From NCBI GenBank assembly GCA_023078555.1, contig CM041198.1, positions 1,538,800 through 1,602,799 of the forward strand: a stretch of DNA of 64,000 nucleotides, given 5' to 3'. The position numbers and the translations under genes are program-made. Below the pieces are notes generated by a model, which was not told the origin of the DNA, searched no databases, and saw only the letters and a list, made by a program, of their open reading frames with translations. The stretch comes from Ulva prolifera (taxonomy: Eukaryota; Chlorophyta; Ulvophyceae; Ulvales; Ulvaceae). This document shows positions 1 through 64,000 of the stretch, in pieces. Positions within the stretch are counted from its first letter, which is position 1. Every line of letters begins with the position of its first letter.

Positions 1-47
1 GTCCAGTCTTCCTGGCGTTTGGATCAGGTGGCTACTGTGTGGCTGAT

Positions 48-525
48 GTGTTATCAGGTTGAACCCGGCGAGGAGGGAAGCACCGCGAGAACCGCTGGCG
101 TGTCATGCGCTGCGACCGCCAAGCAGCGCAAGAACACATCCACCGACCCGGTCCAGCGCACCCACGCCACAGCCGCAACCAGGGCACGCAAAATGCACAG
201 CGCCCACAGCATCCAACACAAACACCCCGATCGCCACTGAGTTAACCTCGGACCAACTCAAACCGCACCACAAACCATGATTCGTGACCCCCACACCCTC
301 ACAGAAACATGCACCTTTCCTAGCGGACCAGCGTGGGTCCATGACGCAGCCGCGCCCGGGGCGGCGCCTCCCGAGGCCATCCGACTGCTCTTCCCGACCG
401 CAAGGAGGCACTGCCTCAACTCCCATCCCTGCCCACAGCGCACCCGGCCTGCATGGCGCACCGCCGTGCTGCTCGTCCAACCTGTACCACATTTCACCAG
501 AGACAAGTAAATCCCCCCCCCTCCC

Positions 526-563
<38 letters not shown>

Positions 564-1455
564 CCCCGGAAATTCCGTGCCGCACCAAAGCTGCCTTGCC
601 CACGCCATGCGCGATCAGCAGAGCCGCGGCGCGGATGTTCCAAGCGACTGCCCGACAGAACGTCGCGGAAAGATTGCGCATCGCATTCTCGAGGCGCCAC
701 AGCAAGGCTGCGCCGGACTCTGCAGCCACAACAGCAAGCCTACTGAGGAGTGCAAAGGGGGCCGGGCCGACCGGTCCGTATGTTGCGACAGTGGGACCAG
801 TGTGAATGTGCCCGCGCCGGCCCGGCCGTGCCCCTCGCGTTGCGCCGGTCAGCGGCCTCTGCCGATGCGCTGCCGTGGAGCGCCGCGGCACTGACAGTCG
901 AGGTGACACGCCACCGATCTGCGGCGCACCCGGAAGAGATGCCAGGATTTCGCCCCGCTGTGCGGGGGTTTGTGGCAGGGAGGGACAGCTTAAGTAATTA
1001 CGACAGTGCGGCCTGTGTCAGGATCAACCGCTGCGGGGGCCCAGGGGCGGATCCGGGGTCCCTGCCGCTGCTGGCACGACGTGGGATGTCATATGTGACA
1101 GAAGTTGCAAGGGGGGCCTGCGCCGGACGCTGCTGCGGCGTCTTCGGAGGACGCGAGGGCGTCATATGTCAGGGGAGAAGGTGCCTGGGCGCCATGGGGG
1201 GGAACCGGCATGACCGAGGCCTGTGTGGTGGAGAATAGGTGGTGCGTCATGGAAGAGCTGCTGCTGTGCTGCCTGGGACGCTGAGGCCAAGGCCAAGGCC
1301 GTGGCTGAGGACGCAAGGAAACCTGTTGGTGTGAGGCTCCACCGCCGACGCGATGCCGCAGCGTGCCATATATAATGCGGCGCCATGCATATGTCTCCAC
1401 GATGAGGTTGTGCCAGGCAAAGAGGGACAGCCTGGTGGTCAGGCCAGGTGCACAA
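48..1455 (-). mobile_element. Decayed 3' part of an RLE non-LTR retroelement
   Basis: Read on the minus strand, about 560-1455 still encodes recognisable pieces of the C-terminal region of the retroelement found intact at 1731-5214. These are a stretch like PPHGAQAPSPLTY from the Pro/Ala linker, then TYGPVGPAPFALLSRLA and LENAMRNLS from the endonuclease. Frames shift between pieces, so it is a pseudogene. The minus-strand 3' end, with the GCGGTGCT...TAACAC-type terminal module, lies near 48-92. A 35-base C run interrupts the 3' region. Confidence 0.7.
512..561. repeat. Poly-C tract
   Basis: Nearly pure C from 512, interrupted only near 521-526, ending in an unbroken run of about 35 C at 527-561. 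It lies inside the decayed retroelement, so the element reads it as poly-G. Exact length may be affected by sequencing error. Confidence 0.9.
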
Positions 1456-1730
1456 GCGGCGTGAGATCTTGGGACAGGATACGGGTACCTTACGCAGTGA
1501 CCCTGATGAGCTGGCCGAAAAGGCCTAGGTAACGATCAGCTCTGGCGTATGGGAGTAGCCCAGCAAGCGGATTCTGCGCATTGCAATGGGTGCAAGCAGA
1601 TGACGCAACTCATCCCGCCCAGCGCTGTCAATCACATAAATATACATATATACAGCGTGTGTACAGCGCCGACAAAACTCCGTGACTGCTGTGCCATTCC
1701 TGAGACCCTAGGATTACACTTATGGCTTTC
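1410..1730. repeat. Left part of the array-unit upstream block
   Basis: This stretch resembles 37085-37400, 47940-48240 and 60800-61160, which lie upstream of copies 5, 7 and 9. Shared phrases include an 'aagcggc...gagatc' core and 'ctccgtgactgctgtg'. It is therefore the distal upstream region of copy 1. The retroelement at 1731-5798 splits it from its continuation at about 5837. Confidence 0.65.
1716..1730. repeat. Target-site duplication, left copy
   Basis: The 15-mer acacttatggctttc occurs here and again at 5799-5813, exactly flanking the retroelement. This is the expected footprint of target-primed insertion. Confidence 0.85.
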
Positions 1731-4700
1731 GCGGAGAGCGGCGCAGGCACGCCCGCCAGACCCCGGAGACATCGCCCCAGACGTCTCGCGCGCCGAGATC
1801 CACGGCGAGGCGGCGCGAGATTCGCACATGCGGGACATCGGAGAGCACAGTCGTGTCGGCCGCGACCCCCAGCCGTCCACGGCCCCCACACACCCATCAG
1901 CACCATCTCCGCAGTCCTCGGGCCCGGTTCCCCGCATCCACCAGACGGTCGCCTTCCATGGCAGGGAGGCCTGGGCAGGGGCTGTGGCTGACGCGGGTGC
2001 AGCGATCATCGATGCGACGGAACGAGAGCACCCTCCCAGCATCGTCAAGGCCGTGGGCCGCCTCATCGATCTGCCGGTCGATGTCCTGGCAGATGACAGG
2101 GCCAGCGAAGGCCGCAGTCGCAGGATCATCGCGCGTGTGCGCGAGCTGAAAACACGCACGCGCCGGGCAATGACGCTGGGGGAGGCGACGGGCCTGGACC
2201 CAGGCCGCACCCCCACGCAGGTCGTTGAGGACGCTGCCCTGGCGGACCGGATAGACCGCAGCTGCCGCCTCGGCAACGTGGGCAAGGGCGCACGCAGCCT
2301 CGACGCCCTCAAGATGATGGAGATCAACGACGCTACCGTCCGTGAGCTCGAGGGGCTCCACCCACGCGCCCCCCCGCTGGCAGGCCGCCCCCAGCAGCCC
2401 TCCGTCGAGGGGACTGCACCAGCCCAGATCGGCGCCGAACAGTTCGAGGCCATCCTGCACTCCCTGAAGAGGGGCACCGCAGCAGGCCCCAGCGGATGGA
2501 CGTACGAGCACATCCGCATTGCAGGCCTGTACGATGAACGCACTGGCGAGATCTTGCGGAAGTGCATCAATCTCATGCTGGCGGGCAGGCTGCCACACCT
2601 GGAGCACCTCCTGGCATCCCGCCTTGTCGCCCTCGAGAAGCCAGCAGGAGGGGCGAGGCCCATCGCGATCGGTGAAGCGTTTGTGCGCCTGGCAAGTATC
2701 TGTGCACTGGCGTGCGTGCCGGACGTCGGTGCCCTCCTCGCCCCGCTGCAGATCGGTGTGGGCATCCAAGGGGGAGCCGAGATCCCGGGCCATGCCCTGA
2801 GGCCGGATTTTACGAAGCCAGACACCGTCACGGTGTCCACGGATCTGCAGAATGCCTTCAATGTGATGTCCCGGGAGGCAATGGAGGAGCAGCTCGCCGC
2901 ATCGCTCCCGGAGCTTCTCCCATACTTCCGAACGGTGTATGGGCAGAGCAGCGCCCTCCTCGCCCGCCGCCCGGATGGCTCCTGCGTGGAGCTGCGCAGC
3001 GAGACAGGCGTGCGACAGGGCGACCCCCTGGGGCCGCTCTTGTTCGCGCTCGCCTACCTCCCCACCTTGAAAGAGGCGCAGCGGCTCGCCCCCAACGCCC
3101 TTGTCGCATCCTGCCATGATGATACGTATGTGCAGGGCGATGCAGACAGTGTGGTGGCTGCTGCGAACGCGATCCTCACGCGCCATCCATGCAACCGCGC
3201 GAAAACCGTCGTGTACTGCACCGATCCGGAGAAAGCGCGCCATGTGGCAGCGCAGTTGCAGGCTACGGTCGCCGAGGACGGGATTGTGGTCTGCGGCACG
3301 CCGCTCGGCACCGACGCCTTCATTGAAGCCCACGTGAAGCAGCGCTGCCAGCACACAACGGCGCTCATCGACAAGCTGATCGGACTGCCCCTGCCGGCGC
3401 AGTCGAAGTGGGCGGTCCTGTACTACTGCCTCCAGCACAGGGAGGCACACCTCCTCCGCAACACGAGCTGGGGTGCGCTCCGGGACTATTTGCCGACCGT
3501 CGAGGACGCCACGCTTCGTGCCCTGTGCAACATCATGGATGTGGCTGACCTGACCAAGGCTCAGGCCGAGCAGGCCCTCCTGCCTCACCGCCATGGCGGC
3601 ATGGGGCTCCGGCACTACACCGCGGATGTGGCAGATGCGGCACGCCTTTCATCAGCTGCGCTGGCGCAGTGTGCGCTGGTCGACGGTGTTGAGCGTGGCC
3701 GGCCGTTCCGCGGCAGCGCAGCCGTGGAGCTGCAGGGTGTCCTTGACCAGCTACGCGCGACGTGGGGTCACGCGATCGCCGACCTCGGCGCCGGCCCTGC
3801 TGACGCCGCAGCATGGGCGCTGGACACCACAGCGAAGCTGCGCCTGACGCAGCTGCAGCGGGCGATATCGCGCGCTGAGGCTGACGGGCGCAAGGCCGCC
3901 ATGTTTGCTGCGCTCTTCATGGCCGGCAGTGGCCGGACGTCCCAGTTCACTGACGACGGCCAGGCGGCGGCAGCCAGATTACGCAGCTGCATGGGGGCCA
4001 TGGCATCGGCTTGGCTCACGGCGCTTCCGGGTCCAGTGACGGGCCTGTCCGACCTGGAGTTCGGCGTGTACGCGCGGCTCCGGCTCGGGGAAGTCCTCCT
4101 GCCCCGTCTCAGCGGCGACGATGACACATCCTCTGAATGCCCCTGTGGCCGCAGTGATGCGTCTGGTACGCACTCGCTGATCTGCAGGTCGCTGTGGGGT
4201 ACCGTCGTGGCCCGCCACAACCTCGTCATGGAGACATGGCGCCGCATCATGGCACGCGGCGGAATCGCATCAGCGGTCGAGCCTCACATGAGCAGGCTCC
4301 CCCGCGGCCTCGGCCCAGGCATTGGGCTCGCCCGCAACGTCCCGGACAGCACGGACGCAGCTTCCCCGTCACTCACCACCAAATCCTCACCCAACCAGGC
4401 CTCGGTCGCGCCCGCTCCTCCTCATGGCGCCCAGGCCCCGTCCCCCACCATCCCGCAGCCTGCTCCAGCATGCCCCGACAGCGCGACGCCGTCCCCCACG
4501 GCCGACCACCTCGCAACCTCCCCCGCCCCCGCCGCGGTCGCGCCCGCTCTCTCCCATGGCGCCCAGGCACCCTCTTCCCTCACGTACGCGGCTGTCCTTG
4601 CGTCCTCTTGTGCTGCCACGACGGCGACCGGTGCCGAAGCCCCCGCTGGTGCGGCCGCCCCCCACACCGCGCAGGCAGTGCCGCAAGCACCGCAGCAGTC

Positions 4701-5214
4701 GGTCCAAGCACCAGCTGCCCCGTCGCAGGCAGTGCCCCGGTCCCGCAGACCCGCACAGCGGGGCGACATCCTCGCGTTCTTCCCGGGCGCGCCGGTCATC
4801 GGCGACGTGTGCGTCACCCACCCGCTGGCTTCCTCGAACGTCAGCGCCGCGGCGCTCCGCGACGGTGCCTCGGCAGAGGCCGCCGACCGGCGCAAACGCG
4901 AAAAGTACGGCCGGGCCGGCGCGGGCGCGTTCACGCTGGTCCCGCTGACGCATGAGACGTACGGCCGTGTTGGCCCGGCCGCCTTTGCATTCCTCAACAG
5001 GCTTGCTGATGTGGCTGCAGGGTCTGGCGCGGCCTCTCGGCGGCGTTTCCTGGAGAACGCAATGCGCGATCTCTCGACGACGCTCTGTCGTGCAGTGGCG
5101 CGCCAGGTGCGCGCCGCAGCTCCGCTGATGGCACGTCACGCGGGCAAGGCAGTTTTGGCGGGACTCACAGTCCCGTCTGATGACCTCTCGCCGCTTACAG
5201 GCCATCCGGCCTGA
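1731..5214 (+). CDS. Reverse transcriptase / restriction-like endonuclease polyprotein (5' partial)
   Basis: A retroelement protein that would nick target DNA and reverse-transcribe its RNA there. An upstream ATG at 1549 is in frame, but it lies outside the target duplication and so in host sequence. The first element-internal Met is at about 1828. Visible RT motifs, in order: GPSGWTYEHIR; EKPAGGARPIAIG; STDLQNAFNVMSR (motif A Asp); GVRQGDPLGPLLFAL (motif B); SCHDDTYVQGD (motif C, DD); and VCGTPLGT. Near residue 870 of the long frame is a zinc knuckle, CPCG...GTHSLIC, then RHN..METWRR. A Pro/Ala/Ser-rich linker of about 150 residues follows. The nuclease core then reads QRGDILAFFPG...IGDVCVTHP...RRKREKYG, with Gly where most RLE domains have Pro before the first Asp. 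The frame is intact, so the protein may be functional apart from a missing N-terminus. Confidence 0.85.
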
Positions 5215-5798
5215 GCGGTGGGGTGCCCCTTGGGCGCCCCGTCCGCTTGACGCCACCGACCTGTGGCCTCTGACTCCAGCTGGGCCGGGTCCGATGGGTG
5301 TGCGGGATGCCTTCGTTGGCATGTACGGGGACCGCGGAACGGCTTGGGCGGTGCAGTGTCCTAGGTGCGGTGCGGCGTGGGCCGGCGGGGCTGCGCGGCG
5401 GTGTGCCGGGCTGGCGTGGTATGCTGTGGCTTGGTGGGGTGGGGGTGGGTCTTGGGGCCGGGGCGGCCCCCGGCAATCGGGCGGCCATGATGGGCGGCCT
5501 CAGGCAGCAGTGTGTTGGGTTTGGCCCTGTCGTACGGCGGCGGGCGTTGTGGTGCTGGTGGTTGTGCTGTTGTGTGTCAGCCGTGGGGTTTGTGCGCGTG
5601 CGCGTGTGTGGGTTTGGGCTTGTGGGTGTGTGGGTCTGTGCGTGTGTGCGCTGGTGTGTGGGTGTGTGCTTGGCGGTCTGCGGATCTGTGTCGCTTGTTG
5701 CGCCGGTGATGGGTGAGGTGTTCGTGGGTGTCTTGGTGTTTGCTTCGTCTGCTTGCTCCTTTCGCGGTGCTGCCCGACTTGCTGCCTTTGTCCTTGTA
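1731..5798 (+). mobile_element. RLE-type non-LTR retrotransposon, longest copy
   Basis: An element of about 4.07 kb bounded by the 15-bp target duplication at 1716-1730 and 5799-5813. It carries one long open frame (to 5214) and a 584-nt G/T-rich 3'UTR ending in the module at 5757-5798. No LTRs are seen. The left edge starts directly in coding frame without a 5'UTR, so this copy is probably 5'-truncated, although it is much longer than all others here. It inserted into the upstream block of copy 1, in the same orientation as that gene. Confidence 0.85.
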
Positions 5799-5813
5799 AC
5801 ACTTATGGCTTTC
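5799..5813. repeat. Target-site duplication, right copy
   Basis: Second copy of acacttatggctttc, paired with 1716-1730. The first four bases (acac) also fit the usual end of the element, so the boundary could shift by up to four bases. Confidence 0.85.
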
Positions 5814-5814
5814 T

Positions 5815-5836
5815 GGGGGGGGGGGGGGGGGGGGGG
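5815..5836. repeat. Poly-G tract
   Basis: Twenty-two consecutive G, starting two bases after the right target duplication. In the equivalent upstream blocks of copies 5, 7 and 9 there is no G run, only a short T- or A-rich stretch. Confidence 0.9.
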
Positions 5837-6733
5837 AATAGGCAGGGCTCTGTGGTTGCAGTCGCTTGATGAGAGATTGCCAACCTGTCTCAGGCGAAGG
5901 CATGCATGCATCGTGCAGCTCATCGTGCCCACTGGCAGTAACACCATGCTGCAGCACATCACAAGAATCTGGTCGGGCTACGTCCAGACTGACTGTCGAG
6001 GCTTATCTCGAGATAGGATTGATCACCATGCAAGCGCGTTCAAGTTGGGTGGTCAGCCCTGCACCGTGGCCATCATCATCTACAGCTCGTAAACGTAAGG
6101 CCTCTAGGCATCTACTGTGTGAAATGGATACTCAGGATCTCACACACCCCGGGATTAGATTGTCATGGAAGTCTTGAATTACATTCCATATGCGGTTACG
6201 TGGATGTCCGCAAAAGCTGCTGTACATGGGCTCCGCGCTTTGCAACAGGCCGGGTATGGAGTGATTACAAAAGAGTGAACGGAAGAAGACAGGCCGGCGA
6301 TGCAGCACATGCAGTACTAGTGGGGAAAGGCACCACGCGATGCAGGGCTTACACGAAAGCGCGTTCGGGCTGCCACATCATGACCCGAATTGACAATGTA
6401 AACCTCCATTTCCGATTGAATAAGCCATGTTTTCTCCCTTGCCAGCAATCGCGGTCTATTCAAAGCGCTACCACACCGTACGGCGAATGATGCCGCGCGA
6501 TCGTGTACGGAGCGAGTCTGCTGCGCTGCTTGAGCAGTCTGTAGCCAGACGGCCAGACATTTTTCTGCAGAATGCTTAACTCATCTTCATGGGTTGTAAG
6601 TGGTGTTCAGAAGTCAATGTAGATCCCACTTGCAGTCCGCATTACGATTTCGACCTGTACATACAGTTGATCGCTCTACCAACGTTTCCCGTGGCCGATT
6701 ACAATGGCAGTACGAATTCATTTAGTAGAAAAT
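5837..6733. repeat. Conserved distal upstream region of copy 1
   Basis: About 900 bp related, with many indels, to the region before every other copy. It includes a segment near 6280-6380 (GCGATGCAGCACATG...ACGAAAGCGCGTTCGGGCTG) also found near 23820, 37865, 48690 and 61610. No long frame is kept among copies, so I do not call a gene. Confidence 0.6.
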
Positions 6734-6947
6734 GTTTTCAACGAGGTCCAGATCTGAGACTTCACACCGAGCTTCACAACCGGGTGAACATCTTCAGAGC
6801 TCAAACCTCAGTTGTCAGTCACTCATGTGGCCTTTCCGCAGTATAAAAGCAAGCACTCGCCGAGGAGTCACTAGACTGTCCTCCAGCTGCACAACTGTAT
6901 ACAGTAAATATCCTTTCTCTCTACAGCTTCAACTCTTCAATCAATAT
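6734..6947 (+). promoter_or_regulatory. Promoter and 5'UTR exon, copy 1
   Basis: A TTTTCAACGAGGTCC-like element at 6734 is followed by the TATA box (gTATAAAAGCA) at 6842. About 75 nt of 5'UTR precede the exon end at 6947. The order and spacing of these elements are shared by the array copies. Confidence 0.8.
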
Positions 6948-8731
6948 GTGCGATCCCTGCTCCAGCTACATTGCATGCAGTAGTGTTACTGCTGTGCACA
7001 AGACACTGCAACACTCAGCAATTGATAGTTGAGACATGTCTACACATAGATGAATCATTCTACATTGGCCATAAACTGCTGAGTTGTCTGTCTATCATCA
7101 TGTTACAGGCCTGCCATTGCTCACAGTCATTAGTATTTGATCTGCTGATGATCACACTGCTTACAGCTGAGCAAGTTGTGTGAATCGCGATCGTGTGAAT
7201 TAGACCGGAATTGGCATGACCACTCTATCCTCGCATGACCACTCTGTCCTCGTGGTTGTCTGTTTCATCAACAGCACAATGAAGTCAAACTGAATCAAAC
7301 TCAATCAATCACATGCAACGATGACCTGTCGTATGTGCCCTTGACCTTGACTTGAATGACACCTGCAGGATTTACGCCGCAGCTGCAGTTGGCCTGGTGA
7401 TGGCTGGAGCCGTGATGGCCCCCGAGCCCTCCAGCGCCGCCCTGGCCACCTCCTCCCAGCCCAGCCGTGACCTCCTCTCCAAGACCCCAGACGATGGCGA
7501 GAAGAACGGCGATGAGGGCGACGAGGGCAACGAGGGCCTTGACGGATTCTTGGCCACACGCGGCAACGAGGGCGATGAGGGCGACGAGGGTAATGAGGGC
7601 AATGAAGGGGATGAGGGGGGTGAGGGTGATGAAGGGGACGAGGGCAACGAGGGCAATGAGGGCAACGAAGGCGACGAGGGTGACGAAGGCAATGAGGGGG
7701 AGGAGGGTGATGAGGGTGACGAAGGCGATGAGGGCGGCTCGTTCTCTGGCTTCGAGTCCACAACACTGTCCCGGGTGGAGTGCGTCAGCCAGGCCACTGC
7801 TCAGTCATTCTCAGCCATGGAGGATGCACATGTTGCCGTCATCGCCACCGTGTTTACCGAGTTCTGCCGTGAGGACCTGGAAGAAACATCTGCGGCGGCG
7901 GTCGCCCTTGCTGCTTCAGACTCTGCTTTGGCCTTTGCCCGGGCTGTCGCCTCCACCCAGGCATCCTGCGTGTCCACTGGGAAGGCCTTTGGTTGTGCTT
8001 CCGCATCCGCAATGGCCGAGGCTTGGGCTTCCGCCACCGCTGAGGCGCACGCGACCGCCGTGGCCGCCTCTGCGGAGGAGTGCGAGTGCCTCGCCAAGTC
8101 CCAGGCACTGTCTGTCGGCACAGCATCCACCTTCATCACTCTCGCGGCAGACGCCTTTGCCCGAGCAGAGGTGACCGCATGCTCCGAGGGCGATGCTGCA
8201 TCCTTTGCGGCCGCCTACGCAGACTGCTCTGCGCTCGCGTACGCCACCGTCTGGACCACGGCCATCGCTGAGGCGTTCCTGGAGGGCAACTGCTTCTCCA
8301 GCGAGGTCGCCACCCGCATCCTCGCCGAGACCAGCGGCACATTCGGTGTCATCGAGGGCTGTGAGCGCGATGACTTCTCCTTCGGTGACGCCTTCGGCTC
8401 CACCGGCGGCTCCACCGCCGAGGGCGTACGCTTCTTTGAACACTGGCTGCCTGTATGCCGTGATCACAGCAGTCAACAAACGCGAGGCAATTGTCTTTAA
8501 GCTGCTAATGCACTTTTCGGCAGTGCCTGAGAGCTCGTTGCAACTGTATTGGACCCAGGGCACAGCCACATCGTGGTCCGTGTGCTTGCCTATCCTACAT
8601 GACACTTGCGTGGTTGCAATGCACCAAAGTCTTTGCACATGCACATGTGTACATGATGCCATTGTCTGGCCTGCACTGTCTCTTGCTAATGCCAGGCGCT
8701 CGTTGTGCAGCAGGCCGCTGACCACATCTAG
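6946..8731 (+). CDS. Array copy 1: secreted Gly-X-Glu / Ala-Cys-rich protein
   Basis: Proposed CDS: 6946-6947, 7369-8425, 8711-8731 (359 aa). Exon 1 ends in AT before donor GTGCGATCC. Exon 2 starts with G after ctgcag, giving AT|G ATT TAC, and no in-frame ATG lies just upstream of 7369. The second donor is GTACGC (8426). The last exon, after tgcag, encodes QAADHI-stop. Residues 1-27 (MIYAAAAVGLVMAGAVMA...) look like a signal peptide. Residues 48-124 are Gly-X-Glu triplets (GDE, GNE) with one GFLATR interruption, strongly acidic and collagen-like in spacing but without proline. Residues 125-340 are Ala/Ser-rich and probably helical, with ten Cys. I do not recognise the family; an extracellular or wall role is inferred. 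Copy-specific traits are a GGE triplet and EGNC where others have EGDC. Confidence 0.8.
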
Positions 8732-9110
8732 GACTCTGACGCAGAGATGTGGATGCAAGCACGGTCGAACTCCAACCCGGGACGATTGAAACAGAAGAGT
8801 TTTTGAAGCCCCGGCTCCTCCTGGGGCTTTTGCTGTGTGGTCTCTGACGGTCTTTCCTCTGGCTGCATGCTCTTTGCAGCAGCCGTAACTCCTATTCAGC
8901 GGCATGAGTGGCCACCGGTGCTGAGGCAGATCGCCGGCCGGGTTGATGATGTTGATTGCAGTCGAGATAGCATCACGTCAGTTTTGAATACAAGTGCTGT
9001 TGGCCGTAGGGCAATCAGTTACTACAGCGGATAGGCATGTGCTGGTCTTGCAATTGCAACCCCGACGGCGACTCTGGCAGTAGGGTGCTGTTAGTGTTGG
9101 TGACTGGCAG

Positions 9111-9115
9111 TGTAA
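9111..9115 (+). terminator. TGTAA polyadenylation signal, copy 1
   Basis: TGTAA, the usual chlorophyte polyadenylation signal, 380 nt after the stop, inside the conserved phrase ggtgactggcagTGTAA. It recurs at similar distance in copies 2-8. Confidence 0.65.
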
Positions 9116-9299
9116 GCAGCTCTGCAGAGCACTCCCATCAGAGCATGGTCCGGGGATCAGGACCTGGTAGTGCACTTCCTTGTCACCGTGCTTAACAATT
9201 TGAAAAAAATCAGCGGTGTGTGTCATGCGCATCTATGCATTTGCTTCAGATCACCCTTGGGCAGATGAAACGTCACCCTTGGGTTCACAATGTATACAA

Positions 9300-10020
9300 A
9301 AATCTTGACCTCCCTATGCAGTGCGCATACACATGCGTGCTGCTCCCAGGCGCCGGCGCTCCCGTACTATAGGTATGTACCGCAGCGCTGCTTCCCACGC
9401 TGACCACAGCAGGCAGCGCGCGCCGCAGCCTACTGTGGCAGCCTGAGGCACTCGCACCGGTGTCCCTGAACGCCATGCATGGCGGAGAGGAGTTCGGCAG
9501 CTGGCGCGCACATATCTGCGCAACGCAGCCTCGAGCATTGACGTGTACCTTTCGTCTGTGGCTGCAGCTGGTGAGTGCAGCTGTCCGACTGTTTGAGGCC
9601 CCGCACGGCCGTACCGTCCGTAAGATATCTCACTTGTGCCAAGCACCGCAGTTGGATGTGAAATTGCACGCAGGCTGCTGCACGAGTGACAGCGGTTGTG
9701 CAGACGTCGACGGTGTCTGGAGCCACACATAATCTCCCATACCATTCTTCACATCCTACCACGACTGCAGTGGTGTTTTGGCGCTCACGTGTACACATGT
9801 GTGCAGCACACAGTGTGCTAGGCCGTTCTGCCGAACGAATGAAGTTGAGGCGCAAACATGGAGGGCAGTAGCTGCACACGGCACAGTCCCGCGCCACAAA
9901 CCCACACAGCATCCCAGCCCGTATGCCCAGCTGGCGGCTAGCCGCCCTCGCCTCGCTCGCGCCCGCTCTTCCCCGTGGCACCCACGCAAACTCGCCCTTC
10001 AATATCACCACTCACGCTGC
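9300..10020. repeat. Intergenic block related to 20190-21075
   Basis: Shared phrases with 20190-21075 include catgctgctcccaggcgc, ccatgcatggc and ccctcgcctcgctcgcgccc. The order is the same but indels are many. No coding frame is conserved. It is probably part of the ancestral spacing between array units. Confidence 0.55.
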
Positions 10021-11690
10021 TGCTCGTGTATCCTCTGGACACGCCTGTCGCAGGAGTCCGGCGCCGCACCCTTGCAATCGTATGCTCAGCTGAGCAGGCC
10101 GCAGCCTATATAGCACATATGCCATGGTGCACATCATGATCAGGCGCCCGGTGAGGTCGACACCTGCCCGTCTGTACAGATAGCAGCGCCAACTCCGGAG
10201 GTTTTATCATCAGCTGATGAGGATGGGAGGCATATGAAGTGCTCCTGGAGTGGCAGTCCTCATTCGTAACACCATGATCCCCCAGAAGCTGGACAAAGCT
10301 TGGTATACCTTGGTGTCTGACCGCTGCAGTTGCTACGTAGCAGCTGCAGCGGTCAGGCACCTTCAAGTTGCAGGGCCCCTCCGATGTGCTGGATCGCCTG
10401 GGGCCGTCATGCATTTGCAAGGGCGCGAACTGCCGTACGCGTGATCTGGCCTGGTGCGGGCTTCGCGGGTGGCCTGGATGCTGTGGATCCTGTGTCCCTG
10501 TATTGGTGATATATCGATATCGATTCTACCGCATGGCAGCTGCGGTTGGGGAAGGGGGGGCTCTGGGCGCCACGGCCGCCTGCAGTCCAGCCGGGCAGTG
10601 CCGTGTCGTGCCGCCTCAGCTGCGGCTATTACTGGTGTACATGTTTTTGCGCATGTGCTGCAAGGACAAGGTTGGAGAAACAGGTAGCATCGTATATGCA
10701 AACAGCGAGCTGCTCAACGTCGGGATCATTACCTCAGCAAGACACTCCCAAGCAGCCGCCAGCATCCCCGGCAGACATCTGATATCAGGCATGTATTCAG
10801 GCGTCGGTATGGGTATGGAAGGTTCTGGTGTGTCTAGGTGCCGTTGATGGACAGCAGTATCTGAATTGTATTGCATTTGGAGTGACGGCGGCGGCTTGCA
10901 TGTGCGGGGTTCTGGCCCGAGCGGCGGGCCGCCTGACGACGTCTGAGCCCGCTTGGTGCCATTTCGCGTTGGCCTCAGACATCAGGCAGCACAGCTCTGC
11001 CCAGCGCGCAGTGCGGGTTGTGGCTGCATGGCATGTGGTGGCTGTGTTGCAAGGATATATCGGCGGCAAGGCGGGCAGCACCGCGAAAGAAGCAAGCAGA
11101 GCAAGCACACACCCAGATCTCGAGGCATATGCATGTGCACTAGGAGAATGGCGACACTCTGAAACGGATCCGGGTGTCGTCCGCCAGATTCCGAAAGTCC
11201 GTTCACTCTCTGATACCTCTCCGACGTCATCGGATGCGAGCAGTCGGATGGACCTTGGACTTTGGCATCGAATCATCCGCCGACCCGGGTATAATCTGCC
11301 GGACTGTGGACGTACCTTACCGCTGCAAGTGGCCTTCGCATGTCTGCGCCGGCTGCCATGATACGAGGTCACTTCGGGCCAAGCCCGCGCTAACAGTGGA
11401 TCGAATGATACTATTGGTTACTTTTATTACTACACGCGTATCTGGAAACGACTGGACTGGACACGGTGCAGGTATACGTGGACCCATACTCATGGCAACT
11501 GACATCGACTTTGGGCAGGAGACGAAGCGGCAGGAAGCTGGAGGCAGGCTCACAATAGCGGTGACTTTCTGCATCGCCCAAGATAGCGTTGGTCCGTATT
11601 TCAGGCTCGGCAGCAGTCCATGTAGTGTTGGTCGTCGCCCTGTGAATGGTGGCCGGAAAAGCGTGCACATAGGTTCCTGGATGCGAATGC
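10020..11690. other. Intergenic region with two retroelement 3'-end remnants
   Basis: Minus-oriented versions of the RLE 3' module occur at about 10654-10692 and 11044-11087 (the latter followed by gcaccgcgaaagaagcaag, as in other copies). A GC-rich repeat at 10540-10610 resembles ones at 14693, 27430, 32625, 33335 and 60236. I see no gene with convincing structure. Confidence 0.5.
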
Positions 11691-11698
11691 ATGCGGTG

Positions 11699-11964
11699 GT
11701 CCAGAGTGGCCATTCGGCAAATGGCCACTCTGGCGGAGTTACGTCATCATGCTCCATGTAAGGCGTGCGCTCGTCCTCCTGGACACGAATGCATGTGATG
11801 GTCCAGAGTGGCCATTCGCCGAATGGCCACTCTGACGGGGTGACGTCATCGTGCTCCAGGTAAGGCGTGCGCTCGTCCTCCTAGACGGAAATGCATGCGC
11901 TGGTCCAGAGTGGCCATTCGCCGAATGGCCACTCTGACGGGGTGCTGTCATCGTGCTCCACCCG
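11699..11964. repeat. Three 102-bp tandem repeats, each with a hairpin
   Basis: Units start at 11699, 11801 and 11903, so the spacing is exactly 102 bp; the third is incomplete. Each contains agagtggccattc, a short loop of 3-5 bases, and gaatggccactct, a perfect 12-13 bp inverted repeat, followed by a gacgtcat-type motif. The period is a multiple of three, which keeps a minus-strand frame open, but I do not think it is coding. Confidence 0.85.
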
Positions 11965-12186
11965 AGTGCGCAGGTGCCGTTGCAATCGGGGCGTCGTGCT
12001 GCATGAAATGTACGAATGGAGGATTGTGTGTCTGATACGGTTAATCGCTGGCGGTCGTAGCTTACTAAGTAGTACCTGGCATCGCAAATCGATACTGTCG
12101 AAGTGACTTGGAATTCCGTTGCAGATCTGCGCATCTCGTCACCAGTGACCGCTTTCGGTAGAAATAGATTGACATACGTATTAGCG

Positions 12187-13799
12187 ATGGATCCGCGCCT
12201 TGCAGCACTGGTCGCAGGACTGCCAAGTACCCAGCATGGGCTGACTTCCGCGCGCAGTGGAGACTTGCTTGTCGGTCGCATGCGCACTAGCCGAATCCCA
12301 GTAGTGGGTAGTTTGATTACTAGAGACGGGCGTTTCACTGACCGAGCCCGCGTCGGCACCAATAGCGGTCCAGCAAGCGGGCTTGGGGTGGCTGTGTGGT
12401 GGGGCCTTGGGGAGGTCCTGCGAGACAACGTGGTGGTAAGCCGGGGGAGTGAGCTGGAAACGGCCAAGGGAGTGGCCGTTACTACCTTTCTCGTGCTCTC
12501 CGGCTGGCTCCACGAGCAGGATATGTTCGTGTCCTCGTGGGAGGGCAAAGGGAGGACCCCTGCTGGGTGCACGGAACCCCTGCGGTGGAGGCCACTGCTG
12601 GGAACGAAGGAGGTGTGTGCCTCCTGGTGGGCTGGTGGTACAACTGCTGACCACGCTCTACTGCAACTGCCTGTTTACTGCGGAGGGGCGTAGCCTGACT
12701 ATGGAGTGGGTTCAGTATTCAGTGCATCCAGCTATGCAGCATAAGGTCACGGGCCACGTATCTGAGTCAGGATTCCCCAAGACTACAGTCACGGAGGAGC
12801 GAGATCCGGAGCTCGCCGAGCGGTTCGATATCCCACAGGCGAAGGTTGGGGAGAAGCGCAAAGCCGCTGACCCCCCGCCTCCTGACGGTGTGCTCACTCC
12901 CCGTCTGCTGCCCTTTTTTTGGGAGTCATGCAGTCCGTGTCCACCGCGGGCGTGCCAAAGGCCACCGCGTCCATGCATAAGGTCCACATGTGATCTTGGG
13001 CGTGTCCCAGAGATGATAGAAGGGGCACGTTATAAGAGGTGTCGGTGCAGTTTTCTATTGCCAAACCCCCCGGCACGTCGTGTGGGCATGGGCTTCTTTC
13101 ATGTCTGGCCTCTCCCCGCATCGTGTCAAACTGTGGACTGCCGGAAAGCGGACACCCGCGGCGGGGGGGGCCGGGTCCTCTAGGAGCAAGGAGAGACCAA
13201 CCTCCAACCTCCCTGATGGCCTCAACCCACTGGTGGCGTGGGTGCTGTATGAAAACGCCCACTACGAAAGTCTGGAGGGCATCAATGAAAAGAAGCTCGA
13301 ACCTTCTCAGTCATTAGCGCGGCACATTGGGGACCGGTGTCACGCGCTGCTGGCCAACACAAATGGGGTCCCCTCCCAGGTGGTGTACCAACTGACTTCG
13401 GGCGCGCCGGTACTAGCGGACATGCACGTCTCGCACTCGGACCTCATCGGCCAGTTCGTGCGTTCCAGATATTTTCTATGATTCCGGTGTGGTCAGGCAT
13501 GGCTGCATGTATGCTTGTGCGTTGTCTGGCTCTGCAGTGCATTCTTTCCACCACGCATGCATGAGTGTGGCTAGGCGGCCTCTGATTCCTCCTACACCTC
13601 AAGCCTGCCCAGTCACAGGCCTGTGATCGATGAGTGTAACATGCCTCAGATCGTGCAGGATATGAAGTTCCTCGGCGAATTCGTCACCACCCTCTACAAT
13701 CTAGCCCCCTGGGTGGTGGCGTATGCGGCGGAGCATCCGTTGATGGATTGGTCAGGGGTGCGAGTCGCCACTGTTCTGAACATCCCTTGGGCGGCGTGA
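12187..13799 (+). CDS. Putative multi-exon gene, unknown function
   Basis: Several exons with coding character join in consistent phase. The first runs about 12187-12612 (start MDPRLAALVAG, ending LLGTKE; donor GTGTGT). The second is 12686-12889 (GRSLTMEWVQYSVHP to KAADPPPPDG). A short one, 12934-12981 (SVSTAGVPKATASMHK), is possible after a 44-bp intron. A fourth runs about 13051-13457 (NLPDGLNPLVAWVLYENAHY to SDLIGQF; donor GTGCGT). The last, 13650-13799, runs from IVQDMKFLGEFVTTLYNLAP to LNIPWAA-stop. The join between the third and fourth exons is unresolved because phases do not match with the obvious sites. The last two exons are the best supported. TGTAA near 13924 could be the poly(A) signal. 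It is unrelated to the array genes and I recognise no domain. Confidence 0.45.
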
Positions 13800-13929
13800 C
13801 ACTGTGGTGCTACTTGGCCTAACCACCCATGTCGTTGCATGTGCACAGGAGTCTGTCCTGAGGGAATGTATGGGAGTGTGAGCTATGTATGAAGCTCGAT
13901 ATGAACAAGGAAAGCGCAAGCCATGTAAG

Positions 13930-15538
13930 CACCTACATCATATGAATGCAGGCATGTTGCCATCTCCAGTGCCGTGTACATGTGCCTCAAATGATAACAA
14001 ACAAATCCACCCCATCATGCTTCCACGAAACCGCTCTCCTGCCTTCACCCTGCTTACACGAGCGCGACCAAGTCTGATCCAGAAATGACGCCCATGACGC
14101 CTCTGCTGAAGCATGGCGCCACGCGCGTGTCCACAAGTGCACATCATTCGTGACCATGCGTGAGTATCCCAAGCCATACGGGTACAAGACGTGGGGAGGC
14201 CACCACTCCTTAGGCCCAGCCCGTACTTCCCGCGTCCCCGAGGCGGACGTCAGACGGATACGAGTCGGATCCGAAATTTAGTGCAACCGTCCGTAGCCCA
14301 TCCGCCGGACGCATAACGGAACCGACTTATCTTCCGTACATCCTCCGGCTGTGCTCCGAAGACAGGCTTGCCAGAAAAGGCGTTGCCCTGGGGCGTACCG
14401 AACGGGAATCGGAAAATCCTACCTACCTCTGCCCCAGCTCCGCCACAACGATCCGATACTCCGTGCAACCTACGTCCGGCCTCCACCGATTCTTCGAAGG
14501 CTCTCCAACTGCCCCTCCGTACACACTACGTCAGCTCTCCGATTCACCGTGTCGCCATTCTTCTAGTGGTGGCTGTGCTACAGGCAGCACTGTCCTATCG
14601 CGGCCTGATATGGGCTTTGGATGAAGATTCGCAACAGACAACTTGAAGCCATTCGAGGCGTTGCACAGCGGCGGGTCTGCTGCGTTGATGGTGTGTGTGG
14701 GGAGGGTTGGGAGTCTCGGGGCTCCCCCCTGCAGCCTGGCAGCCTGGCAGCCCAGCTGGGCGGCCCCGTGTGGGGCCGCCTCGGGCGAGACTGTGCAGCC
14801 ACATGGGTGTTTGTGTGTGGTTGTGTAAGGCGTTTGCAACGCCGAAGCCACCACCACGCAGCACGCCCAAATCACCGCCGACGTCGAGGCATATGCATGC
14901 GAGTGGCAGGAAGTCCCGACAGAAGGCGAAGTGGGCGTTCGCAACGCCGCGCGCCGGTCAGGGCCGGAGAGCCGGCGGCCGCTGAGACCTCCAGTAGGCG
15001 TGCACAGCGGACAGAGCCCGGCGGCGCGCTGATCATGTCCAATGGCCAGCAAGCGGCGACAGGTCGTCGAATAAGACCGCAAGCCCCGGTAAAGTTGCAT
15101 TGCGGTATCCCGGACGACGTGTCTCAAATTGCTGCCAGTGTGCGGGTGTTTGTGCATGCGGGGCGCAGAGTTGTCGACTTGGAATCAAGGCCTAGGTCAC
15201 GTGGCTGTGGTGAAGTGAAGCAAACTTAGCTCTGCAAAATGATGCCTTGATCGTGTTCTGAGGTGGTTGACGGCTGCAGTGCGGCTTGTCTGCGCTGTGT
15301 TCCTGGTCTGACTGATCGCTCGCTCTAATCATTATGGATCGGTCTGCTGAGTCGAACACCAGAATCGAAAGGTCCTGGGCTATGCTACCTGCCTCCCTGT
15401 TTTGGTTGATGTATCAACATATGTCCCGCACGCGTGTGTGACAGAGGAGTGTGGAGGCATGGATGAGCTCATCAACAGTGTCTCCTCCGACTCGACAGTA
15501 CTGTGACGTCTCACTCGTAGCCACCGTGCAGCAGCTCA
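13930..15538. other. Intergenic, dispersed GC-rich repeat
   Basis: No gene could be supported. About 14693-14790 carries the gggagggttgggagtctcgg-type repeat also seen near 27430 and 32625. The stretch near 15040-15090 faintly resembles the minus-strand end of the RLE coding region. Confidence 0.4.
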
Positions 15539-15605
15539 CACACAAATGCCTGCTTCTTTCGCGGTGCTGCCCGCCTTGCCGGCTTTATCCTTGTCACACA
15601 AATGC
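15539..15605 (+). mobile_element. 45-bp retroelement micro-insertion with target duplication
   Basis: The 11-mer cacacaaatgc occurs at 15539-15549 and 15595-15605. Between them lie 45 bp (15550-15594) that match the extreme 3' end of the RLE element (ttcgcggtgctgcccgcctt ... tccttgt). This is an extremely 5'-truncated insertion. Confidence 0.8.
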
Positions 15606-15781
15606 GTGTTTGCCTGCCTGGGCATGCCCTGGGGATCGGGAACTGCAAAGTACAGTAAACCTGAATTTACTGAGCCATATCCTATGGGACATTGGCTGTG
15701 GCTCAAGAGAACCAAAGAGCTCCGCATACTTTCCAGCGGAGATCAGAGTGTCCTGATGTGCCCACTGGATGTGCGATCTGC

Positions 15782-17160
15782 ATGCGGGCTTTGTGTGCGG
15801 AGTTGCTGCGTGGAGTATGGCGGTGGGTGTTGACACCTGGAACGTGGTGCAATGCTCCTGATGACTTGTCCAAGAAGGCTCAAGAACGTATGAGCTCTGG
15901 CTAAACGAATAGGAGCATCGAAACACACATTGATCGGTGAAAGGGTTTGTGCAGCAGGTCAAACTGGATCCAGCAGCACTCAGCAGCTTCACTGACAGCG
16001 ACAATAAAATCAGACTATCTGATCCCTGAGAAGCTCTATGAATATTCAGCGCGCAGACCAGAGGTGCTCATGGACGGGCGGCACTGCTCCGCTGCAGTGA
16101 GCTTCTGCAGTGATCTGTCACAAGACCGCCAAGTTGCAGTGCCAGCGTCTATCCTGCGTCAGGCGAAGTATTTGTCTTCTCCCGTTTACTCTTTTGTAAT
16201 AACGTCTCAGGCGAAGCCTTCGAGCTATTCGTCACAGCTGCAAGGACGACCTGCTGCAGCACATCTCAAACCCATCTGGTACACCACACCCGCATCGACA
16301 TACCGGTGAGACTCACTCTTCTATGAACTACCATTGAGACTTACGCGTGGTGACCATGCAAGCGCTTTTGGCGTACAGCCCTGGACCACGACGCCTTGAG
16401 CTCGAGACGACTGCCTTGAGACGTCTACGACATGGCAACAAATACTTCCCGTCCCGGTATCAAGCCGTCAACCTAACTCCTGGATTACACTTCCCTTCGC
16501 GACTGCGCACAAATTCACAAGATGCTGCCGTGCATGGGGCACCGCGCTGTGCAACAGGCCGGCGATCCGACACATGGACTCGAAGTGGGGACAGGCACCA
16601 CGCGATGCACAGATTACATGAAAGCGCGTTCGGCCTGACCCGAGACATCACAGTAAAGCCTGTATTTCTAGTTGAATAATCCATGCTTGCTGCCTTGCGC
16701 GCAATCATTTTCTGGCCACAGAGCTGGCAAGTGAACAACGATGTCTCGCGTACAGATCGAGTCCGCAGCGCTTCTTGCGGCAGTTGCAGCCACACGGCCA
16801 AACTTTTGTCTGCAGAAAATTCATGTAAATGTCTTGGGGTGTATCTGGTGCTCAGATGTCCATGTAGATCTCTTCGACGGCACGTTGTCGACCTGCACAT
16901 ACAGTTGAAAGGTCTACCAACGTTTCCAAATTGCAATGGTGCTGCGAATACATTATGGTAGAAATGTTTTCAACGAGGTCCAGATCTAAGAGTTCACACA
17001 GAGCTTCACAACCTGTTGAATATCTACAGTGCTGAAATCTCGGTTGATGTGGCAACTCTGCGGTATAAAAGCAGGCGCTCGCCGAGGAGTCACTAAAACG
17101 TACTCAAGCTGCACAACTCCCAAGTACATCCATCTTTCTTCGTCTCTACAGCTTCAACTC
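15782..17160. repeat. Segmental duplication, copy 2 side
   Basis: Nearly identical to about 28250-29620 through long runs, for example agcatcgaaacacacattga and ccgttgagactcactc-type stretches. It covers the upstream region of copy 2 and reaches into the promoter. A 96-codon frame in the copy 4 version (28481) is broken differently here, so I do not annotate it as a gene. Confidence 0.8.
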
Positions 17161-17172
17161 TTCATTCAGCAT
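16967..17172 (+). promoter_or_regulatory. Promoter and 5'UTR exon, copy 2
   Basis: Upstream element TTTTCAACGAGGTCC at 16967, TATA box at 17064, exon 1 ending with AT at 17171-17172. Confidence 0.8.
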
Positions 17173-18844
17173 GTGCGATCCCTGCTCCAGCTACAGTGCA
17201 GTAGATTGCCGTAGTGCGTTAGATAGTCCAAAACACTCAACGTACGTTGCACGTGTACAGTTGAGATATGTGTGCACAGCTTAGATGCAAAGACTGACAC
17301 AGCCCGGTTCTGTTAGGTCATCTGCCAAGCCTCATGCTACATCACAGGATCTGCCATTGCTTGCAATTATGGGATCTGTTATTGATCGCACTGCTTACAG
17401 CAGGCCGTGACAATTGTGTAGGTTGTGTAGTTTGCACCACAACTTGAAAACTGCACTCTGTCTTGTCCATGAGTGTCTTGTCCATGAACAAGTTCATGCT
17501 GAATCAAATGTCACATGCAACAGTGACCTGGCTTATGCACCCGCGAAGCTGACTTGAATGAAACCTGCAGGATTTACGCAGCAGCTACACTTGGCCTGAT
17601 GATGGCCGGAGCCGTGATGGCCCCCGAGCCCTCCAGCGCCGCCCTGGCCACTTCCTCCCAGCCCAGCCGTGACCTCCTCTCCAAGACTCCAGACGACGGC
17701 GAGAAGAACGGCGATGAGGGCGACGAGGGCAACGAGGGGCTTGACGGCTTCTTGGCTACACGCGGCAATGAGGGCGACGAGGGTGATGAGGGTGACGAGG
17801 GCAACGAAGGCGATGAGGGGGATGAGGGTGATGAGAACAACGAGGGGAATGAGGGAGACGAGGGGAATGAAGGCGATGAGGGTGATGAGGGCAACGAGGG
17901 GACGGAGGGTGATGAGGGTGACGAAGGTGATGAGGGCGGCTCGTTTTCTGGATTTGAGTCCACAACACTGTCCCAGGTGGAGTGCGTCAGCCAGGCCACT
18001 GCTCAGTCATTCTCAGCCATGGAGGATGCCCACGTTGCCGTCATTGCCACCGTGTTCACCGAGTTCTGCCGTGAGGACCTGGAAGAAACATCTGCCGCAG
18101 CGGTTGCCCTTGCTGCTTCAGACTCTGCTTTGGCCTTTGCCCGTGCTGTCGCCTCCACCCAGGCCGCCTGCGTGTCCACCGGGAAGGCCTTTGGTTGCGC
18201 CTCCGCGTCTGCCATGGCCGAGGCGTGGGCTTCCGCCACAGCCGAGGCGCACGCGACTGCCGTGGCCGCCTCTGCGGAGGAGTGCGAGTGCCTCGCCAAG
18301 TCCCAGGCGCTGTCCGTCGGCACAGCATCCACCTTCATCACTCTTGCGGCAGACGCCTTTGCCCGCGCAGAGGTGACCGCATGCTCTGAAGGGGATTCCG
18401 CGTCCCTCGCCAGCGCATACGCAGACTGCTCTGCGCTCGCGTACGCCACCGTCTGGACCACGGCCATCGCCGAGGCGTTCCTGGAGGGCGACTGCTTCTC
18501 CAGCGAGGTCGCCACCCGAATCCTCGCTGAGACCAGCGGCACATTCGGCGTCATCGAGGGCTGCGAGCGTGATGACTTCTCCTTCGGCGATGCTTTCGGC
18601 TCCACCGATGGCTCCACCGCTGAGGGCGTACGCTCCTCGGAACACCGGCTGCCTGCACGTCATGATCACATGAGTCAACAGACTGCCTCACAGCCAGGTC
18701 TTGCATGTGCTCGCCTACCCTGCTGACCACGTGCATGGTCGCAACAGAATCTTTGCACGTGAACACATGGTGCCTTTGTTGTCCCTCACTGTCTCTTGCT
18801 GACGCTGGGCTCCCGTTGTGCAGCAGGCCGCTGACCACATCTAG
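17171..18844 (+). CDS. Array copy 2: secreted Gly-X-Glu / Ala-Cys-rich protein
   Basis: CDS 17171-17172, 17571-18627, 18824-18844 (359 aa), organised as in copy 1. Introns are 398 and 196 bp; the second is the shortest in the array. The N-terminus reads MIYAAATLGLMMAGAVMA. The acidic tract contains the DENNEGNEG variant, and the domain boundary reads SQVEC where other copies have SRVEC. The Ala-rich domain has SEGDSASLASAY, shared only with copy 3. If intron 2 were retained, reading would run on to 18726 with a tail unlike any other copy, which supports the spliced model. Confidence 0.8.
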
Positions 18845-19220
18845 GACTCTGCCGCGTGAGATGTGGATGGAAGCACGGTCGTGGCTCAGCCCAGGGCGAT
18901 TGAAACAGAGGAGATGCTGAAGCCTCGGCCTGGGGCTTCTGCTGTGTAGCCTCGGAAATCCTTTCCTCTGGCTGCATGCGTTGGGAACCGTGACTCGCGT
19001 TGGGGTGCATCGCGGCTTCCAGTTCTGGGGATGTCGTACAGTTTGCTGGAGTGACGGGTCAGGAACGATTGCATTTGAGGTAGCAGGACGTCAGTTTTGA
19101 GTAATAGTGCTGTTGGCCGTAGGCGACAACAGCAGATAGGCTTGTGTTGGTCTTGCCACCCCGGCGGCAACTCTAGCAGCAGTCTGGCCGCAGGACACCG
19201 TTGGTGTTGGTGACTAGCAG

Positions 19221-19225
19221 TGTAA
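19221..19225 (+). terminator. TGTAA polyadenylation signal, copy 2
   Basis: TGTAA 377 nt after the stop, in the phrase ggtgactagcagTGTAA. Confidence 0.65.
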
Positions 19226-20189
19226 CATTGTCGCAGAACACTCCCATACGAGCATGGTTTACGGATCAGGGACTGGTCGTGCTCTACCTTGTCATCGTGC
19301 TTGCTCAAAAATCCACAAATGTGAATGGTATGGTAATCATTCATTTGCTTCAGATCAAGCTCGAGCAGGTGAAGTGTCACCATTAAGTTGAAAAGGTCAC
19401 TGCACGCTTCACTGTCCTCGAATATTCTGCCATAAGATACCACATATATGACCAGTTCAGGGTTTGTCTAGGCCAGACGACGTGCCCCTCTAAAAGAAGC
19501 TGAAGCTTGCATGACTTTAGGCACACGTCGCCTCGTGACACTGAGTCAACCGTCGTGACGTGACGTCACACAGCACCAGCCGCTATGGGCAATTCAGCCG
19601 CATGCAGGTCCGACACTGAGTCAGGTGTCCGCACCCCACGAACAATGTAACAACTTGCGCAACGTGTGACCTGCCGTGGCCTGGCCACATGTATGGCCAA
19701 CTGTTTATTGTAAAGATGCCTGTGGGCTGGTTGCCGTCTGCGAGTAGGCAGCTGCGGACCCGTCACTGTTGCGAGCCTAAGGGGCGGTGGACACAGAATG
19801 ACCTGCCACAGCACCCAATGTTCTTGTGCCAGACGTGGTGACCAACTTCTTTGCACCAGTCTCCGATGAGAATCACTTAGGTGTTACTGCTGTCTGTGTG
19901 CCAGTGGCTGCTGCCGAGCTTGATCCTGCAGATCCGCCATGGAGGCATCAAGCTGCGGGGCATGCATGACCGTTAACAATTGGTGCAACGCACGCTCAGA
20001 TACCATGCACCAGGCACACCGGGCCTATGTCTTCCCTTCACCATCGCATGCATGCATGCAGCATCGACCGATGAACGACGCCGCCCTCCAATCGCGGTGT
20101 GGCGCCGCACCCACGCTCGCAGCCATGGCCATGCATGCGGGGTGCAGCCATGGCAAATGCATGTGCAGTGCACTTGCCGCCATATGCCA
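19226..20189. other. Intergenic, no supported gene
   Basis: Only short frames on either strand. A 96-codon minus frame at 19566-19856 has no supporting features. The region contains gtgacgtgacgtcac near 19555, a CRE-like palindromic motif. Confidence 0.4.
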
Positions 20190-21075
20190 CCACAAGAAAC
20201 TTGACCTCCGTATGCAGTGAGCATGTACATTCATGCTGCTCCCAGGCGCTTCTACACCAACGCATGGTACTATATATCTCCCGCAGCACTGCCAGCCACG
20301 TTAGCCTAGGTATACCTATACTTCCATGTTTGGTGTCCGTTGAAGCCATGCATGGCAGAGCGGCCCGCTCCGGGGGACTCCGTTCGGAAGTTTCGGAAGT
20401 GGTGGCTGTCACGCAGATATCTGCGTAGCCGTCGGCATGATTGATCTCTTCTGTTCCACTGTGGCTGGTGATCACCACGATCATGAGCGCCGCGGGTGTG
20501 CGGCAGATGTCCCCGGGACCCGCGCAGCCGTGACTCTCACCTCTGGCAAACAACGCATGCAATCGGCGGCACAGCTTTATGCACACAAATTGTGGCACTA
20601 GCGACAGTACTTGTGGAGATGACTCTTTAGCACTCAACCACGCTGATGCCACGATTCTGGAAATGCCGCATTTCTGACTCGACCAGCAATGCGGGCCTCA
20701 TCAAACATCTTTCTGAGATGGCGCTGCCTCGAAACTGCCATCGCGGCCCGGCTGTGCCTGGCGCCACACAAAATTTCACCCAAAACTCTACTATTGCAAC
20801 ACAACTGCAGCGGTGTGTTGAAGCTCATGCGTGCGCCAGGCAGCCCCCCCCCCCCGACTAAATCGAATTCTGAGGCACAAACTTAACAAGCAGGGCAGCA
20901 GCTGTACATGTAGCTGTACATGTAGCAGTAGCTGTACACACACATGCCTGCCTGCCTACACTAGTAGCTACACACGGCACAATCCCGTGCCACAATCCCA
21001 TGCAGCAGCCCGGCTCGTCTTCCCAGACGCCCTCGCCTCGCTCGCGCCCGCACTTCCCCGTGGCACACATGCATG
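20190..21075. repeat. Intergenic block related to 9300-10020
   Basis: Diverged counterpart of 9300-10020. It holds an interrupted C run at 20848 and a short agctgtacatgtagctgtac repeat at 20902-20935. Confidence 0.5.
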
Positions 21076-21673
21076 CGCCAGGTGCGCGCCGCAGCTCCGC
21101 TGATGGCACGTCACGCGGGCAAGGCGGTTTTGGCAGGATTCACAGTCCCGTCTGATGACCTCTCGCCGCTTACAGGCCATCCGGCCTGAGCGGTGGGGTG
21201 CCCCTCGGGAGCCCTGTCCGCTTGACGCCACCAACCGATGGCCTCTGACTCCAGCTGGGCCGGGTCCGATGGGCGTGCGGGATGCCTTCGTTGGGATTGC
21301 GCAGACGGCTTCGCCGATGCATTGTCCTGGGTACGGTGCGGCGTGGGCCGGCGAGGCTGGCGTGGTGTGCTGTGGCTCGGGGGGTGGGGGTGGGGTTTGG
21401 GGCTGGGCTGTAGCTACCCCCGGCAATCGGGCGGCCATGATGGGCGGCCTCAGGCAGAAATGTGTTGGGCGTGGCCCTGTCGTACGGCGGCGGGCATTGT
21501 GGCGTTGGCGGTTGTGTTGTTGTGTGTGGGCCGTGGGGTCTGTGCGTGCGTATATGGGTGTGTGGGTGTGTGCTTGGCGGTCTGCGGATCTGTGTCGTTT
21601 GCTGCGCCGGTGATGGGTTTTCTGGGCGTGGTGGGTGTCGCGTGCATGGGTGGCTGGGTGTTTGCTTCGTCTG
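21076..21673 (+). mobile_element. 5'-truncated RLE retroelement fragment
   Basis: Starts in the last codons of the endonuclease (RQVRAAAPLMARHAGKAVLAG), reaches the stop at 21187 (GHPA-stop), and continues through a 3'UTR closely matching 5215-5755 of the long copy. It ends before the terminal module. Confidence 0.8.
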
Positions 21674-21896
21674 CAGCAGCTCACACACATGTATGCACGC
21701 ATGTATGCCTGCCTGCCTGTACATGCCCTGGGTTTTGGTAATTGTGGCTCAAAAGGATCACAGAGCTCCGCAGACTTTGCCAGCGGGGCTCAGAGTGTCC
21801 TGATGTGCGATCTGGATGTGCGATCTGCTGGGGCCGAGGCTGCTGATGCGACACACGCTGCTGCTTGTGTGTGTTGCTGGGTGGGTGTGGTCGTGT

Positions 21897-23226
21897 GTGT
21901 TACAAGGACAAAGCAAGCGAGGCAGGTAGCACCGCAAGCAAGAACCAGGGGAATCGCACACCACGCAGCAAGCCACACGAAGCGCACACCAAAACACCCA
22001 CGCAACGGCAGCACCCGCTCCGGACACAGCCACACAGCCACACAGCCACACAGACGCTCTGCCGCGCCGTTGCGCGCCAGGTTCACGCCGCTGCCCCGCT
22101 GATGGCGCGTCACGCGGGCAAGGCGGTACTGACGGGACTTGCGGTCCCATGTGATGATCTCTCGCCGCTCACTGGCCATCCGGCCTGAGCGGCGAGCCGC
22201 CCGCGGCGTCCTCGTCGCTCTCTCGCGGGCCGGGTGCCGTCCGAGGCTCGGACGCGCTGGTAGGCGGTGTGTGCTGCCTCGGCCGCGTGCCCCGACCCCC
22301 GAACACGGCGCGCCTCGGCCGTGCTCCGTTCCGGGTTTCGCGGATGGGGACGCCCCCGCGTGTGTTGTTCCGGCGCCCGGGGCTGGCCTGATCGGGGCAT
22401 TGGGGCGGGGGTCCCTGGGGGCCCCCGGCGGCTTCCGTGTGGGGCCGGCGCCGGCCAGGCCGCTGCATGGGGCTGCCGCGGCCGCGCGGGCGGCGGGGTC
22501 GTGTAGGTGTTGGCGTGTGGGTTTGTGGGTGCTGGGGTGTGTGTTGGGGTTTGGGTCTGGGCCGCGTGCGGGTGCGTGCGTGCGTGGGTCGGGTTTCGGT
22601 GTGTGGTTCGTGTGGTAGTGTGTGGGAGCGTGGGGGTGTGTGGGTGCTTGTTGTGCCTTGGCGTTGGCTGTTGCTCTCCTGCTGCGTGCGCATTGCGTTT
22701 CTTGTGCTCTCCCTTTTGGTCCTGGCGGTGCTACTGGCCCCTCCGGCTTTTCCTTCGTAACACAGCCACACAGCTACACAGCCACACACACGCCCACACC
22801 CACACGCCCACCCCCACCTGAAACCCCGCCCACCAGCCAGGCGCACGAGACCCGGAAGCACAAGCAGCCAAGGCCGCCGAGCACACAAACATCGAGACCG
22901 CAACCACAACCCCCAGCCCGGGGAGGCCCCCGCCTACCCCAGCACAACCCCCCCAAGCCCAGCCCGCGCATACCACCCCGCCTGTCCGCAACCCCACACC
23001 CGGAACCCCCAAAGTCCAGCCCAGCACGCCCAAACCACCCGGCTGCGTCCCAAGGGCGGGCCACACGCAGGCGCACGGGGAAGACACCGTGACCAGCGAA
23101 ACGCGGCACGCCTGAGCCGCCACCACAAGAAAGCGGACGAGGCCGCGAGCGCAAGCGCAGCGGCGACCGCCCACCACGCAGCCCAGGCGGGCGCGCAGCG
23201 CCGCTCAGGCCGGGTGGCCTGTGAGC
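21897..23226 (-). mobile_element. Minus-strand RLE fragment split by a second insertion
   Basis: Minus-strand reading begins near 23226 (caggccacccggcctgag, the GHPA-stop region), runs to about 22762, then resumes at 22053 and ends with the 3' module at 21897. The two parts add up to about 620 nt, the normal 3'UTR length. The intervening 22054-22761 is a separate plus-strand insertion. Confidence 0.7.
22054..22761 (+). mobile_element. Nested 5'-truncated RLE retroelement
   Basis: Begins in endonuclease codons (TLCRAVARQVHAAAPLMARH) and has its stop at 22186. The 573-nt 3'UTR ends in the module (gcggtgctactggcccctcc...). The target duplication acagccacacag is at 22042-22053 and 22762-22773. 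It sits inside the minus-strand fragment 21897-23226. Confidence 0.8.
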
Positions 23227-23235
23227 GGCGTGGTC

Positions 23236-23396
23236 GTGTGTGTGGCTGTGTGGCTGTGGCCGGCGCGGGTGCTGACGTTGCGTTGGTGTGTGCTGCGTGT
23301 GGCTTGTTAACAAGCCACACGCAATTGCGTGGTGTGCGGTTCCCCTGGTTGCTGCTTGCGGTGCTGCCTGCCTTGCTTGCGTTGTCCTTGTAACAC
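23236..23396 (+). mobile_element. RLE 3'-end fragment with internal palindrome
   Basis: Matches the reverse complement of 21897-22053 and ends in the module (gcggtgctgcctgccttgct...taacac). It contains the 30-bp perfect palindrome at 23294-23323 (centre gttaac, arm tgcgtgtggcttgtt), not present in the sister fragment. Confidence 0.75.
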
Positions 23397-23599
23397 ACGC
23401 GCTGCTGTGTATGCTGTGCTGGGCCTGCTGGACCCAAGCTGTGCTGCAGCACAGCTCAAGCATCTGGCACACCCACGTCAACACAGGTTTACAAAAGAGT
23501 GAACGGGAGAAAGCAAACGCTGAAACCGAAGCTCATCCGAATCAACATTAACATACACTCACACACACACGTCAGCACACCGTTGAGACTCATTCTCTT

Positions 23600-24223
23600 G
23601 TAAACTACCGTTGAGACTTAGGCGTAATGACCATGCAAGCGCTTTTGGCGGACAGCCCTGGATCACGACGCCTTGAGAAATCTACCGCATGGCAACAAAT
23701 ACTTAGCGTCCCGAGATCAAACCGTCTACCTAACTCCTACAGTACACTTCCATACGCGGTTGCGCAGATGTCCATAAGATGCTGCGATGTATGGGCCACC
23801 GCACTGCGCAACAGGCCGGCGATGCAGCACATGGAGTGGGGACAAGCACCACGCGATGCAGGGATTACACGAAAGCGCGTTCGGGCTGCCACACCTTGAC
23901 CCAAGCCTGCACCGTGAAGCCTGTACTTTATGAAAATCCAAGCTTGCTACCTTCATCATAATCACTTTCTGGTCAAAGAGCTGGCAATTGCCCAATCATG
24001 TCTCGTGTTCAGATCGAGCCTGCAGCGCTGCTTGCGCCACCTACAGCCAGACGGCCAGACGTTTGTCTGCAGATACATCTCAAACTCATGGGGTGTAACT
24101 GGCCATGGTGCTCAGATGTCCATGTAGATCCCGCTCGGCACGTTGTCGACCTGTACATACAGTTGAATCGTCTACCAACGTTTCCCAATTACAATCGTGT
24201 TGCGAATACATTATGGTAGAAAT
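23600..24223. repeat. Conserved distal upstream region of copy 3
   Basis: Same block as upstream of copies 2, 4, 5, 7 and 9 (atgaccatgcaagcgctttt; cgaaagcgcgttcgggctgc). Indels differ from copy to copy. Confidence 0.6.
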
Positions 24224-24434
24224 GTTTTCAACGAGGTCCAGATCTACGAGTTCACACAGAGCTTCAGCCGGTTGAACATCTACAGAGCTGAAATCTCGGT
24301 GGATGCATATGCAGCAACTGTACGGTATAAAAGCAGGCGGTCACCGAGGAGTCACTAAAACGTACTCCAGCCGCACAACTCCCAACTGCATCCATCTACC
24401 TTTCTCTCTGCATCTTCAAGTCTTCATTCAAAAT
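24224..24434 (+). promoter_or_regulatory. Promoter and 5'UTR exon, copy 3
   Basis: TTTTCAACGAGGTCC at 24224, TATA box at 24326, exon 1 ending with AT at 24433-24434 before donor GTGCGATCC. Confidence 0.8.
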
Positions 24435-26176
24435 GTGCGATCCCTGCTCCAGCAACAGTGCATTTCCGTTGCAGCTGTGCATGAGATACTGCAAAACAGT
24501 CAATGTTTCACAGATCACATTTGTGTGCACGGCACACATGCAATTGAATCTTTCAAGACTGTCAGGTCATCTGTCTAGCCTCATGTTACATCAAAGGACT
24601 TGTTGTGGCTTGCAATCATGGAATGTGCTGTTGATCACATTGCTTACAGCAGGCCGTGACAATTGTTGTGTTTAGGTTGCATGGAACTGCGCTGTGTCTT
24701 GTCCATGAGTGTCTTGTTCATGAACAGGTTCATGTTGTATCAAATGGTACATCATGATGCAACATTGATCTGGCTGATGCACCCGTGAAGACTTGAATTA
24801 CTGATGACTTGAATTACACCTGCAGGATTTACGCAGCAGCCGCAGTTGGCCTGTTGATGGCAGGAGCCGTGATGGCCCCTGAGCCCTCGAGCGCCGCCCT
24901 AGCCACCTCTTCCCAGCCCAGCCGTGGCCTCCTCTCCAAGACCCCGGACGACGGCGAGAAGAACGGCGATGAGGGCGACGAGGGCAACGAGGGGCTTGAT
25001 GGCTTCTTGGCCACACGCGGCGATGAGGGCGATGAGGGCGACGAGGGTAATGAGGGCAATGAGGGCAATGAGGGTGATGAGGGTGATGAGGGAGACGAGG
25101 GCAATGAGGGAGACGAGGGCAATGAGGGCGACGAGGGTGATGAGGGCAATGAGGGGAAGGAGGGTGATGAGGGTGACGAGGGCGATGAGGGCGGCTCTTT
25201 CTCTGGCTTCGAGTCCACAACACTGTCCCGGGTGGAGTGCGTCAGTCAGGCCACTGCTCAGTCATTCTCCTCCATGGAGGATGCCCACGTTGCCGTCATT
25301 GCCACCGTGTTTACTGAGTTCTGCCGTGAGGACCTGGAAGAAACATCTGCCGCAGCGGTTGCCCTTGCTGCTTCAGACTCTGCTTTGGCCTTTGCCCGTG
25401 CTGTCGCCTCCACCCAGGCCGCCTGCGTGTCCACCGGGAAGGCCTTTGGTTGCGCCTCCGCATCTGCAATGGCCGAGGCTTGGGCTTCTGCAACCGCCGA
25501 GGCGCACGCGACCGCCGTGGCCGCCTCTGCGGAGGAGTGCGAGTGCCTCGCCAAGTCCCAGGCGCTGTCCGTTGGTACAGCATCCACCTTCATCACTCTT
25601 GCGGCGGATGCCTTTGCCCGTGCAGAGGTGACCGCATGCTCTGAAGGGGATTCCGCATCCCTCGCCAGCGCATACGCAGACTGCTCTGCGCTCGCGTACG
25701 CCACCGTCTGGACCAGGGCCATCGCCGAGGCGTTCCTAGAGGGCGACTGCTTCTCCAGCGAGGTCGCCACCCGCATCCTCGCCGAGACCAGCGGCACATT
25801 CGGCGTCATCGAGGGCTGCGAGCGCGATGACTTCTCCTTCGGTGACGCCTTCGGCTCCACCGACGGCTCCACCGCTGAAGGCGTACGCTCCTCTCAACAC
25901 CATCTGTCTGCATGTCACGATCACTGGCGTCAATAGATGCGAGGCAAATGGATCAAGCTGCTGTTTCATCATGTGGCAGTTCCTGAAAGCTCGTTTCACG
26001 TGTGTTGGACCCAGGGCTCAGCCACATCGTGTACCATGTGCTTGCCTATCCTTCATACCATCTGCGTGGTTGCACCACGGTCTTTGCAGACACACCCATG
26101 ATGCCTTTGTGTACCCTCCGCAGCCTCTTGCTGACGCTGGTCGCCCATTGTGTAGCAGGCTGCTGACCACATCTAG
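24433..26176 (+). CDS. Array copy 3: secreted Gly-X-Glu / Ala-Cys-rich protein
   Basis: CDS 24433-24434, 24826-25882, 26156-26176 (359 aa); introns 391 and 273 bp. The second donor is GTACGC after GAAGGC. The last acceptor is tgtag rather than tgcag, followed by the usual CAG, so the last exon still reads QAADHI-stop. The N-terminus is MIYAAAAVGLLMAGAVMA. The acidic tract lacks the ENN variant and has GKE near its end. SSMEDAH replaces SAMEDAH. Domain layout is as in copy 1. Confidence 0.8.
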
Positions 26177-26590
26177 GACTCCGGCGCAAGAGATGTGGAT
26201 GCATGCTTGCAAGCACGGCACGGTCCAACTCCAACCCAGGACGATTGAAATGGAAGAGTTGCTGAAGCCTCGGCTCCGCCTGGGGCTTCTAGCAGCAGAT
26301 CTGCTGTGTGGCCTCGGACGGTCTTTCCTCTCGCTGCATGCTCTCTGCAGCAGCCGTGGCTACATCTTAGCTGCATGAGAAGCCACATCTGCTGGGGCAT
26401 TTGGACAGTTCGCCGGACCGGTTGATGCTAGCTTTTGATTGCGTTCGAGGTAGCAGGGCGTCAGCTTTTTTGAATACAAGTGTTGTTGGTCGTATGTCAA
26501 CCAGTTACTACATCAGATACGCGTTTGTTGGCATTGCCACCCCGCTGGCAACTGTGGCAGTAGGGCACCGTCGGTGTTGGTGGCTAGCAG

Positions 26591-26595
26591 TGTAA
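26591..26595 (+). terminator. TGTAA polyadenylation signal, copy 3
   Basis: TGTAA 415 nt after the stop, in ggtggctagcagTGTAA. Confidence 0.65.
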
Positions 26596-27218
26596 ACAAT
26601 CCTGCAGAGCATTGATATCAGAGCATGGTTTAGGGATATGAATCTGGTCGTGCTCTACCTTGATTCCGTGCAGAACCGCGCGCCAACCCTAGGGGGTTAA
26701 TTGTCAACTGATAGGATGGGATGCATTACAACAATGCTCCTTGATTGACGGCCCCCTCACGTAGCACCGTCATCTCTCAGAAGCTGGGCCAAGCGTAGTA
26801 GCAGCCGGAGCAGCGGTCATTCCCCGTGGAGGCCCCCACGGCATTGCACAGCTCCCGAGCACGACAACATCCTCGAGCAGTTGAGTGCCTGGCTTGCAGT
26901 CGTAGATTTCTCGTTCTTGCGGCGTGCGCGTATTGCGCTGTACCTGCATCTAGTTCGGAGCTTCGAACTTTGTCCTTAACATGATTACAACACACCCCCG
27001 CACACATGCACCCGCACCCGCGTCGCGTGCGGGGGCTTCCAGCCTGAGCGACGGCCCGCCCGACGAGGTCTCGGCCTGCCATCTCATCACAGTGGCGTCG
27101 GATATCGATATCGGACAGCAAAGATCTGCCGAAATACGGCCTGGTGTCGCTCTCAGATGGAGAGCCGCCAATAGCCTGAGAGAGGGTCGCACGGCGGCGG
27201 GTCTGCTGTGTTGTTGGA
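26596..27218. other. Intergenic, no supported gene
   Basis: No frame with coding character. A short tatcgatatc-like palindrome lies near 27101; a similar one is at 10511. Confidence 0.35.
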
Positions 27219-27268
27219 GTGTATTGTACATGGACAAAGGCGGAGTGGCCGGTAGCACCGCCAGGGCA
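27219..27268 (-). mobile_element. RLE 3' terminal module
   Basis: On the minus strand it reads ctggcggtgctaccggccac...gtccatgtacaatac, the module of the nested element at 22725-22761. Little else of the element is visible here. Confidence 0.6.
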
Positions 27269-27692
27269 AGAAAGATGCATGCCGTAACGTCCCAATGCAT
27301 GCACGGCAGGAGATGTACACCCACGTCAAACCCGAATCACGGCGCCCGATCACAGCATGATAGGCATCCACCGAACACGCACCCACGCCACCACTCACCA
27401 AACCCATGCACCCGCCCATGTCGTTGGTGGGCGTGGGGAGGGCCGGGGGTCTCTGGACTCCCCCCTACCTGCAGCCGGGCGGCCCCGTCTGGGAGGTCTC
27501 GTGTGCGTCATGGTCCGGCCTCTGAGTCGGGCGCGGCTGTGGCGCCACGCAGGCGTGGAAGTGGATCCGCGCGGGTGGACATCTGAGTGTGTTTGGGTGT
27601 CGGGGTTCAAGTGCATCAGTGGAGGCGAGATGGGCTCTACTTGTGTGGGGACGTTACGGGATGTCCATGCGTGGTACTGCATGCGTGTGGCT

Positions 27693-27860
27693 GTGTTACA
27701 AGGACAAAGCAAGCAAGGCATGTAGCACCGCAAGCAAGAACCAGGGGAACCGCAAGCAAGAACCATGGGAACCGCAAGCAAGAACCAGGGGAACCGCAAG
27801 CAAGAACCAGGGGAACCGCAAGCAAGAACCAGGGGAACCGCAAGCAAGAACCAGGGGGCA
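27693..27860 (-). mobile_element. RLE 3' end with a 22-bp tandem repeat
   Basis: The module lies at 27693-27731 (gtgttacaaggacaaagcaa...tgtagcaccgc on plus). It is followed by six units of a 22-bp repeat (ccgcaagcaagaaccagggg plus aa) at about 27726-27857. A single such unit sits beside the module at 21930 and in a variant at 23340, so the repeat expanded here from element sequence. Confidence 0.8.
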
Positions 27861-28249
27861 GCAACGCATGCGTGTGTGACAGAGGAGTGTGGAGGCATGG
27901 ACGAGCACATCAAAAGTATCCCCTCCGACTCAACAGTCTCACACGTAGCCACACTGCTGTTTGCCTGCGTGGGCATGCCCTGGGGATGGGTAATCGAGAC
28001 TCGAATGAATGCAATACCTTTTAAAGACTTTGCCAGCGGGGCAAAAGGTGTCCTGGTGTGCTCACAGGATGTGAGGTCTGCCCCGGCCGGGGCTGCTGAT
28101 GCGACACACGCTGCTGTGTACGCTGTGCTTGGCCTGCATGGCCCTTCGTGGCCGAGCAAGCATGTACAGCCACAGTCGGGCCCCGCCGCAATGAGACGGC
28201 CATGGCGCCTGGCGCTGGCTTGGGATGACTGCCAGTGTGTCCGCCTGTG

Positions 28250-29620
28250 TGCGGGCTTTGTTTGCGGAGTTGCTGCATGGAGTATGGCGGTGGGTGTTCA
28301 CACCTGGAACGTGGTGCAATGTTCTGATGACTTGCCCAAGAAGGCTCAAGTACGTATGAGCTCTGGCTAAATGAATAGGAGCATCGAAACACACATTGAT
28401 TGGTGAAAGGGTTTGTGCAGCATGTCAAACTGGATCCAGCAGCACTCAGCAGCTTCACTGACTGACAGCGACAATAAAATATGATCCCTGAGAAGCTCTA
28501 TGAATATTCAGCGCGCAGACCAGAGGTGCTCATGGACGGGCGGCACTGCTCCGCTGCAGTGAGCTTCTGCAGTGATCTGTCACAAGACCGCCAAGTTGCA
28601 GTGCCAACGTCTATCCAGCGTCAGGCGAAGTATTTGTCTTCTCCCGTTTACTCTTTTGTAATAACGTCTCAGGCGAAGCCTTCGAGCTATTCGTCACAGC
28701 TGCAAGGACGACCTGCTGCAGCACATCTCAAACCCATCTGGTACACCACACCCGCATCGACATACCGGTGAGACTCACTCTTCTATGAACTACCATTGAG
28801 ACTTACGCGTGGTGACCATGCAAGCGCTTTTGGCGTACAGCCCTGGACCACGACGCCTTGAGCTCGAGACGACTGCCTTGAGACGTCTACGACATGGCAA
28901 CAAATACTTCCCGTCCCGGAATCAAGCCGTCAACCTCCTGGATTACACTGCCCTTCGCGACTGCGCACAAACTCACAAGATGCTGCCGTGCATGGGGCAC
29001 CGCGCTGTGCAACAGGCCGGCGATCCGACACATGGACTCGAAGTGGTGACAGGCACCACGCGATGCACAGATTACATGAAAGCGCGTTCGGCCTGACCCG
29101 AGACGTCACAGTAAAGCCTGTATTTCTAGTTGAATAATCCATGCTTGCTGCCTTGCGCGCAATCATTTTCTGGCCACAGAGCTGGCAAGTGAACAACGAT
29201 GTCTCGCGTACAGATCGAGTCCGCAGCGCTTCTTGCGCCAGTTGCAGCCACACGGCTAAACGTTTTTCTGCAGAAAATTCATGTGAACGTCTTGGGGTGT
29301 ATCTGGTGCTAAGATGTCCATGTAGATCTCTTCGACGTCTTCGGCACGTTGTCGACCTGCACATACAGTTGAAAGGTCTACCAACGTTTCCCAATTGCAA
29401 TGGTGTTGCGAATACATTATGGTAGAAATGTTTTCGACGAGGTCCAGATCTACGAGTTCACACAGACCTTCACAACCGGTTGAACATCGGTGGATTTGGC
29501 AACTCTGCATGCTTATAATGCGCAGTATAAAAGCAGGCGCTCGCCGAGGAGTCTCTAAAACGTCCTCCAGCTGCACAACTGCCAACAGCAACCATAGTTC
29601 TTCCTCTCAACAGCTTCAAC
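28250..29620. repeat. Segmental duplication, copy 4 side
   Basis: Partner of 15782-17160. Small differences include a 4-base insertion (ctgactgac) near 28460 and loss of a short stretch near 28473. Confidence 0.8.
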
Positions 29621-29634
29621 TCTTCATTCAGAAT
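29431..29634 (+). promoter_or_regulatory. Promoter and 5'UTR exon, copy 4
   Basis: TTTTCGACGAGGTCC at 29431 (one change from the others), TATA box at 29526, exon 1 ending with AT at 29633-29634. Confidence 0.8.
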
Positions 29635-31372
29635 GTGCGATCCCTGCTCCAGCTACAGTGCAGTAGTGTTGCTGCTGTGAATCAGATAATGCAAAACAGT
29701 CAACGTTTAACAATTTATAACATCTTATTACAGTAGTATACATTTGTGTGCACAGCATCAATGCAAAGCCTGACAAGACCCGGCACTGATTCTCCCAGTC
29801 ATCTGTCCAGCCTCATATTACATCACCGGACTTGTCATTGCTTGCAATAATGGAATATACTGTTGATCACATTGCTTATCACTGGCCGTGAAATTGTGTA
29901 GACTAGACCAACACTTAAATTGCACTCTGTCTTTCTGAGTGTCTTCCATATTGAGTTAAATCAAATGGCACATGCCACAGTGACCAGGCCTATGCACCCG
30001 TGAAGCTGACTTGAACAACACCTGCAGGATTTACGCAGCAGCCGCAGTTGGCCTGATGATCTCCGGAGCCGTGATGGCCCCCGAGCCTTCCAGCGCCGCC
30101 CTGGCCACCTACTCACAGCCCAGCCGCGAGCTGCTCTCCAAGACCCCAGACGACGGCGAGAAGAACGGCGATGAGGGCGATGAGGGCAACGAGGGGCTTG
30201 ACGGCTTCTTGGCCACACGCGGCAACGAGGGCGATGAGGGCGACGAGGGTAATGAGGGCAACGAAGGCGATGAGGGTGATGAGGGTGATGAGAACAACGA
30301 GGGGAATGAGGGGGACGAGGGGAATGAGGGCGATGAGGGTGATGAGGGCAACGAAGGGACGGAGGGTGATGAGGGTGACGAAGGCGATGAGGGCGGCTCG
30401 TTCTCCGGATTTGAGTCCACAACACTGTCCCGGGTGGAGTGCGTCAGCCAGGCTACTGCACAGTCATTCTCAGCCATGGAGGATGCCCACGTCGCCGTCA
30501 TCGCCACCGTGTTTACCGAGTTCTGCCGTGATGACCTGGAGGAGACCTCGGCAGGAGCCATCGCCCTTGCTGCTTCCGACTCCGCACTTGCCTTTGCCCG
30601 CGCTGTCGCCTCCACTCAGGCCGCCTGCGTGTCCACCGGCAAGGCCTTCGGTTGCGCCTCCGCGTCCGCCATGGCCGAGGCTTGGGCTTCCGCCACAGCC
30701 GAGGCGCACGCGACCGCCGTGGCCGCCTCTGCGGAGGAGTGCGAGTGCCTCGCCAAGTCCCAGGCGCTATCCGTTGGCACAGCATCCACCTTCATCACTC
30801 TTGCGGCAGACGCCTTTGCACGTGCAGAGGTGACCGCATGCTCTGAGGGCAATGCCGCCTCCCTTGCCGCCGCGTACGCAGACTGCTCTGCGCTCGCGTA
30901 CGCCACCGTCTGGACCAGGGCCATCGCCGAGGCGTTCGTGGAGGGCGATTGCTTCTCCAGCGAGGTCGCCACCCGCATCCTCGCCGAGACCAGCGGCACA
31001 TTCGGCGTCATCGAGGGCTGCGAGCGTGACGACTTCTCCTTTGGTGACGCCTTCGGCTCCACCGACGGCTCCACCGCTGAGGGCGTACGCTCTCTCTTGC
31101 ACTCAATGCCAGAATGCTGTGTGCACAGGAGTCGAAAGACTGCCTCAAGGTGCTCCGAGCTGAGTCATACATCGTGTGGCAGCGCCTGAAAGCCCGCGCT
31201 GCCTGCATTGACACAGGTCACAGCCACGTCTTGTGTTTGCCTATCCTGCTGACCACCTGCATGGTTGCACCATAATCCTTGCAGATGTACACATGATGCC
31301 ATGACAGTCACCCCCACCGTATCTTGCCGACGCCAGTCGCCCGTTGTGCAGCAGGCCGCTGACCACATCTAG
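29633..31372 (+). CDS. Array copy 4: secreted Gly-X-Glu / Ala-Cys-rich protein
   Basis: CDS 29633-29634, 30028-31084, 31352-31372 (359 aa); introns 393 and 267 bp. The signal region differs (GLMISGAVMA), as does the next stretch (ATYSQPSRELL). It carries the DENNEGNEG variant. The Ala-rich domain is of the CRDDLEETSAGAIA type, shared with copies 5, 6, 8 and 9, whereas copies 1-3 have CREDLEETSAAAVA. AFVEGD replaces AFLEGD. Its upstream region is the segmental duplicate of copy 2, yet its coding domain belongs to the other group. Confidence 0.8.
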
Positions 31373-31755
31373 GACTCTGCGGCAAGAGAACTGCAGACAA
31401 GCATGATCGGGCTTCAATCCAGACGGCCGCGGAAGATTTGCTGAAGCCTGATCCCTGCCTTGGACGTCTGCTTAAGCTTCATGGCCTCATGCACCCTTTC
31501 CTGTGGCTGCATTTGCTGCGCATTAGCCGTGGCTAGTGTGCATCTGCACAGAGGCCAGCTGCAGTTGCCAGCGCAGTCGTGCCGTTCGCCGGACTGATTG
31601 ATGCTGATTGTTTGCCATCGAGATCGCTAGAGTTGGTGTTGAACACAAGTGCTGTCAACCGTAGGTGGAACGCGCAGTTTTGAGTAGAGCAGATTAATAT
31701 TTGATGATGTTACCATCCATCTGGCAACAGCATGGATGATGTTGGTAACTGGTCG

Positions 31756-31760
31756 TGTAA
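31756..31760 (+). terminator. TGTAA polyadenylation signal, copy 4
   Basis: TGTAA 384 nt after the stop, in ggtcgTGTAAcattc. Confidence 0.65.
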
Positions 31761-31779
31761 CATTCAATTGAAACCCACA

Positions 31780-33400
31780 CATCAGACAACGATGCAGGGG
31801 TGAAAGCCACCTTTTGTTCTACTCGTCGTTGCACAGACCTTGGCAAACTGCATGGCCCGTGTTGGCATCCATACACTATCTTCGATTGACCACGGAGCAG
31901 ATGGTGTGTTGCCTTCGTGTTCCACGGCCTGATCACTGTAACAACGAGTTGACATTCACAACCCTTACAAACCCTGCATTGTCCTTGCAGCAAACGATGC
32001 AGAGCTGCATAGCACAAGTAGAGCCAGGACCTCCAGTCGCCAGCCCCCCCACCCTATCCTCCTCCCTCACACCCACCGCTAGGCATAGCCGCCTCTACTC
32101 GGCAAGCAATATTAATACACGCCCCTGCTGTGTAGCACGCCGATACACGCGTCGAGGCCATGCCACAGGCAAGCTATCCCGGCAGCAAGCAAACCGAGCA
32201 CCCGCAACGTTGCCTACCGGGCAGAGCCGCGGTGTCAAGCAGCATGCGCAGAGGCGTCCGCACGCAGCGGCGTCCGGGAGCGCAGGGGAAGCGGGGCGGC
32301 CGGGGCGGCACAGCACGAAGGCAACGTAGATGCAAACAGGTCAAATATATAGTCCTGATAAATTGTGTTCATGATCGGCTGCCGTTCGCTGGACATCCTG
32401 ACCTGAGCGGCAGGATGCACCACCAGAGACTGGCCCGCTAGGGGCCACGCTCCATTAGCGTTGGCCGCCGGGCTGAGCGGGGCTCTGGCCAGCGCGCACT
32501 GTGTGACTGCATGGCTTGTACACCACGCGCAGTGCTTTCATCACAGCCGGTACAGCCTTGGCGTGGCTGAGTGTTGGCTCCAAGTGGGGAGGGCTGCTTA
32601 CCGAGCCTGCCGCGTTGCTGCTGTGTGTGGAGAGGGTCGGGGTTCTGGGGGCTGCGGCCCCCCTGCATTCAGGTGGCCTGCAGTCAGGTGGCCTGCAGGG
32701 CTGAGCGGTCTCGTGGTGGAGCGCCTGGTGTGGGTGCAATGTGGTGCCACATGAGTGTGTTTATGAGTGAACTCAGGCGAAGGGGGGAGCAGGTGGTTTT
32801 GGGGGTGCAGATGGACTTGCAAGTGTGAGCAGGTAAGTCATGAGCATGCTGGTGTTGGTGTGCATCGGTGAGGGCGAGATGGCGAGCTTGTGCGGGGCAT
32901 TGCTGGGTGCTTGGTGTTTGGCGCATGCTTGTTCAGCGGGCGATCCTGGCTGCGGCTCGGGGGTGTTGTCTTTAGTAGGCACCCCTGTTCTCGAGCTGCC
33001 AGCTCTCTGGTTCTGCGTTGCTACCCGCCTCCCCGACCAAGTCCTTGTAGCAGCACACCCCCACTACCACAACCACCCACGCAGTCGCCTCTATATGCGC
33101 ACACACGCACAGAAAGCAGAGAATTGCATGTCTTGGTCTGCCAGGTGTTCTCCCGGGCCCCTGTTAGACGTCGCCATCCTGCTGTTGAGTTCTGCCTGTC
33201 ATGCGATGTAGTGTCTGTCTGCATGACCCGGCAAGCTGCGGGCTGTGGCGGGCGGGCTGTATACATTATTATAATGGGCAGGGCTGTATAGCACGGAACC
33301 TGTGACAGCGAGTTTGCTGCGCGGCAGCCACATTTGGGGAGGGTGTGGGTGTGGGGGCTGCGGCCGCCTGCAGGCGGGCCGACGGAGTGCGGTGGTGTGA
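31780..33400. other. Intergenic with diverged spacing-unit sequence
   Basis: About 32030-32130 matches 58330-58400 (aggcatagccgcctctac, cggcaagcaata). About 32620-32700 carries the dispersed GC-rich repeat. No gene is supported; several frames of 70-130 codons overlap on both strands without conserved content. Confidence 0.45.
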
Positions 33401-33570
33401 CTGCGGGTGTGCTACAAGGACAGGGCTGGTGATCTCTAGAGGCTGGTAGCACCGCCGGGGGACGCACGGGCACAGCATAGCCACCGGACGCTGTCACGTG
33501 TCAAAACCCTGTCCACGGTTCTCGTGTCCAGGGCGGCTGCACACGCGACTCCGACTTTTGTCCTTGTATA
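33300..33570. repeat. Dispersed repeat paired with 60200-60490
   Basis: Shares cggcagccac, gtcaaaaccctgtccacggt and tctcgtgtccag with 60200-60490 in the same order. It includes a minus-oriented RLE module at 33407-33458. Confidence 0.7.
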
Positions 33571-33708
33571 ACACGCCACGCCGAGGACCGCCACAGGTTC
33601 AAATTTGCCACACCCACACACACCCCACCTCTCAGCGTCTTTGCATGTGGGTGTGTGTGTTGAGGTGGGGTCCGGGCCGCGTGCGGGTGTGTGGGTCGGG
33701 TGTCGGTG

Positions 33709-36700
33709 TGTTACAAAGGAAAAAGCCGGAGGGGCCGGTAGCACCGCCAGGACCAAAAGGGAGAGCACGAACAACACAATGCGCACGCAGCAGGAGAGCA
33801 ACAGCCAACGCCAAGGCATAACAAGCACCCACACACCCCCACGCGCCCACACACTACCACACGAACCACACACCGAAACCCGACCCACGCACCCACGCAC
33901 CTGCACGCGGCCCAGACCCAAACCGAAACACACACCCAAGCACCCCACACAACCCACACGCCAACACGCCACACGACCCCGCCGCCCGCGCGGCCGCGGC
34001 AGCCCCATGCAGCGGCCCGGCAGGCGCCGGCCCCACACGGAAGCCGCCGGGGGCCCCCAGGACCCCCGCCCCAATGCCCCGAACAGGCCAGCCCCGGGCG
34101 CCGGGACAACACACACGGGGGCGTCCCCATCCACGAAACCCGGAACGGAGCACGGCCGAGGCGCGCCGTGTGCGGGGGTCGGGGCACGCGGCCGAGGCAG
34201 CACACGCCGCCTATAGGCTGGTAGCTACCAGCGCGTCCGAGCCTCGGACGGCGCCCGGCCCGCGAGAGAGCGACGAGGACGCCGCGGGCGGCTCGCCGCT
34301 CAGGCCGGATGGCCAGTGAGCGGCGAGAGATCATCACATGGGACCACAAGTCCCGTCAGTACCGCCTTGCCCGCGTGACGCGCCATCAGCGGGGTAGCGG
34401 CGTGAACCTGGCGTGCAACGGCGCGGCAGAGCGCCGTGGAGATGTCGCGCATCGCATTCTCCAGGAAGCGCCGCCGAGAGACCGCGCCTGCCCCTGCAGC
34501 CACATCGGCGAGCCTGTTCAGGAATGCGAATGCCGCCGGGTCCACGCGCCCGTATGTTTCATGCGATAGCGGGACCAAGCTGAGCCCTCCGACTCCCGAG
34601 CGGCCGTACTTGTCGCGTTTCCGCCGGTCGGCGGCGTCCGCCGAGGCGCCGTCGCGCAGCGCAGCCGCGCGAACGTTGGAACCTGCAAGCAGGTGAGTGA
34701 CACACACGCCGCCGATCACCGGCGAGCCCGGAAAGAATGCGAGTGTGTCGCCCCGCTGGGCGCCCACGCGTGACCTGGGGAGGATGGCTGGCGGGGCGTC
34801 ATGCGCGGGGCTCGCGTGCGGCTGTCCGACGCGAGGCGTGCGGGCGGCTGCCGGCGCACAGGGGAGGTCCCCTGCGGCTGCTGCAGGGCCTGCTGGGGCC
34901 AGCGATGCCGGGGTTGGGCTGGTCATCTCGACGTCATCCGTCAACACGACAGCAGCTGCGTAGGTGGTGGGAATGGGGACCTGGGCGCCAAGAGTGATTG
35001 CGGGCGCGGCCGAGGCCAAGGAGGCTGAGGGATCGGGGGGGGCTGCTGTGGAAGAGGTTGGACGCGGTGCCGCGGGGCACGCATCGGGGGACCCTGGGGG
35101 GTTCTGAGGGCTGAGGACGGCGGCGCTGAGCACAGCCGCGCCCAGCACGGCGGCGGCGTCATCGCGCGCGGGCGTGGCGGAGGTGTCGCTGGAGAGGGGG
35201 GGCCAAGCCTGGGCGCCAAGAGGGGCTGAGGGCGCGGCCGGGGCTTTGGCGGGCGGGGAGGTGGCAGAGGGTGACGCGTTGCCGGCCGTGGAGGGAGCTG
35301 CGAGACCTTGACCGAGGCCCTTTGGGAGCCTGCTCAGGTGCGGCTCCACCGCCGATGTGATGCCGCTGCGCGCGATCACGCGCCTCCACGTCTCGACGAG
35401 CAGGTTGTGACGTTCGACGACCGTTCCCCAAAGAGAAGCGCAGACCAGCGAGTGCGTGCCCGCCTCCCCGCTTCGCCCGCATGGGCAGTCTCCATCATCA
35501 GCGAGGCGTGGGAGGAGGGATTCCCCGAGCCGCAGCCGAGTGTACACGCCGAACTCCATGTCGGAGAGACCCGTGACCGGTCCGGGAAACGCTGTGAGCC
35601 ATGCCGACGCGAGGGCCCCCATGCAGCTGCGCAGGCGGGCCATGGCCGCGCGTGCTTCTGCTGCAAGATGGGGCGAAGGCCCGTCGGCGGCCGCGCCGAG
35701 CTCCGCAAAGACCTCGGCTTTGCAAGCGTCAGCCTCGGCGCGCGCGAGCAGGCTCTGCAGCTGTGTCAACCTCACCTTTGATGCGTTGTCCTTCGCCCAC
35801 GCCGTGACGCCGGCGGGGCACTCGGCTACGCCGGGGATGGCGGCGCCCCATGCCAGGCGCAGCCGGTCCAGCGTCAGTTGCATCTCGACGGCCGCCTCGC
35901 CGCGGAACGGCTGGCCGCGCTCCACCCCCCCGGCCAGTGCGAGATGGGCCAGCGCTGCAGAGGACAGACGCGCCGCGTCTGCTGTGTCCTCACAGTATTG
36001 CCGGAGCCCCATCCCGCCGTGGCGGTGGGGCAGTGTCGCCTGTACGACTTGGGCAGGAGTGAGGGCGGACACTCCCATGATGCTGCGGAGGCCGCGGAGC
36101 GTGGCGCGCTCAACGGCAGGCAGGTGGTCCCGGATCGCACCCCACGGCGAGTTCCGGAGAAGATGCGCGTCCCGGTGCTGGAGGCAGTGGTGTAGAATTG
36201 ACCACTGCGCCTGCGCCGGCAGCGGCAGCTCCATCAGCCTGTCGACCAGGTCCGCCGTGAGCTGGGTGCGCTGCTGCACAAATGTCCCGACGAACGCCGG
36301 CGTGCCAAGCGGGGTGCCGCACACGACGATCCCGTCCGCCGCAACTGTGGCCTGCAGCTGTGCCGCCACATGGCGCGCTTTCTCCGGGTCAGCGCAGTAC
36401 ACAACTGTCTTGCCCCGGTTGCATTCGTGCCGCGTGAGGATCGCATTGGCGGCGGACACCACCCTGTCTGCTTTGCCCTGCACGTAGGTGTCATCGTGGC
36501 ATGATATCACCAGGGTATCTGGGGCCTGCCGCTGCGCTTCCTGCAGGGTGGGGAGGTATGTGAGCGCGAACAGGAGTGGCCCCAGAGGGTCCCCCTGGCG
36601 CACACCCGCCTCACTGCGGAGCTCCGCGATGGAGCCATCCGGGCGCTGGGCGAGAAGCGGGCTGCTTTGACCGTACACCGTGCGGAAGTACGGGAGCAGC

Positions 36701-36742
36701 TGTGGGTGGGACTCCGCCAGCCGCGCCTGCATCGCCTCGCGT
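33709..36742 (-). mobile_element. 5'-truncated RLE retroelement on the minus strand
   Basis: The 3' end with its module is at 33709-33750 and the 5' truncation at about 36742. The target duplication gggtgtcggtgtgt is at 33698-33711 and 36743-36756; the target is G/T-rich, so this duplication is less certain than the one at 1716. The 3'UTR is about 590 nt, like the long copy. Confidence 0.8.
34300..36742 (-). CDS. RLE retroelement protein, truncated within the reverse transcriptase
   Basis: The frame is open from REAMQARLAESHPQ, just after RT motif A, to GHPA-stop at 34300. It keeps GVRQGDPLGPLLFAL, SCHDDTYVQGK, the zinc knuckle CPCGRSGEAGTHSLVC, ERHNLLVETWRR, a Pro/Ala-rich linker and the nuclease core QRGDTLAFFPG...RRKRDKYG. 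Motif A and everything before it are missing, so it cannot be an active RT. The second nuclease Asp is also lost: IGGVCVTH here, IGDVCVTH in the long copy. The frame technically opens further upstream to 36891, but that part reads the 3'UTR of the neighbouring fragment and is not protein-coding. Confidence 0.8.
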
Positions 36743-36808
36743 GGGTGTCGGTGTGTGGGTGCGTTTGGGGGTGCGTGCGTGTGGGGGTGTGTGGGAGTGT
36801 GGGTGTGT

Positions 36809-37079
36809 GTGTTACAAGGGCAAAGGCAGCAAGGCGGGCAGCACCGCGAAAGAAGCAAACAGACGAAGCAAACACACAGACACGCACGCACGCGACACCC
36901 ACCACGCCCAGGAAACCCACCACCGGCGCATCAAACGACACAGATCCGCAGACCGCCAAGCACACACCCACACACCCATACACACACGCACAGACCCACG
37001 GCCTACACACAACAAAGCAACCGCTAACACCACAACTCCCGCCGCCGTACGACAGGGCCATACCCAACGTATTGCTGCC
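36809..37079 (-). mobile_element. RLE 3'UTR fragment
   Basis: The minus strand matches the last 290 nt of the long copy (ccctgtcgtacggcggcggg to the module at 36809-36850). It lies directly upstream of the element at 33709-36742, in the same orientation. Confidence 0.8.
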
Positions 37080-37084
37080 TGAGG

Positions 37085-38301
37085 CCAAGGGTCGTTGATG
37101 ACACGTGGGAAAAGAGGGACACTTGCAGCGTGCCGGGCAGGCCAGGTGGTCAGCAAGCGGCAAGAGATCGTCGGACAGGACACTGGCACCTGCTGCAATG
37201 AACCTGATTACCTGACGCAGAAGGCCTGGGCAATGTCGAGCTCTGGCGCATGGTGCCTCCCCAGCACGGAAGGCATCGGTGGTGCAGGCAGTTGAAGCAA
37301 CTAAGCCCGTTGGCACTGGAACTCAGCGACTTTACTGATGTACAGCGTCGAGAATATCTGACTCCTTGACTGCTATACGGAGTCTGAGCCCACAGGACTC
37401 TTTTTTATTGTTAAAAAACCCGTGTGGGTGGATGTGCAGCACTCGGTGGCTGCAGGCATTCGAAGAAAGACTTCCGACTTTTCTCACTGTTTTCTCCCGT
37501 TCACTCTTTTGTAAAGAGCTTTTCTCAAATGAAGGCAACGTGCCCGGTGTTCCAGCAGACTGTTCCAGGGACGACCATGCTGAAGCACATCACCAGATTC
37601 CAGCAGACATACGTCTACACTGTCTGTCGAGATTTAAGTGTGATGAAAACTATTCGTCATCGTATGCAAGCGGGTTGGGTGGTCATCCCTGCACCATGGC
37701 CATGGTCATCTCATGAGGCCTCGATGCATCTATCGCATAGAAATGAATTCTCATAATCTCACACGGCCCGGGACAAAAAATGTCATCTCAATTATGGAAT
37801 TACATTTCCATACGCGGCCGGGCACAGTTCCGCAAAAGCTGCGGTGCATGGGGCACCGCAGGCCGGCGATGCAACACATGGAGTGGGGACAGGCACCACG
37901 CGATGCAGGAAGTACACGAAAGCGCGTTCGGGCTGCCACATCTTGACCCTCGATCACACTGCAAAGTCTGCTTCATGTTGAATAACCCATGCTTGCAACC
38001 TTGCAAGCAATCGCGTTCTGTTCAAAGCGCTACCACACGACGATTCCCGAATGATGCCGAGAGCTCGTGTACAGAGCAGCTTACAGAGCGACGCTGCACC
38101 GCTGCTTGTGCAGTCCGTAGCCAGACGGCAATTGAGCTGTCTTCAGAAAGTTAATATTCATGGGGTGTAAGGGGTTTTCTGGTTTGAACGTAGATCCCAC
38201 TGGCCGTCGTCCGCACGCGTGCGTCGACCGGAACATACAGTTGAAAGCTCTGTCAACGTTGTCCAATCACAGTGGTAGTGCGAATACATTATACTAGGAA
38301 T
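37085..38301. repeat. Upstream block of copy 5
   Basis: Includes the distal block (37085-37400) shared with 1410-1730, 47940-48240 and 60800-61160, then the more proximal block. It shows what the copy 1 region looked like before the retroelement inserted. Confidence 0.65.
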
Positions 38302-38518
38302 GTTTTCAACGAGGTCCAAATTGGAGGCTCCACACAGAGCTTCACAACCGGTTGAACATCTACAGAGCTCAAACCTCAGGTGTCAGTCGCACATGTGGCG
38401 TTTTTGCAGTATAAAAGCAGGCACTCGCCGAGGTGTCACTAAATCGTCCTCCAGCTGCACAACTGTACACAGTACCCATCTTCCTTCCACTCTACAGCTT
38501 CAACAACTCAGGAAATAT
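38302..38518 (+). promoter_or_regulatory. Promoter and 5'UTR exon, copy 5
   Basis: GTTTTCAACGAGGTCC at 38302, TATA box at 38410, exon 1 ending with AT at 38517-38518 before donor GTGCGATTC. Confidence 0.8.
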
Positions 38519-40410
38519 GTGCGATTCCTGCTCCAGCAACATTGCAGTAGTGCTTTTCCAGTGCACTAGACACTGCAACACTCAGCAGTTGACAGTTGAG
38601 GTGTATATACACATACATGTAGAGACTGTCATGGCCATGAAGTGTTGGATCATCTGTCCACCGGACAAGTTCATTCACCGGACGGCTCACCGTCATTGGA
38701 TCTGCATTACAGCAAGGCATGACGATTGTGTAGGCTATGCCAAAACATAAAAAACACACTCTTTCCTTGTGGGTTTCGCATCAACAGCACAGTGTGAGTC
38801 CGTCACAAACCGTCACATGCAACAGTGACCTGGCTTGTGCACTCGTGAAGTTGACTTGAACGACACCTGCAGGATTTACGCAGCAGCCGCAGTTGGTCTG
38901 ATGATGGCAGGAGCCATGATGGCCCCTGAGCCCTCCAGCGCCGCCCTGGCCACCTCCTCACAGCCCGGCCGTGGCCTCCTCTCCAAGACACCGGACGACG
39001 GCGTGAAGAACGGCGATGAGGGCGATGAGGGCAACGAGGGCCTAGACGGCTTCTTGGCTACACGCGGCGATGAGGGCGATGAGGGTGATGAGGGTGACGA
39101 GGGCAACGAAGGCAATGAGGGGGATGAGGGTGATGAGAACAACGAGGGGAATGAGGGAGACGAGGGCAATGAAGGCGATGAGGGTGATGAGGGCAACGAA
39201 GGGACGGAGGGTGATGAGGGTGACGAAGGCGATGAGGGCGGCTCGTTTTCTGGATTTGAGTCCACAACACTGTCCCGGGTGGAGTGCGTCAGCCAGGCCA
39301 CTGCTCAGTCATTCTCAGCCATGGAGGATGCCCACGTTGCTGTCATCGCCACCGTGTTTACCGAGTTCTGCCGCGATGACCTGGAGGAGACCTCGGCAGG
39401 AGCCATCGCCCTTGCTGCTTCCGACTCCGCACTTGCCTTTGCTCGCGCTGTCGCCTCCACCCAGGCCGCCTGCGTGTCCACCGGCAAGGCCTTTGGTTGC
39501 GCCTCCGCGTCCGCCATGGCCGAGGCGTGGGCTTCCGCCACCGCTGAGGCGCATGCAACCGCCGTGGCCGCCTCTGCGGAGGAGTGCGAGTGCCTCGCCA
39601 AGTCCCAGGCGCTGTCTGTTGGCACAGCATCCACCTTCATCACTCTTGCGGCAGATGCCTTTGCCCGCGCAGAGGTGACCGCATGCTCTGAGGGCAATGC
39701 CGCCTCCCTTGCCGCCGCGTACGCGGACTGCTCTGCGCTCGCGTACGCCACCGTCTGGACCAGGGCCATCGCCGAGGCGTTCCTGGAGGGCGACTGCTTC
39801 TCCAGCGAGGTCGCCACCCGCATCCTCGCCGAGACCAGTGGCACATTCGGCGTCATCGAGGGCTGCGAGCGCGATGACTTCTCCTTCGGCGATGCCTTCG
39901 GCTCCACTGACGGCTCAACCGCCGAGGGCGTACGCTCCCCCTTGCACTCCGTGAATCACAGCAGAATAAAGCAGTCTTTTCAACCTGCTACCGTATGGAT
40001 TCAAAGTGCCTGCACTCACATGCCCTTCTGTCCTTTTGTGAGCAATATCAGGATTGGTAAACACTCCGCGGGGGTGCCGTGGCATAGCTGCTGCATCCCC
40101 CTGCCTGGTGATGACAGCTGTATCATCTCTCTCGGTGAGTCCGGCAAGAACCGCACTGTTCCACACTCATCACTTAACTATTTCATGTGGAGCACTGCCC
40201 CATCCACACATGAATGCCCGCCTCGCTCTGCTGCAATCGTTAATGAGCATCAGTAATGCCCTGTCAATGCAACTGCGGAGTTTACGCGGCTGCCTTCGTG
40301 CAGCTCAGCCCAGGACAGGCTGTGCCCCACACACTTTGCCGCATTTCAGCCCACGGCAACTACCTGACTCTGAGAGGTGTGCTATGCAGCAGGCTGCAGA
40401 CCACATCTAG
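38517..40410 (+). CDS. Array copy 5: secreted Gly-X-Glu / Ala-Cys-rich protein
   Basis: CDS 38517-38518, 38873-39929, 40390-40410 (359 aa); introns 354 and 460 bp. Without the second splice, the frame would run another 109 codons to 40256 through intron sequence with no counterpart elsewhere. The last exon reads QAADHI-stop after atgcag. Its 3' flank (ctctgagaggtgtg... and cccccctgttcga) is shared only with copy 7. Protein differences: MMAGAMMAPEP in the signal region and GVKNGDEG at the start of the acidic tract. It carries the DENNEGNEG variant and a CRDDLEETSAGAIA-type domain. Confidence 0.8.
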
Positions 40411-40777
40411 GCAGCCCGAGCTCCAACCAAGACGACGTGCCCAAGGCCCCCCTGTTCGAAGAGAGGAGCCGAAGCCCTTGTCTGCATTCCGTTGTGCAAA
40501 TTCTTGTGGTAGAAAGAGGGCTGCCAGAGAGCCTGGAAGGCTGCTTGCCTGGAAAAACAGTCCCGGTCAGTGACACGAACGGCTCGGCCAGTCTAGTGAT
40601 ATTTGTTGCAGTCTGGCAGACTGACTGAATCGTGTTGGGGAGAGCATTGTTTCGCCGTAGGTCGAATGGATGCGCTAGCGAGTTGGGGTAGTGGTGCCAT
40701 GCTTCGCACACCTCTACCAAGAGGTGTAGCTGCTAGTAGCAGTTGCTTCAGCTGGGGGAGACATCATGATGCAGCGT

Positions 40778-40782
40778 TGTAA
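40778..40782 (+). terminator. TGTAA polyadenylation signal, copy 5
   Basis: TGTAA 368 nt after the stop, in gatgcagcgtTGTAAtcac. Copy 7 has the same context. Confidence 0.6.
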
Positions 40783-43700
40783 TCACATTTCACGTTTAAA
40801 TCACACTTCATCAGGCTTATCATCATTTCCTCCGAAGCAAGCCCCTTGCGCCTTCATCATTGGCGCATCCCTTTTCATCCCAATTCGCGGATGACTTCAC
40901 ACATCATGTGATGATCCCTTCCGCATGGCCACAGGCATCATGGCCACAGGCGTCGTTCCTCAGGTGATGAGTAGTCGGCAATATTGTCAGTTGATATGGA
41001 TTTCTATAGGGGAATAAGACTGTGTGCTGCGAATATGACTGCACATCAAAGCCCAGATTCAGCATTTGCAGGGGACTGGAATCATGCAGCTGGCACCCAC
41101 AGGATCGACTGGCCAGTGGCCACGTCCATGGCTGCTGCGTATCCACATGTCTCCATTCATACAATGTTGCCAAGCTGTCAAGGTCTTCACCAGCAGCACC
41201 ACTAGTTGCTGCTCTGGTGGCCATCGGCTGCTGCCATGATTGCAACCACAAAGTATCATATGAAAAGAGGCATGCACAGAACTTCAGAACCAGGCTATAT
41301 ATTTAGTATACTGTTGTGAAGGCTAGCTGTGTTGCCTTATCAGCTGAAGGGCTTTTGTGCAGTCCACTGATCAGGTCGACAGACATTCTGCCCATGTATG
41401 CATACAGCACCCACCGCCACCATCAACACAGACGAATTCTTTAAACTAAATTGTGGCCTGTGGTGTTCGTTGTTTCTCCCGTGCCACTGTCAAGATCTTC
41501 AGAGATCTCCCGGGACGGGGCGCAGCAGGGGTGTGCATACGCGGAGATGCAGCCGAAGTATGTGAACTGGCGGGGTTCGGCTTGTTTCTGTTCTGCAGTT
41601 GCATTGCTGCACGTGTCCTTTGGCCCGCGCCACGTGTGCTGCCGTGCTTTAAATCGATTGTGGCGTATTGAAAGGACAAAGGCGCCTTTGTCGTGTGCAC
41701 GGACTCTGTGGACTCGGAGGCACATAGCGCCGTGGATACAGCGAGCAGCCGACAGACAGGCGCAGCAAGTCAGCACAACTCCACCCCCCTGCACGTTGGT
41801 GTGTTGGAACTAAGATCCGAACCAATTGCAGTTGCCGTGCGTTATCATGGCGCCTTCCATGCTGCGCCTGCCGTGCATGCGTAGGCAGCGCGGCACCCGT
41901 CTTTGCCGATGTGTCTTACAACGGCAAAGACGAGAACTTCTTGAAGGTGGGCAGCTCCTCCTTATTCATGCAGCACATGTGTGCATCTGTAGCAGCAGAT
42001 CTACCTGGGCCCACGCACCCCGGGTGATGGTGTAGTGTTGTGGCGCTTCCTCGCAACTGGCCTATGGCTGATATAAGGCTGTGCTGACCGCATCTCAGCA
42101 GGCGGGGCGGTCTCGCAGTCCCTCTCTATGCATATGTGATGCCTCAATGTCACTGCAAGCACCCTCAACCTCTTGGTGCACGCCACATGGTGCACGGTGC
42201 TGTGGCTGATGGGGGAGCCAGAGGGTGACTTGGCTGGGAATTGTACAAGTGCAAGGCGTTCAAGTGCGATGTGCAGCTGCTTGTGCTGAGCTGAGAGTGT
42301 AGCCGACAGTTTCTTGGTTGAAGTAGCGATGATGTAAATTGTAATTGCCACACTGGACAAATCTGATTCATTTTGAATTAACATCAGATTTCCCGATTAC
42401 TGCATAATCACAACAGCGTGATTACGCCATTTTGGGTTCAATTGTAGATTTGCAGTCCTAGCAGGCGTTGGCATGAGCGACTCCCAAAGAGTCACTCTCT
42501 GCGAAATACAGAGTGGCACAGGAATCCCGCTCGCGCACAGAAGCCCGAGGAACAGGCGCCCCACCGGTAGCAGCAGAGAGCTGCAATGCGTGAATCAGCT
42601 GCTGTTCTAGAGCTGCTGTGCCCCCCTGAGGCTCTTGAGAGTACCCCACTGCCGAGGCACCTGGCGCAGTGTGGGGGAGGCCACCACATATGGAGCATTT
42701 GCCACCTCTTGGGTCACATAGTAGGCTCCTCGTGATGGCAACAGCAGCGGTCAAGACTGAAGTGTATCCGGTATTGAGTGCACGGCGACCTCCAGCTCCT
42801 GCGGGGCAGTGCCTGTTGCCAAGGTACATGCACAGGTCGTGGCTACCAGGGTGGTCGTGAGGGGCAGCGGAGCATGATCGGGAATGAAGTGCATGTGCTG
42901 TGTGATACAAGGACAAACATCGAGGGGCAGGAGGCACTGCCGAGACAACGGTCAAGATTACCACGTGCAGTGTGCAAACAATGCTGTTGCCCAGCCACAG
43001 CCCAGCCCGCTGCATGGTCAGCTGTGTGATGCACAGATGAATACTGAATTGCGGTCAGGCTGCTAGGCGGTTGCTATGCAAGGAAACACCGCGAATGAGC
43101 ACTCCATTGTACAGGTGAATATAGTGGCCTACCCAATCACTGGGAAAACCCCCTTTGACAGAGCTCTGCACAGTCACAGGAAGGAAAGCCTGCATGAGTA
43201 TGCTGTGGGTATATGGACTTAAACGAGGCTGCCAACCTCCGCAGCGTGGGTAAAGCCATACGAACCGTTCAGCAGCTCCTGAAGAGCAATAAACGATACA
43301 GTAAACCTTGGCCGCGGCTGGGCTCTGCTGTACATGTGGAGTCCACAGTGTGGACCCGCATGGTCAACCGCAACTGCCACTTACCTCCGCGTCGCAGAGA
43401 CTGTTCCTCCGTAGACATGATCTATTGGAAATCCTGCATCACTATCGATACCGCACATTGATGCGTATGTACACGCGCTGGACGGTCAGCCCTTGTCTGC
43501 GAGGAGTTCCCCGAGGCCTACGGTATACATGTGGAACCTCGCAATCCCCTTCACAGAAATGCATTGATATTACAATTTATTGAACTGCGTTTTCATGCGC
43601 TTGATGCTGAACGAAGCATAATGCAAGGCGGACTCGCGATATTGCACAGGGAGTTGGGACATGCACCACGCGATGTAAGAGGCATTCGAAAGCTCGTTCG

Positions 43701-44025
43701 GCGTGCCGCGTGTCGAGACACGTTCATGCTATAATTCTTCTTCTGTCTGTTTGTTTGCATGCTTGTCCACTTGTTTCACTCTGTTCAACGCGGTACCACA
43801 CGACGACCATCATCGCCCATTGAAGCCGTTGTGCAGAGCTACAAGATCACCAACAAGCTGACCAAAGCCCCACCGGTGGCATTGGACTGTAAGAGATGTT
43901 TTGCGTTGTACATGTGTCGCCTTACACTGTGCTCCGCTCGATGTCGCCGTCCAGATGCGGCTCAGCTGCAAGATGCAGTTGTCCCTTCGTGATGCGATTA
44001 TATTATGGTAGAAATGATTTCAACG
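40783..44025. repeat. Spacer between copies 5 and 6, duplicated between copies 7 and 8
   Basis: About 42300-43700 matches 53540-54960 over long runs (gatgatgtaaattgtaat; aatcccgctcgcgcacag; aaaccccc-gtgacagagct types). A weak minus-oriented RLE module is at 42902-42945. The long spacer duplication shows that a two-gene block was copied. No gene is supported. Confidence 0.65.
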
Positions 44026-44216
44026 AGGGCGACCTAAAGAAGTTCATAGAGAACTACAGCACCAGTTGAACATCTTTACAGTTCAAAGCTCAATCGCAAA
44101 TGAGGCATCCCTGGGGTATAAAGGCAGGTGGCCAGCTAGTAGTCAGCACAACATCCACCACCTGCACTTCTGATCTTCTTCCTTTCTCTCCACACCCGGC
44201 ACTCTTACATCAACAT
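44026..44216 (+). promoter_or_regulatory. Promoter and 5'UTR exon, copy 6 (type B)
   Basis: GATTTCAACGAGGGCGACC at 44026, TATA box (gTATAAAGGCAGG) at 44117, exon 1 ending with AT at 44215-44216 before GTGCGATTC. The 5'UTR (ccggcactcttacatcaac) is shared with copy 8 and differs from all others. Confidence 0.8.
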
Positions 44217-45775
44217 GTGCGATTCTTCACGCCAGCAGCGTTATTCCTTATGGAATCAAGCATCCATGCCTTACTTTACAATCATCGCTGCAGCTGTACA
44301 TGTCTTGAACTGCATGCTGCTGTCTTGAACTGCATGTTAAGTTACCAGTCCCATTCAATGGGAGCCTTCAATAATCATGCTCACCTCAAGCTGTGCAAAT
44401 TTATGACCTTGGCTATGACTTAACTGGCACCTGCAGGATCTACGCAGCAGCTGCAGTTGGCCTGATGATGGCCGGAGCCGTGATGGCCCCCGAGCCCTCC
44501 AGCGCCGCCCTGGCAACCTCCTCCCATCCCAGCCGTGACCTCCTATCCAAGACCCCAGACGATGGCGAGAAGAACGGCGATGAGGGCGATGAGGGCAACG
44601 AGGGCCTTGACGGCTTCCTGGCCACCCGCGGCAATGAGGGCGACGAGGGTGATGAGGGTGACGAGGGCAATGAAGGCGATGAGGGGGATGAGGGTGATGA
44701 GAACAACGAGGGGAATGAGGGAGACGAGGGCAACGAGGGCGATGAGGGTGACGAAGGCAACGAAGGCAACGAGGGGGATGAGGGTGACGAAGGCGATGAG
44801 GGCGGCTCATTCTCTGGATTTGAGTCCACAACACTGTCCCGGGTGGAGTGCGTCAGCCAGGCTACTGCCCAGTCATTCTCAGCCATGGAGGATGCCCACG
44901 TCGCTGTCATCGCCACCGTGTTTACCGAGTTCTGCCGCGATGACATGGAGGAGACCTCGGCAGGAGCCATCGCCCTTGCAGCCTCCGACTCTGCGCTGGC
45001 CTTTGCCCGCGCCGTCGCCTCCACCCAGGCCTCCTGCGTGTCGACCGGCAAGGCCTTTGGTTGCGCCTCCGCGTCCGCCATGGCCGAGGCGTGGGCTTCT
45101 GCCACCGCCGAGGCGCATGCGACTGCCGTGGCCGCCTCTGCGGAGGAGTGCGAGTGCCTCGCCAAGTCCCAGGCACTGTCTGTTGGCACAGCATCCACCT
45201 TCATCACTCTTGCGGCAGATGCCTTTGCCCGCGCAGAGGTGACCGCATGCTCTGAGGGCAATGCCGCCTCCCTTGCCGCCGCGTACGCGGACTGCTCTGC
45301 GCTCGCGTACGCCACCGTCTGGACCAGGGCCATCGCCGAGGCGTTCCTGGAGGGCGACTGCTTCTCCAGCGAGGTCGCCACCCGCATCCTTGCCGAGACC
45401 AGCGGCACATTCGGCGTCATCGAGGGCTGTGAACGCGATGACTTCTCCTTCGGTGACGCCTTCGGCTCCACCGATGGCTCAACCGCTGAGGGCGTACGCT
45501 CCTCGGAACACTGACTGCCTCTATGTCGTGATCACACAACTCAGCAGAATGCAGTCAACTGCTGTTACACTGAATCGCAGGGCCTAAAAGGTTTCTGTTC
45601 CGTCGTGGCTGGGCACAGGTCATGGGCACGTTCCATGTGCTTACTTAACCTGCCGATCACCTGCGTGGTTGCACCAGAATCTTTACACTTGCACACATGC
45701 TGCCTTAGTGTACCCTCCACTGTCTCTTGTTGACGCCGGGCTCCCGTTGTGCAGCAGGCCGCTGACCACATCTAG
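44215..45775 (+). CDS. Array copy 6: secreted Gly-X-Glu / Ala-Cys-rich protein
   Basis: CDS 44215-44216, 44437-45493, 45755-45775 (359 aa); introns 220 and 261 bp, with the shortest first intron of the array. Differences: SSHPSRDLL before the acidic tract, DENNEGNEG present, and CRDDMEETSAGAIA. The 5' end belongs to the type B promoter group, while the 3' flank is of the common type (gctgaccacatctaggactc). The antisense strand of exon 2 is open for 343 codons, which I regard as a by-product of codon bias. Confidence 0.8.
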
Positions 45776-46140
45776 GACTCCGGCGCAAGAAACTGGACGC
45801 AAGCATGGTCGGAACTCATCAGACGGTTGAGACAGAACAGTTGATGAAGAACCGGGTCTGGCATCTTCCGCGTGGCCTTTGGCATCACTTGCTCTGGCTG
45901 CATGTGCTGGGCATCAGCCGTAGCTAGTATTGACCTACCTGGGTGGCCGCCTTGGTGGGGCAGCCGTACAGTTCGCCTGACCATTTGCTGATGTTTTTTG
46001 GCCAGCGATTTGGCTAGAAGTAGTGTTGAATACATGCGCTGATGACCGTAGGTCAAACGTGCTGTCAAGTTAAGCAGATGCATTTGTGATGATGTTACCA
46101 TCCATCTGGCAATAGCATGGATGATGTTGGTAGCTGGCCG

Positions 46141-46145
46141 TGTAA
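46141..46145 (+). terminator. TGTAA polyadenylation signal, copy 6
   Basis: TGTAA 366 nt after the stop, in tggccgTGTAAcattc. Confidence 0.65.
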
Positions 46146-47009
46146 CATTCAATCACAACACTCCTAGCAGACCATGGCGTATAGGTCAAAGACAGCTTGT
46201 ACTTGACACTGTCGTCGCGCAGACCTTGACAAAGCTTCATGGTCTACAATTTCACCCATGTATGTTTGATAACCCATTGATGTCTGATAACCCATCGATG
46301 TCTGATGACCCATCGATCGAGAAGATAAAGTGTCGACTCTGGTTCTATGGGTGCTACACAGTCCGATTACTGTAACCGTCCTGCCATGCATTGCATTTTC
46401 AATGTCTGCATCGCCCTCTCAGCGAGCCATACAAACAGAGGTGTAGGACGTGCGTGAGTATTGCAGGGGAACACACAAAGCCGCGCACAGAATTACCGAA
46501 ACACGTGCCATAAGAATCCCCGGCTTTGTCTACGTGCAAGACAACCACACCCAGAACCTCATGTAGGCAAAATCCCATGCACCGCATGCATCCACTCCAT
46601 GCATTGGCACTGCCTCGGCAAAGCCCACCGCATGCGTTGCCTGGGCGGCCAGCACACATCCCCGCACGGCCACCGCATTGCACAGAAAGAGCCTGGACCC
46701 CCAGTCCCCAGCCCCCACACCCGAGTACCTGCTCCACACCCTCCACGTGCTGCGTAGGGGCACTGCGACACCAGCAAGCAGCGCAAGAACACAACCGCCA
46801 CCCTGGTCCGACGCATCAACGCGGCAGTCGCAACCAGTGCGGGCAACAACCCCTCACAGTCCCCAGCAACCGACACAGCCGTCCAGACCGCTGCACAGAC
46901 ACCACCACGGACACTCGCGATATCACGCCAGAGCCGCACCCCACACCCAGACTGCAGACCCCCACAACCCCAAACCCACCCACACAAAACACACCTACAC
47001 CAGCCCTAT
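46146..47009. repeat. Spacer related to 57880-58420
   Basis: Shares cgcatgca-cactccatgc, gttgcctgggcggccag and gcacggccaccac with the spacer after copy 8. A short triplicated catcgatgtctgatgaccc-type repeat is at 46268-46317. No gene is supported. Confidence 0.5.
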
Positions 47010-47209
47010 GGGGGTGGGTGCGTGTGGAGGTGCGTGTGGGGGCTGGTTCGTGTGGTAGTGTGTAGGAGTGTGGGGGTGTGTACACGTGGGTGCTTATTGT
47101 GCCTTGGCGTTGGCTGTTGCTCTCCTGCTGCGTGCGCATTGCGTTTCTCGTGCTCTCCCTTTTGGTCCTGGCGGTGCTACCAGCCCCTCCGGCTTTTTCC
47201 TTTGTAACA
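47010..47209 (+). mobile_element. RLE 3'-end fragment
   Basis: The last 200 nt of the element, close to 22590-22761 (cgttggctgttgctctcctg), ending in the module ggcggtgctaccagcccctc...taacac. Confidence 0.8.
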
Positions 47210-47449
47210 CACCTACACCAGCCCATGCCGTCACACATCAAACCTGTCCACGGCTCCGAGTCTCACGCTTAGCAGGACGGCCACACATGCATGTGCAAGG
47301 CCACCACAGGATTGCCACACACAACCCAGATCTCAGAGCTACGCGGACATACGTACCGTCATGAATGAAAACAGTTGCGAATGTTTGTCCCAAAAAAAAT
47401 GTCCAGTTACGGCAAGGATGCAGACGTCGCTGGGTGTGTGCGTGCGTGC

Positions 47450-47640
47450 GTGTTATGCGGACAAAGGTGGCGAGGCGGGCAGCACCGCGAAAGAAGCAAG
47501 CAGACGAAGCACACACCCAGACACTGGCACCCACGCACGCAGCACCCATCACGCTCAGAAATCCTGCCACGCTCCCAGCAAACGACACAGATCCGCAGAC
47601 CGCCAAGCACACACCCACACACGCACGCACCGTCTGGGTG
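47450..47640 (-). mobile_element. RLE 3'-end fragment, minus strand
   Basis: The plus strand reads gtgttatgcggacaaagg...gcagcaccgcgaaagaagc...gacacagatccgcagaccgc, the reverse of the end of the long copy's 3'UTR. Confidence 0.8.
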
Positions 47641-47939
47641 TGTACACAGTCGGAACACCCGCGTTGCCAGCCGTCCAGCCGAAGCACACGTTAACGCCCG
47701 AGCCGCTCCATCCCGTGGCTACCCGGCCTAGCTTTGTGTATGTTCCTAGCTGACCGCAGGGGGCCGCACCTCCAACCCCCAACCCTCCCCAAACACGTTT
47801 GCATCGCAGCAGGCTCAGCATACTCCCCGCCGCGGACGCCACGCCACCCAAAGCTCGCGGCGCGCCTAGGCCTGGCCAGTGCAGTGCATCAATGGCATAA
47901 CGACTGCAAGCGATGAGCCACCGGCAACACACATGCAAG

Positions 47940-49138
47940 ACCCTGATGGCGGAGGCCAAGGGAAGTTGACCCACATGGGCAAAGAGGACGGTGGCAGCCG
48001 GCCGGCCACAGGCTAGGTGGACAGCAAGCGGCGATCTTCGGATGAGCCACGGGTACGTTCTGCAGTGAAGGCCTGGGTGATGACGAGGTTTGGAGCCTGG
48101 TGCCTCCCCAACACGCACAGCATGCGCGTTGGTGCAGGCAGCGAAAGCAACTCGAAGCAGCGGAGTTTACTCAGCAGCTTAAGTGGCTGGCGTGCAGCGC
48201 GGACAGGACTCCGTGACTGCTGTGCTAAACAGCCTGAGCCCGCAGGAGTTCGTTTGATCATGAAGCATGCCGGTGTGTGGATAGGTAGCAACCTGGGGCT
48301 GCAGTCGGTTGATGAAAGCCTGCCAGCCTTGCTGATGCGGAGGCATCGTGCCCGGCGTCCCTGGACGACCATGCTGTAGCAAACCACACGAACCTGGTTG
48401 GCCTTCGTCCACACTGAAAGTCCAGGCTTAGGCTTGAGGAATATGCAAGTGCATTGGGTTGTCAGCCCTGCACCGTGGCCATCATCAACGCTTAAGCTTG
48501 AGGCCTCGAGGCATCTGCAGCTGTCTCCAAATGTCGCATACGGAAATATACATGTATACGCAGGATCGCATAAGCCCCAGGATGAGACTGTCATCCCCAA
48601 TTCTGAATTACATTCCCATGCGCGGTTGCGCGGAATTCAGCACAAGCTGCGGTGCATGGGGCACCGCGCTTTACAACAGGCCGGCGATGCAACACATGGA
48701 GTGGGGACAGGCACCACGCGATGCAGGGATTACACGAAAGCGCGTTTGGGCTGCCACATCTTGACCCGAGATCACACTGTAAATTCTGCTTTCAAATTGG
48801 ATAATCCATGCTTGCTCCTTTGCCAGTCATCGTTTTCTGTTCAAAGCGCTACCTCACGACGAATGATGTCTCGTGTTCAGAGCGAGTCTGCGGCGCTTCT
48901 TGTGCAGTCTGTAGCCAGGCGGCCAGCAATATATGGGCAGAAATTTCATCACACATTCATGGGCTGTAAATCGCGCTCATATTTCTATGTAGGTCCCACT
49001 CGACGTCCGCGGCACGTTGCCGACCTGCACATACAGTTGAAAGCTCTGCCAACGTTGTCCAATTTGCAATGGTATTGCGAACACAGTATGGTTCCAGAAG
49101 AGTAAACGGAATTAGACAAGCACATTATGGTACAAATG
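47940..49138. repeat. Upstream block of copy 7
   Basis: Counterpart of 37085-38301. It contains the cgaaagcgcgtttgggctgc segment and a 235-codon open frame (48398-49105) that is interrupted in the other copies, so it is not annotated as a gene. Confidence 0.6.
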
Positions 49139-49339
49139 TTCTCAACGAGGACCAGATCTGAGGTTTCACACGGAGCTTCACAACCGCTTGCATATCTACA
49201 GAGCTGAAATCTCAGTGTTCAGTCGCCCATGTGGCATCTCTGCAATATAAAAGCAGGCATGCGCCAAGGAGTCTCTACAACGTCCTTCAACTGCCCACAT
49301 CTACCTCCCTTTCTACAGCTTCAACTGTTCAATCAATAT
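49139..49339 (+). promoter_or_regulatory. Promoter and 5'UTR exon, copy 7
   Basis: TTCTCAACGAGGACC at 49139, TATA box (aTATAAAAGCAGG) at 49246, exon 1 ending with AT at 49338-49339. The donor is GTGCGTTTC, the closest to a consensus GTGCGT in the array. Confidence 0.8.
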
Positions 49340-51250
49340 GTGCGTTTCCTGCTCCAGCACATCCGTTTTAACGTTACAGCAAAGCACTGCAGTGTATTAG
49401 GCACTGCAGCATTCAGTGTTAGATAGTTGCATGATGTATACATCGCATAGATACAATTCCTGACTCAGACACGGACATGAATTGTTTGGTTGACTGTTTG
49501 GTCTCATTCTGTTGTTGATTGCTCACAATCATGTGATCTGCTACTGTGACCATACTTGCAGCAGACCGATACTGTAGGCTGAACCAAAACTTGAGAGCGC
49601 ACTCTGTCGTGAATTTCTTTTGCATCAACAGCAACCCGGGTCCAAATGTAACATACAACAATGCCCCGTCTTCTGTACCCTTGAAGCTGACGTGGACAGC
49701 ACCTACAGGATGTACGCAGCAGCTACAGTTGGCCTGATGATGGCCGGAGCCGTGATGGCCCCCGAGCCCTCCAGCGCCGCCCTGGCCACCTCCTCCCAGC
49801 CTGGCCGCGGCCTCCGCTTTGAGGCCAAGGACGACGGCGAGAAGAACGGCGATGAGGGAGACGAGGGCAATGAGGGGCTCGACGGTTTCTTGGCCACACG
49901 TGGCAAGGAAGGCGATGAGGGCGACGAGGGTGATGAGGGCAATGAAGGCGATGAGGGGGGTGAGGGTGATGAGGGAGACGAGGGCAATGAAGGAGACGAG
50001 GGCAATGAGGGCGACGAGGGTGATGAGGGAAACGAAGGGAAGGAGGGTGACGAGGGCGACGAAGGCGATGAGGGTGGCTCGTTCTCTGGCTTTGAGTCCA
50101 CAACACTGTCCCGGGTAGAGTGTGTCAGCCAGGCCAGTGCTGAGTCGTTCTCAGCCATGAGAGATGCGCACGTCGCCGTTGTTGGCACTGTGTTCACTGA
50201 GTTCTGCCGCGATGACCTTGAAGAAACATCTGCGGCGGCGGTCGCCCTTGCAGCCTTCGACTCTGCGCTGGCCTTTGCCCGCGCCGTCGCCTCCACCCAG
50301 GCCTCCTGCGTGTCGACCGGCAAGGCCTTTGGTTGCGCCTCCGCGTCCGCCATGGCCGAGGCGTGGGCTTCCGCCACCGCCGAGGCGCACGCGACTGCCG
50401 TGGCCGCCTCTGCGGAGGAGTGCGAGTGCCTCGCCAAGTCCCAGGCGCTGTCCGTCGGCACAGCATCCACCTTCATCACTCTTGCGGCGGACGCCTTTGC
50501 CCGCGCAGAGGTGACTGCATGCTCCGAGGGCGATTCCGCCTCCTTCGCGGGCGCCTACGCAGACTGCTCTGCACTCGCATATGCCACCGTCTGGACCAGG
50601 GCCATCGCCGAGGCATTCCTGGAGGGCGACTGCTTCACCAGCGAGGTCGCCACCCGCATCCTTGCCGAGACCAGCGGCACATTCGGCGTCATCGAGGGCT
50701 GTGAACGCGATGACTTCTCCTTCGGTGACGCCTTCGGCTCCACCGATGGCTCAACCGCTGAGGGCGTACGCTCCCCCTTGCACTCATTGGAGTTCCGTGA
50801 AGGACAGCAGAATGAAGTTAGCCGCTCGATTCATCTGCCACCGCGTGAATTCAAAGTGCCTGCACTCACATGTCCTTGTGTCCTTTGTGATTATTAGCAA
50901 AATCGGTAAAAGCTCCGCTGGTGTGCCATGCGATGGATGGTGCATCGCCCTGTCCGGTACTGGCTGATGATTCTAGTCTTCCTGCGGGTGCTGCAAGAGC
51001 TGCGTTGCTCCAGACCCGTTCGTACACCATCTCCTGACGTGTACCTGTAGGTCCACATGCCATGAATGCACCGCCTTGCTCGGCCGCAGCTGTAACTGAG
51101 CAGACGGACCTTCCGGTCGGTGCACCTGCGCGGTCGATGTGGCTACAAACAGGGAATACCTTTGCCTCACTCTCCTTGCTGCACTGTGGCGCACTGCCGC
51201 TTGCTGACTCTGAGAGGTGTGTTATGCAGCAGGCAGCAGACCACATCTAG
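49338..51250 (+). CDS. Array copy 7: secreted Gly-X-Glu / Ala-Cys-rich protein, most divergent
   Basis: CDS 49338-49339, 49709-50765, 51230-51250 (359 aa); introns 369 and 464 bp. Exon 2 begins GATGTAC after ctacag, so the protein starts MMYAAATVGL. The segment before the acidic tract reads RFEAKDDGEK where others have LLSKTPDDGEK. The tract has GKE and GGE triplets and no ENN. The domain start reads QASAESFSAMRDAHVAVVGTV and later AAFDSA and CFTSEVA. Exon 2 is still exactly 1,057 bp. The 3' flank groups with copy 5. Confidence 0.8.
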
Positions 51251-51615
51251 GCAGCCAGGGATCCAAGCAAGGCAACCTGGCCAAGGCCCCCCTGTTCGAG
51301 GATAGGTGCTCAAGCCTACGCCCGCGTTCCACTGTGCCAATTCTTGCGATTGCAAGTGGGCTGCCAGTGAGTCTCGAGGCCGCTTGACTGCAAATCAGCC
51401 CCGGACAGTGACATGAAAGGCCTGGCCAGTCTGGTGAAAAGTTTGCTGTCGGTTAGACTGACTGACGTGTTCTGGGAGAGCATAGCTTCACCGTCGGTGA
51501 ACTGGGCTGTGCCAGGGAGTTGGGGTAGGTAGTGATGCCGTGCTCTCACCTCTGCCAGGAGGTGAAGCTACTAGCAAAAGTGGCATCAGCCGGGGATGGC
51601 CTCATGATGCAGTGT

Positions 51616-51620
51616 TGTAA
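51616..51620 (+). terminator. TGTAA polyadenylation signal, copy 7
   Basis: TGTAA 366 nt after the stop, in gatgcagtgtTGTAAtcac. Confidence 0.6.
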
Positions 51621-52075
51621 TCACATGCTACATCCTCCGACCCACTTCCCTCACACCTTCGTAATTGGCGCATCTGTGTTCGTGGATCACTTCACACAGC
51701 CCTTCCGCGTAGCCAGGCATGACTCCATTGCGTGGCCATTCATCACGACTTGTGAGTTTGTTGTGGGACGGAATTGGGGAGCAAGACTGTCGGTTGCGGC
51801 TGCCTGCAAATCTCTAGATGTATGAGCCCAGATTCAGCATTTGGAGGGAACTGGAATCACGCACCTGGCACCAACGGAATCCACCGGCCATCTCCATGGC
51901 TGCAGCACACCAACATGTTGTCGTCAGCGCAAGCTGTCCAGCGCCTCGCCTGCAGCACCAGTAGTTCTTGACTTGTTGCTCATGTGGCCATCTTATGCTG
52001 CCATTCACCGAGTGCCATGTGAACAGACATGCATTGTGAAATCAAAACACGTGTACATCACCGCCACACACACCC

Positions 52076-53169
52076 CGGTTGCCCTCCCCAGATCGCGCAT
52101 GTGCGCCCAGCGAGGCGACATACTTGTGTTCTTCCCGGGCGCCCCAGTGATCGGCGACGTGTGTATCACACACCGACTTAGTTTGTGTGTTTGCGCAGCC
52201 GCGCTGCGTGACGGCGCCTCAGCGGAGGCCGCCCACCGGCGGAAGCGCGACAAGTACAGCCGCGCCGGTGTCGGGGGACTCAGCTTGGTCCTGCTCTCGC
52301 ATGAAGCGTACGGGCTTTCGCCCGGCTGCGTTTGCGTTCCTCAACGTGCTTGCCGATGTGGCTGCAGGGGCGAGGTCTCTCGACGGCGGGTCATGGAGAA
52401 CGCGATGCGGGACATCTCCACGACGCTCTGCACCGCCGTCGCGCGTCAGGTTCACGCCGCTGCCCCGCTGACGCCGCGCCACGCGGGCAAGGCAGTTTTG
52501 ACGGGACTTGTGGTCCCATGCGATGAGCTCTCGCCGCTCACGGGCCATCCGGCCTGAGCGTCGAGCCGCCCGTGGCGCCCCCGCCCCTCCGTCGCTCACT
52601 GGCCTTCGATTGCGGCTCGGGCGCTTTTCTGGCCGGGGTGCGCCGCCTCTTCCCCGTGACCCGGCCCCCGGACACATCCCATTGGTGCTGGGCCTGGGGC
52701 GTGCTTGTCCTGAGCGGGTCGGCGGATGACGGCGCTGTCGTGTTGCTCTGATCTGTTCGGGTGTGGGGGTGAAGAGGGGGGCGGCTGCGGCAGGGGGAGT
52801 GGGTTGGGGTCCGGGGGCAGGGGGGCGGCGACTTGCGCGTTGGCCCGGCGCCGGCCGGGCTGCCAGCTTGGGCCGCCGCGGCCGCGCGGGCGGCGGGGTC
52901 GTACTGCGTGCGGGCGCGGGGGTGCGTGTGTTGGGGGCTGGAGCGGGGACCGGTGCGTGGGTGTGGTGGGGGGGTATGTGGGTGCGTTTTCAGTGGCTTC
53001 ATGTCAGGTTGTGGTAGGGTGCTGTGTGCGTGCGCTGCTGTGACTGGGCGCTGTGATCGGGCGAATTCGGCGTAGAAGCGACTGCCGTGACGTGCGTGCA
53101 TTGGGCCGTTCGTTTGCTTGCTTGTTGCCCCGGCGGTGCTACCGGCCACTCCGGATTTGGCCTTGCAAT
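52076..53169 (+). mobile_element. 5'-truncated RLE retroelement with frameshift
   Basis: Starts in the nuclease core (MCAQRGDILVFFPGAPVIGD) and shows RRKRDKYS. The frame is disturbed between about 52310 and 52400, then recovers at MENAMRDISTTLCTAVARQ and reaches GHPA-stop at 52555-52557. The 3'UTR ends in the module at 53126-53169. The target duplication acacacaccc is at 52066-52075 and 53170-53179. Confidence 0.8.
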
Positions 53170-53179
53170 ACACACACCC

Positions 53180-55290
53180 AGCCACAGACACACCTGCAGC
53201 ACATGTATGCGTGCATCTCCAGCAGCATATCCAACGGCGCGCATGCACCTCGGATGATGTAGAGCTTCGGAGCGCCCTTTCACCCAGCCTATGGCCGACG
53301 TATGACTACGCTGCCCGCACTTCAGCAGGCAGGGGGGTCTCGCAGTCCCTCTCTATGTAGTTGATGCCGCAACTTCGCCGCAAGCGCCTTCAACATCTTC
53401 ATGCATGTCACACAGTGTACGGTGCTGTGGCCAATGGGATGGACAGCGTGTCCAGAGGGTGACTTGGCTGAGAATTGCTGATGTGAAAGGTGGTCAATGT
53501 GCTGAGTAGCCGCTTGTACTGAGTGTAGTCGATGGTGTTTTGGTTGAAGGTTTGATGATGTAAATTGTAATCGCCGCACAGGATAAATCTGATTGAGGTT
53601 GGATTAGTGTCAGATGTCCCGATTACAGCATAATCACAACAGCTTGATTCTCAGTACTTTCTACTTCAAGTTGGGTTGGTTTATAGTTCAGCAGCCCTAG
53701 TAGTCGCTGATGTGACTGACCTCTGAAGATTCACTGTGTCCGGCACACAAAGAGGCACAGAAATCCCGCTCGCGCACAGCGTCCCGAGCAACAGCGCTCC
53801 ACTGGCAACAGCAGAGAGCTGCAGTGCGTGACTCATGATCGGCTGCTGATGTAGAGCTGATGTGCGTCCCTCGAGCGCTTGAGAGTAACCCGGTATCGGG
53901 GCACTCCACGCAGTGTGAGGGATACCACCACAAAAGAATCATTTTGAAATGTTACAATTCCCACTTCTGGGGTCTCATTGTAAGCTACTCGTGATGGCCA
54001 CAGCAGTGGTTCAAGACTTACACCTTCCTGGTACTAAGTTTTCGGCGACCTTCGCTGAGGAGCTCCTGCGGGGCAGTGCCTGTCGCCAAGGTACATGCAC
54101 AGGTCGTGGCTACCAGGGTAGCTGTGAGGAGCATGAACGGCAATGAAGGGCATGTGCTGTGTATCACCACGACAAACATGGAAGGGCAGGAGGCCGAGAC
54201 AACGTTCAAAAATACCACGTGCTGTGTGCAAGCACTGCTGTGGCCCAGTCACAGTCCAGCCCGCTGCATGCCCAGTGGTCAGCTGTGCGCACGGCGCCGT
54301 GCAAAGATGAATACCGATTGTGGTCGAGCTGCTAGACGGCCATGCAAGGAACCATCGCGAATGAGCACTCCATGGTGCAAGGTATAGAGCAGCTTACCCG
54401 AGCACTAGGAAAACCCCCTGTGACAAAGCTCTGCACCGTGACAGGAAGGAAAGCCTGCACGAGTATGCTGCGGGCACATGTAAGTAGCCCAGGCTCCCAG
54501 CCTCTGCTGCGTGTATAAAGCAACATCTAATCGTCAGCAGCTCCAGGAAGGTAATATACGATACAGTAACCTTGGCCGCAGCAGGGCTTTGCTGTGGGCC
54601 TGCATGGTGAACAGAAACTGCCATTTAGCCCTGCGTCGCAAAGACTGTTCGCCAGTCGACTTGAATCATTCCATATTCTGCATCATTACCAATAGCGCAC
54701 AGGGATACGCAATGAGATAAGCATGTACGAGCGCTGGACGGTCAGGTCTGCGAGGACTTCTCTCAGGCATGCGGCACACATATAGAACCTCGCAGTCCCT
54801 TTCACAGAGATGTTTTGCTATTCTCGTTAGAAGAATTTTATGTTTATGAGCTAATTCACAAGATACTAGTTGAAGCATAATGCAAGGCTGTGGTTCGGAC
54901 TCGCGATATTGCACATGGAGTGGGGACAGGCACCACGCGATACAAACGGCGTTTGAAAGCGCATTCGTCCTGCCGCATGCGGAGGCAAATTCATGTTGTA
55001 ATTCTGCTATTTCATGTTTGTTTCCATTCTTGTTGACTTGCTTTACTTTGTATAACGAGGTATCACACCACGACCAACGTAGCCGATTGAACCCGTGGTG
55101 TAGTCTGCAGCCTGCAAGGAAACCAACAAGCTATCCACAGTGCGACCGGTGGCACTGCGCTGCAAGGGATGTTTTGCGTTGTATATGCGTCGCCCGTTAC
55201 TGTGCTCAGCTCGATGTCCCCGTCCGGATGCGGCTCATTTGCGAGACGCAGTGGTCCCCCTCGTGATGCGATTATATTATGGTAGAAATG
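53180..55290. repeat. Spacer between copies 7 and 8
   Basis: Counterpart of the spacer between copies 5 and 6, with 53540-54960 matching 42300-43700. No gene is supported. Confidence 0.6.
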
Positions 55291-55489
55291 ATTTCAACGA
55301 GGGCGACCTAGGGAGTTCATAGAGAACTACAGCATCAGTTGATCATCTGTATAGTTCAAACCTTAATCGTAAATGAGGCATCTCTGGGGTATAAAGTCAG
55401 GCGCCCTGCTGGCAGTCACCACAACATCCACCTCCTGCATTTCTGATTCTCTTCCTTTCTCTCTACAGCCGGCACTCTTACATCAACAT
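55291..55489 (+). promoter_or_regulatory. Promoter and 5'UTR exon, copy 8 (type B)
   Basis: ATTTCAACGAGGGCGACC at 55291, TATA box at 55390, exon 1 ending with AT at 55488-55489. The layout is almost the same as copy 6. Confidence 0.8.
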
Positions 55490-57177
55490 GTGCGATTCCC
55501 TACGCCAGCAGCATTGCATGTTGGCAGCTGGCAGATTTTCACTCTGCGTAAGTCTCCGAGGACTGGCTGTACAGGCTGTACATTTGACTTTATGGTATCA
55601 AGCATACGTAGCTTTCTGTTTAATCATTGCTGTAGATGTTTGAATTGCATGCTAAGTGACAAGTCCCATTCAACTTGAAACTTCGACAATCATGCTCACC
55701 TCAGGCTGTGCAACTTTATGGCCTTGGCGATGACTTGACTAGCGCCTGCAGGATTTACGCAGCAGCTGCAGTTGGCCTGATGATGGCCGGAGCCGTGATG
55801 GCCCCCGAGCCCTCCAGCGCCGCCCTGGCCACCTCCTCCCAGCCCAGCCGTGACCTCCTCTCCAAGACCCCAGACGATGGCGAGAAGAACGGCGATGAGG
55901 GCGACGAGGGCAACGAGGGCCTTGACGGCTTCCTGGCCACCCGCGGCAATGAGGGCGATGAGGGTGACGAGGGCAACGAGGGCAACGAAGGCGATGAGGG
56001 GGATGAAGGTGATGAGAACAACGAGGGGAATGAGGGAAACGAGGGGAATGAAGGTGATGAGGGTGATGAGGGCAACGAAGGGACGGAGGGTGATGAGGGT
56101 GACGAAGGCGATGAGGGCGGCTCATTCTCTGGCTTCGAGTCCACAACACTGTCCCGGGTGGAGTGCGTCAGCCAGGCTACTGCCCAGTCATTCTCAGCCA
56201 TGGAGGATGCCCACGTTGCTGTCATTGCCACCGTGTTTACCGAGTTCTGCAGAGATGACCTGGAGGAGACCTCGGCAGGAGCCATCGCCCTTGCTGCTTC
56301 CGACTCCGCACTTGCCTTTGCCCGCGCTGTCGCCTCCACCCAGGCCGCCTGCGTGTCCACCGGCAAGGCGTTCGGATGCGCCTCCGCATCTGCCATGGCC
56401 GAGGCTTGGGCTTCTGCAACCGCCGAGGCGCACGCCACCGCCGTGGCCGCCTCTGCGGAGGAGTGCGAGTGCCTCGCCAAGTCCCAGGCACTGTCTGTCG
56501 GCACAGCATCCACCTTTATCACTCTTGCGGCAGACGCCTTTGCCCGCGCAGAGGTGACTGCGTGCTCTGAAGGCAATGCCGCCTCCCTTGCCGCCGCGTA
56601 CGCAGACTGCTCTGCGCTCGCGTACGCCACCGTCTGGACCAGGGCCATCGCCGAGGCGTTCCTGGAGGGCGACTGCTTCTCCAGTGAGGTCGCCACCCGC
56701 ATCCTTGCCGAGACCAGCGGCACCTTCGGCGTAATTGAGGGCTGCGAGCGCGATGACTTTTCCTTCGGTGACGCTTTCGGCTCCACCGACGGCTCCACCG
56801 CTGAGGGCGTACGCTCCTCCTAACACCGGCTGCCTGTACTTCGTGATCAAAGCTGCCTCAGAGTTTCTGGTACATCGTGCAGCAGCGCCTGAATGCTCGT
56901 TCAACCTGTGTTGAGCACAGTTCCCAGCGACATCTTGTTGCATGTGCTTGCTGCCAGGAAACGCGCCCACCCGATGCAGTACTACTTTCCTTCGAGAATC
57001 AGGTCATATATATACTTGAGTGCTGATGACTCATCATGAAACTTGCCTATTCTGCAGACCACCTGCGTGGTTACACCAGAACCTTTGCACTTGCACACAT
57101 GCTGCCAGGGTGTACCCTCCACTGTCTCTTGCTGACGCTGGGCGCTCGTTGTGCAGCAGGCCGCTGACCACATCTAG
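55488..57177 (+). CDS. Array copy 8: secreted Gly-X-Glu / Ala-Cys-rich protein
   Basis: CDS 55488-55489, 55752-56808, 57157-57177 (359 aa); introns 262 and 348 bp. Close to copy 6 in promoter, signal peptide and most of the acidic tract (DENNEGNEGNEGNEG here). The domain is the CRDDLEETSAGAIA type, with AAASDS-like variants absent. If intron 2 were unspliced, the frame would stop only four codons past the exon (56823). The last exon has the common QAADHI-stop. Confidence 0.8.
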
Positions 57178-57455
57178 GACTCTGCCGCAAGAGATCTGGA
57201 CGCAAGCACGATCGGGTTTCAATTTAAACAGAAGATTTGCTGAAGCCTGAGCTCTGCCTTGGGCGTCTGCTTGCCAGGGCGGTCGTACAGTTCGTCGTAC
57301 CGAGGCTGATTGTGTGCAATCGAGTTGGCTGGAGTTGGTGTGGAATGCAAGCGCTGTTGGCCGTAGGTCAATTGTGCAGTTGAGTATAGCAGATCAATAC
57401 GTGATGATGTTACCATCCATCTGGCAATAGCATGGACGATGCTGGCAACTAGCCG

Positions 57456-57460
57456 TGTAA
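57456..57460 (+). terminator. TGTAA polyadenylation signal, copy 8
   Basis: TGTAA 279 nt after the stop, in ctagccgTGTAAcatc. The 3'UTR is about 90 nt shorter than in the other copies. Confidence 0.6.
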
Positions 57461-58512
57461 CATCTAAGCAGAACACTTCCATCAAACCATGTTACAGGGG
57501 TCAACGCCAGCGTGTGATCTACCTTATGATTGCGCTGACCTTGACAAAGCTGCATGGCCCGCTTTGGCATCCATGCACTATCAAATTTTGTTCTGATGAC
57601 GTGTCGCCTCCGGCTTCATGGAGGCGACACGGCCCGATTGACTATAAAGTCCTGCCATGTACTGCCCTTACAGTCTCTGCATTGCCCATGCAGCTACCTA
57701 TAGGTTTTGGTAAGCCAGAAATTCACGAAGACGTGCATGATCATGGAAGGAGACACCGCACACCCGTCCGCCTCTGAATCCCCCGCGCACGCGCACCCGC
57801 GCCAGGTTCGGCCCGAACATGAGGCTGCACGGCCGGGCCTCCCGAGTGAAGCCCCCAGCCCCCCGGCCATCCCCATGCAACATCTGTAACACAGCAGATG
57901 TATCGCTGCATAGCAATTCTCATCCGATGTCTGCACAAGACCAAATTAGGCCCATGCAGGCCGCGGCACAAGCACTCCGGAGTGCTTGGCCAGGCTGTGC
58001 ATCCACCACCCACTCTGCGTGCAAAGCAGGACCACCACACTCCACGCCTGCGCGCACATACACTACGTCTTTCCCAGATTTGTCCTTGTATGAGATGACC
58101 ACGCCAATATCCTTATGTGCGCATCTTCTCATCAACCGCATGCATTCACTCCATGCTTCGGCAGTATCTTGCAGCTGGCAAACCCCACTGCACGAGTTGC
58201 CTGGGCGGCCAGGCCCCCACACCCGTGGGAACCACCGCACGGCCACCACATATGGCTCAAACAGAGCCGGGGCCCCAGGGCCCAGTCCCCCAGGGGTGCA
58301 GCTGCCCCCACAGGCAATTGCAACTTCTCTCCCCCAAACCCGTCACAAGGCATAGCCGCCTCTACGCGGCAAGCAATACACGCACGCCCCTGCTGCTTGC
58401 CACACCAACACACACACACACACGTAATGATCAGGATTATGCCAAAAGCTTAAGCAGTTCGTCCCAGCGACAGGCGAAGCAAGCACCCGCAACTTTGCCC
58501 ACCAGGAAGATC
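57461..58512. repeat. Spacer after copy 8, related to 46146-47009 and 31980-32130
   Basis: Recognisable matches to spacers after copies 6 and 4. A short inverted repeat, gtcgcctcc...ggaggcgac, lies near 57602-57628. No gene is supported. Confidence 0.5.
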
Positions 58513-58520
58513 CGCATAGC
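58513..58520. repeat. 8-bp target-site duplication, left
   Basis: cgcatagc, repeated at 59070-59077 on the other side of the MITE. Confidence 0.85.
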
Positions 58521-59069
58521 CAGAGTTGCATTGAAACGTTTTGACATATGAAATGTTCATTTAAGAAACGCGTTTGAAACGGGTCTTTAAGTTTTGGTTC
58601 ACAATAAGAATTCTTATTGTGAACCCACACAAAAGTTTAAACTTTGTGTGGGTAAATTGGCATCTGGGCGCCGGAGGTGCCTAGCCACTTTAAAGTAAAT
58701 TTTCCCCCGACTGCACTAAGCTGCGACCTGGGAAATCTACGGGTTGACACACTCAATATAATATCTAGTGACATTTGCAGCGAGTGATCACTGTGCAAAG
58801 ATGCTGTGGCATGTGCTGGACTGCGTTTCGCAGCGCCTGTGATTACAGGCCTAGCTACGCCTTGTGGCTAGGGGTGCATCATGATTCCGGTATGCATGGA
58901 GCCGATGGCGCATGGCTACGGGTGCCGCGCAGCACGGATTTGCTTGGACCCCTCCTGAAAACGTTCATTCCCGGCGTGGCAGCGTTTCATATGTTGATAT
59001 GAAACGTTAACGTAAGGTACGCGTTTAAGACGTTTCTTATCGGAAGAAATGCGTTTCAATGCAACTCTG
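58521..59069. mobile_element. hAT-like MITE, 549 bp
   Basis: Perfect 18-bp terminal inverted repeats: cagagttgcattgaaacg at 58521-58538 and its reverse complement at 59052-59069. They are flanked by an identical 8-bp duplication. An 8-bp duplication and termini starting CAGAG are typical of the hAT superfamily. There is no transposase frame, so the element is non-autonomous. The left part holds two palindromes (58596-58652). Confidence 0.85.
58596..58652. repeat. Two abutting palindromes inside the MITE
   Basis: 58596-58625 is a perfect 30-bp palindrome (arm ggttcacaataagaa). 58624-58652 is a near-perfect one (arm cccacacaaa, centre gtttaaac, one extra A). Confidence 0.9.
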
Positions 59070-59077
59070 CGCATAGC
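59070..59077. repeat. 8-bp target-site duplication, right
   Basis: cgcatagc, partner of 58513-58520. Confidence 0.85.
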
Positions 59078-59148
59078 CGAGCTCAAGCAGCAGATCTCTA
59101 GAGGCGTTCAGGACTCCGCTCGCTCGGAGCGTGGGGAAACTTGAAGCT

Positions 59149-59300
59149 GGCGGCTCGCCACTTGGGCAAGATGCCCTGTGAACGGCAAGTGATCGCTGAC
59201 CGGGACTGTGACCCGCATTAGTACTGCCTTGCCCGCGTACGCGTCACGCGCCATCAAAGGGGCAGCGGCCCGCCGGGCGCGAACGTGGCGAGCGACGGCA
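59149..59300 (-). mobile_element. Decayed RLE fragment, minus strand
   Basis: Resembles plus-strand 34290-34430, the end of the minus-strand element. Examples are ggcggctcgcc, agtgatcgctgaccgggac and tactgccttgcccgcgta, followed by cgcgccatcaaaggggcagc. It has several mismatches and indels. Confidence 0.6.
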
Positions 59301-59444
59301 GGCGTGTTTGAGTTTGCAAAGTGTGGGTGCGCGGGATATCATTTGTGCTCCGCGCTGCCTGGTGTGCGTGGTGGTGGTGCTAAGCGGCTACTTCCTTTGC
59401 GTGGGATGCTGGCTGTGGCTTGAGATTGCATGAGATTGCAAAGA

Positions 59445-59531
59445 CGCCGGCCGGTCAGATCATCAATGATTGAGATATCTCAATCTGACCGGCCGGCGTA
59501 ATTATGTCACCTCTCAATATTGAGAGGTGAC
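59445..59531. repeat. Two strong inverted repeats
   Basis: 59445-59460 and 59483-59498 are 16-bp perfect arms (cgccggccggtcagat), with a further palindrome attgagatatctcaat in the loop. 59506-59531 is a perfect 26-bp palindrome (arm gtcacctctcaat). No target duplication is obvious. Confidence 0.9.
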
Positions 59532-59539
59532 GTAATTAA

Positions 59540-60199
59540 TTATTTTGATTGTTCCTGTTCTTGTGATGCACGCCGCACATGATCCTCGAGGAGCCTTCCT
59601 CCTCACCTGTGTCTTCAAGTTCTCAACAGTTAGCACACACCCACACACATCCTCACACGCACGCACACCCGCACAACTTAAGCTTGTGTTTGAAACATTC
59701 GGCCGCACCGACGTGAAACACAAGCCGTCAGAAAGTGTAAACATGTTGTCCTAGTCACCATATGTAGGCACTATACACTGTATGTAGGTAGTATGCACAC
59801 AGTACATAGTGTATAGCATGCCACACGGTGTACTGGCATGGCTTACAAGCCCGTCCAACGGACTCGCGTCGCTCACATGTACAGGGCATCTTAGCTGAGC
59901 GGCGGGCCGCACCACTACATCTGCAGTCCTTGTAGCACCACACCCCCACTACCACACCCACTGTGGCACCCATGCAGTCAAATCTATGTATACACACAAA
60001 CACAAACAGCGGAGTGCCACCCGTCTTTGACTCGTAGGCATTCCACCCATGTCAGCCTTCGCCATCTTGCTCTTAAACGGTTATGCCTGTCATGCAATGT
60101 GGTACCTGTCTGCCAGTGCCCGGCCTGGCCTGACGCGGCACGGTGCGGGATGTAGCAGGTGGGCTGTATCATGGGCAGGGCGATACATTGCGGCACCTG
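59540..60199. other. Intergenic, no supported gene
   Basis: Short frames only. It contains a tatgtag/gtatgtagg repeat cluster near 59760-59815. Confidence 0.35.
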
Positions 60200-60490
60200 T
60201 GACGGTGAGTCTGCTGCGCGGCAGCCACTGTTGGGGAGAGTTTGGGTCTGGGCGCCGCGGCCCCCTGCAGCCGGTCCAGCGGAACCGCATTGGGCCACTG
60301 TGACCTCGGATGCGGGGGTACGTCTGAGGGTGTGTTACGAGGACCAAGTTCGAGAGACCGATAGCACCGCCGGGGAAACGCACAGGCACAGCATTGCCAG
60401 CGGCCGCTGTCGCCTGTCAAAACCCTGTCCACGGTTCTCGTGTCCAGCAGGGCGGCCGCACACGCGACTCCCGCTTTGTCCTTAAGTTCA
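60200..60490. repeat. Dispersed repeat paired with 33300-33570
   Basis: Same order of shared phrases as at 33300. It includes a minus-oriented RLE module at 60332-60376 and an aagttcaagcttgaac palindrome near 60483-60498. Confidence 0.7.
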
Positions 60491-60799
60491 AGCTTGAACA
60501 AACATGCCACACCGAGGGCTGCCACAGGAACAGAAGCGCAAGCCGTGGCCGAGGAGCTCCAACCCGAGGCTACCCGGCTTGGCCTCCTGACCGCAGGTGG
60601 CCGCGAACCCAACCCCCGAACCGGTAGCTACCTCCCCACACACATGCACATTGCAGCAGACTCGGGATTTTCACTGCTGTGGAGGCCACCCCACCCGAAG
60701 CGCGCGGCACGCCTGGTCAGCGCATTGCAGCCATGGCACAACGACTAGCAGCCACCAGTAGCACTGCGCACCGGCCGCGGGCAGGGCTGAAGACCCAGA

Positions 60800-62021
60800 T
60801 GGCGGAGACGAAGGGAAGTTCAGGCCACGTAGGCAAGCCCACGTGGTGTCAACTTCCCCTGGCCTGCAATTGTTTTTTCAAGAGGGGCACTGGCAGCCTA
60901 CCGGTCAGGCAAGGTGGACAGCATGCGCAAGCGCTTGCGCAAGCGGCGGGAGATCTGTGGACAGGGACGGGCACATGATGCAATGATCCTGATGACCTGG
61001 CCATGTAGGCCTGGGTAATGCCGAGCTCTGGCATATGGTGCTGCTCCAATCCAACATGCACGGCATTGCTGCAGGCGGTTGAAGCGGGTGCAGCACATCT
61101 CGGCAGCTTGAATGGCGAACAGCGCCGACAGTGTCCCGAGCCCGCGACTGCTGTGGGAAGCCTGAGCCCACAGAATACTTTTTCTTATCCTGAAAAAAGC
61201 CGTGTGCGTGGATAGGCAGGGCGCTGTGGCTGCAGTCAGCTGATAAAAGACTGCCCACCTTTCTCAGCTGATCAGGCAAAGGCAGCATACCAGTGTCCCA
61301 GGACAACCATGCTGTAGCACATCACACGGACCTGGTTGACCTACGTCCACACTGGTCGTCGAGGCTTTGGCGTGATAAAGAATCATGCGCGTTGTATGGT
61401 CAGCCCAGCACCACGGCCATGGTCATCTCATGAGCTCATAGGCCGCGAAGCATCTATGACGTCCATGTCGACATGGAAACGAATACTCAGGATCTCACAT
61501 CCACCGGGAGCAAACGTGATCCCAAACCGTGGATTACATTTCTATTTGCGGTTGCGCGGAATCCTCTTAAAGCTGCGGTGCATGGGGCACCGCGCCTTGC
61601 AACGGGCCGGCGATGCAACACATGGAGTGGGGACAGGCACCACGCGATGCAGGAATTACACGAAAGCGCGTTCGGGCTGCCACATCTAGACCCCAGATCA
61701 CACTGTCAGCTCTACTTCAGGTTGAATAATCCATGTTGCTCGTTTGCTAGCAATCGCGTTCTGTTCAAAGCTCTACCAAACAACGAATGATTTCTCGTGT
61801 ACAGAGCGAGTCTGCTGCGCTTCTTCTGCAGTCTGCAGCCAGACGGCCACACATCCATCTGCAGAAGATTAATTTCATGTTCATGGGTTGTAAGTGTTGT
61901 TCGGATTTCTGTGTAGATCCCATTCGACGTCCGCAGCACGTTGTCGACCCGCACATACAGTTGAAAGCTCTACCAACGTTTCCCAATTACAATGGTAGTG
62001 CGAACACATTATGGTGATTAT
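60800..62021. repeat. Upstream block of copy 9
   Basis: Counterpart of 1410-1730 plus 5837-6733, uninterrupted here. It includes cgaaagcgcgttcgggctgc near 61661 and a short gcgcaagcgcttgcgc palindrome near 60925-60940. Confidence 0.6.
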
Positions 62022-62214
62022 GTTTTCAACGAGGTCCCAATCCGAGACTTCGCACAGAGCTTCAGAACCAGTTGAACATCTACAGCTAAAATGTGGCAAC
62101 GCTGCGGTATAAAAGCAGGCGCTCGCCGAGGAGTCACTAACCCATCTTCCAGCTGCAGAACTGTACACAGTGAACATCATCCTTCGTCTCTACAGCTTCG
62201 ATTTCAAACGACAT
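62022..62214 (+). promoter_or_regulatory. Promoter and 5'UTR exon, copy 9
   Basis: GTTTTCAACGAGGTCC at 62022, TATA box at 62108, exon 1 ending with AT at 62213-62214 before GTGCGATCC. Confidence 0.8.
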
Positions 62215-63646
62215 GTGCGATCCCTACTCCAGCAACACTGCAGCAGCAGTGTTGCTGCCAGTACACATGGACACTGCAACACTCAAACACCCAGCACTTC
62301 ATGGTTGAAACATGTCTACGCATAGATGCAAGGACTGGCATGGCCATGAAATGTTAGGTCGTGTGTCTAGCATCATGTTCATTTACGGGGCGCCGTTGCT
62401 CACCCTGCGAGCGTCACAGTCACTGCATCTGCTGTTGATGACACTGCGGTTTTAGGCCAGAGCAAAGCCTGAAATTGCAATCTGTCCTTTTGACTGTTGT
62501 GCGCATCAACAGAGCATCGAGTTCAATTGTCACTTGCAACAATGACCTGTTCTATGTACCCGTGAAGTTGACTTCAATGCCACCTGCAGGATTTACGCCA
62601 CCGCCGCAGTTGGCCTGATGATGGCCGGAGCCGTGATGGCCCCGAAGCCCTCCAGCGCCGCCCTGGCCACCTCCTCCCAGCCCGGCCGCGGCCTCCTCTC
62701 CAAGACCCCTGACGACGGCGAGAAGAACGGCGATGAGGGTGATGAGGGTAACGAGGGGCTTGACGGCTTCTTGGCAACACGTGGCAATGAGGGCGATGAG
62801 GGTGATGAGGGTGACGAGGGCAACGAAGGCGATGAGGGGGATGAGGGTGATGAGAACAACGAGGGCAATGAAGGCGACGAGGGGAATGAAGGCGACGAGG
62901 GTGATGAGGGCAACGAGGGGACGGAGGGTGATGAAGGTGACGAAGGCGATGAGGGCGGCTCTTTCACTGGATTCGAGTCCACAACTCTGTCCCGGGTAGA
63001 GTGCGTCAGCCAGGCCAGTGCTGAGTCATTCTCCGCCATGGAGGATGCCCACGTCGCCGTCATCGCCACCGTGTTTACCGAGTTCTGCCGCGATGACCTG
63101 GAGGAGACCTCGGCAGGAGCCATCGCCCTTGCAGCCTCCGACTCTGCGCTGGCCTTTGCCCGCGCCGTCGCCTCCACCCAGGCCTCCTGCGTGTCTACCG
63201 GCAAGGCCTTTGGTTGCGCCTCCGCGTCCGCCATGGCCGAGGCGTGGGCTTCTGCCACCGCCGAGGCGCATGCGACTGCCGTGGCCGCCTCTGCGGAGGA
63301 GTGCGAATGCCTCGCCAAGTCCCAGGCGCTGTCCGTCGGCACAGCGTCCACCTTCATCACTCTCGCAGCAGACGCCTTTGCCCGCGCTGAGGTGACCGCA
63401 TGCTCCCAGGGCGATGCCGCCTCCTTCGCGGCCGCCTACGCAGACTGCTCAGCGCTCGCGTACGCCACCGTCTGGACCAGGGCCATCGCCGAGGCGTTCC
63501 TGGAGGGCGACTGCTTCTCCAGCGAGGTTGCCACCCGCATCCTCGCCGAGACCAGCGGCACATTCGGCGTCATTGAGGGCTGCGAGCGCGATGACTTCTC
63601 CTTCGGTGACGCCTTCGGCTCCACCGGCGGCTCCACCGCTGAGGGC
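62213..63646 (+). CDS. Array copy 9: secreted Gly-X-Glu / Ala-Cys-rich protein (last exon outside window)
   Basis: CDS so far 62213-62214 and 62590-63646; the first intron is 375 bp. Exon 2 is complete at 1,057 bp and ends at donor GTACGC. No QAADHI-stop exon is seen in the remaining 354 bp. Intron 2 reaches 464 bp in other copies, so it probably lies beyond the window. The N-terminus is MIYATAAVGLMMAG. It has PKPSSA where others have PEPSSA, TGFESTT, and ACSQGDAASF. It shares QASAESF with copy 7 but the TSAGAIA domain with copies 4, 5, 6 and 8, so it is mosaic. Confidence 0.8.
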
Positions 63647-64000
63647 GTACGCTCCCTCTCGCACTCAACAATCATGATGTGTTGTTCAGCACTCACTAAC
63701 ATGTTGACCCACACAGTAAGTCAAGCTGCCCTGTACCCTGTTATACTTTCATGTGTTGAGCATGATGACAGATGAAAATGTAGACAAGCCACAACTGCAG
63801 TGCATGCCATATTCTTCCCCTCCTGGCTGCTTCAGCATCACATGTCCGCCGTGCCTGGGCCGGAGCGAGGTGCTCGCACTTGCAGCTTGAGGCAGTGGTC
63901 ACTTTTTGGCCCCTGCTGTGAGGGTCTCACCATCGCTGCCCTGGAGTAACACAGTCTCCACTGTGCTATGTTGTGTCTAGTTTGTTGAGGGACCATCCGT
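63647..64000 (+). other. Intron 2 of copy 9, continuing past the window
   Basis: Begins with the conserved donor GTACGC and contains no other recognisable feature. Confidence 0.6.

What the first reader, a model, noticed from the sequence alone, without database searches (positions are those of the whole stretch)
6946..7371. Start codon split by an intron, conserved in nine paralogues
In every copy exon 1 ends ...AT before a GTGCG(A/T)T donor, and exon 2 begins G after a cctgcag or cctacag acceptor. Splicing makes AT|G ATT TAC and opens straight into a signal peptide. No in-frame ATG lies just upstream of exon 2, only TTG or other codons. Because the donor itself starts with G, the unspliced RNA also reads ATG but leads into a short dead-end frame. 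Translation of the real protein would then depend on splicing. Positions of AT: 6946, 17171, 24433, 29633, 38517, 44215, 49338, 55488, 62213.
Basis: partly seen in the sequence, partly recalled or inferred. Interest (0 to 1): 0.8.

Follow-up and report, generated by a model that had tools for sequence, protein, structure and literature searches.

The report
Family-wide start codon split by intron
In a large family of secreted, collagen-like proteins of a green seaweed, an intron sits inside the start codon, so the codon that begins the protein is probably assembled only when the RNA is spliced; this is a rare but known kind of gene structure, here kept across dozens of gene copies.

Summary
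In detail: all nine copies have AT|GTGCG(A/T)T at the end of exon 1 and CCT(G/A)CAG|G at the start of exon 2, at the stated coordinates. Codon 2 is ATT in seven copies, ATC in one and ATG in one. The nine are one tandem array, not nine independent cases. The same arrangement extends through a dispersed family in this Ulva-like genome: exon 2 was located in 55 of 56 family loci read, and an AT|GT donor assigned in 48 of those 55. The 48 introns form 33 clusters without detectable similarity. A fixed rule (TATA box, then ATGTRCG 70-150 nt downstream) hits 36 of 55 loci against 2 of 55 on the opposite strand, and the base at -3, which the rule ignores, is A in 34 and G in 2. Codon 2 is not ATG in 35 of 55 loci, so AT|G is the most plausible start there. 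Best reading: a constitutive phase-2 intron in codon 1, ancestral to the family, of a rare documented kind. "Translation depends on splicing" follows, as for any frame-breaking coding intron. Regulation is untested; there is no RNA evidence.

The parts
6842..6847 (+). TATA box (TATAAA) of copy 1, 104 nt upstream of the split ATG
   Evidence: an equivalent TATA box lies 92-107 nt upstream in all nine copies
6946..6947 (+). Copy 1: last two bases of exon 1 (AT of the start codon)
6948..7368 (+). Copy 1: intron 1 (421 nt, GTGCGAT...CCTGCAG)
7369..8425 (+). Copy 1: exon 2 (G of the start codon, signal peptide, G-D/N-E repeats, Ala/Cys-rich domain), up to the inferred intron-3 donor GGC|GTACGC
17171..17172 (+). 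Copy 2: AT of split start codon
17173..17570 (+). Copy 2: intron 1 (398 nt)
17571..18627 (+). Copy 2: exon 2 (end inferred)
24433..24434 (+). Copy 3: AT of split start codon
24435..24825 (+). Copy 3: intron 1 (391 nt)
24826..25882 (+). Copy 3: exon 2 (end inferred)
29633..29634 (+). Copy 4: AT of split start codon
29635..30027 (+). Copy 4: intron 1 (393 nt)
30028..31084 (+). Copy 4: exon 2 (end inferred)
38517..38518 (+). Copy 5: AT of split start codon
38519..38872 (+). Copy 5: intron 1 (354 nt)
38873..39929 (+). Copy 5: exon 2 (end inferred)
44215..44216 (+). Copy 6: AT of split start codon (codon 2 = ATC)
44217..44436 (+). Copy 6: intron 1 (220 nt)
44437..45493 (+). Copy 6: exon 2 (end inferred)
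49338..49339 (+). Copy 7: AT of split start codon (GTGCGTT donor; codon 2 = ATG)
49340..49708 (+). Copy 7: intron 1 (369 nt, CCTACAG acceptor)
49709..50765 (+). Copy 7: exon 2 (end inferred)
55488..55489 (+). Copy 8: AT of split start codon
55490..55751 (+). Copy 8: intron 1 (262 nt)
55752..56808 (+). Copy 8: exon 2 (end inferred)
62213..62214 (+). Copy 9: AT of split start codon
62215..62589 (+). Copy 9: intron 1 (375 nt)
62590..63646 (+). Copy 9: exon 2 (end inferred)

Best explanation
These genes encode secreted proteins: a signal peptide (by appearance), then Gly-Asp/Asn-Glu collagen-like repeats, then an Ala/Cys-rich domain. The organism is an Ulva-like green seaweed. A constitutive GT-AG intron splits their start codon after its second base (AT|G, phase 2 in codon 1). 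Transcription starts just downstream of the TATA box (inferred). The short exon 1 is 5'UTR ending, most often, CAAC-AT. Splicing at AT|GTRCG and (mostly) TGCAG|G joins AT to G, and translation starts at the joined ATG, straight into the signal peptide. The arrangement is ancestral to the family as far as it was read here. It is kept because most members have no other in-frame ATG before the signal peptide's hydrophobic core. If the intron is retained, the same AUG is read into a short frame that ends in the intron, so no secreted protein is made. Shown: the sequence anatomy and its conservation in the family. Inferred: the junction itself, the transcription start and the fate of unspliced RNA.
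For: 9 of 9 window copies. Of 56 family loci read, exon 2 with an in-frame AGG boundary was located in 55, and an upstream AT|GT donor was assigned in 48 of those 55 (chosen among candidates of the form ATGTR.G, some by hand). The 48 introns fall into 33 clusters with no blastn similarity (E <= 1e-3 over >= 40 nt). ATGTGCG is the commonest 7-mer in the 1 kb upstream of exon 2 (38 of 55 loci). ATGTRCG is in 42 of 55, against 8 of 55 on the antisense strand and a mean of 9.1 (maximum 19) in 100 Markov simulations. Fixed rule, no hand picking: TATA[AT]A 70-150 nt upstream of ATGTRCG in 36 of 55 loci versus 2 of 55 on the reverse complement; the base at -3 is A in 34 and G in 2 of 36, against A in 34 of 202 at other upstream ATGTR sites. 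Codon 2 is not ATG in 35 of 55 (ATT 16, ATC 14, TTC 2, ATA, TCT, ACT), while the codons after it are conserved, largely by synonymous change, in the nine window copies. At inferred introns 2 and 3 of the same family the donor is GTRCG in 7 of 14 and 24 of 24 loci (the intron-3 search pattern favoured this), and the exon side is AG (12) or CG (2), and GC (22) or GT (2), never AT. The first 120 nt of exon 2 are 83-98% identical between window copies, introns 45-79%. The frame after the unspliced ATG is not conserved. 7 of 18 homologous proteins from public contigs read C-R-(I/M/F) just before the signal peptide, as translating TGCAG|G into codon 2 would give.
Against: There is no RNA evidence. 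In 7 of 55 loci no donor was assigned (L029, L035, L041, L053, L057, L062, L064); two of these (L029, L035) have only about 1.1 kb of upstream DNA held, and L062 has a possible AT|GTGAG not counted. L055 has no recognisable exon-2 boundary, and that of L041 is doubtful. 19 of 55 loci fail the fixed rule. In 20 of 55 loci codon 2 is itself ATG and could be the working start. In 21 of 55 loci (none in the window) an in-frame ATG lies within the open stretch just upstream of exon 2. The three Ulva mutabilis gene models found (P0007-P0009) do not show the arrangement; P0008 reads G, not R, before its internal M. Genome-wide word counts give no clear support outside the family.
Confidence: 0.88

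Rival explanations
1. An ordinary leader (5'UTR) intron. The real start is an ATG in exon 2 (codon 2 where it is ATG, otherwise an internal Met such as codon 12), and the AT|G is incidental.
For: Codon 2 is ATG in 20 of 55 loci. Leader introns exist in Ulva: the U. prolifera actin1 leader intron lies at -172 to -27 and its deletion lowers promoter strength (PMC5972938, passages including the abstract).
Against: 35 of 55 loci lack ATG at codon 2. Codons 3-10 are conserved at the protein level in the nine window copies, so translation starts before the internal Mets. 17 of the 20 loci with ATG at codon 2 still keep AT|GT. The upstream ATG has A or G at -3 in 36 of 36 rule-defined cases.
Confidence: 0.05
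2. The ATG of exon 1 starts a real short coding exon (MCDPCSS...), and a donor further downstream joins it to exon 2.
For: The first ~30 nt of the intron are alike among the nearest copies.
Against: Outside close duplicates little but what GTRCG dictates is shared in the following peptide, an indel shifts the frame within the first five codons between window copies, and the 48 introns form 33 clusters without similarity.
Confidence: 0.03
3. Transcripts start inside the intron, and translation begins at an intronic in-frame ATG or at the near-cognate ATT/ATC/ATA codon 2.
For: In-frame upstream ATG in 21 of 55 loci, and ATT, ATC or ATA at codon 2 in 31 of 55.
Against: No such ATG in any of the nine window copies, and scattered positions elsewhere. 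The conserved TATA box lies upstream of exon 1. Four loci have codon 2 = TTC, TCT or ACT, one of them (L041) with a doubtful boundary.
Confidence: 0.04
4. A special case of the best explanation rather than its opposite: splicing at AT|G is regulated, and intron retention is used as an off switch for the secreted protein (compare splice choice at the EBNA-LP start of Epstein-Barr virus).
For: Unspliced RNA keeps the same AUG in the same context and the frame ends inside the intron in 47 of 48 loci, after 6-87 codons. Splicing choice generates the EBNA-LP start codon (PMC12451641, passages).
Against: Nothing that I saw in the sequence points to regulation; the intron body is not conserved, and I did not search systematically for alternative sites. 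Any frame-breaking intron would do the same.
Confidence: 0.1

Closest known systems
Introns disrupting the start codon (phase 1 or 2 at codon 1); Nielsen & Wernersson 2006, PMC1626468
   Same: Intron inside the ATG. The survey counts such introns and calls them 'relatively rare, especially in plants' (section 6 seen in full; other passages).
   Different: Here the split is phase 2, occurs in genes with signal peptides, and is kept in dozens of paralogues. None of my searches listed an account of such a family.
Start-codon introns (phase 0, directly after ATG) and the Drosophila cuticle-protein intron at position 5 (PMC1626468, section 6)
   Same: Intron at the very beginning of the coding region. 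The cuticle case is a set of signal-peptide proteins with the intron a few codons after the start.
   Different: Phase 0 and outside the ATG; in 80 of 88 of the Drosophila cases it is the gene's only intron, whereas this family shows signs of introns 2 and 3.
EBNA-LP of Epstein-Barr virus
   Same: The AUG is made by a splice junction (PMC12451641, passages).
   Different: There, alternative splice sites decide whether the AUG forms; here one conserved donor and acceptor are seen, and alternatives were not searched for.
Ulva prolifera actin1 leader intron (PMC5972938)
   Same: First intron near the start, downstream of a putative TATA box, in an Ulva gene; its removal lowers expression (passages).
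   Different: It lies wholly in the 5'UTR, 27 nt before an intact ATG.
Collagen-like genes of Ulva (the U. compressa paper PMC9266709 cites 28 in U. mutabilis; passages)
   Same: Copy 1 matches Pfam Collagen PF01391 (36.3 bits, cut-off 27.2).
   Different: The repeats are Gly-Asp/Asn-Glu without proline, and the Ala/Cys-rich domain has no Pfam or NCBIfam match. Whether these are among the 28 was not tested.

Membership tests
Intron disrupting the start codon (phase 2, codon 1) | Intron lies between the second and third base of the initiator ATG | tested here: met
   By sequence: 9 of 9 window copies; assigned in 48 of 55 family loci
Intron disrupting the start codon (phase 2, codon 1) | GT-AG borders of the host's usual type | tested here: met
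   GTRCG donor also at inferred introns 2 (7 of 14 loci) and 3 (24 of 24; search pattern favours it) of the family; 45 of 55 acceptors are TGCAG|G, and all end AG|G by the selection used
Intron disrupting the start codon (phase 2, codon 1) | No other usable in-frame start in exon 2 before the signal peptide | tested here: inconclusive
   True for 35 of 55 loci (8 of 9 in the window); 20 of 55 have ATG at codon 2
Intron disrupting the start codon (phase 2, codon 1) | Splice junction seen in RNA | not testable with these tools
   No transcript data available
Leader (5'UTR) intron | Intact ATG downstream of the intron starts the protein | tested here: not met
   Not met in 35 of 55 loci, where codon 2 is not ATG and, in the window copies, codons before the next Met are conserved; cannot be excluded in the other 20
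Start-codon intron, phase 0 | Intron directly after an intact ATG | tested here: not met
   The frame of exon 2 needs its first G as third base of the start codon in 9 of 9 window copies
Splicing-switched start codon (EBNA-LP type) | Alternative splicing decides whether the AUG is formed | not testable with these tools
   No RNA data; alternative splice sites were not searched for
Collagen-like protein | Gly-X-Y repeats above the Pfam Collagen cut-off | tested here: met
   PF01391, 36.3 bits against cut-off 27.2, best stretch residues 65-122 of the copy-1 exon-2 translation

The most novel reading that the evidence does not exclude
The split AT|G is kept by selection as a gate: unspliced or mis-spliced RNA still offers the same AUG in a strong context, which draws ribosomes into a dead-end frame, and regulated retention of intron 1 sets the output of a whole secreted matrix-protein family. 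The retention of AT|GT in 17 of the 20 loci where codon 2 is already ATG is what such selection would leave, but simple inertia explains it too.
Probability: 0.12. Interest if true: 0.65.

Novelty: new member of a known kind. Interest (0 to 1): 0.42.

Why it matters
Introns inside a start codon are reported as relatively rare (PMC1626468). Here one is kept across dozens of paralogues whose introns have diverged beyond recognition, while codon 2 varies between ATG and other codons. That makes it a natural series for asking whether AT|G introns are merely tolerated or give a splicing-dependent control of translation. It also warns that gene finders that need an intact ATG will tend to mis-annotate the family: 7 of 18 public homologues carry what look like intron-derived residues before the signal peptide, and others (such as P0013 and P0016) start at an internal methionine.

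Tried and rejected
Genome-wide use of the arrangement. Word counts on both strands, each with its own reversed pattern in brackets: CAACATGTGCG 153 (41), CAACATGTGCC 117 (49), ACACATGTGCG 201 (95), CAACATGGTGCG 34 (7). Every word exceeds its reversed pattern, so that control is poor; against the matched words (donor base changed, or start context changed) there is no clear excess. TATAAA-N72-102-ATGTGCG gives 75 hits against 42 for the reversed pattern; 18 lie in the family's C3 cluster and many others are one repeat. So I treat it as a family trait; other genes with the arrangement are not excluded.

Intronless (fused) copies as proof of splicing: four exact matches to ATGATNTACGCNGCNG, none looking like a family member; diverged fused copies would be missed.

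Relatives by N-terminus: none at E <= 1 (235 candidates). Structure: AlphaFold2 model of the Ala/Cys domain at mean pLDDT 47, not used further; PDB by sequence, one hit at E 0.84. Branch-site-like motif upstream of the acceptor: 33 of 55 against 88 of 275 control windows, weak. The pattern was uninformative. PMC5686732 was looked at for the EBNA-LP start, and its passages did not describe it.

Codon 2 on a tree of 49 loci: at least 11 changes between ATG and non-ATG by parsimony (shuffled labels mean 14.9, lowest 11), root state undecided, so I cannot say which came first.

Control detail: the sense strand could use a TATA box anywhere upstream in the locus, the reverse-complement control only within the same 1.65-kb stretch.

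Full report
What was checked. The nine reported positions were read directly. In 9 of 9 copies exon 1 ends in AT before GTGCG(A/T)T, and exon 2 begins with G after CCTGCAG (8) or CCTACAG (1), with introns of 220-421 nt. Joining AT to G gives M-(I/M)-Y-A-... and an uninterrupted frame of 357-461 codons. Two details need correcting: codon 2 is ATT in seven copies, ATC in 44215 and ATG in 49338, and the nine copies are a tandem array, 73-90% identical over 2.2-3.9 kb to their best other copy, so nine is not nine independent observations. That AT followed by GT spells ATG is unavoidable and is not evidence.

Where it is. The window is part of an 88.9-Mb genome in 44 contigs. The only named relatives of the protein in the search are three Ulva mutabilis gene models, at 48-56% identity. 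The U. compressa genome paper gives 57.3% G+C (PMC9266709, table passage), and the window is 54-67% in 4-kb steps. I call it Ulva-like; the species was not determined. The protein has a start that looks like a signal peptide (no predictor was run), Gly-Asp/Asn-Glu repeats that match Pfam Collagen (36.3 bits, cut-off 27.2), and a ~224-residue Ala/Cys-rich domain without a Pfam or NCBIfam match. An AlphaFold2 model of that domain was of low confidence and was not used.

The wider family. A search of the genome with the domain gave 120 exon-level matches on several contigs. I read 56 loci: 30 returned by that search, 20 and 6. Exon 2 with an in-frame AGG boundary was located in 55 of the 56 (L055 was not recognisable; for five loci with broken frames I placed it by the signal-peptide signature; that of L041 is doubtful). 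In 48 of 55 an upstream AT|GT donor was assigned among candidates of the form ATGTR.G, some by hand where several existed. Introns of these 48 fall into 33 clusters with no blastn similarity between clusters at E <= 1e-3 over 40 nt, so the conserved AT|GTRCG is not just copied sequence.

Is it more than chance? Three tests do not rest on hand picking. First, ATGTGCG is the commonest of all 7-mers in the kilobase upstream of exon 2 (38 of 55 loci). ATGTRCG occurs in 42 of 55 loci, against 8 of 55 on the antisense strand and a mean of 9.1, maximum 19, in 100 Markov simulations. Second, a fixed rule (TATA[AT]A 70-150 nt upstream of ATGTRCG, within 1,700 nt of exon 2) hits 36 of 55 loci, one site each, against 2 of 55 on the reverse complement (the control was confined to the same 1.65-kb stretch). 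19 of 55 loci fail the rule. Third, the base at -3 of those 36 ATGs is A in 34 and G in 2, whereas other ATGTR sites in the stretches of the 48 assigned loci have A in 34 of 202. An A at -3 is the usual context of a eukaryotic start codon (recalled), and the rule did not ask for it. So the ATG spelled by AT|GT very probably marks a translation start. Members are related, so these loci are not all independent; taking one locus per intron cluster, -3 is A in 27, G in 5 and C in 1 of 33 (assigned sites).

Why AT|G and not another start. Codon 2 is ATG in 20 of 55 loci, but ATT (16), ATC (14), TTC (2), ATA, TCT or ACT in the other 35. The following codons are conserved, largely through synonymous changes, in the window copies, so translation begins upstream of the internal methionines. 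None of the nine window copies has an in-frame ATG in the open stretch before exon 2. Elsewhere 21 of 55 loci do, at scattered positions, and for those a start in retained intron cannot be excluded by sequence alone. The alternative that the exon-1 ATG opens a real coding exon fails: outside near copies the peptides after ATG share little but what GTRCG dictates.

Splice sites. At inferred intron 2 (14 loci) the donor is GTRCG in 7, GTGAG in 3, GTGCT in 3 and GTGTG in 1, with AG (12) or CG (2) on the exon side. At inferred intron 3 (24 loci) it is GTACG in all, with GC (22) or GT (2) on the exon side. The two sites were found by translated motifs that require Val, and for intron 3 Val-Arg, so part of this uniformity is built in. 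Within that limit GTRCG is a common donor here, and AT on the exon side is seen only at intron 1, as expected if AT is held by the start codon rather than by splicing.

Other contigs. Of 18 homologous proteins retrieved, 7 (P0005, P0006, P0010, P0011, P0012, P0017, P0018) were predicted through the boundary and read Cys-Arg just before codon 2, as TGC-AGG would; codon 2 is I in four, M in two, F in one. The other 11 start at or after codon 2, or are gene models without this signature. The three U. mutabilis models (P0007-P0009) do not show it, and P0008 has Gly rather than Arg before its internal Met. A search with the N-terminus found nothing at E <= 1. DNA of these contigs was not available, so conservation outside this genome is only indirect.

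How it works, and what is inferred. The simplest account is a constitutive phase-2 intron in codon 1, ancestral to the family: TATA box, short 5'UTR exon ending most often CAAC-AT, intron, then G plus signal peptide. The spliced RNA starts at AT|G. In unspliced RNA the same AUG leads to 6-87 codons ending inside the intron in 47 of 48 loci, and to 160 codons reaching exon 2 in one. So the secreted protein would not be made without splicing. That dependence is shared with any intron that breaks a reading frame, and I saw no sign that splicing is regulated. 17 of the 20 loci with ATG at codon 2 still keep AT|GT, which could mean selection or simply inertia. On a tree of 49 loci codon 2 changed between ATG and non-ATG at least 11 times, and the root state is undecided.

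Genome-wide. CAACATGTGCG occurs 153 times against 41 for its reversed pattern, but the matched words CAACATGTGCC (117 against 49) and ACACATGTGCG (201 against 95) behave alike, so there is no clear excess of start context plus donor. TATA plus ATGTGCG is largely this family, one repeat and scattered hits. I therefore treat the feature as a family trait, without excluding other genes. No fused, intronless family copy was found with an exact junction pattern.

Known or new. Nielsen and Wernersson (PMC1626468; section 6 seen in full, other parts as passages; [quoted passage not shown] A splice-made start codon is also described for EBNA-LP (PMC12451641, passages). Searches for split start codons and for Ulva with start codon and intron listed no account of such a family; that says only that these searches of this library did not show one. 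The finding is a new member of a known, rare kind, notable for its retention across a large family.

Noticed in passing
G000:C8:2443273-2494378 (L069): Six one-mismatch matches to the exon-2 boundary motif, five of them spaced exactly 5,090 bases apart. Only the sixth was read: a collagen-like open frame with a degenerate signal peptide after the same CRIYATG start and no Ala/Cys domain.
   Followed up: partly
window:8426-8430 and the equivalent sites of the other eight copies: Conserved GTACGC after ...STAEG looks like the donor of a further intron; the final coding exon was not located. L058 on C1 runs on without it to a short C-terminus.
   Followed up: partly
L040-L052 and L057, on C2, C3, C4 and C5: Fourteen loci show a further inferred intron (donor often AAG|GTGCG) in the Ala/Cys domain that the window copies lack.
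   Followed up: partly
window:2872-4436 and 35207-36741: Dispersed repeats (72% identical, inverted), the first within a 1234-codon open stretch with a weak reverse-transcriptase match below the Pfam cut-off, between the gene copies.
   Followed up: no
G000, e.g. C1:9970327-9970415: A repeat beginning TATAAAGAAAGCTGACGG occurs in many near-identical copies on several large contigs, perhaps a mobile element.
   Followed up: no
window:11675-11960 and 27727-27857: Tandem repeats outside the family genes: 102-bp unit x 2.8 and 22-bp unit x 6.0.
   Followed up: no
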